Source: Lutjanus erythropterus
Lineage: Eukaryota; Chordata; Actinopteri; Lutjaniformes; Lutjanidae
Assembly (NCBI GenBank): GCA_020091685.1
Contig: CM034612.1
Span: forward strand, 25,102,655 to 25,166,654
Length of the DNA stretch: 64,000 nt
Direction: 5' to 3'
Shown here: one piece after another, positions 1 through 64,000 of the stretch
Layout of the letters: each line of letters begins with the position of its first letter
Numbering within the stretch: position 1 is the first letter of the stretch
Notes under the pieces: model-generated
Database searches by the model: none
Told to the model about the DNA's origin: nothing
The model's input: the letters and a program-made list of their open reading frames with translations, nothing else
Translations under genes and position numbers: made by a program

Positions 1-1666
1 GCTCATGTTGCTGGCCAGCCTCGAGCCTCTCTGACGGACCCGAACGCATTTATGGAGGCGCGAGAGTCTCAGCACTGCGCGCGGGGGGACAGCGGCTCGC
101 CCTGCGGGTCTGCGCGCGCCTGGACGGTCTGTCCCCACTGTGGTCTCTCCAGCAGAGATATCCGAAGAATGAGGAGAAGAAGAAGAAGCAGAAGAAGAAA
201 AAGAACTAAAAGAAAAAGAAGAATAAGAAAGTTTTAAGTCCCTTTGAAACGAAAAAAACTCCTCAGTTTTGGATAAATAAAACTCCAAGTCTGAATTCGT
301 CTTCAACGTGATGTTCAGTCTTCTATTTAGTTCACCTTGTGCACAAGTGTTCCGCTTAAAAGCACAAGTGGATAACAATACATCTAATTAACAGAAGATT
401 TAACGACATTTCCCGGCGTCAACTGTCAAAACTTATCAAGACAAAACTATCCAGGACTCCCAGAAAGTAAGTAAAGATTAAATTATTCCAAGGATGGTGA
501 TTTAAAAATCCAATTGACGTCTCTTTCCGCAGTGGTCAGAAGTCTCTTTAACCGTGATGCGTCCCAAAGTCCAGCTCGCAGGCTGAACGTCTGTAAAAAC
601 GTCGCACGGTAGCCTCGTTTGCGTCCCTCTTCTTCCAAGGAGTCTTATCAATAAGAAAAGCTCTGTGTGGCTCGGTGCGCCTCAGCCCTGGACCTGCCTG
701 ATTACGCTGCGCTGCTGGTGATGGTGATGGTGTTGGTGGTGGTGGTGAGGGGAATAGCAGCTTTCCAAGAGTCTGCTGTTGGTCTGCGCACTCTCTCCCG
801 CCCCCTGCCTGAGGAATGGGTGATAATCTGCGCACAAAGGAGCGACATTCGTGCACAGAGCCTCGCAGCAGCCGCCACTCTGAGCAATATTTCCTCTGTT
901 GTGAATCATTTATGCAGATATTTCTGAGGCCGGGCCAAGTCCTGTGGGCTTGTTTGCTCGTCTGAATTCTGAATTTTGCCACATGATCTGATATTTTACA
1001 GCACACGCAGCAAAAATATTTGTTATTGTTAACTCTGAGTCAAAATATCAACCCAGTGTCAGTGTGTAGGAGCAGTGGTCAGTAAGTGACCCACGTAAAA
1101 AAATATAAATAAATAAATAACTTTACATGTGTGCTGTAGTGTATTTTATTGTGAGAGTTCTGTAAATTGTATGATAAATTGCAAACACTTATAGTGGTAA
1201 GTACGTTTAATTTTAATTAATTGTAATACACTAGTAGTATGCTTTAATAAAGTGTGCTTTAATTTCACTTCATTAGAAGTGTATTAAAGTATGCTTACAA
1301 AAAGTGCATATGTTCATTTAAAGCAAACATTGCACAAACAAGGTGTAATTTCATTATTCAAACATGCACAATATATTAGCACATACATACATATAGCCAT
1401 ACTTAAAGTGTACTAAGTATAGTATACTAAGTTGCTCCACATTAGCCTGTAAAAGTACACTTTTGTATTGTAATTCCACTTTTCTACAATTTTAATTACA
1501 GTAACAGCTAAAATATACTTATACAAAATTATTTGTACCAATAGAGCAGTCTTCAAGTTAACTAATCATTAACACCCTTGAAGTATCCTGAAATATACTT
1601 TTGTTTTGTAGTTCTTGTTGTACGTTTCTGACATACTAACTAGAATTAATTTATAGTTACTTTTCA

Positions 1667-1699
<33 letters not shown>

Positions 1700-4600
1700 G
1701 ATATAGTGCTTATTTTTTGTTTTTATTTATTAAATGACACTGTTTTCAATGTTTTCAAGTATGGGGTCATTTTAGAGCCTGAAGTTTTGGGGCTGACACT
1801 GACATTTAGGAGTAAAAAATAACAAAATTGATATATTGGCTGATATTCTTTATTTCTAACATAAGGGCATTGAAACTGAATTTCACTTGATATTTTTTTT
1901 ATTAATAACTATAAATAAAAAAACACAAAATAGAACATCTTGAATAGGATCAAAGGATCAAATATACATAAAAATGCTTCTTATAAAACAAAACAAAACA
2001 AAAAAAATTATGAATAAAAAATGTTCGATACTTAACTTTTTTTTTTTTTTTTTTTTTTCGACAAAACTGACACAAAAGTGTATTTTTTGACTGTAGAAAT
2101 ACCAAACAATATCATGAATGTTTTCATACATGAAACATAGGGAGACTTGGCTCTCCTTTGCCCTAAACATACTTCATCTGAATGTCACCAACATGTAAGC
2201 TTGCAAATACAAATTAGGACATTTGTAATTCTAAATCAATACAACTACACATGCCTGCATACTGTATGTGTACAGTATATTGGCAATATAAATTAATTCA
2301 GTTATAAATATAAAATTAATGTACATTTTTTTGAGCTGTAATTATACATTTAGTGTTCATGTTTCAGTAAACATACTGTAGATACAGTCATTTTAATATC
2401 TGTACTAGATTAGATTATCATATGTGTAATCAGTTACTATCAGGTTTCAAGTACAAAGATATATATAGTCTGTACAGTAATCTGATAATGGTTGCTCAGC
2501 ATGTGTTTAAATGAAAAACAGTGGTGTGGAACCAATGGATCATAAGAGAACATGCATGTGTGAGTCAGAGGCACCCTTTCACTTTGTCTGTCATGAATAA
2601 GCAATCATAAGGGCTGATATCAGTAGACACACGTGAATGCTGATTGATCAGTTACAGTGGCCTCAGCCTGAGCTCAGCACACTGGTTCATTATTGGTCAC
2701 TGACTCCTGGTAGATTTGGTGAATACTGATCCAGTCACAGGTTGACACTTGAAGAAATGTTGTATTCTTTGCAGTTTATTGATCACTTTGATCACAATCT
2801 TCAAAGCTCCAAAGTCCTTTCTCCTGAGCCTAAACTTCTCCTTTTTCTTTCTAATTTTCAGCCAAATGCTGTGAAGATGTGATCGAGGTGGCAAAAGAGG
2901 CCAGGAAGAGGAACCTGGGCCCCCTCCACCCTTCCTTCAACCTGGTCAAGGTGATCAAGACCGGCCTGAATCGGGACCTGCCCTCTGATGCGCACGTCCT
3001 GGCCTCAGAACGGCTGTGTGTTTCGCTAACCAGGGTGTCCGACGGGGAGAACGTCCTGGTGTCAGAGTTTAGCTCCAAAGAGGAACTCATCCAGGTGTGG
3101 GCAGGTCTTGGAGAAGCCTTTAGGGCCTCTGTTCCACCAACACAAGTAACATGAAATGGATCTCCTCTGGTTTAACCCTGCACTCTGTCCACAGGCGCTG
3201 ATCTGTAGCTGTTTCATTCCCATCTACTGTGGGCTGATTCCTCCATCCTTCAAAGGAGTGGTAGGTCATGAGGGTTTTGGGATGCACAGCTATTTGTACA
3301 AAATCATATTTCACAATTTTTACGTCTCCTCCTATATAATTGTCACATTCTATGCTCCATTGTATGTGATCAAAACCATACACTGGGAAGCATTGACTGA
3401 AAACAAAGTTAAAATGGGGAAGGAGGTTTGCACGTAAATGTTGCAACAAGCAAGTTGAACAGGAAATCCTTGTGAGTCTGAATGTGGAAGTGTTGTGTTA
3501 AAAGTAGATCACAGTCTGCAAATTGATTGAAATTGATTTGGATTGCCTTTGGGTGCTGCTGCTGCTGCTGCTGTGATTCAAAAACTTATCTTTTATACAA
3601 CAGTATTCCAATAAAACCTAAAAAAAATAAGTCTTGGAAAATAAAGCACCAAAAAATACAGGTCAAGGTGCAATGCTGTTATAGAATAATTTTTCTTTCC
3701 ATTATCAACAGTCATGATTAGTCATTTGCATGTTTAGATAAATGATGGTAATCATTTTGCTTGCAAGTCCTAGTGTCTGATACCTTTACTGCACCTTATC
3801 TGGTACTGGACTTTGACAGTGATTTTATTCAGACTGACAGGTTGGGTTTCACTTTTGGGTGCCAGTGTGAAAAGGCAGCACTAATCTAATCAGACCTGTT
3901 TCCTATCCGCTGTTTCCAGGTCATACACAATCAAAACTAAGTCGGTCAGATTAGATTCAGATGAAGTCATGTTGTAATTACAAAATACCAAGGTCCAGTG
4001 CGTTGCAATAAAGAGAGACAAACAAAATAATAACCCAGTTGCCATGAAAAGTAATAAAAATGCAAAGAAGAATCAGAAGCTTCTAGCTTCAAAAAGAAAA
4101 AGTTAAAACAGGTTTCAGTTCAAGAATCGAATGTGTCTAAAATGTCAGTTGAAATGTCGGCACTGAAAAAATCTGAAGTGTTAGATGAAGGACTTTAAAG
4201 TGTTTTAAGTATCAGTTGAAATGTAAGCTTTGAAAGGCAATGAAGTGTCAGTTGAAGCTCTGAAAGTGAAGCGTTAGCTGCAATGTGAGCATTGTAAGGA
4301 GCCGTTGAAGCACTGAAGGTGGAGTTTCAGTTGAAATGTAAGCATTGAAAGGAGCCGAAGTGCAAGTTTAAGCACTGAAAGCAAGCAAGCATTGAAAGAA
4401 GTTGAGGTGTCAGTGAAATTTCTGCATTGAAAGAAGTTGAAGAAAGGACCTGAAGTAAGTTTAAGTACTGAAAGTGTTTAAAGTGTCAGTGTGAAATGTA
4501 AGCACTGAAAGGAGTTGAGGTGTCTGTGCCACTAACAGCTGATTTGTCAGTTTAAAGTTGATCACAGCAGTGAGTCATAGTTTCAGTTGAAGTGAAAATG

Positions 4601-7030
4601 CTGACAACAGTTAGTATTAGTTCAGCTGTTTGCTTCAACTATCAGTTGAGGTGAATTCAATGAAAGCAGCTGAACTGCCATTTAGGGGTGTCCCGATCCG
4701 ATATTGATATCGGATATCGGTCCGATATCAGCCAAAAAACGAGTATCGGATTTTATCGGACTGCATCTAAAATCTCCGATACAAGCGCTCCGATAAGCCG
4801 TCCATTTTCCGCTCCAGCACTTCTATCCATAGGTGACTCTGGATGCTGACTATTGTTCTCTGTTTGAGTAACATCACTTGATCAAGCCTTTTCTAACATT
4901 CCACACTACAAAATAAGTAATAAAAGTATGTATGATTCGTGCTGATATCGTATCGGATCGATATCAGTATCAGCCAATACTCAAGGCTGCAATATCGGTA
5001 TCATATCGGAAGTGAAAAAGTTGTATCAGGACATCCCTACTGCCATTAAAAGAGTTGAGGAAAACATCTGACAAGCAAATAAACATTAAGTAAAAATGCA
5101 CAGAATGACCATTGCTTCAAAATGCAACTAAATGAATTTAATAAATACATATACACTAGTCATTTACAGTATAAATTTAAATGGTACAATAAGAGTTTTT
5201 AGACAGAGGCAGCAAAGCCTCAGTCACATAATAGATCAATGTAGCAAAACAGGACAACCCTGACAAACACCCTCATTGTGGACATCTTGGTTCATTTCAC
5301 TCTGAATAGAGCCTGTTGTCTCAGTCTTGGTACCAAAGTTCAGTGTCACAACATTACAGGGAACTCAGCGAGTCCAATAAGCTGCTGCTAGATTCAGTTG
5401 AACTGGATATTTGTACATACATGTCTGTTTTCTATCTGCAGACGTTATCTGTAGATTCTGTACATTGTGTACTTTCTGCTGCCTAGACCGCCCCCTTACT
5501 CAGAGACCAGTTTAGTGTGACTCATCAGCTCTGTGCATGAGTGGGCAAGAACTTGAAGCACGACATCTGGTGGATAACACTTGGTGGTCATAGTTTCCTA
5601 GAATGGAGCTGATATGTAATCATAAATTCTTAGAAGTTCCATGACAGGAGTTTGTCTTTTGGTGCTCATAATAAGAGAAATGGAGATAGTGTTTGTGTGC
5701 TTTTAATTCATTGATTGACACAACTATACATTCTTATTTTACAATTAGATAGATTGAAGAGATATGGAAATAAAGTTTCCAAGAAGGAATTTATATTTAC
5801 GTGAATTTTAAAGTCCAAATACTTACAAAAAATGACTTAAGTACAAGATAATGTTTTCAAGAAACCGTTAAAAAGTACCTGCTTAATAAATTACTCAAAG
5901 TAGAGCTGAAGTAGCTATAATGTTTACCATCTTCACCATCAGTTTAGTGTGTTAGCATGCTAACATTTGCTAAGTAGCACTAAACACAAAGTAAAAATGT
6001 CTTGCAGGTATTTGGTCATAGACAAAAGTATTAGACTAACTGAAATTTCAATTTATAATTTAAATTTCATTTTATATGTTATTTTGTCACAGTGTGTCAA
6101 ATAAAACAAGACGTTGGACCCAAAAATGCAGACAGCAGCGGAGTATAAGAAGTTCAAAAGTATTTTAATAACAGACTTCATAAAGCAAATGCAAAGTCCA
6201 AAAATGAAGCACAAATCCAAAGCACGGATGATTGACACATAAGGGTGACAGAGAACTGACACAGAAACAGAGAAAAATGTGGATTGAGACGAGGAGCTAA
6301 TCAGACAGGTAATCAGAAATGATGGGAAAAGGACAAAGACATAGAAATAACAAAAATACTCAACATTAAATACAGGCTTATAGAAGTTATCAGTTTTTAC
6401 AACCATCAGACGTTACAGTGTCTCAGTGGGCTTTACAGGAGACAAACTCCACAAAAAGTTAAAGTGATACTAACATTTTCACACTAAAATGTCTAAAAAT
6501 GCTGGATGTATGCTGTATATTAATAACTAGTAGCAAGTTACTGTAACTTCCATGAAAACCATGAACATGATTTCTGCCAGATAGATTTTCATCAGCTATT
6601 GGTGCTTGGTTAAAAGTGAAGATAACAACTCCCGTGATCCCATGTTACTTCATGACATCATCAAACTACGTCTTTTGTTATTGTTTTGTTACAAGTGCCA
6701 GAACTTATATACTGTGTGTTAAATGCTCCAGTGCTAATCCAACAATAAAGGTGAAAGTGTCAGAATACATATTTTATACTCTGTGTCCACACTGAATGAT
6801 CCTGACCTCCTTTTCCACAGTGACCTACATTCTGTCAGGCAGGCAGATCCAAGCACAGAGGCAAATTTTTTTACCCGGTTAGTCGTCTGCAGCTTCTCTG
6901 CCAAGCTGGATTTTACAACTGGCACCTCAAATAAGGTTAATTCCTTCTCCATGACATTTTAAGCTCTTAATGAGCGAGTCCTCCTTTCATTTTCCAGAGG
7001 CTGAATCTGAAAGGGTACCAGAGCTTTTCA

Positions 7031-7066
<36 letters not shown>

Positions 7067-10000
7067 ATGGGTAAAGTCACCAAAAATTGTGTCACTCATG
7101 TACAAAGATGTCAGTGTTAAAGAGATGTGGGTGTTGTTTTGGTACAGAGTATGTCTGCTGATGAGCAGTCACAGGCTGTGTTCAAATTATGTGACTAAAA
7201 TTTATCATAAGCATAAATAAGCCTTTGTCTGGAGTCTGGCCCCGTTGTCATGGAGCAGCAGCCAAGATCAGTGTCCTATATGTTTCAGTGAGACCTGGTC
7301 TGTCAGGGATGATGCAGTTTGGCATGTGGAGTGGGTGAAAATGTTGCAGTCTACTTGCCAACAAAGTTTAAACTACACTCTTAGAATTAAAGGTCATAAC
7401 TAGAACCGTTAAGCGTTCTTCAGCTTGTCCCCATAGGAGAACTCTCTTTGGTTCCTGTTAGAACCATTAGTAAGATTCTACTTGGAGCCCTTTTACAGGT
7501 CTCCATGTGGGACCCTATAGTTAATACCTAGAACTATCTGTAATGTATTCATCAAGAACCTCCTGTGAGAAGTTCTAAAGGAGAACCCCTCTGTGGTTTA
7601 TTGGTTCCACACAGAACCCCGTCTGGATGTTCAATCCATAATCTTTCCACCTTCTTAAGGTGCTCACAAGAACCCACCCAGAGAGTTTTGCCAAGAATGC
7701 CTTTAAATCACAAAGAATCACAAAGAACCCTTTTCCCTTTGTGTACTTCAACCTTTGAATGAAAGTAGGTACTTTAATACATAACTTCTGTCTGTATGCG
7801 TGTTTCTGTGTTCTCAGCGTTACGTGGACGGTGGGATCAGCGACAACCTGCCACAGTCGGAGCTGAAGAACACCATCACCATCTCGCCCTTCTCCGGAGA
7901 GAGCGACATCTGTCCCCGTGACAACTCCACCAGCTTCCACGAGCTGCGCTTCACCAACACCAGCATCCAGATGAACCTGGGCAACATGTACCGCCTCAGC
8001 AGGGCGCTGTTTCCACCAGAGCCCAAGGTAGGTCACGCTTCAGCTACAGCAGAGGGACGTTCTGCTGCTTCAGACGGTGGAGAAGCTGTAGGGGAGAACA
8101 CAAAAATCTAAATTCTGCACGTTGCTGCTTCTATTAGCTCAGTGTTTTGGTTCTCTCGCTCACATCTGTGGAAGCCCCAAAAGGCAAGTGAGGAAAAATA
8201 TTCTGGCATTACCAGTTTAATTTGTTTGACTTACTTTTTTCACCTGTGAAAACAAATGTACTTTAATCTGAGCTAATCTGCTGTTAGCATTTCCAGCCAA
8301 ACGAGCTTGTCCTCATTGGAGATGGGGTTTCTGTCCAGAATCTTTCCAACCTGTTTCACAGTTGAAAAAAAATCAAGGTACTTAGAAATATTATCCTGGC
8401 AAAACCTTTTTTCACTTTTTCACAGGAAAGAAAACTATTAGATCAAAATGGATCACCACAACCTTTTTTCTTCTCTTGCCACTCAGGACGTGTAACACAT
8501 AGCTGCTAAATAGCCAGACAATATAGAACTTCATAAAGTGACATTTTTTAACATTTGTGTGCAGCATTAAAGTGAGACCATGGAACACTTAAGAGAAGAA
8601 ATAACATTTATGTATGATTACTCTGCATTACAACTTGTTGCCACAGCGGTCATTGTTCTTCAAAAGTGGGGCTGCCCCTTGTCGTATATGAAAGCAGTGT
8701 GGAAGAGGTTTAAGTGCCAGTTCTAGTGCTATCATTTCATTCAGTGTGGTTCTGGCTGACAACAGTAAATCATTTTCACAGCAGCTATCAGTATCAGCTG
8801 ATATATTAAGTTAGGTATCAGGATGAAAATAATGGGTATTGGAACATCTTTAGTTTCTACTGTCTAATGAAATGTTGTCCCAGACTGCGCAATAGGAACT
8901 TGTATAGTCACTTTTTAATTCATTCCTAACTTGAACCTACAAACATCTGCTAAAGTAACATCATCCAAAGCACAGACCCAAATTCTCAGAGGCTGGCAGA
9001 TGTGGTTTAGAACAGGAAACACCCTCCAGCAGGCAGGGATTAATTGAAGTTGCACACTGTGACATTGTAGTGGCATACGGAGTATTTTAAGGCGTTTGCC
9101 TCACTGCCACAAGTGGACAAAGTCCCTTTAAGAGCGCTAGAAGACGCCTGTGTTTTCACCTGCTGTTCCTCTGCTTTATCCAGTGTTCCCTGTTGTTATC
9201 CCCTGTCTGTTGCTGGAATGGCTGTTAGGTAACCTTTAAGAGGAGGTGAGCTTTGACCCTGTAGGGGTTGAGCTGTTTGCCATGTTGTTGTTACACAGTC
9301 TGACTCCTCGTCGCTCCCCTCACGTGTGCATGTGTGTTTGTCGTCTGGATCTCATGATTATGTAATTGGGTGCACCAGTCTGTGTGACGGGGGCACATTC
9401 CTAGAGAGAGGAATTACCTCTCTGTGTCACGCCACACCAAGAACAAGTCTACCCATACATGACTGAGGCAGTAACTCAATGCTCACTTGTTACTAAACAG
9501 TCAGCAGGTGCTGTGTTATTGTGCAAATAAACCAAATTTGAATGCCAAATCAGACAGAGAACTCTGGGTATTTTGACCCGCGATCCTGTGGTCTGACTGG
9601 ATTAGCTGCTGATGTCAGAGCTCTCTTTTACTGTAAAAGTCGCTGTTATGTAATAAAACAAACTGACCATAGTGATATGGCTGTATCAAGGTAAGAATCA
9701 TTTATCTGTCACACAACACAGGGTTACACAACAAAATGAAAGTTGTAGTCCCTTCATGTTACACACACGTATAGATGATTAAAATCAGAATACAGGTAGT
9801 ATGGGTTAAAATAAAACTGAGTTGCAGAATGATTTTTCAGTCATGGAGATGGCCTCAGCAATTAGGGCCATGCAAAGTGGCAAATCTCCAGGGCCAGATG
9901 GTTTCCCAAGCGAATTCTTCAAACAATTCTCAAGTCAACTCTCCCCTTTATTATTGTTGGTATTTGAGGAGTCTTTTGCCTCAAACTCCTTACCTCCAAC

Positions 10001-13000
10001 CATGTGTCAAGCAGTTATTTCGCTGTTACTCAAAAAGGATATAAAACCTCTCAATTGTAGCTCATACCGCCCTGTCTTGCTGTTAAATACGGATGCTAAA
10101 ATCCTTGCTAAAATTCTGGCACATCGCCTTGAAAGCGTCATCCCCTCTATTATTGCATCTGATCAGACAGGATTTCTAAAAAATTGTTACTCTTTTTTCA
10201 ACATTAGGCGATTATTTAATATTCTTTATGATCCCACTCCTTCCGATCCTGGGAACACTGAGGTGATACTTTCACTTGATGCTGAAAAAGCATTTGATCG
10301 GGTGGAGTGGGACTACCTTTTCAAAACCTTAGAAGTTTTTAATTTTGGCCCTAAATTCATATCCTGGATTAAAATTCTATATACTCTTCCAATGGCTGCA
10401 GTGTGCACCAACAACAACCTATCCACCTATTTTGAGCTTAAACGGGGTACGAGGCAGGGATGTCCTCTTTCGCCACTCCTGTTTGCTGTTGCACTTGAGC
10501 CGCTTGCATTGGCTCTGAGACAGAGGTCCTCTATCAAGGGCATTCACTGGGCAGGTTCAGAGCATAAAATCTCACTTTACGCAGATGATATGTTATTGTT
10601 TGTAATGGACCCCCTATCAAGTTTTCCTGAATTACTAGCTTTACTTGCAAAGTTTGGAAAAATATCTGGTTATTAAGTTAACCTTCATAAAAGTGAACTT
10701 ATGCCTACTACCTCGGTGGATGAGATGCATTTTGGATCAGCTCCCTTTAAAATCAGCCCTACAAAATTCAGATACCTAGATATATGGGTTACACATGACT
10801 ACAAAGATCTCTATAAGGCTAATTATCAACCCCTGTTATCTAATCTGAAACAAGACCTTGAACACTGGGACCCCCTGCCCCTCTCTCTAGGGGGCAGAAT
10901 CAATACAGTTGAGATGAATGTACTCCCAAAATTTCTTTATTTATTCCAATGTCTTCCCATCTTTCTGACAAAATCTTTTTTCCACAACCTGAACAGTCAG
11001 ATATGATCCTTTATATGGCATAAAAAAACCACCTAGGATTAACCAAAACATATTGCAGAGACCTTGTACAGCCGGTGGTATGGCACTTCCAAACTTTATG
11101 TACTATCACTGGGCTGCCAGTATAAGAGCATTGTTATATTGGATGAGGAAGCATGTCACTAGCCCTGAATGGACGATGTTGGAGAGGGCATCCATTGGGT
11201 CTACTTCACCTATGGCTTTATTATGTTCCAAATTACCATTATATCAGCCCATCTCAGTTTTCACCTCTAATCCAGTTGTTATCCACTCACTTAAAACGTG
11301 GTATCAGTTTAGACGGTCCTTTGATCTCACTGACCTTTCTTGTGCTGCACCAGTAACAAGAAATCATATGTTCACTCCATCAATGATGGACAAGGCTTTT
11401 GATATCTGGTCAAGGAGTGGAACAGGTGCATCATCTGACCTATACATTAACAACAGATTTGCCTCCTTTGTACAGTTATCACAGAAATGTAATCTTCATA
11501 AGTCCCATTTTTACAGGTATTTACAAATCAGAGGTTTTGTGGCTTCTAACTCTGCCTGCTTCCCATTATCTCCTCCTGAAACTATGCTAGAAACATTTTT
11601 TAAATATAATGTTGACACCAAACAGATTATAAGAAGAATTTATACACTACTTATCACACATAATGCAAATAATCTGGATCTTCTCCGAAATAAATGAGAA
11701 GCAGACCTAGAGGAAAAAATTCCTGAAGTAATTTGGCAAAAAATTATACAGAGAATTTACTCCTCCTCAGTATGCCTTAGGCACACTGTGGTTCAGTTTA
11801 AAATAGTGTACCGTCTTCACTGAACCAAAGACTCTCTAAGATTAAGAGGGATATTGATCCTACATGTCACCGATGTAAACAAGCCCCGCCTACATTACTA
11901 CACATGTTTTGATCATGTCCCAATCTGTACAATTTTTGGCAATCTATCTTCAAGACATTCTCTAGAATATGTGGAAAGACAGTAAACCCTTCCCCACTGA
12001 TTTCACTGTTCGGTGTGACTCCAGTGGATGCTTCTCTCCCTGGGCGTTATATAAATATGATGGCTTTTTGCTCTTTGCTGGCCAGGAGGCTTATTTTGTT
12101 CAGATGGAAAGATGCTCTCCCTCCAACTATGGCCAATGGACTACAGAGGTTATGTGTTATATCCATCTTGAAAAAATTAGATATACTATTAGGGGTCCAC
12201 CAGAAAACTTTATGTTGCCTGGCAGCCATTTTTTCCTGTAGAAGATATGGCAGCTGCCAGTATCTCCATGTAACCCTAGTGCATGTGTACCTGCACCTGG
12301 GTGGGTGGTAGGAACTTAACTGTTCTGTGTTCAAATTGTCTGCTTATTTCTTATACATTAATATAAATATATTAATAAAGACCTTAATAAAAAAATAAAA
12401 CCATATATACAGCTACATATATGCATATACACAGGAAAAAATTCTGTAGTGCATTTAACATGTGATTGGTCAGATATGTGCATGTGTGGCTTGTCCACTG
12501 CTCATCTCTCATACTACTAGACTCATAAGCCTAATATTCTTTGTGCACACTTATGACTGTATGCTCAAGGTCCTCTTGTGGTTGTGGTTACTCACATTTT
12601 TGAAGAATCTTGAAAAACCTATTTTATTGACTGCTCCAACCGCTGACTCCTCACTCCTCTTAACCTGATAGGCTAAAATCACGGCTTGCCTAGTCATTGC
12701 AGTCCACTGGTCCACTAGCAGACAAATGAGAGATGCAGACTTCACTACAAAATCAACTGTAATTCACTTAATTCTGAACCAATTTTCATGAAATTTGGTT
12801 TGTGTAAACATGAAATATTAGACATGATAGTGGTTACTTGTTAGAGTTTCAGTATAAATTCTAGATCTATTATATTGTTGTAAAGCCTCCTGGTTGCTTG
12901 TAATGTTCTAAAGAAATAACAGCATGTTCTAAATAAAGAACACAATGAAGAAATTTGGACTTTCTGTCCTGTTTATTGTTTTCTTATTAAGTTTATACTG

Positions 13001-16000
13001 TTAGGGACGATAGGCCAATATAGCTGTGATCAGCCAATATCAGGCTGATAATACAGTCTGGCTCTACAATTAGTTGATCATTAATGCTACCAATGATCAA
13101 ATAAGGAACAACTTGCAATACTAGTTGCTATTTAGAGTTTTCTTTCTAAGTGAAGTTTAAAAATAGCTTTTCATGCAGCAGTTAAGCATGACAGAGAAAA
13201 ATGTGTTTGTTATATTTAAGTTGTACTGTCTTTCTGTCCACAGGTCCTGGCTGAGATGTGTCAGAATGGTTATAAGGACGCTCTACGCTTCCTTGAAGAC
13301 AACAGTGAGTCTTGTGTTACCATAGTGACTCTCAAATAAACTTATCTAGCTATGATCCATCCCTGTCAGCCGGTAGCCTAAGCTTTGGACTGTGTCGCTG
13401 ATTCGTTTTATGGTTCCAGATCTGCTGATGCTGGAGCATCCGACCGCTGGCCTCTCCCTGCCAGAGGGCCCACCCAACTGCTGCTGTAAGGACACGGAGA
13501 CTACCAAAGAGTGGGTGCTCAGGAGGCTTCACCTGCTGCGAACGCCCACTGGTGGCTGGACGAGCAGATCGTTCTGCCCGCGCCTATCAAGAAAGGTGTG
13601 CTGACTCTGTTGGCTTTTAGTTATGAAGATATGTTTGAGGTTACAGGCGTTGTAATGCCTCTTTAAAGGGCGTGTTAATAATGTCATAAACAAGTGGCCA
13701 TGTGATTGACTGGTCGTGTTCCTGTGTGTTTCTCAGTGTTCTGCGAGGCCTGCCAAGACAAATCTGGCCTGTATGCCAAGGTGTCCGGGATGCTGCCTGT
13801 GAGGGTGGCCTCCTACATGCTCATGCCATACACACTCCCTGTGCAGTCGGCCTACTCAGTGGCCCAGAGGTGAGTATAGGTCCAGCTGTGTCTGTGGACC
13901 CAAACTTACAAAAATACATCATGAATTACCACAACATTTGCATTTATAAACTGATAAAGACCACAACAAACTATGGATTTAAAATGTAAATAAAATGTAT
14001 TTATTTAATTATAAAGTTCATTAATCAGATTTGGTGAGTGTAATGTTACATTTCTCACCACCTCTTAATGAACTTACACTGAGATTAATGTTAGAGGCTT
14101 TAGTTTGAAAGGAACAGAGTTTGTATTAACAGTGTAAGACAGAAACTTGACTGAGTCAAAATGAGTATGAGTACACTAGAATGTTGTAGTAATATTATAG
14201 TGATGGCCCACATTTCCCATCATGCATAGTGTTGGACTGAACAGTTGCTGTTTATGTTCCAAAATGCAAATGTTACTTTTAGGGCCTGACTAATGGATTT
14301 TGGAGGCAGATAATGATACCAATATTAGGGAGTAAAACAATTATGATATCAATATATCAACCAATATTTTTATGCAGAATACAATACATAGAATATGGTT
14401 TAAATAAATGTAAACCTGAATTAAGAAAAGATCAAATACACTTAAATGCTGCCTGTAAAGCTAACAAATAAAAATGATCTGCATGATGTTTTGTTAAAGC
14501 AAAAATATATATCAGAGTATATTGGACATGGACTGATATAACTGTGATAGGCCAATATCAGACTGATAATATCCCCTGTGTTGATTTCACTAAAGGTTAA
14601 TGTCACTGAAAGCTGCTTTTTGTCTTTCAATCCACCCTACCTGCCACAATATGACCAATCACACCAATTACACTGATCAAGCAGAAGGAATTAGAAATAA
14701 AAGCCTGTCTCTAATACAAGCCTGCTTCAAATAAAGATCTCTTACTTTCTGCAGTTTAGGTAGATAAAGGCCCTTGTCACTATTTCACTCTAGTAATTGG
14801 AGATCCAAAAAACAGGTCTATGATCCATTTTGGGTTGCAACTCTGAGTTTGGGAAATGCTAAACAATGACAGTATCTCACCTTACAGCAAAGAGAACTAA
14901 ATTCCACTCATGAGGCAAGAGCCAGGTCAAATCTTTTCTGCTCTGCCTCAGGTTTGTGGAGTGGATCCCAGAGGTGCCAGCTGATGTGAGCTGTGTTGGG
15001 TGGCGGGTGGCGATGTACGGCAGGCCTGGAAAGGAGCACCAACCAACTCCATGAGGTGACAAATGATTTTATGTACAGTACGTACAACATTTATTGATTG
15101 AACCATGTGAGAATAACCAACAGGAATGGAGCACAGCTATATTCTTTGTGCTCATTTATAGCAGTATGCTCACTGACCTCTTGTAGTTGCAGTGATTCAC
15201 AATTTTTCAAAACCTTGAAAAACCTATTTTATTGGCTGCTCTGTTTTATAATGACTACTGACTCCTCACTCCTCTTAACTGGCCTATGGGGTCTCAAGTC
15301 ATCAACAGCTGCTTGGCTAAAAACATGAGTAACATTTTGGCCTTTGTTAAGGCTCAAAAAATTACATCCATAGAAAAGTTTTGTTTCATCTTAAACCAAA
15401 ACCTCTGCAGATTAATTTCATACTCAATATGTTATGATCCACTTAAGTTAGGTTTAATAAATCTCCACTGGTTGCATCTGTTTGTTGTGGTGGCATTGCA
15501 GCAGGTGCTTTGCCAACTGTTGCCTGGTGAAGATCTGCACTCTACTAAGTGACATCTTCTAGGGTCCGTTGTTGTCCTTTTTGGGGACATGGGGGTCATG
15601 AAAGTCCGCCAATGGGCTGCTAGCAGCTACAGAACATACATCATTTTATTTGAAAAGAAAGATCAATCACAATACAATGTATAATGATACTAACACAAAA
15701 ACATTATAATATACAGTTCTGATAAAATTCTGTACTCCACTCTTAGAAATAAAGTTGGTAACTAGAACCATAATGGGTTCCACCGCTTGTCTGCATAAGA
15801 GGACCCTTTTGGGTCCTCTTGGAACCTTTCAGATAATTCTATCTAGAACCCTGCTTAAAAGCTTATACTTATAAGAGTTTTTTATCTAAAATGCACTCAG
15901 TGGAAGGTTTCTTTGGATGAAAAGGCTCTAATGGAACCCTTACTTTTAGAAAAACGCCTAGAAACTTTCTTCATACAGGAGTTCTTCAGAAGCAGTGGGT

Positions 16001-18552
16001 TCTGGGTAGAACCTTAGCTCTTCAGGAAGAACCCTTTCAGACCAGTTACTTGATCACAAATCACATAAACAGTACACAATAGAACTGAAGCAATCCATCC
16101 AACCCTAACAATCTACAGCACAGATAAAGTGCTATACACAGAACAACAATCTAATAACTGTTCCATGCTGCTAATTTAACAGGACAGATGGCCACTCAGC
16201 TAACTATAGAGTTAATCATCTTAATGCTTATAGGTAGCTCATTCACAGAACGGCAGCTGTTCTCTGTCTTATTGTTCCTCAACCTGACGAATCAGAAGGA
16301 CTCCATCTTGTGGTGTAATTATGGTACATCGTACATGAACATTGTTATAAACCTGTGAGTTAGACACATTTCAAATCTTCCACTCTCTGAGCTGGAGGAA
16401 GATGTGTCCTAGATGGAAGTTTAAGATCAACTGCACCAGTTTATTTTGCAATGTCTGTAACTTATTTTTAAGGAAATTTAGGTGTGCTACTATACCAGGA
16501 AAAGTATCCATTATCAAAATGAAACTGTACTGTTTTGTGATCACTGTTTTATAGGATATATTAAAAATAAGGCAACATATCAATATAATACTGACAGTGT
16601 GACATGAGTATATGACCAGATATTATCTTATCATTAGATATCATGATATGACAGAGGTGATGCCCTTTCATAGTTTTAAAGGCTGCATTACAGTAAAGTG
16701 ATGTAATTTACTGAACTTACTAGACTGTTCTATCTGTTCCATTATTTAGCTTTTCTGACTTAGTCATTAAAGCCACATTACTGATGATCTTATTATTATC
16801 TTTGTCCCTCAGTTATTGGGATAACTGAGGCACAAGGCCTCAGTTATTCTTAAGGAACTGGGACAAAACTGGATTTTGAGAGGGTTTTGATTTTTACCCT
16901 CAATTATGCTGAGAAAAATATTTTAAAATAAAATATTTTAAACCTTGTAAACAGGCCAACCTCCTAGTGATTAAATTTTTACAAAGTGTAGACGTCAGCT
17001 GCATCAGATGGAAAATCTGATCTTATTGATCAACCTGCCAGTTATTTTCAATTAATTTGTTGTTTTGTTCATAAAATGTCAGAAAGCAGTGAAAATGATT
17101 TCAAATCTCTTGGTTTTTGTTCATAACCCAAAGATATTCAGCTTTGTGTCATAAAGGAATAAAGAAATCAGAAATTATTCACATATGAGAAACCAAAATC
17201 AAAAGAATGTGGATTGACTATTAAAATATTCATTTATTTATTCATCATTTATTTACAATCCATAACCGCTTATCCTTGAAGGGTCACGGGGCTGGAGTCT
17301 ATCCCAGCTGACACTGGGCGAGAGGTGTGGTTCACCCTGGACAAGTCTCCAGTTCATCACAGGGCTGACACATAGAGACAGACAGCAGTTCACTCTCACA
17401 TTCACACCTAGGGCAATTTAAAGTCACCAATTAACCTATAATGCTGCATGTCATTTGCCTTTTGATTGTATGGGAAAGCCGGAGCACCGGAGAGAACGCA
17501 GACAAGAGTCCACACAGAGAGGCCCTGCCTCAGCCAGAAACTCCCTAGCACCCCAGCTGGCAAAACAGGTTTTCTCAGGGGTGGCTGGCATCTCCCTTAG
17601 GGATAGGGTGAGAGGCTCAGTCATACATGACTCGAGTAGAGCAGCTGCTCCTTTGTGTAGAAAGGAGCCAGTTGAGATGGTTTGGGCATCTTGTAAGGAT
17701 GCCACCTGGTTGCCTCCCAGAGAGGTGTTTCAGGCATGTCCAGCTGGGAGGAGGCCACGGGGCAGACCGAGGACTAGGTGGAGGGATTATATCTCTGCCC
17801 TGGCCTGGGAACGCTCAGGATCCCCAGTCAGAGCTGGTTAATGTAACGCGGGAAAGGGATGTCTGGGGTCCCCTAGTGGAAGTGTTACCCAATTTTGGAT
17901 AAGCGGTTGAAGATGGATGGATGGATGGATGGATGGATGGATGGATGGATGGATGGATGGATGGATGGATGGATGGGAAAAATGATGTATGCATCAGAAT
18001 TATTGTTCAATAGTGGACATTTTTCCAGGTTGTCATTTTTATTTGTTTCTCATGTTGTGGACTTTTATTGTGGTATTATCATGCCATGAGTTTTAGTCAG
18101 ACAACATGACTGTACAACCCAGTTCGTTTGAAGCATACTGAAACCTTAAGCCTGGCTCTCGTGGCCCAGGAGTTCTGGTGATGATGGATCTTTGAAGGCC
18201 AATAAATATTGCTTAAGGGATGTCTTGAATTTTGTTGCCTGTTGATCCAATAGGTGATTCCAGCTTTAAATAAGTGAAACAAACTCTTAAAGATCTGTGT
18301 ACTTGACTTTACAGCGAGCCATGCCTCAGGAAATGCATGAGTACACCACCTCTACCCACAGAGTGTGACAAACCCATGCAGAGAGACAACCCACCCGCTC
18401 TCTCCTCCGACCTCCACGGCAGCTACTGGGAGATCCCCAACTCTACCTCCTCCACCTCCTCCCACCATCAACCTCACATCGCCCCATCCTCCCGCAACAG
18501 GTCTGCTTCTTCCGGTTTGCAGGATGAAGCTCACAGCCACGCACAGGAGTAA
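1..18552 (+). CDS. pnpla3: Patatin-like phospholipase (PNPLA3/PNPLA2-type), 5' partial, frame-disrupted
   Basis: Lipid-droplet acylglycerol hydrolase/transacylase of the adiponutrin-ATGL family. Exons as read: <1-126, 2862-3094, 3195-3260, 7818-8027, 13244-13304, 13420-13595, 13737-13869, 14952-15055, 18315-18552 (stop 18550-18552); all introns are GT-AG. The 2862 exon holds the [19 protein letters not shown] block and [14 protein letters not shown]; 3195 holds [19 protein letters not shown]; 7818 holds [10 protein letters not shown] with the catalytic Asp codon at 7827-7829. Later exons give [20 protein letters not shown] and [12 protein letters not shown], then a poorly conserved Ser/Pro-rich tail. 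Exon 1 keeps an IYG-like stretch and ends VCARLD, but the Gly-X-Ser-X-Gly nucleophile motif is not readable. Exons 13420-13595 and 14952-15055 are each one base short of the length that joins their neighbours. The start codon is upstream of the window. PNPLA2 is the alternative; linkage to ttll12 and the CSCFIP block favour PNPLA3. Confidence 0.8.
127..2861 (+). other. pnpla3 intron 1
   Basis: The donor is GTCTGT at 127 and the acceptor is TTTTCAG ending at 2861. The first 1 kb is GC-rich, with a purine tract (AAG/GAA-rich, about 171-233) and an imperfect TGG/TGA run near 718-750. From about 1085 to 1700 the sequence is AT-rich and repeats AAGTGTGCTT/AGTATACTAAG motifs, resembling a degraded MITE. 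A T-run lies near 2037-2058. I see no convincing coding exon or RNA gene. Confidence 0.6.
1668..1699. repeat. (ATT)n microsatellite
   Basis: About ten uninterrupted TTA/ATT triplets in pnpla3 intron 1. Confidence 0.95.
4140..4670. repeat. Degenerate minisatellite, roughly 36-40 bp motif
   Basis: Diverged tandem copies of a motif like TCAGTTGAAATGTAAGC followed by ATTGAAAGGAGTTGAAGTG are read from about 4140 to 4670. Copies carry many substitutions and small indels, so the array is old. The hAT element at 4683 is inserted at or just beyond its right edge. Confidence 0.7.
4683..5039. mobile_element. Non-autonomous hAT-type MITE, 357 bp, with 8-bp target duplication
   Basis: The left end TAGGGGTGTCCCGATCC and the reverse complement of the right end, TAGGGATGTCCTGATAC, match at 14 of 17 positions. 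The element is flanked by identical 8-bp direct repeats CTGCCATT at 4675-4682 and 5040-5047. An 8-bp duplication with TAGGG-type termini is the signature of hAT elements. The interior is rich in CGATATCGG and has no transposase. Confidence 0.9.
6080..6420. mobile_element. Dispersed teleost repeat, family uncertain
   Basis: The block begins with the GTGTGTCAAATAAAAC region and contains TTGGACCCAAAAATGCAGAC, a phrase I recognise from repeats common in fish introns. It ends near the CAGACGTTACAG stretch. No open reading frame of note is present. Boundaries are approximate. Confidence 0.45.
7032..7068. repeat. (AAAT)n microsatellite
   Basis: Nine perfect AAAT tetramers in pnpla3 intron sequence. 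Confidence 0.95.
7376..7740. mobile_element. GAACC-rich dispersed repeat, copy 1
   Basis: Begins CACTCTTAGAATTAAAGGT, followed by many AGAACC/GGTTCC words. A related copy lies at 15737-16050, sharing CTCTTAGAAATAAAG, TAACTAGAACC and the CTTGTC block. This looks like a non-autonomous DNA transposon family. Its right end abuts the exon at 7818. It has no coding capacity. Confidence 0.6.
9790..12405 (+). mobile_element. 5'-truncated L1-like LINE (reverse transcriptase part and 3' end)
   Basis: The reading frame from about 9822 gives reverse transcriptase motifs in order: [79 protein letters not shown], then [10 protein letters not shown] with the catalytic YADD codons at 10578-10589. A stop at 10674 and several frameshifts break the ORF; the frame resumes at 10701-11006, 11053-11697 and 12015-12311. 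The upstream endonuclease domain is absent, as in the usual 5'-truncated insertion. The 3' end is AT-rich with AATAAAG near 12373. It lies sense to pnpla3 within an intron and is inactive. No clear target duplication was found. Confidence 0.88.
12480..12680. repeat. Diverged dispersed repeat, copy 1
   Basis: Shares CTTGAAAAACCTATTTTATT, CTGACTCCTCACTCCTCTTA and the ACTGTATGCTCA-type stretch with 15120-15300 in the same orientation. This is an unclassified repeat with no coding potential. Confidence 0.6.
13870..14951 (+). other. pnpla3 intron
   Basis: The donor is GTGAGT at 13870 and the acceptor is CCTCAG ending at 14951. AT-rich sequence. A block at about 14277-14590, beginning TAGGGCCTGACTAATGG and rich in GATATCAATAT words, resembles a degraded hAT-type MITE. 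Nothing else is recognised. Confidence 0.6.
15120..15300. repeat. Diverged dispersed repeat, copy 2
   Basis: Direct relative of 12480-12680, as shown by the shared CTTGAAAAACCTATTTTATT and CTGACTCCTCACTCCTCTTA blocks. Confidence 0.6.
15737..16050. mobile_element. GAACC-rich dispersed repeat, copy 2
   Basis: Begins CTCTTAGAAATAAAGTTGGT and continues with AGAACC/GGTTCC words like the copy at 7376-7740. Non-coding, within a pnpla3 intron. Confidence 0.6.
17050..17480. repeat. Composite of hAT-like fragment and fish dispersed repeat, copy A
   Basis: The left part (about 17060-17220) is an inverted fragment of the TAGGGCTGCAAC family (compare 41770-42129). The right part reads CCGCTTATCCTTGAAGGGTC, ATCACAGGGCTGACACA and AGTCACCAATTAACCTA, a dispersed repeat widespread in teleosts. 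The whole composite is nearly identical to 19553-19990, so the two were duplicated together. Confidence 0.75.
17560..17977 (+). mobile_element. 3' end of a Rex3/RTE-like LINE with (GGAT)n tail
   Basis: One frame gives [13 protein letters not shown], and another gives [30 protein letters not shown]-type residues, the C-terminal end of a fish non-LTR reverse transcriptase. It ends in a terminator-like GGATAAGCGGTTGAAGATGG followed by (GGAT)n at 17912-17977. A short GATG-type tandem tail is typical of Rex3 elements; assignment to Rex3 rather than another clade is from memory. Frameshifted and dead. Confidence 0.65.
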
Positions 18553-19844
18553 TGTGATACAGGACCTGCACTTAAACAATGTGGTCAAATTTCCCTCTCT
18601 CTGTGTGGAGCTGGGTGGTGCAAATTTGAATCCGACAGCTGATCCAGACAGCAGCAAGTGTGTTATTGTATGAATATTTTAATGATTGTTCTGGAAGAGT
18701 GTGTCACAATGTACTCAGGATCATGGATGTGTTTTATGACCTGTTTTAATGTACAGCACAGAAATGTTTCTAGTTTTATAGTCTTTCTACAGCCCTTCCT
18801 GTTTGTTTAAAATCTACTCAAAAGTAGCATCTATTCCTCATTCCAACACAGTTAATGCAATCAAGATTTCTTTGTCTCTGCATGAGTTGCTTTCTTTGTC
18901 TGTCTTGTTGTCCTTTCGATCATGTCTATTGATTTTACAGTTGTTTGACATCTCCAGGCGCCATATGGTGTTTCTTTTTGGTTGGTTTTTGGTGACATGA
19001 TACAACAGCCATGGTTACAGAAGAGGATTAGGGCTAAATGTGAAAGTTCCCAGTTTAAAGTCAGATTTAAGAGTTTTTCCCTGAGAATTCTCACTTCAGA
19101 CTCAGAATTCTGACTCTTCTTTCCTCAGAATTCTGACTTTAAACTTACAATTAAAATAAATTTTTCACATCGCCCTAATCCTCTTCTGTACATATTGGAG
19201 TTCTGGCCTCATTTCTTAACGTGCTCAATCTTGCTAGAAAGGGAAGTTATTATTTCCTCTACAAATCTATCTTATTTTGGTGAGAAGAGCATCATCATAA
19301 CCAACAGAAATGACAAAAAAATAAAACCCAGTTAAGACTTAATTTGCCAAAATGAAACACTGATGCTGACTGTGCTGATCAAGAGAGTGCAACCAGTGTT
19401 ACTGCAACATCAGTGTTATCAGTGTACGTGGTCTGACCTCAACTTGTCAATCTGTTTTATGTTTCTCATCACTTGAATGTAAAGTTATGTTAATGCTACT
19501 GTGATATTCTCTTGAGATTAAACATTTTTAAATTGGTTGTTTTGTTTAACAACATTTTGTCATAAAAGCAGTGAAAATGTTTTCAAATCTCTTGGTTTTT
19601 GTTCACAACCCAAAGAGCTTTGTGTCATAAAGGAATAAAGAAACCAGAAAATATTCACATATGAGAAACCAAAATCAAAGAATGTGGATTGATTATTAAA
19701 ATATTAATTTATTCAATCATCATTTATTCATTGTCCATAACCACTTATCCTTGAAGGGTCACGGGGCTGAGTCAGCTGACATTGGGCGAGAGGTGTGGTT
19801 CACCCTGGACAAGTCTCCAGTTCATCACAGGGCTGACACATAGA
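18553..19844. other. pnpla3 3' flank/3' UTR region up to the first duplication unit
   Basis: The stretch begins at the pnpla3 stop codon. An AATAAA at about 19155 is one possible poly(A) signal but sits inside a foldback element; the true 3' end cannot be fixed. It holds the foldback MITE (19019-19187) and the left part of composite repeat copy B (from 19553). Confidence 0.5.
19019..19187. mobile_element. 169-bp foldback MITE with perfect 16-bp ends
   Basis: AGAAGAGGATTAGGGC at 19019-19034 is the exact reverse complement of GCCCTAATCCTCTTCT at 19172-19187. The interior also folds, with CAGAATTCTGA words and TTTAAAGTCAGA/TCTGACTTTAAA on opposite sides. No clear target duplication was seen. 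Confidence 0.85.
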
Positions 19845-19990
19845 GACAGACAGCAGTTCACTCTCACATTCACACCTAGGGGCAATTTAGAGTCACCAAT
19901 TAACCTATAATGCTGCATGTCGTTTGCCTTTTGATTGTATGGGAAAGCGGAGCACCGGAGAGAACCCACGCAGACAAGAGGAGGAGTCCA
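19553..19990. repeat. Composite dispersed repeat, copy B
   Basis: Nearly identical to 17060-17480 in the same orientation. The right part continues into the first tandem unit at 19845. Confidence 0.8.
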
Positions 19991-21597
19991 CACAGAGAGG
20001 CCGGCTGGGATTCAAACTCAGGACCTTCTTGCTGTGATTATCAAAATAGCAATAATTAATTTAGTAGTCCATTAATCATTGATAAGTTGTCACAGCTCTA
20101 CAGATGCTTTTTGGACAAGCATGTGTGTTAAGGATGTAACAATAAATAGAATATCATGATACTGAATAAAGAATTTCTCAGTATCGTTCTGGACTGTGAC
20201 AATATATACCATGATATTAGCTGGGTAATTATTTTATTTGATTATTTTGTGAAAGAACAGCTGATGGCTCTGCATTGCTTTTGTTTTGCAGTTTTTACCT
20301 ACATAATTCAAGCAACCCAGAACTCTCGATCTATCTTTGTTCCTGCTCTCACCTATGCTCATGAAGGGCGGGTCATGATACAAGCAGCTGAAATAGGTTT
20401 TCTCAGGAGGGTGGCTGGCATCTCCCTAGGATAGGTGAGAAGCTCAGTCATATGTGACTGGTCGAGCCGCTGCTGCTTTGCGTGAAAGGAGCCAGTTGAG
20501 GTGGTTCGGGCATCTTGTAAGGATGCTGCATGTCCTTTGCCTTTGTGGGAAAGCCGGGCACCGGAGAGAACCCACGCAGACAAGAGGAGAAGTCTGCACA
20601 GAGAGGCCCTGCCGCAGCCAGAAACTCCTAGCACCCCAGCCGGCTGGGGTTCAAACTCAGGACCTTCTTGCTGTGATGATCAAAATAGCAATAATTAATT
20701 TAGTAGTCCTTTACTGCACAGTACCAGGCAGGATATAGTGGGTATTCACACTATTCCAACCCAACGACATGAGTCTGCATGCCCACATACACCCATCATC
20801 TTCATGTGCCTCACTATCATTGACATGTGTTTTTCATTTTGTGTTTGTCTATCGTGGGCCTTCCTTTAAGCTGCTGAATTTCTCATTTGAGGCATTTGAT
20901 ATTTTCCTCCAAAGCCTGCTTCTCCTGGAAAAGAACCTCTCCATATTACATGCTTTGAGATGAATCTCTGCTTTCTGTTCTTGTTCCATTTCAAACATTT
21001 TTTTAGCTCCTGGATTTCATGTTGGAGAGATTTATTGTTTTGGCCCAAAGCCTCCTTCTCTTTGGAAAATGGACCTTCCATTTCACACGCTGAGATGAAT
21101 CTCTTCTTTTGCTTCCGTTCTGATTCAAGCATTTTCTTCAGCTCTTGAATTTCATTTGGAGGGATTCGTTGTTTTGCTCCAAAGCCATCCTCTTCTGAGA
21201 CAGTGCATTCTCCATCTCAAAGGCTTTCAGGCAAATCTTCTTACTCTGCTCTTGTTCTGTTTGGAGCCTTTTCTTTAGCTCTTGAATTTCACATTGGAGG
21301 GATTCATTGATTTGGCCTAAAATTTCTGTCTCCTGGGAAAGTACACTCTCAACTCCCATGCTTTGAGATGAATCTCCTCTTTCTGCTCCTGTTCTGTTTG
21401 GAGCATTTCCTTTAGCTCTTGAATTTCATTTTGAAGTGATTGATTGTTTTGCTCCAAAGCCTCCTTCTCCTGGGACATCTCACAGGTTTTCAAATGAATC
21501 TTATCTTTCTGCTCCTGTTCTATTTGGAGCATTTCCTTTAGCTCCTGAATTTCACATTGGAGGGATTTGTTGTTTCTCCAAAGCCTCCTTCTCCTGG
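19845..21597. repeat. Tandem segmental duplication, unit 1 (1753 bp)
   Basis: Starts at GACAGACAGC inside the dispersed repeat and ends inside a coiled-coil coding repeat. It contains, in order, dispersed repeat, the block TTTAGTAGTCC to GAACAGCTGATGG, a Rex3-like fragment (about 20290-20530), a second copy of the dispersed-repeat tail (from about 20526), and the 3' end of the coiled-coil gene on the minus strand. Units 2 and 3 have the same order. Confidence 0.85.
20740..21597 (-). pseudogene. Truncated 3'-end copy of the coiled-coil gene, unit 1
   Basis: The minus strand reads coiled-coil units (ETEILGQINESLQCEIQELK, KMLESERKQKKRF, SLQHEIQELKKCLK) and then the unique tail at about 20740-20890. 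It has no N-terminal region and no start of its own; it opens abruptly at the duplication junction. Frameshifts interrupt it. It is a copied 3' fragment of the gene at 25440-32365. Confidence 0.7.
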
Positions 21598-23370
21598 GAC
21601 AGACAGCAATTCACTCTCACATTCACACCTACAGGCAATTTAAAGTCACCAATTAACCTATAATGCTGCATGTCATTTGCCTTTTGATTGTATGGAAAGC
21701 CAGGCACCGGAGAGAACCCACGCAGACAAGAGGAGAAGTCTGCACAGAAAGGCCCTACAGGCAGAAACCCCTAGCACCACAGCCGGCTGGGGATTCAAAC
21801 TCAGGACCTTCTTGCTGTGATTATCAAAATAGCAATAATTAATTTAGTCCATTAATCATTGATAAGTTGTCACAGCTCTACAGAATGCTTTTTGGACAAG
21901 CATGTGTGTTAAGGATGTAACAATAAATAGAATATCATGATATTGAATAAACATTTCTCAGTACCGTACTGGACTGTGACAATATATACCATGATATTAA
22001 CTGGGTAATTATTTTATTTGATTATTTTGTGAAAGAACAGCTGATGGCTCTGCATTGCTTTTGTTTTGCAGTTTTACCTACATAATTCAAGCAACCCAGA
22101 ACTCTGATCTATCTTTGTTCCTGCTCTATGGTCATGAAGGGCGGGTCATGATACAAGCAGCTGAAATAGGTTTTCTCAGGAGGGTGGCTGGCATCTCCCT
22201 TAGGGATAGGGTGAGAAGCTCAGTCATATGTGACTCGGAGTAGAGCCGCTGCTGCCTGCGTGAAAGGAGCCAGTTGAGGTGGTTCGGGCATCTTGTAAGG
22301 ATGCTGCATGTCCTTTGCCTTTGATTGTATGGGAAAGCGGAGCACGGAGAGAACCCACGCAGACAAGAGGAGAAGTCTGCACAGAGAGCCCTGCCGCAGC
22401 CAGAAACTCCTAGCACCCCAGCCGGCTGGGGATTCAAACTCAGGACCTTCTTGCTGTGATGATCAAAATAGCAATAATTAATTTAGTAGTCCTTTACTGC
22501 ACAGTACCAGGCAGGATATAGTGAGTATTCACACTATTCCAACCCCAACGACATGAGTCTGCATGCCCACATACACACCCATCATCTTCATGTGCCTCAC
22601 TATCATAGACAGGTGGTTTTTCATTTTTGTGTTTGTCTATCGTGGGCCTTTCTTTAGCTGCTGAATTTCTCATTTGAGGCATTTGATATTTTCCTCCAAA
22701 GCCTGCTTCTCCATATTACATGCTTTGAGATGAATCTCTGCTTTCTGTTCTTGTTCCATTTCAAACATTTTTTAGCTCCTGGATTTCATATTGAGAGATT
22801 TATTGTTTTGGCCCAAAGCCTCCTTGTCTTTGGAAAATGGACTCTCCATTTCACACGCTTTGAGATGAATCTCTTCTTTTTGCTTCCGTTCTGATTCAAG
22901 CATTTTCTTCAGATCTTGAATTTCATTTTGGAGGGATTCGTTGTTTCGCTCCAAAGCCATCCTCTTCTGAGACAGTGCATTCTCCATCTCAAAGGCTTTC
23001 AGGCAAATCTTCTTACTCTGCTCTTGTTCTGTTTGGAGCCTTTTCTTTAGCTCTTGAATTTCACATTGGAGGGATTCATTGTTTTGCCCCAAAGCCTCCT
23101 TCTCCTGGGACATCTCACAGGTTTTCAAATGAATCTCCTCTTTCTGCTCCTGTTCTGTTTGGAGCCTTTTCTTTAGCTCTTGAATTTCATTTTGGAGGGA
23201 TTGATTGTTTTGCCCCAAAGCCTCCTTCTCCTGGGACAGTGCTCTCTGTCTCAAAGGCTTTCAAACAGATCTCATCTTTCTGCTCCTATTCTGTTTGGAG
23301 CATTTCCTTTAGCTCTTGAATTTCATTTTTGAGGGATTCATTGTTTTGCTCCAAAGCCTCCTTCTCCTGG
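21598..23370. repeat. Tandem segmental duplication, unit 2 (1773 bp)
   Basis: Begins GACAGACAGCAATTCACTC directly after a coiled-coil unit ending CTTCTCCTGG. Same internal order as unit 1 with a few percent of differences, many of them single-base gaps in homopolymers. Confidence 0.88.
22490..23370 (-). pseudogene. Truncated 3'-end copy of the coiled-coil gene, unit 2
   Basis: The minus strand has an open stretch of 160 codons (22772-23254) made of coiled-coil units, then the tail reading NSAAKERPTIDKHKNEKPPV and YDSEAHEDDG at 22494-22682. It is truncated at its 5' side by the unit junction at 23371. Confidence 0.7.
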
Positions 23371-25150
23371 GACAGACAGCAATTCACTATCACATTCACA
23401 TCGTGGGCAATTTAAAGTCACCAATTATCCTATAATGCTGCATGTCGTTTGCCTTTTGATTGTATGGGAAAGCCGAGCACCGGAGAGAACCCACGCAGAC
23501 AAGAGGAGAAGTCTGCACAGAAAGGCCCTACCCGAGCCAGAAACCTCCTAGCACCACAGCCGTGGGGGATTCAAACTCAGGACCTTCTTGCTGTGATTAT
23601 CAAAATAGCAATAATTAATTTAGTAGTCCATTAATCATTGATAAGTTGTCACAGCTCTACAGAATGCTTTTGGACAAGCATGTGTGTTAAGGATGTAACA
23701 ATAAATAGAATATCACGATATTGAATAAAAAGTTCTCAGTATCGTTCTGGACTGACAATATATACCATGATATTAGCTGGGTAATTATTTTATTTGATTA
23801 TTTTGTGAAAGAACAGCTGATGGCTCTGCATTGCTTTTGTTTTGCAGTTTTTACTACATAATTCAAGCAACCCAGAACTAACGATCTATCTTTGTTCCTG
23901 CTCTCACCTATGGTCATGAAGGCGGGTCATGATACAAGCAGCTGAAATAGGTTTTCTCAGGAGGGTGGCTGGCATCTCCCTTAGGGATAGGGTGAAGCTC
24001 AGTCATATGTGACTCGGAGTAGAGCCGCTGCTCCTGCGTGAGAAAGGAGCCAGTTGAGGTGGTTCGGGCATCTTGTAAGGATGCTGCATGTCCTTTGCCT
24101 TTTGATTGTATGGGAAAGCCGGAGCACCGGAGAGAACCCACGCAGACAAGAGGAGAAGTCTGCACAGAGAGGCCTGCCGCAGCCAGAAACTCTAGCACCC
24201 CAGCCGGCTGGGGATTCAAACTCAGGACCTTCTTGCTGTGATGATCAAAATAGCAATAATTAATTTAGTAGTCCTTTACTGCACAGTACCAGGCAGGATA
24301 TAGTGAGTATTCACACTATTCCAACCCCAACGACATGAGTCTGCATGCCCACATACACCACCCATCATCTTCATGTGCCTCACTATCATAGACAGGTGGT
24401 TTTTCATTTTTGTGTTTGTCTATCGTGGGCCTTTCTTTAAGCTGCTGAATTTCTCATTTGAGGCATTTGATATTTTCCTCCAAAGCCTGCTTCTCCATAT
24501 TACATGCTTTGAGATGAATCTCTGCTTTCTGTTCTTGTTCCATTTCAAACATTTTTTAGCTCCTGGATTTCATATTGGAGAGATTTATTGTTTTGGCCCA
24601 AAGCCTCCTTGTCTTTGGAAAATGGACTCTCCATTTCACACGCTTTGAGATGAATCTCTTCTTTTGCTTCCGTTCTGATTCAAGCATTTTCTTCAGATCT
24701 TGAATTTCATTTTGGAGGATTCGTTGTTTCGCTCCAAAGCCATCCTCTTCTGAGACAGTGCATTCTCCATCTCAAAGGCTTTCAGGCAAATCTTCTTACT
24801 CTGCTCTTGTTCTGTTTGGAGCCTTTTCTTTAGCTCTTGAATTTCACATTGGAGATTGATTGTTTTGCCCCAAAGCCTCTTTCTCCTGTGACATCTCACA
24901 GGTTTTCAAATGAATCTCCTCTTTCTGCTCCTGTTCTGTTTGGAGCCTTTTCTTTAGCTCTTGAATTTCATTTTTGAGGATTGATTGTTTTGCCCCAAAG
25001 CCTCCTTCTCCTGGGACAGTGCACTCTCTGTCTCAAAGGCTTTCAAACAGATCTCATCTTTCTGCTCCTATTCTGTTTGGAGCATTTCCTTTAGCTCTTG
25101 AATTTCATTTTGAGGATTCATTGTTTTGCTCCAAAGCCTCCTTCTCCTGG
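23371..25150. repeat. Tandem segmental duplication, unit 3 (1780 bp)
   Basis: Begins GACAGACAGCAATTCACTA after CTTCTCCTGG, the same breakpoint as unit 2. Internal order is as in units 1 and 2. Confidence 0.88.
24290..25150 (-). pseudogene. Truncated 3'-end copy of the coiled-coil gene, unit 3
   Basis: About six minus-strand coiled-coil units with several one-base gaps (for example GGAGGATTC where other units have GGAGGGATTC), followed by the same unique tail. Most similar to the unit 2 copy. Confidence 0.7.
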
Positions 25151-25440
25151 GACAGACAGCAATTCACTATCATTCACATCGTCGGGCAATTTAAAGTCAC
25201 CAATTATCCTATAATGCTGCATGTCGTTTGCCTTTTGATTGTATGGGACCGAACACCGGAGAGAACCCACGCAGACAAGAGGAGAAGTCTGCACAGAGGC
25301 CTGCCGCGGCCAGAAACTCCTAGCACCCCAGCCGGCTGGGGTTCAAACTCAGGACCTTCTTGCTGTGATGATCAAAATAGCAATAATTAATTTAGTAGTC
25401 CTTTACTGCACAGTACCAGGCAGGATATAGTGAGTATTCA
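25151..25440. repeat. Tandem duplication, shortened unit 4
   Basis: Begins with the same GACAGACAGC junction but reaches the coiled-coil tail after about 280 bp instead of about 930 bp. The first half matches the first dispersed-repeat tail of other units and the second half (TTTAGTAGTCCTTTACTGC) matches the second. The missing ~650 bp therefore fits recombination between the two internal tails. Confidence 0.8.
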
Positions 25441-28400
25441 CTATTCCAACCCCAACGACATGAGTCTGCATGCCCACATACACCACCCATCATCTTCATG
25501 TGCCTCACTATCATAGACAAGTGGTTTTTCATTTTTGTGTTTGTCTATCGTGGGCCTTCCTTTAGCTGCTGAATTTCATTTGAGGCATTTGATATTTTCC
25601 TCAAAGCCTGCTTCTCCTGGAAAGAACCCTCTCCATATTACATGCTTTGAGATGAATCTCTGCTTTCTGTTCTTGTTCCATTTCAAACATTTTTGTAGCT
25701 CCTGGATTTCATGTTGGAGAGATTTATTGTTTTGGCCCAAAGCCTCCTTCTCTTTGGAAAATGGACTCTCCATTTCACACGCTTTGAGATGAATCTCTTC
25801 TTTTGCTTCAGTTCTGATTCAAGCCTTTTCTTTAGCTCTTGAATTTCATTTTGGAGGGATTGATTGTTTTGCCCCAAAGCCTCCTTCTCCTGGGACAGTG
25901 CACTCTCTGTCTCAAAGGCTTTCAAACAGATCTCCTCTTTCTGCTCCTTTTCTGTTTGGAGCCTTTTCTTTAGCTCTTGAATTTCATTTTGGAGGGATTG
26001 ATTGTTTTGCTCCCAAAGCCTCCTTCTCCTGGGACATCTCACAGGTTTTCAAATGAATCTCCTCTTTCTGCTCCTGTTCTGTTTGGAGCCTTTTCTTTAG
26101 CTCTTGAATTTCATTTTGGAGGATTGATTGTTTTGCCCCAAGCCTCCTTCTCCTGGGACAGTGCACTCTCTGTCTCAAAGGCTTTCAAACAGATCTCCTC
26201 TTTCTGCTCCTGTTCTGCTGGAGCATTTTCTTTAGCTCTTGAATTTCATTTTGGAGGATTCATTGTTTTGCTCCAAAGCCTCCTTCTCCTGGGACATCTC
26301 ACAGGTTTTCAAATGAATCTCCTCTTTCTGCTCCTGTTCTCTTTGGAGTCTTTTCTTTAGCTCTTGAATGTCATTTTGGAGGGATTCATTGATTTGGCCT
26401 AAAATCTCTGTCTCCTGGGAAAATACACTCTCAACTCCATGCTTTGAGATGAATCTCTCTTTCTGCTCCTGTTCTGTTTGGAGCATTTCCTTTAGCTCTT
26501 GAATTTCATTTTGGAGGGATTGATTGTTTTGCCCCAAAGCCTCCTTCTCCTGGGACAATGCACTCTCTGTCTCAAGGCTTTCAAACAGATCTCTCTCTTT
26601 CTGCTCCTGTTCTGTTTGAAGCATTTCCTTTAGTTCCTGAATTTCACATTGGAGGATTCATTGTTTTGCTCCAAAGCCTCCTTCTCCTGTGACATCTCAC
26701 AGGTTTTCAAATGAATCTCCTCTTTCTGCTCCTGTTCTGTTTGGAGCCTTTTCTTTAGCTCTTGAATTTCATTTTGGAGGATTGATTGTTTTGCCCAAAG
26801 CCTCCTTCTCCTGGGACAGTGCACTCTCTGTCTCAAAGGCTTTCAAACAGATCTCCTCTTTCTGCTCCTGTTGTGTTTGGAGCCTTTTCTTTAGCTCTTG
26901 AATTTCATTTGGAGGATTGATTGTTTTGCCCCAAAGCCTCCTCCTTCTCCTGGGACAGTGCACTCTCTGTCTCAAAGGCTCAAACAGATCTCCTCTTTCT
27001 GCTCCTGTGTGTTTGGAGCCTTTTCTTTAGCTCTTGAATTTCATTTTGGAGGGATTCATTGTTTTGCCCCAAAGCCTCCTTCTCCTGGGACAGTGCACTC
27101 TCTGTCTCAAGGCTTTCAAACAGATCTCATCTTTCTGCTCCTGTTCTGTTTGGAGCATTTCCTTTAGCTCTGAATTTCACATTGGAGGGATTCATTGTTT
27201 TGCTCCAAAGCCTCCTTCTCCTGTGACATCTCACAGGTTTTCAAATGAATCTCCTCTTTCTGCTCCTGTTCTGTTTGGAGCCTTTTCTTTAGCTCTTGAA
27301 TTTCATTTTGGAGGGATTGATTGTTTTGCCCAAAGCCTCCTTCTCCTGGGACAATGCACTCTCTGTCTCAAAGGCTTTCAAGCAGATCTCCTCTTTCTGC
27401 TCCTGTTCTGTTTGGAGCCTTTTCTTTAGCTCTTGAATTTCATTTTGGAGGGATTGATTGTTTTGCCCTAAAGCCTCCTTCTCCTGGGACAGTGCACTCT
27501 CTGTCTCAAAGTTTTTCAAACAGATCTCCTCTTTGTGCTCCTGTTCTGTTTGGAGCCTTTTCTTTTAGCTCTTGAATTTCATTTTGGAGGATTGATTGTT
27601 TTGCTCCAAAGCCTCCTTCTCCTGGGACATCTCACAGGTTTTCAAATGAATCTCCTCTTTCTGCTCCTGTTCTGTTTGGAGCCTTTTCTTTAGCTCTTGA
27701 ATTTCATTTTGGTGGATTCATTGATTTGGCCTAAAATCTCTGTCTCCTGGGAAAGTACACTCTCCAACTCCATGATTTGAGATGAATCTCCTCTTTTCTG
27801 CTCTTGTTCTGTTTGGAGCATTTCTTTTAGCTCCTGAATTTCATTTTGGAGATTCATTGTTTTGCTCCAAGCCTCCTTCTCCTGTGACATCTCACAGGTT
27901 TTCAAATGAATCTCCTCTTTCTGCTCCTGTTCTGTTTGGAGCCTTTTCTTTAGCTCTTGAATTTCATTTTGGAGGGATTGATTGTTTTGCTCCAAAGCCT
28001 CCTTCTCCCAGAACATCTCATAGGTTTTCAAATGAATCTCCTCTTTCTGCTCATGTTCTGTTTGGAGCCTTTTCTTTAGCTCTTGAATTTCATTTTGGAG
28101 GGATTGATTGTTTTGCCCCAAAGCCTCTTTCTCCTGTGACATCTCACAGGTTTTCAAATGAATCTCCTCTTTCTGCTCCTGTTCTGTTTGGAGCCTTTTC
28201 TTTAGCTCTTGAATTTCACATTGGAGGATTCATTGTTTTGCTCCAAAGCCTCCTTCTCCTGTGACATCTCACAGGTTTTCAAATGAATCTCCTCTTTCTG
28301 CGCTGTTCTGTTTGGAGCCTTTTCTTTAGCTCTTGAATTTCATTTTGGAGGATTGATTGTTTTGCCCCAAAGCCTCCTTCTCCTGGGACAGTGCACTCTC

Positions 28401-31400
28401 TGTCTCAAAGGCTTTCAAACAGATCTCCTCTTTGTGCTCCTGTTCTGTTTGGAGCCTTTTCTTTAGCTCTTGAATTTCATTTTGGAGGGATTGATTGTTT
28501 TGCTCCAAAGCCTCCTTCTCCTGGGACATCTCACAGGTTTTCAAATTAATCTCCTCTTTCTGCTCCTGTTCTGTTTGGAGCCTTTTCTTTAGCTCTTGAA
28601 TTTCATTTTGGTGGATTCATTGATTGGCCTAAAATCTCTGTCTCCTGGAAAAGTACACTCTCCAACTCCATGATTTGAGATGAATCTCCTCTTTCTGCTC
28701 TTGTTCTGTTTTGGAGCATTTCTTTTAGCTCCTGAATTTCATTTTGGAGGATTCATTGTTTTGCTCCAAAGCTTCCTTCTCCTGTGACATCTCACAGGTT
28801 TTCAAATGAATCTCCTCTTTCTGCTCCTGTTCTGTTTGGAGCCTTTTCTTTAGCTCTTGAATTTCATTTTGGAGGATTGATTGTTTTGCCCCAAAGCCTC
28901 CTTCTCCTGGGACAGTGCACTCTCTGTCTCAAAGGCTTTCAAACAGATCTCCTCTTTCTGCTCCTGTTGTGTTTGGAGCCTTTTCTTTAGCTCTTGAATT
29001 TCATGGAGAGATTGATTGTTTTGCCCAAAGCCTCCTTCTCCTGGGACAGTGCACTCTCTCTCTCTCAAAGGCTTTCAAACAGATCTCATCTTTCTGCTCC
29101 TGTTCTGTTTGGAGCATTTCCTTTAGCTCCTGAATTTCACATTGGGAGGGATTTGTTTTGCTCCAAAGCCTCCTTCTCCTGTGACATCTCACAGGTTTTC
29201 AAATGAATCTCCTCTTTCTGCTCCTGTTCTGTTTGGAGCCTTTTCTTTAGCTCTTGAATTTCATTTTGGAGGGATTGATTGTTTTGCTCCAAAGCCTCCT
29301 TCTCCCAGAACATCTCATAGGTTTTCAAATGAATCTCCTCTTTCTGCTCATGTTCTGTTTGGAGCCTTTTCTTTAGCTCTTGAATTTCATTTTGGAGGGA
29401 TTGATTGTTTTGCCCAAAGCCTCTTTCTCTGTGACATCTCACAGGTTTTCAAATGAATCTCCTCTTTCTGCTCCTGTTCTGTTTGGAGCCTTTTCTTTAG
29501 CTCTTGAATTTCATTTTGGAGGGATTGATTGTTTTGCCCCAAAGCCTCCTTCTCCTGGGACAGTGCCTCTCTCTCTCAAAGGCTTTCAAACAGATCGCAT
29601 CTTTCTGCTCCTGTTCTGTTTGGAGCATTTCCTTTAGCTCCTGAATTTCACATTGGAGGGATTCATTGTTTTGCTCCAAAGCCTCCTTCTCCTGTGACAT
29701 CTCACAGGTTTTCAAATGAATCTCCTCTTTCTGCTCCTGTTCTGTTTGGAGCCTTTTCTTTAGCTCTTGAATTTCATTTTGGAGGGATTGATTGTTTTGC
29801 TCCAAAGCCTCCTTCTCCCAGAACATCTCATAGGTTTTCAAATGAATCTCCTCTTTCTGCTCATGTTCTGTTTGGAGCCTTTTCTTTAGCTCTTGAATTT
29901 CATTTTGGAGGGATTGATTGTTTTGCCCAAAGCCTCTTTCTCCTGTGACATCTCACAGGTTTTCAAATGAATCTCCTCTTTCTGCTCCTGTTCTGTTTGG
30001 AGCCTTTTCTTTAGCTCTTGAATTTCATTTTGGAGGATTGATTGTTTTGCCCCAAAGCCTCCTTGTCCTGGGACAGTGCACTCTCTGTCTCAAAGGCTTT
30101 CAAACAGATCTCCTCTTTCTGCTCCTGTTCTGTTTGGAGCCTTTTCTTTAGCTCTTGAATTTCATTTTGGAGGGATTGATTGTTTGCCCCAAAGCCTCTT
30201 TCTCCTGTGACATCTCACAGGTTTTCAAATGAATCTCCTCTTTCTGCTCCTGTTCTGTTTGGAGCCTTTTCTTTAGCTCTTGAATTTCATTTTGGAGGGA
30301 TTGATTGTTTTGCTCCAAAGCCTCCTTCTCCTGGGACATCTCACAGGTTTTCAAATGAATCTCCTCCTTCTGCTCCTGTTCTGTTTGGAGCCTTTTCTTA
30401 AGCTCTTGAATTTCATTTTGGAGGGATTGATTGTTTTGCCCCAAAGCCTCCTTCTCCTGTGACATCTCACAGGTTTTCAAATGAATCTCCTCTTTCTGCT
30501 CCTGTTCTGTTTGGAGCCTTTTCTTTAGCTCTTGAATTTCATTTTGGAGGGATTGATTGTTTTGCCCCAAAGCCTCCTTCTCCTGGGACAATGCACTCTC
30601 CATCTCAAAGGCTTTCAAACAGATCTCATCTTTCTGCACCTGTTCTGTTTGGAGCATTTCCTTTAGCTCCTGAATTTACATTGGAGGATTCATTGTTTTG
30701 CTCCAAAGCCTCCTTCTCCTGGGACATCTCACAGGTTTTCAAATGAATCTCTCTTTCTGCTCCTGTTCTGTTTGGAGCCTTTTCTTTAGCTCTTGAATTT
30801 CATTTTGGAGGGATTGATTGTTTTGCCCCAAAGCCTCCTTCTCCTGGGACAATGCACTCTCCATCTCAAAGGCTTTCAAACAGATCTCATCTTTCTGCAC
30901 CTGTTCTGTTTGGAGCATTTCCTTTAGCTCCTGAATTTCACATTGGAGGGATTCATTGTTTTGCTCCAAAGCCTCCTTCTCCTGGGACATCTCACAGGTT
31001 TTCAAATGAATCTCCTCTTCTGCTCCTGTTCTGTTTGGAGCCTTTTCTTTAGCTCTTGAATTTCATTTTGGAGGGATTCATTGTTTTGCCCAAAGCCTCC
31101 TTCTCCCAGAACATCTCATAGGTTTTCAAATGAATCTCCTCTTTCTGCTCCTGTTCTGTTTGGAGCCTTTTCTTTAGCTCTTGAATTTCATTTTGGAGGG
31201 ATTGATTGTTTTGCCCCAAAGCCTCCTTCTCCTGGGACAGTGCACTCTCTGTCTCAAAGGCTTTCAAACAGATCTCCTCTTTCTGCTCCTGTTCTGTTTG
31301 GAGCCTTTTCTTTAGCTCTTGAATTTCATTTTGGAGGGATTGATTGTTTTGCTCCAAAGTCTTCTTCTCCTGGGATATCTCATAGATTTTCAAATGAATC

Positions 31401-32365
31401 TCCTCCTTCTGCTCCTTTTCTGCTTGAAGCATTTGCTTTAGCTCTTGATTTTCTTTTGGAGGAATTCATTGTTTTGCCTGAAATCTTCCTCTCCTGGGAC
31501 AGTGCATTATCCATCTCAAAGACTTGGAAATGAGTCTCTTCTTTCTGCTCTGTTCTCTTTGGAGCAATTTTCTTAGCTGTTGAATATCATTTTGGAGGGA
31601 TTTCTTTCCTCCCAAGTCTTACTCTGCTGAGACATTTCACTTTGTAACTCACACACTTTCAATTTAACTTCCTCATTCTGGCCCATTTGGTACATGTTCT
31701 TTATCTCCTGAATATCCTGTTGGAGGGATTCATTGTTTTGGCTTAAAATTTCGGTGTCCTCGGACAGCGCACCCACCATCTGAATGGCATGCATACAAAT
31801 TCTCTCTTTCTGCTCCTGTTGTGTTTGGAGCATTTTCTTTAGCTCTTGAATTTTGTGCTGGAGTGATTCGTTTTGACTTTGGTGGGCGGCCTCCTGTTCC
31901 TTCTTCGCAATCATATCAGTATGAAGGACAGCATTCCTCCTTCAATTGACTGACCTCATCGACAAGTGATTGGTTTTGATGAAAGCTTCACGGCGAATCT
32001 CTGCTTTCTGTTCCTTTTCCATCTGGAGCATTTTCTCAAGCTCCTGAAGTTGACATTGTTGTTCAGTATTATTGTTTTCAGCAATGTTGTTGAAATCATT
32101 AACCCAGCCCCAAATTGTGGACGTCTTCCAATATTTTGTTCAGACCGTGGATACACATCTCATTCATCTCCACCCGGCAGAAAGCCTTCCTCATCTTTTT
32201 CCTTTTCCGAGCACGTTTGGATGCACAAAAACAAGATTGGCTTGTCGTGTCATCCTGGTTGTCCTCACTGAGAGCCCTGATTTGTTGGATTAGACATTCA
32301 ATGTGTTGGGCCACCTTCTCAGTGGTTCTGCAGATGTTATCATAAACTGCAACTGTTTGTGCCAT
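25440..32365 (-). CDS. Giant tandem-repeat coiled-coil protein, frame interrupted; unrecognised gene
   Basis: I do not recognise the family. The ATG at 32365-32363 opens an 88-codon unique N-terminal part (MAQTVAVYDNICRTTEKVAQ to LEDVHNLG) with a basic cluster SKRARKRKKMRK that could be a nuclear signal. After a frame change come QLQELEKMLQMEKEQKAEI and divergent coiled-coil units (31450-31920). Then come roughly 40-45 near-identical units of 42 residues (SLQNEIQELKKRLQTEQEQK ... MSQEKEALGQNNQ) or 46 residues (with ETESALSQEK). A short tail near 25440-25570 (KHKNEKPPVYDSEAHEDDG) ends at a stop near 25442. Composition is Glu/Gln/Lys-rich with no membrane segment. Repeat style recalls golgin- or trichohyalin-like proteins without implying homology. 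Dozens of one-base gaps break the frame: either assembly error or a pseudogene. An AG acceptor (GACCTACAG) lies 17 bases before the ATG, so a 5' UTR exon may exist upstream. Confidence 0.55.
25690..31450 (-). repeat. 126/138-bp coding tandem array
   Basis: Successive copies of the plus-strand anchor TTGAATTTCA are 126 bp apart (30280 to 30406) or 138 bp apart (31181 to 31319). A few intervals are one or two bases short, for example 125 bp from 30155 to 30280. The copies are over 90% alike by eye. The array shows higher-order structure with repeats near 512 bp and 900 bp. Plus-strand ORFs across it are antisense shadows. Confidence 0.92.
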
Positions 32366-32446
32366 TTTCTGTTTCCTATCACCTGTAGGTCAAAAAGCCT
32401 CTTTCTGCTGTAGGGTTACCAGAAGTTTAACGTTAAGTTAACCTCT

Positions 32447-32493
32447 TTCAATAATAATAATAGTAATAATAATAATAATAATAAAATAATAAT
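32447..32493. repeat. (AAT)n microsatellite, imperfect
   Basis: AATAATAATAATAGTAATAATAAT-type run in the divergent intergenic region. Confidence 0.9.
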
Positions 32494-33034
32494 AATTCAA
32501 GTAAATGTTGTTTGTCACAATAAAGCAAATCCTTTGATAGGTAATGTAAGCTTCTCGAGTCCTGTTTATGTAATACCATCAAAGGACATAATAACAGATA
32601 ATCAAATACATGACGTCATCAAGGGAACAATGACGTCATGTTGTCGCGCCGTCAACGCTCTTTTTTTTTATCTTTATTTAAAAAGCAATGCAGTACAGTG
32701 CAACACAATACAATGTGAAGACAACCGCCAGAGGCTACAAACATTCAGGGCAGCACCTCGGAACATTACACTACACAAATATATCGAAAAGAGCACACAA
32801 ATCAAGAGTCTTAATGGCTTTCATATTAGTGGAATGTCTAATAGTTTCAATATATTGTTTGACCTTATTGTCAAAGACAGAAATTTAGAAAATAAAATTT
32901 GGTATGAAATTCCAGATTGAAAATGGGTTTTTGATTAATTGTTTAAACCCATTTATTCCGTCCAAGGCTCATTCTACACATTCTGTTGGATGATGTGACA
33001 CTGCGCATGCGTCAGGCTCACCAAGCAACAGTCG

Positions 33035-33238
33035 TTCTAGAAGGCAACCTCAGATCCGCGAAAGATCTCGTGAGAATGGTCGTTTTAATCTTAAATCCTG
33101 ATCGTTCCCGCACCCAAAGCAAGCGGTTACTAGGTACAGATTTGAACCACAGCGTAGTCAACTTCTAAAACATAGTTAGCTTGTACAATGTACAGAATGA
33201 ATAGACAAGGCGTGCAAATCTCGCGAGTGTTTCGCAAA
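33035..33238 (+). promoter_or_regulatory. Repeat with TCTCGCGAG palindromes at the snx4 5' end
   Basis: TCTCGTGAGA lies at 33066-33075 and TCTCGCGAGT at 33219-33228, the latter about 60 bp before the snx4 ATG. The block aligns, in the same orientation, with 49745-49970 inside ttll12 intron 1. TCTCGCGAGA is a known vertebrate core-promoter element bound by BANP and discussed for ZBTB33; a role here is inference. Confidence 0.5.
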
Positions 33239-33268
33239 TTAACGGTTTCCTTTCGAGACGCGACCACC

Positions 33269-33334
33269 ATGAACATCAGGAGAGAGGAGGATGGCGGAAG
33301 ATGGCAGAGACGAGTCAGTGGGTACCGACGATGA
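33269..33334 (+). other. Upstream ORF overlapping the snx4 start
   Basis: An ATG in strong context (ACCACCATGA) opens a 21-codon frame ending TGA at 33332-33334. It overlaps the snx4 start at 33291 in another frame. If the transcript includes it, it would lower snx4 translation. No transcript evidence is available. Confidence 0.45.
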
Positions 33335-36300
33335 TTCAGAGCACACAGCTGCGGACGGCAGTAGCAGCCTGAACAACACGGTAAAAAAAGGTTTCTTCTC
33401 CTTGTTTTAGTCGTTAAACTGCTCTTACCGGAGGCATGGCAGCTGGTAACGTGAGCTACATCGTGGCTTTCGATCTTTGGCCAACAGTTAAAGCTCAGGG
33501 TAGAGCTAGCATAGAATATGCTCCAGACAAGCTAGCTAAATATGTGAAGTTGAAATACACGTTACTATATTTAGGAATATTTCAATCATTCATGTAAATT
33601 GTTTTCGTCATAATGTACTCAAATGTCGTGTATGAGTCAACTGTCAGTGTGCTGTTGTTTCCATTGCTAACGTTGGTTTGTCTTTTAAATAATCTTTCAT
33701 AGTTGATAAGGACAGGTGTTAGCTAGAAGAATCAATGAGCAGACCGGTGTGAACAATAATATAAACTAAATGTCTTGTAAAGAGTTTCATCATATGGCAA
33801 AAAAGAAAGGAGGAAAAAAGAAAGAAAGATTCTGTCAGTCATTTAAATGAGAAACCTTCTCAAAGTACTGAGTTAATATCTTAGTGTATGTTCACATTTT
33901 CCCTGCCACTCAGTAGATACTATAGATGTTGTTCACAGAAGCCATTTTGACATGAACCAGTAGTGTAAAAACATGTGTTACCAGTGATACTTTTAAGGTT
34001 CCATTAAGGATCCATTCCATTCAGGTCACACTGAGACAGGGTGCTACTATTCTCCTTGTTTGCTCATTGGAAAAGGTTTGCTACATTAAATGGAAGCAGC
34101 CCTTAAAGGGATAGTTCACCCAGAAATGAAAATTCATTCATTATCTACTCACTCTCATGCCGATTGGTTTAGTGTTTTAGTCCACAAAACACTGCTGGAT
34201 TTTCACAGGAAAACAGTGTTAAATAATCTCCCAAACAATGAATGGTGACCAGTTTTCAAGTGTAAAGAACACCTGAAAAAAGCATAAAATGCCCCCATAC
34301 TACTCATCTGGTGTAATCCATATCTCAAGCCCTGGCATATCATTAACTTGAGTGCACGCATCCTCATGCAATACACACCCAGATTAGATGATGTGCATGT
34401 GAGCGTGGCTCCAAGCTAAGAATCTACAGTGAAGATTCAGGCTAAAAACATGGTGTAAATCATGTCTTTCAAGTCAACTTGGCATGTCAGGGCTCTAGGA
34501 GACTTTATTATTTTCTCTATTAATCAATTAGTTGTTTGGTACATGAAGTGTTAATCACTGTTTTCCAAAGTGCAATGTGACATCCTTAAATAACTTGTTT
34601 TGTCCACAACAGTCATTTCATTATATTGGCTTTCATGAATTGGCAGAAATGGGCTTGTATACATTTTTGTTAATGATACTGTAATGTGATGGTTCAGATG
34701 GTGGAAGAGGGCTCCACGCTCCTTCGCAGAATGGAGATCTGTGTCGCTGAGGCGGAGAAAAGGAGCGGCAAAAATGCAGTGAACATGCAGGAGACGTTCA
34801 CTGTGTACCTCATTGAAACACGGTGAGAATAGCGCTGCCTCTGTCAGTCATTTGAAATGGAGTGGTGTTGGTTGAACTGAGATGTTCTGATATGCATTTA
34901 TCTGCACTTCCTTGTTTTAACTCTGTTGCATGAATGTACTTCTGCTTTTGTCACTGTGCAAAAATAACTTAACAAATAAAATTGTTAACTTGTACTGTGG
35001 CTTCATCTTTAAAGGCCAATGGATGCGGTCGCTGACGGCCGTAACCCAGCCCCTGACTCTCTGTGGAGGAGATACAGTGAATTTGAACTGCTGCGGAATT
35101 ACTTAATAGTCACCTACCCCTACATCGTGGTCCCCCCTCTGCCTGAGAAGAGGGTGAGTGCAGTGTCTCTGCTTTCCAAACCCTGTTGACTCATACTCAA
35201 AGGATGCAGTGTAATGTCTAATATAATGTCACAGCACAGGCCACCAAATGAATTCAGCAATGCACTTGAATCTAAATTCGTTGTTTAGAAAAACAGAGAT
35301 AATCGATTACTCTATTAATCGTTGCAGCTCTAATCTGAATTCTGTGTTGTAAGACATTTGTGCCAGGTTACACACACTTAACCTACACATAGCTGCTACA
35401 ACAGCCTGGTGATGTCTGACAGTAAAATCAAAATTATATGAGAACTGCAGCAATTAATTGATTATCAATCCATTGTTAAATGAATCACCAACTGTTTTGA
35501 TAAACTGATTAATTGGTTTGTGTAATTATGTAAGAAAAAGAAGGCAAAATTCTTCTTAAATGTGTTCTTAAATGATTTTTTTCTGGTTGTTTTTGTATTG
35601 TGGGCAAAACAAGACATGTGAGGATGTCCTCTTGGGTTTTGGAAAACACTGATCAACAGTTTTCACAATTTTCTGACATTTTACAGACCGAACAACTAAT
35701 AGATCAATTGAGAAAATAATCAACAATGAAAATAATCGTTAGCTGTAGCCCAAATTTATATCATTGAAATGGTATCAGCACCTCCCAGAATTTCCTACGG
35801 GTTGTTTATATTGTAGAGCAACACATATCACACTCAGTGTTGTGCTGTTGGACTGAATATCAGCACTAGGCGTGGGTAGTAAGGACCGGTAATGAATTGG
35901 TAGCGATTTCTGATTGGTCAGTACTGAAGCATTGATAAGCTCCTGGATAAATGGTGCTGCTGTCGATAATTATGTAATGTTAATTTGCTGTAAAGACCAC
36001 AACTGTGGGGTGTTTTATTCTACTTAGAATACAACTGCTGTGAAACAATCAGAAAATAACATTTTATTTCTCTGATTCAATGGACTCAACTGTGTGTATT
36101 ACAACAAATGCACCGAAACATACAACTGATGAAAAACAGCCAAGCTTAAGGAAAGAAACTGCAGGGGAAACGTTGAATGCAGACAGTGTATGTTCTCTTG
36201 CATGCAGGCAGAGTTCGTGTGGCACAAGCTGTCAGCAGACAACATGGACCCAGACTTCGTGGAGCGCCGCAGGGTCGGCCTGGAGAACTTTCTGCTTCGT

Positions 36301-39300
36301 GTGGCATCACATCCAGTCCTCTCCAATGACAAGATCCTCTACCATTTCCTCACTGAGGTACGCACTGCAGCTCTGGGTCCAATCAGCAGTTCAGTCACTT
36401 ATACTGTACATCAGTGGCTGAGTGAATAACTGTTTTCACTGCCTTGTGTTGCAGGAACACGGCTGGAAGGAAGTGGTCTATGAGACAGGATTTCAGGCAA
36501 AGGTAGTGGACTTTTGTGGAACTTCTGTCTCTTTATTCTTACAAAGATTTTCACAAAGCTTGACCACCTCCTGTTGCTCGTGTTGCAGGCAGATTCCAGG
36601 CTGAGAGCTCTCAGTGCCACCTTCAGGGTGAGAAGTCCAGATAAGTAAGTAGTGTGTCCTAAATACTCTGTAACAGGGACTCAGTTGTATTAAAAATGTT
36701 GTCAAAAGATACCATTAATGTCACAGTAATTCATCCCCAGTTATTAAAAGGGAGATTTTAAAGTTGAGTCAGTTAACTAAGATTGATAAAATGTTAGCAG
36801 AAGTGTCTGAGAGGCTGAAATCAGAGAATTTGGACATTTGTTCTTAAAAAAAAATACTCAGAACAATGAATTCATTATCAAAATGTTTAAATGTTAAAAG
36901 CTGACAACTGAGGCCATTTTCTCCCCTGTAGTTTGGTTTATTTGGGCCGGACCAAAAGAAAAAAAAGAGACGTTGTGTTTTAGTCCCAGTCCAGTTCATG
37001 TTCACATTTATTTTTTAAATACGAACCAAGAGGAGGAAGCATGCAGTTTCACAGACTGACAGGTAAATCCTTGATTTGACAGTTTTGGTGATTGTCATCC
37101 TGCATCATTATTGCATCATCAGGACCCACGTGGGAAAATCTGATTCTGGCTGACAGAAGTTTGCGCAGCACTTTAATACTTCAGATGTGTGTATTTAAGC
37201 TCACAAAGAAACAACCAGCAAATTGTGGCATGTTATGAATAATGACTGACAGAAATAGGATGAAAAGAAGGCAGAGAGACAGCACGCTGCAGCGCTGCGT
37301 CTGGCAACACAACTGTAGATCTTTATATATTGAATTTACAGAGGTTTTGAGAGGAGAAGAAAAGAATAAGAAGAAAGCATCGGGATTTTTGTTTTCCCCC
37401 GTTCAGACAGAGAGAGAGAAAGGGGGGGGGGGGGGGGCGGACAGCGCATCCGCCCTTCACCTGACTTTTTCGTGTGTGTCATACAGTGGTATTATTGTGG
37501 GATCGCTGTCACACACTTTTTAATCAGACAAAACACACAAAGTAGGATATAAGCACAGCAGTTTGAACAACTTCTGGCCTGTTAACCGGGGAAACAGGTG
37601 CACTTAGGTACTTGCCTCAATATAGTTCATGTCTTATTAATCATACGATCGCCCCCCTCAACACATTTAACGATCAACTGATGGATTTAACATTTGAAGT
37701 CGTGCCAAAATCACATCTTCTATCATAAAATCCTGTTTGGTTCGTTTGCTTTCACACCAACCCAAACGAACCGCACCAAACAGGCAAACGGACCACGGTC
37801 CGTTTTAACCCGACCAAACAAGGCTGGTGTGAAAACACCTTAAATAATCGGTGCAGCTCTAGTTGTACTTGATTGTCCATTTGAAAAGCAACCAAACCCA
37901 AAAAACACTCACAAATCAACAAATGTCTGATATTTTTACTTGAAAAGATAAAGATAAAAAGAATAGTCAACAAGTTGTTGCAGTTTTACAAGTTAAAAGA
38001 AATTGATGAATGAATAAATACATGCACTCCTTCATAAAACTAGGTAGGCAAATGACATTTTAGTCACTGTCTTCTGTGTCTTTATTTTCTCTCACTCAGA
38101 CGCTTCATGGAAATGAAACACTACAGTGATGAGCTGCAGTCTCACACGTCTCAGCTGCTTCGAGCACGAGCAGTAAGTCTCTCTTTCTAACTGTCTTTCT
38201 CTCTCTCACACACACACACACAAACTGAAGTCATGTTTTGTCAAAATCTTTTTAAAAATTGCTACTGAAAATATTTGAAATAATACTTTGCCTGATTTCA
38301 GGTAGATTATTTCTCATTTCACCAATTTAATTGTATTAATTCAGCCTTATTTTACTGTTTACTCACAAACTAGCTTTATCTGTTCACTTTGCTTTTTCCC
38401 TTCAGTTATTTTTTTCTCTCACACATGCACACATACAGTACTATACAGACTGTACCTGCACCTCGGTCTTTTACTGCACACACACGCACACACACACACA
38501 GACACACACACACCTGAGCTGATCTGTTGACTTTCTTTGTCAGCAGGATGTTTTATAAAGTCACCCAAAAAACAGAACTTTGGATTTTCTTTTTCATCTG
38601 CGATTCCCTTTTCACAACAGTAGGTGTCACCCCAGTTCCTGCTTTTAAAGTAACTTGACCCCTTTAGATAGAAATAAAAAAAATCTCCTGACATCTGCTG
38701 GGCTCCTTAGAGTGATTTTTTACAATCTGCAGTTTTTACTGGTTGAAAACTTAGTGCCACGTATTTTCTGTGTGTCTTCTAGAGGGTTGCAGATCGACTT
38801 TACGGTGTTTACAAGGTCCATGGGAACTACGGAAGAGTCTTCAGGTTTGACATCAAGCATGACAATGTTTCTGTGCATGACTGAAAATGGACCTGAATAG
38901 TTGATGAATGTGTTTTGTTTCCATTTTCTCTCATTTTTAAAACCACAGGTCTGTGGTGTTTACTGTAAAGGGCTGCTCAATCTGTATCGAATACACTGTA
39001 CAAGGTTAATCTATTGATCATTTAACAGCACTGGTTTGTATAACGAGATGTTAGTTGTAGTTCCCTTTATACTATTCACAAAAACATAAAAATATTTTCA
39101 ATTTTATATAGAATATTAATTTAATATTTTGTATTTTATAGTATGGTAAAATTGTGCTGAAAATGTGCTTCTGGGACTTGAAGGTAGGCTGAGAGAAGGA
39201 TAGTTAGTTTCAACGTGGTCTATTTGTATGCTGCTGTGTGCAAGTAAACCTGTGAATTGAACTGCACTCTGCTTCTGTTAAATCAGTCTCATCAACGTCA

Positions 39301-42300
39301 GCCCCTAATGAGGTTTGTGGTGCCTCACAGAGTAGTTTTTATTTTAGTTATTAATGAAGTGTACAGCATAGTTAAATGTAACGGTAATACAGGCAAGGAA
39401 AACTCCACAACATTATTCAGTCCCAAAATTCAGCAGTATTTAAACGTGATTAATGTGTTAGTACAAGAAATGTTTATAATGATTTCTACACTGCATATCC
39501 AGTATTGGAAAACAAACCTCTGACATTTTCCATCCATCTTCAACTGCTTATCCAAAATGGGGTTGCGGAACCTCTGACATTTTCCAAGATAATATTTCCT
39601 GAAAAGTAGCAGGGTGTGTGTGGCAGACTCTCCTTGCTCATTTGTAAGTCTGTGTGTCTGTGTCTGTGTATTTGTCCATGTGGTGACTGCAGTGAGTGGA
39701 GCGCCATAGAGAAAGAGATGGGAGATGGACTGCAGAGTGCTGGTCATCATATGGATGCGTGAGTATTTCAGTGTGGTCTTGTCCCACAATGTTTTAGGTT
39801 GGGGGGATACGACATGATTTGTCCCAATTCTCAAGAATGGAAGTATGTTCAAGTGTGACTCATGTTTCATGTCTTCTGTGTGCAGGTCAGTTAGCAGGTC
39901 AGATTGACCTTCAGTGTGCAGAACTAAATCAAAGTATCCTCCATCCTGTTAGCTTTGGTCTTTTTGCTCTCACACACATAAATTATAAAAGTCTATCTGT
40001 GGAGGAAGGGACATAGATAAAACACCCAGGTGCAGCTTTGTAATGAGTGCTTTTTTGGATTAAGCAGACAGAGTTGAAAGCATGTTTGCTACAGCGGCTT
40101 TTCACTCTTGAGAGTGTGGTGAGAGATGACTCTATCCATTAAGACTGGATGTAACTTCACGTTTTGTTCTTTTGTTTTACGAAGGCATGAGCCTTGTTTG
40201 TAACAAAACAGCTGCTTCTTTTGAATTCACTTTGTTCCATACATTTCCCCAGCATTGTATGTTAAGACAGTTGTTTTTTGTCACATCTGTAGATACGCTG
40301 CCTCAATAGATGATATTTTAGAAGAAGAGGAACATTATGCAGACCAAATCAAAGAATATCTCTTCTATGCTGAAGCTCTGAGGTAAGACCCGGTTTTAGT
40401 TATACATACATACATATATATATATGTAAAATCAAAAATACATATTTTCCCCTGACCTGTAGTTTTATAAATCCATCTAGATTTTTTTGGTGTGAGCTGC
40501 AGATTTTTTGGCCATAGAGATGTCTGACGTCTCTCCAGTATAATGGGACTAAATGGGATTCTTATTTTGGTGCTCAAAAGCACCAAAAAAAATGTCTGAA
40601 AAATTCAAAACCAGTTTCTCTCCAAAAGAATATGACCTGGTCACTGAAAATAATCCACTTTCTTTCTTCAGTACAGTCTACCAGAACTACTTTAGAACGT
40701 GGAATCTTTCTAGTACAAAGAAAGTATGGAAGAAAGTAAGTATGGTAGATTCTTCATGAATCTGCTCACAACAAGGTCTATGGATTACCTTGTGTAACTT
40801 GGTCATGATTTTTTAAAAAGAGACACTGGTTTTGAATTTTTCAAATGTATATTTTGGCTCTTTAGGCACCACAAGCCGAGTGCCATTTAGTTCCATTATA
40901 TCGGAGAGAAGGCAGACATCTCTACAGCTGATATCTCCAAAACTCTGCAACTCACACCAAAACTATCTGGATGGATAAACAACTCTACAGTAAGGGAGGA
41001 AAAAAATGTATTTTTGATTGTGATGTGAGCTGTGTCTTTGAAAGCTAACTGATTAGTTTTAAGTCTTTTATCAGTTTTGTCAAACCAATTTAGCTAATTG
41101 AACTTGAGAGAACATGTTTAACTTTAAGATTCTAAGTTGAACTAACAACTGTTCACACTGATAAACATAACAAATTTGATTTCCTTTGACAAAATTAACT
41201 CAAGCTTGTTGACTTCATATAAAACATGTACAATACCAATTAAAAGTTTTGATACAACTTGCTATTGACTGTTTATTCCTTATTTAAAAAACAAAACAAA
41301 ACAGGAGAACATGAGAAGTCTGTCCAAACTTTTGATGTGTTCTGTATGTCAGTGTCACAAGAGATGAGTGTCTGGTGAACATTTTGTTTTTATGTCATTT
41401 TGACGGTCCTTAACCTTTGTGTGGACTCTTACTGAAATTTTGTGTCATGGATGAATTGCAGTTTACATGAACATTATAATGTTTCTTAATTTGCACATTT
41501 ATTTAAGATCTTCAGACTCCTGAAGAAAAAAATCACCTTGTATGTTTAACAGTTGTCCCCGAGGTTGCTTTGATACAAGTAAGCATTCAGACCAAAGACT
41601 GAGACTGAGAAAAATATTTGAAATCATTCACTCAAAAAACAGAAATCTAAGAGCAAAGTAAACCTCATCTGCATGATTAAACACCACAGGGCATTTTTTT
41701 TTCTGTGCTGGTGTAGTGACTGTAGAAGATTGGTTATTGGAGTCTATCACTTTACACGTTAATGTGATGTGGAGCTGCAATGATCAATAGATTATTAATT
41801 GATTATTAAATTAATTGCCAACTATTTTGATAGTCAATGAATTGTTTTGAGTTATTTTTTAATTGAAAAATGTCCAAATTCTCTGATTTCTGCTTCTCAG
41901 ATGTAAATACTTTTTGGTTTCTTTATACCTCTTATGACAGTAAACTGAGTATCCTTGGGTTTTGAACATGAGGAGACCTTTGAGGACAGTAACTTGCGGT
42001 TTTGAAAACTTGGTCAACATTTTTCACCATTTTCTTATATTTTACAGACTAATCCATTATTAATTCATTCATGGAGAAAATAATCAACAGGTTAATTGAT
42101 GATGAAAATAATCGTTAGTAGTAGCCCTAATGTGACGTAATCAGTTAGAGAGGAGATGTAGCCCTCTGTTGTTGTTGTAACTATAGAAACACTCACAGTT
42201 GTTATCTTGTAATGTGACAAATTAGTTTTAAATGTAATGTTACCTAACACTGAGGTTAGATAAGCTCACAGTGCTTGAATATAACACTGAAATATCACAA

Positions 42301-45300
42301 CTTGCTATAGGAATTTTAAAAATATTGAAGTGATATAGCAAAGCATGTTATGTAGTTCCTGTTGTGTTTTAATGGATCCCATCTGTGTTCACTGGATATT
42401 GGCTCTTTTTTCTTCTGTCGTGCTGAAGGCTTGTGTCAGAGCAGATAATGATATTATGTCGTATGCTTTGCTTTGGCAGAGCAGTGTGCAGGAAACATGA
42501 GCTGACCCAGTTTGAGCTGGAGATGTCCTCTCAGGACCTCATCTCTAAGAAGCAGCAACGTGAGGAGCTGGCTACAGGGGTACACTACTCTCATATTATA
42601 CCTAATCACTTTACTCTTCCTCTGTCTCTTATTCTTGAGCAGTTGATGGTCTTATTAGGTACAGAGTTTCTTTTAGAGTTGGGCGATATGTTAAAATTTT
42701 CCAAACGATCATTGTCAGCCCATCTATTGGCGACTGGCGATCTCTTCGTCCCCCTCCCACCTTCTCCCGTCCTCTCCGGTCTCAGCTGGGAGATGTGCGC
42801 AAGCTGTGTACGTTCACTGCATCCAATACACAAAATAAACTCACAAAGTGTCTAGAAATTACATGTTCTCACACTTATTTTCCATTTTAAACGGAGAAAT
42901 ACAACCGTACACCTTCTGAATTCAAGTTTCTCTCTTTTACTGAACTAAGATGAGATTAATTGGTTTATTAACTCCCCAGAAAACACACTTAATTCATTGT
43001 CGACAGAAAAACATGAAAAACTCACCAAAACCCTCTTTGTTAGTCTGTCCACTCTTCCAACAATCACCAGCTCTGGTTTGGTCAAAATAAATCCTTAATT
43101 CACCGTATTGAAACAGTGTAAAGAGTTTGACTCTGCAGGCTGTTTTCCTCTCACTCCTCACCCAGCTCAGATCACTCATGGTCAGCTGAGTGGGTGTATA
43201 CTGCGCCGCTGGATGAGAGCGCGGTGCAGAGTAGAGGCTGTCACTCTGCAGACTATGACATTAGCAAAATAAAATATCAAATGTCGCCCTAAAAATCAGC
43301 CAAAAAAAGCAGTCGGCGATGGATTCAGCCCATCGTGGATAGACGATATATCCGTCTGATTGTGAAACTCTAGTTTCGTTATTACAAAAGAAATGAGTAC
43401 TGCAGTCTGCAGAGTACAGCATTCAATAATGAACTTAATACATGAGTTTATAAAGCTTGTCCTTGTTGCCTCCCTCCAGCTGCACGTTCCTCAGTGGTCA
43501 CTGTGTTCTTGCTCTCAAAATTTGGCAACGGTTTGGCAAACATACCCCTTCATAACCTTCATAGGCTTCACTGCTCTAGTATGAGGATTATAGTGATTAT
43601 GGGTTCATGGGTTCCTTGCTGCAGTTGAAACTGGGAGGGTCATAAAATACACTACAGTGAAGGCTGATTTTGTCATGTCAAACCATGGTGACAGTTTCCA
43701 AACTGATGTAGTTTTCTTTGTGCACATCTCCCTTAGATCGTGCGGACGTTCTCCTTCAAAGGCATGACCAACAAGCTTTTTGGCCAAGAGGCACCTGAGC
43801 AGAGAGAGGCCAGACTGAAGCTGCTGGAGGAGCTGATAGCAGAGGGCGAAGAGACGGTCAAGGAGAAAACGGTCGAGTGCGAGTGAGTCATGGACGCTAC
43901 TTAATGCTGGCAGACTGTGTGGGAAAGGGTAACTTCAGTATTTTTCTAGGGCTGCAACTAACGATTATTTTCATATTCAATTAATCAGTTGATTTTTTTC
44001 CTGGATTAATCGATGAATAGTTGCTTCTTTTAAAATGTGTCAGTGTTTGTCAAAGCCTAGGATGTCATCCGCAGAAGTCTTCTTTAACTCACAACCCACA
44101 GATATTCAGTTTACTGTCACAGACTGCTAGAATTTGATGATAAAACAGTTTGTGATGCAACTTGATGTATCAGAATTTTAAGCTCAGCGGGTGCCGGTCA
44201 GATTGTATCCATCTGCAGCTGCTCATGTTCAGCCATCCTCACTTAAACTGAAGAAGTAGCCGAGTTTAGAAGTGAGCGTTATGTGCATGTGACATATAGG
44301 GGTGTAAATCTTTTTTCTTTTTTCACCAGTGTCTCTTTCCAAAAATCATGACTCCATTGCTCAAGATAAACTGTCCCTTTAACGGTAGCCATCAACAGGA
44401 TCCACATGATTTCACTCAAAGTATTACAATTCAACCTTTCTTTACTTGGTCATGGCATTTTCTTGGTTGATGACACATTTTGCTCTTCTCTTGTCCTTTT
44501 TTCATCACATCTCAAACATCCGCCATCTGACCTCCTCCTTCAACTCCTCCACACATATATATCCTGTTGTGATGTGGATATATCATCAACATTCTCAGAA
44601 CACAGGAAGAGATTTCAACCCTCCTCCAGGCTAAACTGTTTTATAATGCCTTTACTTGTATTCAGTTTCCCAACAACATTGTAATATCATGGTGGATGTA
44701 CAGTGTAACACACATCTATTCATACTAGCAAAAGGCATAAGCATCACATGAGTTTCCCTGACAGAGCAGAATATCACGTCCTGTGCTAATTTGAAGTCTG
44801 TGTGGACAAAAAAAAGTAGTTTTTCTTCTAAACGTATTATACATGCTCAAATATACTTGCTGAAAACACAAAAACACTGAGAACTATGCAGTACTGGATT
44901 GTGGAGTTAGACCATTCAACTGTTGTTCATGATTTCTGTGTTCAGGATATTTTGGGCGGACCTGAAACATGTCTCCGTCCACCAATATTATATAAACCCC
45001 ACATACAGCCAGAAGAATAACACCACCACCCTCTCCCTTCACCTTCCCTAATGATCATTTCTGAACATAACTTCAGTGACTCTCTCAGCCCAAATCAGCC
45101 CAGCAGTTCACTTCAGTTCCAACAACCCGACACAGAAGGAAAAAAGCCATCCTATCACCGTCCTCTTGCTCTGGTGGCTCAGACATGTCTGGACGTGTCT
45201 AATAAAGCTGCTCAATGGAGCGTCCATGTTTCAGGGTGTTTTTCAGGTCATAGTGGTGTTTGAGACAGTGGAGTGGACACACCCCCAGTGATTCAGAGCA

Positions 45301-45748
45301 GAGAAACCTGCTCATTTTTTCATGATTTTTAGGCCTTGATTTTATATATTTACTTAAATTTTTTTAATCATTCAAATTTGGCTGGGTGGTTAATAACACA
45401 TTTCAGAACACACAGTTATTGTTGCTTGACACAGTCTTTAAAGATAAATCTTGACCAGTTTTGTGTGTGGTGTATTTACGATCCGTTTGACTGCAGAGAG
45501 CATGTTGAAAAGGCGTGGGTGGACATGCAGCGCTTTAAGGAGCAGAAAGACAAAGATCTGCGAGAGGCGCTCATCAACTATGCCGTCATGCAAATCAGCA
45601 TGTGCAAAAAGGTACAGAGGAGCACATGTGAGTGTTACAGGATGACTGTAGTGGTCACATTCATGATAAATGTGTTTCTAATTCTTCTCTCTCCCTGCAG
45701 GGGATACAAGTGTGGAGCAATGCCAAAGAATGTTTCCTCAAGATGTAA
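33291..45748 (+). CDS. snx4: Sorting nexin 4, complete, 14 exons, intact
   Basis: SNX4 is a PX-BAR sorting nexin that binds PI3P on early and recycling endosomes and works in recycling (for example transferrin receptor) and autophagy. Exons: 33291-33380, 34698-34822, 35015-35153, 36208-36357, 36455-36502, 36589-36644, 38100-38172, 38783-38844, 39693-39758, 40293-40382, 42480-42579, 43737-43882, 45497-45611, 45701-45748. All introns are GT-AG and phases join to 435 codons, near the 450 of human. The PX domain (about residues 42-165) holds RRYSEF at 90-95, the PI3P-contact arginine region, and the PPLPEK loop at 112-117. The BAR part runs from about 195 to the end, with RVADRLYGVYKVHGNYGRVF, EWSAIEKEMGDGLQSAGHHM, KEYLFYAEALRAVCRKHEL and C-terminal GIQVWSNAKECFLKM. 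The poorly conserved N-terminus is short and acidic. The start at 33291 has A at -3 and G at +4. Confidence 0.97.
33381..34697 (+). other. snx4 intron 1
   Basis: The donor is GTAAAA at 33381. It contains the left part of a teleost MITE (from 34097). The remainder is AT-rich with no recognised feature. Confidence 0.6.
34097..34500. mobile_element. AAAGGGATAGTTCACCC-type MITE, right-truncated
   Basis: Begins TAAAGGGATAGTTCACCC, followed by ATGAAAATTCATTCATTATC and CTCATGCCGATTG. The family is widespread in fish, and a fuller copy with both ends lies at 61381-61905, sharing CACAAAACACTGCTGGA and AATGGTGACCAGTTTT. Its right inverted end is not seen here. Confidence 0.75.
35154..36207 (+). other. 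snx4 intron 3
   Basis: Holds a hAT-type MITE of the TAGGGCTGCAAC family (about 35441-35750). The rest is unremarkable, with a short repeat-like GGGTAGTAAGGACCGGTAATG stretch near 35875. Confidence 0.6.
35441..35750. mobile_element. hAT-type MITE, TAGGGCTGCAAC family, copy 1
   Basis: Left end near AACTGCAGCAATTAATTGATTATCAA and right end AATAATCGTTAGCTGTAGCCC. The internal TTTTCACAATTTTCTGACATTTTACAGACC block is shared with the copies at 41770, 54319 and 58029. Ends are eroded, so limits are approximate. Confidence 0.75.
36645..38099 (+). other. snx4 intron 6 with large dispersed element
   Basis: About 36905-37860 looks like one non-autonomous DNA element: it opens GTTTGGTTTATTTGGGCCGGACC and closes with AACCGCACCAAAC, GGACCACGGTCCG and GTGTGAAAACACC, words of a common teleost family. 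A 17-G homopolymer lies inside. No transposase ORF is present. Confidence 0.5.
37421..37437. repeat. Poly-G run (about 17 G)
   Basis: An uninterrupted G tract precedes CGGACAGCGC. Its length is likely uncertain in the assembly. Confidence 0.85.
38207..38513. repeat. Two (CA)n microsatellites in snx4 intron 7
   Basis: CA runs lie at about 38207-38222 and 38476-38513, separated by AT-rich unique sequence. Confidence 0.9.
38845..39692 (+). other. snx4 intron 8
   Basis: AT-rich. Contains a short inverted fragment of the CTTATCC dispersed repeat near 39528-39570 (CATCCATCTTCAACTGCTTA). Nothing else is seen. Confidence 0.6.
39759..40292 (+). other. snx4 intron 9
   Basis: No recognised repeat or coding feature; ordinary AT-rich intron sequence. 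Confidence 0.6.
40430..41020. mobile_element. Long foldback element (about 590 bp)
   Basis: The left half (ATCAAAAATACATATTTTCCC, TTTTTTGGTGTGAGCTGCAG, AGTATAATGGGACTAAATGG, AAAAATTCAAAACCAGT) is the near reverse complement of the right half read inward from about 41020. The axis is near 40725, so almost the whole element pairs with itself. It lies in snx4 intron 10. Confidence 0.8.
41021..42479 (+). other. Remainder of snx4 intron 10
   Basis: Contains the hAT-type MITE at 41770-42129. The rest is AT-rich unique-looking sequence up to the acceptor TTTGGCAG. Confidence 0.6.
41770..42129. mobile_element. hAT-type MITE, TAGGGCTGCAAC family, copy 2, with target duplication
   Basis: The element begins TGGAGCTGCAATGATC and ends GTTAGTAGTAGCCCTA. 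It is flanked by ATGTGATG (41762-41769) and ATGTGACG (42130-42137), an 8-bp target duplication with one mismatch. It carries no ORF. Confidence 0.85.
42674..43372. mobile_element. Putative hAT-like element, 699 bp, in snx4 intron 11
   Basis: Left terminus TAGAGTTGGGCGATATG; right terminus ends GTGAAACTCTA. The outer seven bases are inverted repeats (TAGAGTT/AACTCTA). Flanks GTTTCTTT (42666-42673) and GTTTCGTT (43373-43380) match at 7 of 8 bases. CGATAT words near both ends support one element. Confidence 0.65.
43883..45496 (+). other. snx4 intron 12
   Basis: Contains a right-truncated copy of the TAGGGCTGCAAC hAT-type family from 43947 to about 44150. The rest, including 44300-45490, shows no recognised repeat or exon. 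Confidence 0.6.
43947..44150. mobile_element. hAT-type MITE, TAGGGCTGCAAC family, truncated copy
   Basis: The best-preserved left end in the window: TAGGGCTGCAACTAACGATT. The right end is missing. Confidence 0.75.
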
Positions 45749-45839
45749 GACTGAAGCCATATTCAGAGCATGACGCTCAGCTGTGGATGCTGGGAAATGA
45801 TGCCAATGTCTTCAAACAACTACAGAAAAATAACACAAT

Positions 45840-46164
45840 TAGGAGTGCAACTAACATGATTTTCATTATCGATTAATCTGTAGATCTTTTACTTGATTAA
45901 TCGATTAGTTGTTCAGTCCAGAAAGTGGTGAAAATTATTGATCGGAGTTCCCTAAAGCCCAAGATGATGTCCTCAGATCAGTCTTGTTTTGTCCACAATC
46001 CAAAGATAATTTACTTTACTGTCAAAGAGGAGTAAAGAAACCAGAAAATGTTCACATTTAATAAGGAGAAATCAGATCATTTGGACATTTTTTTTCTGAA
46101 AAATGAATCAAAATGATTGATCAGTTATAATAGTTGGCTATTAATCAAGTAATTGTTGCAGTTA
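45840..46164. mobile_element. hAT-type MITE in the predicted snx4 3' UTR
   Basis: Begins TAGGAGTGCAACTAACATG and ends AAGTAATTGTTGCAGTTA. The core TCCACAATCCAAAGATAAT and CAGAAAATGTTCACATTTAA is shared with other copies of the TAGGGCTGCAAC family. Confidence 0.75.
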
Positions 46165-47066
46165 TATATAGATATAATGTAATTTCTATACAAAATGTGT
46201 TTATATGCAACTAATTTTCAGTAGTGATCTACATTCACCGCTCATGGGATTAGTGAACTGACTTTGACAACTTCTGAGTGTGGTGGTTGAAAGATGTTGG
46301 CATTTACCAATCAGGGAAAGACACCATTCCTATGATATGTCAGGTTGTATTATGGGAAGTGTAGTGTGATTTTGGAGGTTGACCCATACAACGGATTAAA
46401 AGCCAGTTGCTGCAGTGATTTTAACCTTTCTTTTTAATGTTCTGTATCCTCTAAGTCGTGCAGCTTTATGGAAGTGCAATACTAAATTCCTGGACATTAC
46501 TGGGAGTGCGTTCACACACACAATATGTACTGTAATAGTTACTTAAAGGGAGGAGATGTATCATATTTGTCCTCAGTCTAAATCAAAGGGAACTGAACTA
46601 CAGGTGTGAAAGAAAGCTGAGCTGCCTAAACAGAATTAAAAAGATATCTAAAGCACACTATTGCGCCTAACAGCATCTAATCATGCCCCAATTGCTAGGA
46701 GTAGATATTACAGTGAAAAGACATTAAATTATGATTTTAAAAAAACATGAGGTCATTGCTTACATTCATGCTTTAAGTGAGTCAGACACGGTGAAGAGGA
46801 AGTCCAGGGTGAGAGTAAGCTGCACATCAGATTGATGATTTTTAGCCGAAGATGATTTTATGAGAGATTTTAATTGAATTTAACTGTAATTTTTTCTTCT
46901 TCATTGAAACTATTTATCTTTTCCATGTGTTATTTAAGTAACATTTTATTTCCTGTTGTCGAGGCTTGCCAGCAATAAGCTTTGTGAGTGTTTTGTCTTT
47001 ACCATTTTATGTTTTAAAATTTTAATGCTCAGTTTGGATGTAGCTCTTGTTTGTTCTATTTATTTG

Positions 47067-47072
47067 AATAAA
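47067..47072 (+). terminator. Candidate poly(A) signal for snx4
   Basis: AATAAA in TTTGAATAAAAATGTGTC, 1.3 kb after the stop. It is the most canonical signal seen in this flank. Confidence 0.4.
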
Positions 47073-47566
47073 AATGTGTCACACCACTGCCTGTATTTAG
47101 TTTTTATTCACATTGGAGTACATCAAAACAGCCCCTCATAGTGTTTTCATATTGTATATCACATTATTGGATTGTTACCAGCTTGTCAAGGTGGAGCTCA
47201 TTTTAACCACTTCATATATGTTGAAAATCAATCTTATTGAGTCTTAAAAGTCATTTTTTTTCCCCTTAAAATAAGTTTTTTGAAAAAGGAAAAAAGGCAA
47301 GCTTAATCTATACAACCAGTTAATGTCTATTAAATATTAAAGTAGCAGAAAATACTTAAGTACAACTACCTACAACTCCTATCAGAGTACATTACTAAAT
47401 GTACTCTGGTGATAGAAAAGCTCCACTAGAATTTGTTGGCTGAAATGTGGCTGGTCCCCAGTGGTGGAAAGTAACTAAGTATATTTACTCAGTTACTGTA
47501 CCTAAGTATAATTTTGAGGCATTTGTCCTTGAGCACTTCTTGAATATTTCCATTGTATGCTACTTT

Positions 47567-47859
47567 TAGGGTGACCAGGTGAACCACCTCATGTGTGACT
47601 GCACAGTATTTTTACCCCCTGTCCCACCGTCCTGCATGTTGAGATCATGTCCCGCATTTTGATTGGCTCTAGTTCTCAAAAGCCAGACCACTAAGATGCT
47701 TTTCTAAAATTGGGGCTTTTATCTGATTACTGTGAAGAATATAGGGAAGGCTGTCAAGTGCAGGTTCATCTGTCAATGTCTAGGCTACCTTACACCCTGC
47801 AGGGAAAATCATAAGACCTCTTTGTTCAACATTTTGTTTGTTGGGGTCTGGTTGCCCTA
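47567..47859. mobile_element. Nested hAT-type element, 293 bp, perfect 8-bp target duplication
   Basis: The termini TAGGGTGACC and GGTTGCCCTA are imperfect inverted repeats. GCTACTTT flanks both sides (47559-47566 and 47860-47867). Removing the element and one duplication rejoins the older repeat as TGCTACTTTATACTTG. Confidence 0.9.
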
Positions 47860-47909
47860 GCTACTTTATACTTGTACTTCACTACAATACAGATTTCAGA
47901 TACAACACA

Positions 47910-48843
47910 CAGGTGAGCAGGTCATTATTGCAAAATAAACCCCAACAGGGCAGTACAGGATCTGGATAACCCATAAGATACAATATGGTATGACACGATA
48001 CAATATATGATATGATATGATGAAATAATCCTTTATTAGTCCCACGACGGGCAAAGTGGGTAGCAAAATAGAAATAGCATCAATAAAGAACAATAATTAA
48101 TGAATAAGTAAGCAAGCAGTACTGTTGTGGAATTTGCCTCCCTTGCTCTTAGAGGGATATAGTATTCCCATCTTCTTACATGGGTGAACACATGGTATAT
48201 GTCAGGCCCGGTCATAGGTCATTGACCTGAACAGGCATTCTAGCAATTAATCAGGTACTTGTATTTCCTCTTCTCCCTGCCCGGCCACAGCCTACAACTA
48301 TACAAATAAGAGAGCAGTGCATCCAACAGATCCTCTAACTCTGGCCCCAAGGTCACAGCTTATCTAGCAGACAAACTGTCTCCACATTCTACAACAGAAC
48401 GCAGTACGTGAGCAAGGGTAACAGATACTATGATTTAGAGCAACAAGGTATGCATAGCTGTTTGGGTTGGGTTGGGAGTCACAGTACCTCATGTGTATTG
48501 CTAATCTTGAATTCTCCTCGATCGAGCTTCATTAAATACTCCTGTGTAAGTCATCTGAGGCTCCTGAACTCTTCTTCAGTGTCTGAGTGGACCATTCTTC
48601 AGAATTTCCACTAGTATAAACAAAAGGAAATATAAAAATTGAAATCATATGTGCAATATAAGCCCTAACCAGACTCAATAGTTGAGTTTACACTATTGCA
48701 CATAGGAAGTCAGTACTCCACATATTTTGTGAAATGATAATACACTTGAGAGATGTTGCACAGATGAGTGAAATTTCCTGGAGTGAGATGCTGATATTGC
48801 AGTTAGTCATGGGGTTTGTTTTGCAATAATGACTTGCTCACTG
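47910..48843. mobile_element. 934-bp element bounded by ~33-bp inverted repeats
   Basis: The left end CAGGTGAGCAGGTCATTATT (then GCAAAATAAACCCC) is the near reverse complement of the right end at 48811-48843 (GGGGTTTGTTTTGCAATAAT, then GACTTGCTCACTG). Between them, TTTATTAGTCCCACGACGGG near 48030 is itself a common fish repeat word. No transposase ORF, and no clean target duplication was found. Confidence 0.7.
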
Positions 48844-49576
48844 TACATTATCCCACTTATGAGATGGTTACTTCATTTAAAAACCAATAATTTGATACAA
48901 AGCATTAATTTAAAATGCTTTATTGATTTAAAAATGGTTTTATAGCTCCTCTAGAGTCTATGATCAGAGCTGCATCCATAGCAATGGTCTGTTCTTCATA
49001 GTAACGGTCTGCTATTCATAGCAGTGATGTTTTACAAAGTCATGTAATAATATATATTACTCTATCTAGCAATATATAAAGTAGCTGAAATTACCTCCAC
49101 CTTTTCCAGTTGCAACATTAAAGAGATTCACATATTAATGCAACACAAATTATAATCCAGTAATATATTATTCTGAAATGGGCCATTCTGCATGAATACT
49201 TTTACTTTTGGTACTGTAAGTATATTTTCATGCTAATGGGCCCACTTTTGTACTTTTTCTTAAGTTTGAATGGTGGACCTTGTAACAGAGTATTTTTACA
49301 CTGTGGTATTAGTACTTTTGTTCTGGTGAAATGTCTGACAACTTTTACCATCACTGCTGGTCGAATATACTACTGTAAGTGCGACCACAATGAGCCACAA
49401 CAAAATATATTCCATATTCATGTCAAAAATGTGTATTAATGCCAGTTCAAAATTTCTTGCATGTACTGTAGATGGAGCCCTTTAAAACTCTCCCACAATG
49501 CATTGCAGGCTGAGCTGTCAGGCTACTTCCGGGTTTGACCAATCAACCTCCACGTGAGGGATCTCTCGCTATAGTG

Positions 49577-52500
49577 ATGTCAACAAACCCTGTCATCATG
49601 AACGGAGACGAGGACGAGGAGTTCCGTGTGTTTGTGGCCCTGCACGCAGGGGCCCTGCAGTGTTCAGGAATCCCCCAGATCTACTGGAGGAGCCTGCACC
49701 ACAAAATCACCAACGAGGTCTGTTTTCTGACTGTTCAGCGGGTCGCTTGTAGATGGGAACCCCAGAACCGCGAAATATCTCGCGAGAGTGATCATTTTAA
49801 CACAAACCGTAATCTTTCCCTAACTATTACTGAGAGGTTTTGTCCTCAAACCTAAACAGATCTAATCGACTGCGTTGTCACATTATAAAACATTCTTACT
49901 AAAGTAGCTTGTCAAAGTGCATAATGCGTAAAACTATGGTTACAGATCTCGCGAGAGTTTCTTAAATCCTAGGTTCTTGTTCAAACATGACTTCGAAAAG
50001 CGCCAGGTGTGTCACTATTATAGTATCATAAAATGCCATCTTGACTTTGAATAATAGTAGCAAATAACAGCAGTTCAACAGAAGAATACATTTTGTTAAA
50101 CACTATTATCGCTGTTGTTTTCTGCTGCTCAGACGTGGCAGCAGCAGCACCTCTGAACAACCCTAGTTTGAATTAAAATGACAGCCAGGTTCAAGCTACT
50201 TATGAATTATAACAAGCGATTAGCCCTTTTTATGAAATATACACGACTTTAGCTTTTGTTGGGACTAGATACAAGCCTATCATCTGTCAATGTTTCATGT
50301 TAAACCTAACGTTTACGAACCATTCTGTCACGAGGGAGCACTTAAGCTAAACTCGCCTTAAAAATCAGATAATTTTATTTTTCTTTCATTGTTCACAAAC
50401 ACACACACACAGGATAACGCATAGATAAATGGCTGGACCAAATAACATTTGTAAGGGTGAATTCGGCATATAACTTCGGTACCATTTGCCACTTTTTTAG
50501 TGAATTTTCGACCTTTATAATTTGAAAATTTGTACTGTGGGTGAGACTAGTTTGATCCCCTTGCAAAAGCACTGATATGATTGATATGTGTAGTAAATAT
50601 ACAACTCCTATAAACTGGATTAGTGGTATGGTAAGTTTACTGATTCAAAGGAGGACTGCTTTTATAAATCTATGTATAGATCAGAGGTGGAATTTAATTA
50701 AGTGCATTGACTCAAGTACTGTACTGAAGTACCAATTTGAGATATTTGTACTTTGCTTGATTATTTTTTTCTCATGCCATTTTTTACTTTTACTTTTAAA
50801 AAATTAAATCATTGTTCATCACTTTTTTAAGTTCATGGTTTGAGCTTCACAGATGTGAGGATTTGCTGCTTTTCCTTTTGAATTATTTTAATATTTGTAA
50901 TAATGTTTGGACTGTTGGTTGGACAAAACAAACATTGTGAGGTGTCACGTTGGGCTCTGGGTATTTGGAATAACACTATTTTCAGACATAATGGTGAAAA
51001 TAAAAATTAGTTGCAGTCCTTTACAAAAAAAAGTTAAAATGAGCTCCACCACAACCAATAACAGTAATATCCAGCTTTTACATTAATGCATGACACAGAC
51101 TGATCTGGTGAAATCAGATGTAATCGTATCATAGTCACAGGCTGTCAGTACTTTTACTTTTAAGACAATCCCAAGTCCAAAAAAGTTGTGATGATGTGTA
51201 AAACGAAAATCAAAACAGAATGCAATGATTTGCAGTATACAGTATTCTCAGTTGAATGCAACACAACATTGTCTTGTTGAAAGAAGCAGGGACGTCTCTG
51301 AAAAAGATGGATGGCAGCATATGTAGCTCCAAAACATGCACGTACCTTTCAGCATTAATGGGACCTTCACAGATGTCAAAGAGCAAAACCAGTACACACC
51401 TGTAGTTAGAGAGGTACATAAGAGAAGAGTTCTTACATTATTAACAACATTTCGATGCAATGACCTTCACCACCATTCATTTTAATAAAACCCCAACATT
51501 CGTAGAAGTGGAAGTGGATTTGTTCTTTGAGAACAATGTCCTGATGATACCTAAATACTTTTGCTTATGTAACATTTCCATTGCTGGTAGTGGAGTATTT
51601 CTACAGTGTGTTTTTAGTACTTTTACTTAAGTTAAGAATCTGAATATCCCCTCTACCACTGGTTATAAATAGTGTAGCTCATTGTGTCAGTTAGGAATTA
51701 TTCATGATATGGATTTATTTTAGCCAATACTGTTAATTAATAATTATCTGCTTCTCATGGCTGATACTGATAATTTAACAATTTTGTATTTTAAAAAGAA
51801 GTTCACATAACCTGTAGTTACTGCACAGCTGAGGGAAAGAATTCAGTGACCAAGGATGGATGATTTAATTTTCCACAGCTCTGACTGAACCAAATCTGAC
51901 TGACATTACTATGGCAACAAAAACAAAAAACACTTCTGACTTTTCACATGTTCATATTTTTTTTTCTCATAGTGTTCATCAAAATCTTCTCATATATATT
52001 TCTGTTTTTATAGAGCATTTTGCCTAAGTTTTCAAATTAAATCAAATGGTATGATAAATTAAGCTCTTATCTCTTGTATGTCACAGATTTATGATGCTGG
52101 CGAAGTTTTCGGAATCATGCAGTACCAGCAAGAAGACAACGAGGATGAGGAAATTGGAGAGAATGAGCAGGAGAAGAAGAAAGACAATCCAGGAGCGGCG
52201 ATCAGATGTAAAGTGGTGGTGACCCAGGAGAGTGGGCTGCAAGCCTCTGAGCCGAACAGGTGAGGGCGCCAGAAACCCAGAAAGTTCATGTGACAGAGGG
52301 ATTCAGCAGTGTGTCATGGAAGTTTGCAGTATTAAATAAGGAAAAAAAGACATCATTAAATAAATATATGATAGATCATCAGAGGACGGTGAGCACATTA
52401 AAAGTCACATGAAATTAAAGGCAGACATTTTGAAATAAAAATTAAGTCAAAAAAACTCTAATTTCTTACATTATTTCACAAATCATTTTCTCATTTATCA

Positions 52501-55500
52501 GCCATTCTTGAGAATTGAGACAAATCATGTCCTACCAAAACAACAACAACAACAAAACTTTCAAAATTATTAATGCAACACTCTAATTCCAATTTTTGGG
52601 TGAAATTTTATTCTTTAATGATTCATATATATATGAAATATATATAATCTATGATTTTTTTTCTTTGGTTTGCTTACTTATTCTGATTTCTAAACTTACC
52701 TTGTGCCAGAAAACATCCTTGTCTCAGACAAGAATTCACAACTTCAGACAATTTTAAAATGTATTAAAAGCCTTCAAAACCTAAAACTAACAATACCTGC
52801 TGATAACATAGGTGTAAAAATGTGCTGTTATAATCATCTTTGTTTTAAATTATATTTTTAAAAATTGCACTGCTGCCTGCAGTGTTTTCCTGGTGGATCA
52901 CGCCTGGACGTTCCGTGTGGACGACGCCCGTCAGCAGCTGGAGCAGGTCCCCGGCCTGCTGCCCAGGATGGCCGCCCTCATGGGGGTGGACTTCCACGGT
53001 GAGGCCCCGGACCCGGACACGGTGGAGCTGGTGATGGAGGGCATGTGGAAGTACAACCAGACATATCACCTCTCCCAGGGGGTAGGTTCCAAAAACACCA
53101 GCGCCACTCAAGGCTTAAGCCATTCTACTGACACAATTTAGCCTGGTGTAGTCAAAGGTAACGCAAACCAGGGGCCGGTTTCACAAAGATGTTTAAGACT
53201 AGTCTGTAATGTTAGACTAGTCTTACATTTGCTCATAGATTAGTCTGTTGCAAGTTAGACCATCTCACAAAAATAAAGACTGACTAACTATAAGCCAGAA
53301 AAATTAGACACCTTACCCCCAAGCTGACGCAGGCATAAGTCCCATGTTACCATGGTAACAATCAGTAGCACCCAACAACAAAAAAAGAGAAAAACCTAGC
53401 TGATAATTTGTGGTTTGCTAATACTGTTATGGAGAGAGCCATGATTTCTTTGTGTCTTGTACCATATTTTTTAGATCTTTTCATCTTTGTTCCTTTCAGC
53501 AGTGGGATTAACACTGTCACTACATTTTTTTTCCATATCAGATTTATTTTGTGTTGTTACACTTTGCTAAACTTTCCAAGTAAACTGTCCTTGTAACTGT
53601 TGAGTTCCTTCTGAAGACACATGTTTTCTGCTGGGGTAAACAGAGCTGAGTGGTTGGATACGGTCACTTGGCCAGCCATTTTTTTAATTCTGAAAAGGGT
53701 CCTAATTTACCCAGAATTCATCGTGCCATAGTCCTACTTAAGATAGTCAAGAACCAAACTGCTTTGGCAACTGTGGCTCAGTTGGTGGGGTGTGTGTGCT
53801 GTGTGTTGGGGCTGTCGGTCGTCTGCAGCAGCCGCTGGTTTGATTCCCGCCTGCAGCACATTTGCTGCGTGTCGTCCCCTCTCTCTCTCCCTTTCCTGTC
53901 GTGTCTTCAGCTGTCCTGTCTGGGTGGCAAAAGGCCCAAAAAATCATCTTAAAAAAAACAAACAAAAAACTGCTTTGTGCAACAGAAGTCTGTTATATCT
54001 AAGCCACAGCCAAAGTCTGTCTTTGTGCAGCCCCTGTCTTAAACAAACTTGCATTGTGAGCATGCATGGAGAGCATTAGCAGCCCAGAAGTGCTGATTGT
54101 CTAAAAGAAAATAAGATGCTACAAAAAGAAGACGAAATGTCCAAACTTAACCCAGGAAAAAGTCTAGATTTCTTGACAACAGTTAGCCAAAACCACTGAA
54201 AAATTCTTCTGTTGCGACATAAAAACCCTGAGTCCAGGTGAATTTAATGCTGTCATGTTTGAGACGTATGTTGCCATGTGCAGTCTTATCAGTGTCAAAC
54301 ATCGGACATTTTGCCACCTAGAGCTGCAACGATTACTCAATTATTGATTATTAAATTAATTGCCAACTATTTTGATAATCGATTAATCAGTTTGAGTCAT
54401 TTTTTTGAGGAAATATAGTCAAAATTCTCTGATTCCAGCTCATTGAATGGAACTATTCCTCTCTGACAGTAAACTGAATATCTTTGAGCTGTGGCAAAAC
54501 AAGACTTGGGCATCATTTTGGGCTTTGGGAAACACTGATTGGCATTTTTCACCATTTTCTGGCATTTTATAGACCAACTAACAATCAATTAATCGAGAAA
54601 ATAATCGACAAACCGTTGATAAAAATAAATCGTTAGTGCTTGCATTCGTTTTTCAGTGTCTTCTTCTGGCTGAGAGTCCTGGGGATCATTGAGGGAATCT
54701 TTAGAGATTTCCACTGTGCCTGACACCATTAACTCTGAGGCCCCTCTGGCATGTCTCAAAAGAAAAAAAAACAGAGCTGACTGCTTATCAGCTGCAGGCT
54801 GAACCTTGGGGGAGGGCGAGGGAGACGACTGGCAAAAACCACAAAGTAATAATATCTGAGGACATTTAAAGACATGCAGAACCCAGATCATTGAAACAGA
54901 AAATTGTAATCTTCTGTCATTCAGAAACTTTTAACTCAAGGTTTGATGTCACTGGTTTGCCTCAGGTCTATATCTGTGCTGAAATAGAGAAGCTTGATAG
55001 AAATATGTGAAAGCAGAATACAGGGTCTTCTACACTGCATAACAAAAGTTTAGGAAAGCTCATAATTTCAAGGCAACTGTGTTCACAAGATTTTTGAGTT
55101 TTGAATCAAACTGAAACTCTTTAAGGAACAATATGTAACAGTTGAACCTCCCAAAATGAGTCCTGCAGTCCAAATAGTAAGTTGGAGCTACAGATTGTAT
55201 ATTAAATAGGTTGAAATCCTATTTAATATACAATCTCAGAATTGAGGAAGCTCTCAGTACTTAAAAAAATGTTCACGGATCGTTGTGAACTTTTTTTTTC
55301 ATTATTTTGGTGTTTGAAAATTAAACGTTTACAAGTGAATTTACACAAGTTTTTGAAATTCAACTCAGCTGCATTTCTGAAAAGAGGAAAAGTAAATGAT
55401 CTCAACAGGGTCAGCAAAACTTTTTTTGAGTTTATGTCAAAGTTGAAGAGTCTGAGTTTGATTCAAAACTTTACTGAAGGCAGTTGCCTTTCCTTGAAAT

Positions 55501-58500
55501 AATTTCTATATTTATTCATTTATTTATTTATTACAATGTATGAGATTGTCTGTGACTGCTTGCAAGTGATTAAAAAAGTAGGACAACTTCTCTTTAGGGA
55601 ATCTTTATTTCAGAGTCAAATCAAATTAAGCTGTATGTTTTTTGATCTGCTATTGACAACTTGGTGACCTGATACTGTCTGCTGGAGTAGGGTTGTTTGT
55701 CAAGTTATATACAGTTTTACAGGAAATGACAAGAAGATGATAATGCAAAACAAGGGAGGAAACAAGGTTCTTGGTCCCAGATGTGAAGTAGGTGCTAAAC
55801 CAGTGGCAGTGCGTCTGAGAGACCCGATGTGAAAGTCTGTGTAATTACTACGGCAATGAGTTGTTGTGATCAAGACAGACGCAACTTGTATTGTAAAGCC
55901 ACAGACTAAAAAGGTCCGGTTGAGGATAGTTAAGGTGTGCTCCCCTCACACTACAACAAAAGGTTCATTCACACGTATGTTCATTGATGTCAAAGGTTGA
56001 CTCTCAGCAGAGACGCTAAAAAAATCCTACTAAGATCAGAATAAAAATAGAAAGAAATAAAATATTTTCTTCCACACTGGACATAGTCTCAGTTGTCCCT
56101 CTTTCTTCCTCCACTTCACTCTGGTCCTCCTGTTGTGTTGTCTCGTGCAGTCTGCGGAGGAGAAGGTTCCGGTGTGGTACATCATGGATGAGTTTGGCTC
56201 TCAGGTGCAGCACTCAGACCAGCCCAGCTGTGCCATGGCTCCATTCTTCTACATGCAGGGTCAGCTGGCTTACTCTGTGCTCTGGCCCCTGCAGGATCTG
56301 CAGGAAGGAGGTGAGCACACACACACACACACACACATATACAGATAGTGATCAGAGGGCTATACTACGAAGGGATCTCAGGCTTTCTTTGCATGAGCTG
56401 GCTCAACAAAGTCTAAAACAGTCAGAGATAACGGGTATCATGATGATGATGGTTATCAACTTGCTTTATTAACTCAGGCCTTCATCTTCAGACTCTTTGC
56501 ACACTTGCATAAAAAGGGGCATTTGCTGCCTCATTTGACTCTTCTTCCACACAAAGTGAAGCGATCACAAGCCGCCTGCTTCAGTCTAAATGATCAAATC
56601 GTTATAATGAAGAGCTGTAGAAAATATATCACAGCAACAAGCAACTGCTGCTGCAAATAAGGCAGGAGAAGAAGAATGCTGTCAGAAAATTACTGATAGA
56701 CTGAGTGCGATCTTAATGCTGCTAGATTTAAACATGGTGCTGTCAGTCTGATACTGTCCCATGAACCTATTGATGATTTTCTGGGATAAATAGGATAGAA
56801 TGATCAATTTTCTAATCTGTTCTGAGCAGCAGCTGTCGTGACAAAAAGCCTCAGAAAATAGACCAGACCAGGCACAACACCTTGTCAATCTTGCTGGAAA
56901 AATCAGTCCTCAAAAATATTTCAACGTCCAAACCAACAGCAAAGAAAAGGTCACTGGAAGAAGAGCAACTTCTGCCATATGAAGTTTATTGATCTCTCCG
57001 GTGCAGCGAAACCAACAAACCAGAGCCGATCTTGAGATCAGACTGATCAGACACTTCTTTTATACTATTTGGAGACTCTGAGGAGTCCCCCCCCCACCCC
57101 CCTTTGACATTTTTGAACCACGCACAAACATGCTGGTGTATGGTCATCTCCTGTCCTTTAGCTCTTTCCCATGATTTTCAGTCGAAATTGTTTACCACCC
57201 TTAGGTTTGATGACATTGCCCAAAGATAAGTCATATCAACTCTGAACCATCAGGTCCACGTCATATAATGAACTCATTTTTTCTCCCCTTGGGAATTGTC
57301 TTCGCCTGTGCCCTTCTGTCTTTTTTAGTGAAAAACAACTAATTAGCCGCTTCCCTAGCAGTTGCTCTTGGTATGTCCTTCGTCACAACCTGATACTTTC
57401 TTATCTATCTTTTAACAAAACATCCCAAAGGTTCAACATGACCAAGAAGTGAACTGAAATGAACCTTGAATAAACTGAGTGAACTAAGAATGAACTTTGA
57501 GTTCAGCATCAGTTGCCATGGAACCCCGGCTTTAGACTCAACATACTTTGCTGAGACATGAATCTCACTGTGTAGCACATGCCTCAGGAAGGTAAGGATA
57601 AGTCTTATCCTTAAGGATCTTAAGGTTTATTGTAAGTTAGTGCAGCCTCTTTTACACTGGACAAAAACCCCACAAGCATCCACTAACATCTGGCTTTTCT
57701 GTAGTCATGTGTATTTATCAGCTCCAGCTCTGATCGGCAGTGATGGAAACATGACACCCAGATAGACATGCTAATTTTTACTCCATTTCGAAAGAGGCAA
57801 TGAAATCTTGTCGCCTCTGTCTGTAACTTCTGTGACTATTTTGCTCCTTTTTCATCCACATCTGCAGTTTGTATTGACTCTGTTTGAATGTGTCAGTTCA
57901 GCGCAGCAGAGTTTGATGGTGTGTATTTAATTGATGAAGCACTCGTATTTAGTAGAGCGTCTCAGTGGTGGATAAACCTTTTATTTCTAGATATCCTTCA
58001 CAATAAAAGTCCCCCATTGTTTATTTTTTAGAGCTGTAATGAGTAATCGGTTATTAATCGATTATTAAATTAATCGCCAAGTATTTTGATCATTGATTAC
58101 TTGGTGTGAGTCCTTTTTTTTTTTTAAAGAAAAAGAAAATTAAATTCTCTAATTTCAGCTTCTTAAATGTGAATATTTTTTGTTTCTTTATTTCTCTGAC
58201 AGGAAACTGAATATTTTTGCCTTGTGAGTAAAACTAGACATTTGAGGACGTCATCTTGAGCTTCGGGAAACACTGATCAGTATTTTTCACTGATCAGTAT
58301 TTTTCACCATTTTATGGATAGCATCTTCATTGATAAATGAAGAAAATGATTAACAGATCGATAATGAACATAATCGATACAAAACTGACTAGAAAGACCT
58401 ATTTTTCAACTTACAATATTGTGAAGTTAACTGAATATCTTTAGGTTGTGAGTGAAACAAAACGTTTTAGGACGCCATCTGAGGCTTTATAATCAACTGA

Positions 58501-61500
58501 TTAATCAACTATGAAAACAAAGCTCTTACTTACTACTAGCTTTTATTATGAAGTAGCAAAATCAAGAAATGTTGGCTTTTCATAAGCAGTAAATTAACAC
58601 GACTCAGCACAATTAATTATAGATATATTAATTATATCAAAATCACAGAATGGCTCTCTGCAATTTTCAAATCGTAGGAGGTGCAATATTTGTTAAAAGC
58701 AAATGTGTGTTAAATGTTGTGAGGCAGAGATGTCCTGTCCAACAAATCTTCTACAGACTTAAAAAAAAAATCTTCATTTGGTACAGATTCCTGTAAAAAA
58801 AAAAAAAAAAAAAAAATCACTGCATAGTTATTTAACATGTTCACTTTCTATCATTCTAATATTGCAAATCATATCGCAATTGCTATATCAGTCAAAATAA
58901 CCACAATATTTATGTTTTTCAATATGATGAATTGATCAATAATGTCACCAGTGATCAGTTAAGGAAAGTGCTTACAATCCTGCTCCAACATATTGTTATT
59001 ATATCGGCCTTAAATCCACCGTCCGTCAGCCTCCAAGCAAAAACACCAACTAAATCCTTTAACACTTCCCTTTTCATTTTGTAAGATAAAGTGACATTTT
59101 GGCTTCATTCAAAAAAAAAAAAAAAGTAACAATTGCCACTTGGCAGCATTCATTTTATTTTAACCAGCCCCAAAACAACTTTAGACCGTTTCTCTTTGAA
59201 AGTCAGAAAGTAAGGTCTTTAAGGAAACAACGAAAAATAGTTTCCACTCTGCGTGGAACAAAGGAAACCCAACACTTATGTCTGATTTATGGGATGTACC
59301 TGTGGAGGACTGAGGCATTTTTTATTATTATTTCAAGAGACTTACGGTTGCAGTGTGCATCAAAACATTAGTGTTTTCACACATGCATCAATCTTCCAAT
59401 TTTTTTCCTGTGACAAGAGGATCTCACCCATGAGCACGTCCTCACGAGTCGATCTTCAGAGTAGTTGGTGTGTTTCGAGATATATCTGTGTGTGATTTAA
59501 GACCCTCCAGGCGCTTTGTTATATCAGCTATCAGTGTGTAAAGATGAACATTAACACACACACCTACATGCTTTATGCTTGAAAGGACAGAGACAGTCCA
59601 GCTACATTCACATAAACTGTACGAAGAAAAAATATGTTGAATATCTCCTAAAAGAAAACATAGATTATGTTCAGTTGTTCTACATTATGAACCCCTTTAT
59701 AAATAAAACATATGTGACCAAAAGAAGTATATAGAATATTTAACATTTTAGTTTATTTGGAGTCCTGCCGTCACAACGGCTCCCTAAAGCATCAAATGTG
59801 GATTCATCCACCACTGAAAATAGTCCCTAATAATTGAACTATTTCCTCCTGTTCTTGTCATTTTTGTTAAAAACTATGGTGACCATCTGACGAAGGAAAT
59901 GTCCAAGCCTTTTTTAACTGTTTATAAGTGAGGTGTTTTAAAGTTTTGCATCTTCAGTAGGGAGCAGCAGTTTTGGAGCTGAAAGCCACAGACAGAAGGC
60001 AGGAACATTTCCACACAGCAAAACTGTATATTTTGATATTTCCACAGATGAAGTAACCCGAGATTACACATACGGAGAGACGGACCCCCTGGTGAGGCAA
60101 TGCCGCCTGTTACCATGGATACCCACTGATCTAGAAGGGGTCAGCAGCGACACCGCTGAACCCTCAGACTTGTACTACGAGGTGAGGACTACCATTATGG
60201 TTTTGTTGTGACAGTAGTCTCAGAAAATAGGCCAGTATGGTCCGGGCTTAAGGCCACAACACTTTGTCAAAACTTTCAGAAAAGATCAATCAGGTCAATG
60301 GTAGTCGTCTCCAGGACAGTTGCAGTTGTAGCGGCCTGCTGTTCATCGTGGTACTTGTATTTATCTGTGGCCATTGGGTCTCTGGTGGAGAGGTTGGCAG
60401 TTGGCCAGGTGTGTGTGTGTGTCTCTGGTGGGACGCTGGACAGTAGAATGCGCTTGCTGTGGCGCCTCATGATTTAGCCACTTCCCATCTGCGTTCTTCT
60501 GCTCTTGTCTGTGCTCTGGTTACCAGTTGTCCAGCTGATGTTGTAGCATCTGGTGCTCCGCTCCTCGGTGGGGCCTCGTCTCCCTCAGGTCCTGAAGTTC
60601 TACTGCAGTGAGTGATGTGGTACCAGTGGGGCTCCCCTATCTACAGTGGATTTGACAAATGGCACTTTTTTGGTGAACTGTCCCTTTTAACATCATTGCA
60701 TATCACACAGCTTTATAAGGCACCTCAGGTCCTTAAGAATCTTGCCACAAACAATAAAGGTAAAGTCTGGGTCGGTCAGTATTATCAGGAGAGGCTGGAA
60801 TTTCAAGGCTGAACACCCAGAGCCTCCCAACATGAAGCAAACCAAGTGTGAAGGTTAACAGTTGTCTCGAGGATTCGACATCCTGACCAATAATAATGAT
60901 TCATAACAGAGCTGTGACCTGCCAAGTAGCCTTTTTGTAAACAGACTTTTGTATAAGTTTCAGGTTCGTACAGGTGCTGGAAATCCTTGAAAACACTTGA
61001 ATTTCAATGTAGTGTTTTAGTTCTTGGATTTTGGATAAAGTGCTTGAAACTGCTTGAAATTGTAGTCACATGACTTTTATAATAAGTTGCTGCCCGACTG
61101 AATTATTTTCTGAGCCAGGTTGTTTAGGAAACTAATGATTCATCATTAATTGATTAGTTGCAAAATAAGAATTTAACTGATTAAACATGTATCAATTGAT
61201 CATTAATCGATCCTCATTTGTTTCGTCTGGCAGAGTCATTCATTGGATAAGAAACCTTCAAAAAAAATAAATGTGTGTATTTTATATCTTATTTATTATT
61301 AATTAGTTGTTAGCATTTTCAACTATCAGTTCAGGAAAAAAGCACAAAATTCGCAACCCTAATAGGAAGTCAAGTCTATTTAAAGGGACAGTTCACCCAA
61401 AAATGAAAATTCAGTCATTATCTAGTCACGCTCATGCAGATTGAAAGTTGGGTTTAGTTTTTTAGTCCACAAAACACTGCTGGAGTTTCACAGGAAAACA

Positions 61501-63575
61501 GAATCTCCCAAACAGTTGAAGTGAATGGTGACCAGTTTTTAAATGGGCAAAACAAACCACAAACCCCCAGCATTCCAAGTTGACTTGTACGACGTTATTT
61601 CCACCATTTAGCCTGAATCTTCACTGTAGATCCTTAGCTCGGCACCACATTCACGTGTGTGCGCACACCATCTGAACTAGGTGTGTGTGGTGTGACACTT
61701 TAGGAGATTTGGATCACACTAGACGAGCAGTACGGAGGCATTTTATATTTTGTTTTGATTTTGTTGTTTTTTCCATTTGAAGTCTGGTCACTATCCACTT
61801 TAACTGTTGCGAAACTCCAGCAGTGTTTTGTGAACTAAAAAAACTAAACCCAACCTATAGTCGGCATGAGGGTGAGTATAATGACTGAATTTTTATTTGG
61901 GCTGGAGATTTTTTGACGGGGGGTGTAAACATTAATGGCGTCCTCCTCAGTTGAGCTGTAGTCTCTCGTCCATGAGGCTCGGCCAGTGAGCAGTCTGTCA
62001 GCTGCCTCTGCTTAACAAAGGACTGCACCTATCTTACAGTGAAAATTAAGAACACACATTCTTTTCAGATGCTCAGGACTCAGTGAGCTGAATAACTGTT
62101 ACTTGTAAAACATTTTAGCTGCTGAGTCACAATTTATTTCCCAAACTTTTGCTGTCCTGTAAGAGTATTTTTGCAATTCCATAGTTCAATGTTGTGTATG
62201 GCTGCAACTAACTACAGTCATTGTCAATTAGTCTGTTGATCATTTTTCAAGTCATGTCTGTAACAATTATTTTCATTATCCATCAACATAAAGCAAATCA
62301 TGTGTTAATGTGTGAATCATGTGTGAATCGCTCTGATGCCTTTTAGGTCAACAATTGTGTCAACATCATGTTTCAAACTCAAGGCCTGTGGGCCAAATCC
62401 AGCCTGGCGCCTCATCTGATGTGGTCCATTAGAGTTTACAAAGAATTACAATTTTATGCTGGATTATGGAAGCACAATATCTCAATATCATATAGTGATG
62501 CTCTTGAGTGATTGTAGCTGTTAACGTTGCCTCGCAAAATATCCAGGAAAAGAAAAGTTGAAGGAGAGGAAAGGCAGTTTAGTTAGAGATGGCAAAACAA
62601 ATACATATTTGTGCTTAAAGGAGTGAATCTTCAAGGGCTGCACCTTTAATCATAATATTATTGAAATTGCAATATATCCAAATCGCATACCTGAAACGCA
62701 GCTTGTCAAAGAAAAGGAATAATGTGTGAGAAAACAGGCGTATAATGAAGTACTGTAGTGCTGCAGAGATGAGCTGGCCTAAAGCTCTTGTTCCCCAGAT
62801 GAAAGAAAACATGTGTGTTTGGTTCAGACCTCAACAAATATCACATCGTCTGCTTATAATATGCTATATTTAGAATTATTGTGGCCTTTGCAGATGTGAC
62901 AGCTAGCCACTCCATGGGTACTATCACAATACAGGAGTGGATAGATATAGTAAATGACTTATGTAAAGAAAAAAAGCGTTTTCCTCTCCATCTTCAGAAA
63001 AATGTGCACATCAAAGACCCTTACAGTCGGATTTTGTGTAGATATTGAATGGATGACCCTATAATGTTGGTTCATTCCAGCAAACCTCATACACTGCCGT
63101 GTATTGTTTTCTTTATCTCTCAGCGCTTCTTCTTATCTATTTGCATGAAGAATATCTGCTTCCCTTAGGTCCGTGTGGCTTAGTCAGCTCTTTTTTAAAA
63201 ACAGGTGTCAAACAGATATCCCCTAACAGCTGACTTCTTGTGTGCCGCTCACTATCAAATGTACTTCAGGGTAAAATCAGCCAGTTAAGAATGCTCTGAA
63301 AATTGGTGGCACAAGGAGGGCATTGTCTCCAAGGAAAATATTTAGGGAGAGTGCCATGGTGAAAGATATGCCACTACACCCCCACTGACATATTTTCATT
63401 ACACTCGTGTGCACACTTTAGCTCTCACAGAAGCAGAGTTACTTACTGATAATAGAAATTGTTCCTCCTTCATTGTCCTCTGTGTCTGTTTCTCCTAGAC
63501 TATTGTACGGGAGAACAAGGAGCAGCTTCCTGTAGAGATCCAACCCTCCACTGTCCCCGAGGACAAAATCCTCAA
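49577..63575 (+). CDS. ttll12: Tubulin-tyrosine-ligase-like protein 12, N-terminal six exons (3' partial)
   Basis: TTLL12 combines an N-terminal SET-like region with a C-terminal TTL-like ATP-grasp domain; it has been linked to tubulin and histone modification and innate signalling, and its ligase activity is doubtful. Exons here: 49577-49717, 52087-52259, 52883-53081, 56151-56310, 60048-60181, 63499-63575, all GT-AG with phases that join, giving about 294 codons of an expected ~640. Matching stretches include IYDAGEVFGIMQYQQE, TQESGLQASEPN, VFLVDHAWTFRVDDARQQLE, VPGLLPRMAALMGVDFHGE, VPVWYIMDEFGSQVQHSD, YSVLWPLQDL and RDYTYGETDPLVRQCRLLPW. An acidic run (EDNEDEEIGENEQEKKKD) lies at about residues 62-80. 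The start is ATG 49577; an in-frame ATG at 49598 (MNGDEDEEF) is a possible alternative. The TTL domain lies beyond the window. Confidence 0.95.
49745..49970 (+). promoter_or_regulatory. Repeat with two TCTCGCGAGA palindromes just inside ttll12 intron 1
   Basis: Perfect TCTCGCGAGA lies at 49778-49787 and 49947-49956, about 60 and 230 bp after exon 1. The block is the relative of 33035-33238 at snx4: both share CCGCGAAA, TTTTAA, then TAAAACAT, TAGCTTGT and the second palindrome in the same order. Promoter activity is inferred from the known motif. Confidence 0.5.
50685..51660. repeat. GTGGAAAGTAACTAAGTA-family repeat, second copy, interrupted
   Basis: The left part reads GAGGTGGAATTTAATTAAGT and AAGTACTGTACTGAAGTACC. 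The right part ends near AGTACTTTTACTTAAGTTAAG and CCTCTACCACTGG. The middle (about 51166-51550, opening CCCAAGTCCAAAAAAGTTG) is a different inserted repeat. Confidence 0.55.
52260..52882 (+). other. ttll12 intron 2
   Basis: AT-rich with no recognised repeat beyond a short AAC run near 52540. Confidence 0.6.
53767..53966 (+). mobile_element. tRNA-derived SINE, 200 bp, perfect 11-bp target duplication
   Basis: Pol III box A TGGCTCAGTTGG (53774-53785) and box B GGTTTGATTCC (53837-53847) lie in a tRNA-like head, followed by a CT-rich body and an A-rich tail. AAACTGCTTTG flanks both sides (53756-53766 and 53967-53977). The perfect flank indicates a fairly recent insertion. Confidence 0.92.
54319..54642. 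mobile_element. hAT-type MITE, TAGGGCTGCAAC family, copy in ttll12 intron 3
   Basis: Begins TAGAGCTGCAACGATTACTC; the core has CAAAACAAGACTTGGGCATC and CACCATTTTCTGGCATTTTA; it ends near AAATCGTTAGTGCTTGCA. Confidence 0.8.
56311..60047 (+). other. ttll12 intron 4
   Basis: A CA microsatellite lies at 56316-56337, right after the donor. About 56680-57420 is a block of unknown type; its AGAAAATAGACCAGACC stretch resembles 60220-60260. It ends in C-rich sequence and could be an LTR or other insertion. A hAT-type MITE is at 58029-58382 and an A-run at 58794-58817. The rest is unremarkable. Confidence 0.55.
58029..58382. mobile_element. hAT-type MITE, TAGGGCTGCAAC family, copy in ttll12 intron 4
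   Basis: Begins TAGAGCTGTAATGAGTAATC and ends near AATGAACATAATCGATAC. Within it, CACTGATCAGTATTTTT occurs twice in tandem near 58270-58308. Confidence 0.75.
60182..63498 (+). other. ttll12 intron 5
   Basis: Holds a short (TG)n run near 60408, the MITE at 61381-61905 and degraded hAT-like pieces near 61130 and 62200 (GCTGCAACTAACTACAGTC). No exon is apparent between 60182 and 63498. Confidence 0.6.
61381..61905. mobile_element. AAAGGGATAGTTCACCC-type MITE with both ends
   Basis: The left end TAAAGGGACAGTTCACCC with TGAAAATTCAGTCATTATC is mirrored at the right by ATAATGACTGAATTTTTATT and GGGC. Same family as 34097-34500. Confidence 0.8.
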
Positions 63576-64000
63576 GTAAGTGTCTCATCTCATCAGCTCA
63601 ACACCGGGGATGTAAAGAGATAAACAGACGCTGTAAAATAGTCAAGCAACATAATCGTTTTGTTAAGTTCACTTATGAGATTAAACCGTTTGATATCAAT
63701 GAGTTGTTGATGATTTACTTTATTAAGTGTCACCCAGAACCAAAGGTAATGTTCACACTATTGGTTCTATGGACGTTCTGTGGTCGTCGGTCAGTTGGTC
63801 CCGTCCACCACTTTGGTCCAGAATTAAGCCTGCGCTCCAATAACTTTTTGAAGTCAGAAGTTGGAGCTGGGAATGATGTCACACCCAAGTTGGAGGCGTT
63901 CCAGTAGACAAGTTGGAGTTTGTGCTAGCCAGGTTAGCAACTGTTAGCAGTACCTGTTGATAACAATGCATTCACAGGATTTTACACACACTGTTGCAAC
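63576..64000 (+). other. Start of ttll12 intron 6, runs off the window
   Basis: Donor GTAAGT follows CTCAA at 63575. The remaining 425 bp show no clear feature. Confidence 0.6.

Follow-up and report, generated by a model that had tools for sequence, protein, structure and literature searches.

On the minus strand of contig C22 of the Lutjanus erythropterus assembly we find what we read as one protein-coding gene: its predicted product of ~2,300 residues consists largely of near-identical coiled-coil units, the breaks in its frame would be sequence errors, and the protein would serve as a rod or spacer. We give this reading as a whole a probability of about 0.72. The window, that is, the whole stretch of DNA analysed, comprises 64,000 nucleotides (C22:25102655-25166654; GCA_020091685.1, CM034612.1) of a genome of 937.6 Mb in 444 contigs, and positions without a contig name refer to it. 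Two other copies of the locus, or of parts of it, lie on contig C11: a second copy of the stretch that contains the repeat gene (Table 1) and, at C11:40567562-40574500, a diverged relative within sequence free of gaps (the 40.57-Mb copy).

Table 1. Main features of the repeat-gene locus, in window positions
Feature	Position	Strand	Remarks
Doubled stretch	12028..34004		recurs at C11:40602285-40624424; looks unpolished in the window
Identical block	17285..30924		13,640 bases, the same as C11:40607656-40621295, frame breaks included
Three tandem 1.78-kb blocks	19999..25405	-	91-96% alike; C-terminal-type units, tail, retroelement-like sequence (last by eye)
Short unique C-terminal tail	25440..25591	-	frame-broken; by eye against ORFs of other copies
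45-unit array	25592..31467	-	24 units have 42 residues, 21 have 46; 1,921 codons read, none a stop
Diverged coiled-coil region	31468..31942	-	
Start codon and unique N-terminal region	31943..32365	-	ATG 32365-32363
Two TGACGTCA sites	32611..32638		starts 20 bases apart; kept in all three copies
CpG-rich stretch between divergent genes	32751..33750		observed/expected 1.01, 1.05 and 0.88 (500-base steps that overlap)
snx4 exons 1-4	33291..36426	+	start codon 33291; runs across 34004

The repeat array and its ends

Units were counted by wrap-around alignment of 25590-31500 to a 126-base and a 138-base template, with two end fragments dropped; this was used instead of a fixed-anchor search, which returned only 22 unit starts. 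The alignment yields 45 full units from 31467 down to 25592 on the minus strand, in good agreement with the roughly 40-45 near-identical units of 42/46 residues that the first-pass annotation had claimed for this strand. Tandem Repeats Finder detects a period of 126 at 25771-31602 (44.7 copies) and a period of 387 at 25652-31602. Units of the same type differ on average by 4.0% (42 residues) or 11.2% (46 residues), and those of the long array carry distinct substitutions in a definite order. Three short arrays at 20996-25155 belong to a 1.78-kb tandem block that repeats the 3' part of the gene.

The coding nature of the array is most evident from the stops. They were counted in the aligned frame with gap-holding codons omitted, as were the nonsynonymous/synonymous (N/S) ratios. 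The sense frame has none, whereas the five other frames have 13, 60, 87, 105 and 115. Distinct changes relative to the templates amount in the sense frame to 73 nonsynonymous, 31 synonymous and one nominal stop (N/S 0.73); this stop occurs in four units and each time a neighbouring change makes the codon read Trp. Under neutrality ~6.4% of changes would create a stop, i.e. ~7 of 105, and by our own arithmetic the chance of seeing zero is ~0.001 if the changes are taken as independent, which those of related units are not. The N/S ratio alone is a weak separator, because it spans 0.79-1.31 in the five other frames and one antisense frame reaches 0.79, so that it is the stop counts that carry the point. 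With the sense frame alone lacking stops, the array is, judging by its sequence, one that evolved as coding sequence. A gene on the opposite strand was considered and rejected, as its frame contains 13 stops and does not reach the N-terminus.

Upstream of the units lies an N-terminal part of ~300 residues, a unique head followed by diverged coiled coil. The proposed gene end at 32365 holds, for the ATG begins there. The 88-residue start proposed for the protein is borne out as a unique N-terminus but not in its length: the figure of 88 results from a frame break at 32107; with two extra bases there, the second copy stays open beyond this point. Relative to that copy the unique region lacks bases at 32107, 31973 and 31936, and such small deletions account for the broken N-terminal frame of the window. 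As a query against the whole genome, the 88-residue N-terminus finds the window, the C11 piece and the 40.57-Mb copy, and no fourth place at E 0.001. The head includes a basic stretch, KRARKRKKMRK, which by eye resembles a nuclear localisation signal. Directly before the ATG there is, also by eye, a splice-acceptor-like sequence, and a non-coding first exon is therefore possible. At the other end, the short unique tail that had been described is indeed present near 25440-25590.

The doubled stretch, the frame breaks and the alternatives

The copy on C11 is flanked by gaps of 500 N on both sides (C11:40601785-40602284 and C11:40624425-40624924). Over 13,640 bases it shares every indel with the window, which suggests one sequence used twice; part of the locus thus appears to have been assembled into two places. 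One long read may have been used to fill both gaps, or a single contig may have been retained in duplicate. Exon 1 of snx4 lies inside the doubled stretch and exons 2-4 follow outside it, in order, on C22, while the C11 piece ends between exons 1 and 2. On the other side, an ORF at 11913-12308, by eye continuing a LINE, runs across 12028. As both snx4 and the LINE ORF cross the borders of the doubled stretch on C22, this contig is likely the true site, and the piece on C11 would be a fragment. The LINE itself occupies 9810-12308 on the plus strand with several ORFs, including an RVT_1 domain in 9810-10673 (Pfam). On C11, a provirus-like element with large ORFs is located at C11:40629319-40638046, near the contig end.

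False gene duplications in vertebrate assemblies have reportedly been described by Ko et al. in 2022. Those that occur beside gaps, with read errors as one source, are documented (PMC9516828), and the gap-bounded C11 duplicate resembles them in both respects. It differs in that the duplicate belongs to a different contig of chromosome size and in that the criteria of that paper are read depth and k-mers, whereas the C11 case is argued from the assembly sequence.

The doubling bears directly on the length of the array. In the C11 copy, a single ORF of 517 residues at the better-corrected end joins the unique N-terminus to the units; the first three units are ordered as in the window, and then come units of the C-terminal type. 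Since the array sequence was left uncorrected by the assembly and the C11 end departs after the third unit, the number and order of units in the 45-unit array are uncertain. One might go further and suppose that the gene is real but that its 45-unit length is a product of assembly, the true array having only ~5-9 units. The C11 end just described would fit such a gene, as would the 7-9 units of the 40.57-Mb copy. Nonetheless, we regard this as unlikely, because the units of the long array carry their own substitutions in a definite order and because the short-array form joins the long-array form abruptly within the second copy, at C11:40621295, as in a collapsed short-read contig.

As assembled, 25 of the 45 units have a net frameshift, so the frame breaks noticed earlier are there. 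They had cast doubt on a live gene and are now best explained by uncorrected long-read errors in the doubled stretch. The array lacks 58 bases and has 12 extra ones; 37 of the missing bases belong to runs of 3-4, where the per-base deletion rate is 0.016-0.020 as against 0.005-0.006 in shorter runs (~three to four times). A similar picture emerges when the window is compared with the C11 copy over 8,486 aligned bases (12028-16040; 16060-17990, partly in the identical block; and 31450-34004, the comparison omitting 30925-31449, where unit order differs). The window has 58 small deletions, of which 30 fall in runs of at least three bases and 28 elsewhere, versus two small insertions, and outside the identical block substitutions amount to 0.7-1.15%. 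Against the 40.57-Mb copy, the counts for the window are 22 small deletions and four insertions within the doubled stretch (3,494 bases), versus no deletions and two insertions immediately outside it (1,557 bases). Long runs in the window are in most parts scarcer inside the doubled stretch than outside; those of A/T in 31600-34004 are not scarce, and this, like the 28 deletions outside such runs of bases, weighs against the error reading. The breaks being mostly losses concentrated in runs of 3-4, the broken frame most likely reflects uncorrected long-read errors, at least as far as the sequence can tell. There is a precedent in short-read polishing, in which reads are drawn to whichever copy of a repeat is free of errors, so that homopolymer errors persist in the other (Polypolish; PMC8812927). 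The likeness is that one repeat copy is left with errors; the difference is that the assemblies of that report are bacterial, whereas the genome here is of 937.6 Mb.

If the frameshifts were real instead, the array would be a pseudogene, the remains of a decayed gene. Besides the large share of frameshifted units, this could be argued from the 40.57-Mb copy. There a 486-residue ORF joins the N-terminus to the units, but ACG replaces the ATG, and between the N-termini of the two C11 copies (118 codons) dN/dS is 1.09, with 20 nonsynonymous and four synonymous changes. Together, the high ratio and the lost start codon show that constraint is weak on at least one of the copies. Decay of the window gene nevertheless appears quite unlikely. 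No stop has accumulated in 1,921 codons, the N-terminal parts of both other copies are open, the indels depend on short runs and affect non-coding parts of the doubled stretch as well, and they are identical in two places. We therefore reject a real pseudogene, in view of the absence of stops and the error-like indels.

Still less probable, as the origin of the second C11 piece, is a genuine segmental duplication of recent date with no assembly error involved. A diverged copy does lie ~30 kb away in the same C11 record, with gaps between, and the substitutions outside the identical block would suit two separate loci. However, the piece is bounded by N at both ends, stops within snx4 and repeats even the frame breaks over the identical block. 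Finally, it is very unlikely that the array is non-coding satellite DNA whose open frames, on one strand or the other, arose by chance: one antisense frame does come close to being open, with 13 stops in 1,920 codons, but only the sense frame is stop-free, and in both other copies single sense ORFs link the unique N-terminus to the units.

Flanking genes and a proposed shared promoter region

The repeat gene stands head-to-head with a gene that we take to be snx4, their start codons being 926 bases apart. The PX domain of the latter is recognised at 36133-36426 (Pfam), and 7 of the 11 sequences matched by the PX ORF among solved structures are sorting nexins; the name SNX4 is tentative and relies on sequence motifs, those of exons 2-4 being located at 34749, 35076 and 36223. 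A CpG-rich promoter region common to both genes would drive the repeat gene in the direction opposite to snx4. The two TGACGTCA sites, presumably of CRE type, are the only exact ones in the window, and at least two occurred anywhere in 8 of 100 shuffles. The 40.57-Mb copy aligns in pieces with window 15059-38345 and retains a truncated snx4 with exons 1-3. It has no match at E 1e-5 to 35592-37733 and consequently none to exon 4.

Farther away, two plus-strand ORFs at 52818-56345 have a tubulin-tyrosine-ligase SET-like domain (Pfam); we assume, partly from sequence motifs, that they are probably ttll12 exons, and the ttll12-like ORF matched no solved structure. A plus-strand ORF at 7785-8108 resembles by eye a patatin-like phospholipase, and its name pnpla is likewise our assumption, made partly from such motifs; Pfam gave no match for this ORF or for 45333-45770.

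Family searches, the predicted rod and its meaning

Nothing in Pfam, NCBIfam or solved structures accounts for the N-terminus. Its eight matches to solved structures all have E 0.88-2.5, and the 517-residue ORF has none at E 0.01. The FEZ-like family PF07763 scores 16.9 bits (E 0.0056) in Pfam, under the curated cut-off of 28.1, and membership was rejected. Among the Pfam matches listed, only HALZ (PF02183) reaches its cut-off, on the repeats, with 38.8 bits in the 486-residue ORF and 34.0 and 28.7 bits in two window pieces, and no end domain is recognised. As no homeobox is found beside it among the Pfam matches of the ORFs scanned, we take HALZ for a coiled-coil cross-match and reject family membership. 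The NCBIfam matches of the 517-residue ORF, TrlF (21.6 of 350 bits) and LegC2/C7 (17.3 of 350 bits), are far under cut-off and were set aside as coiled-coil noise; the 486-residue ORF has no NCBIfam match. Searches by title and abstract retrieved no fitting fish gene, which does not imply absence from print, and no fitting work on raw-read gap filling in teleosts.

The structural predictions agree with a rod. For 174 window residues AlphaFold2 gives one helix (residues 2-165; mean pLDDT 93.4), whereas the N-terminus (87 residues, Met omitted) yields a poor model, two weak helices with a mean pLDDT of 50.8. The 42-residue unit corresponds to six heptads with a hydrophobic a/d stripe, I, L, M, V or F being found at 7 of 12 a/d positions, a value reached by 25 of 20,000 shuffles. 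For the four extra residues of the 46-residue unit, a register scan singled out no one place; a coiled coil can absorb four residues as a stutter. A coiled-coil dimer is not proven by a single predicted helix. Taken with the lack of stops and the low divergence between units, the helix nevertheless upholds the view of the first-pass annotation that this is a long coiled-coil coding gene with multiplied similar units.

Our working model is accordingly phrased as a prediction, that of a long spacer or scaffold. The units would form one continuous coiled coil of ~290 nm (1,974 residues x 0.1485 nm = ~293 nm), and a short, partly basic head and a tail could hold partners at either end. The length of such a spacer would be set by the number of units, which may shift by unequal exchange between near-identical units. 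Golgins, TPR/MLP and centrosomal coiled-coil proteins are long coiled-coil scaffolds or tethers, and the repeat gene shares with them a long heptad-repeat rod with small ends. It differs from them in its near-identical tandem units of 42/46 residues and in that no end domain is recognised among the Pfam matches listed. Golgins carry a GRIP or GRAB domain or a C-terminal membrane anchor; no such family is present among the Pfam matches listed for the ORFs and for one copy of the tail other than the frame-broken one of the main gene.

It is tempting to speculate that this is a gene confined to one fish lineage, with its expression driven from the snx4 promoter region, which encodes a spacer of variable length with a fast-evolving head and a unit number that changes quickly by unequal exchange. 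Units would then vary between alleles and between copies (~5-9 in the two other copies and 45 here). We hold this fuller picture to be improbable as it stands.

The locus illustrates that broken frames can be a residue of assembly when the units of a repeat gene are homogenised, in which case annotation pipelines would discard a real gene or divide it, and that one error-bearing sequence can end up on two chromosome-sized contigs. If the length of the array truly varies between fish, the gene would offer a compact case of change in the length of a coiled-coil rod.
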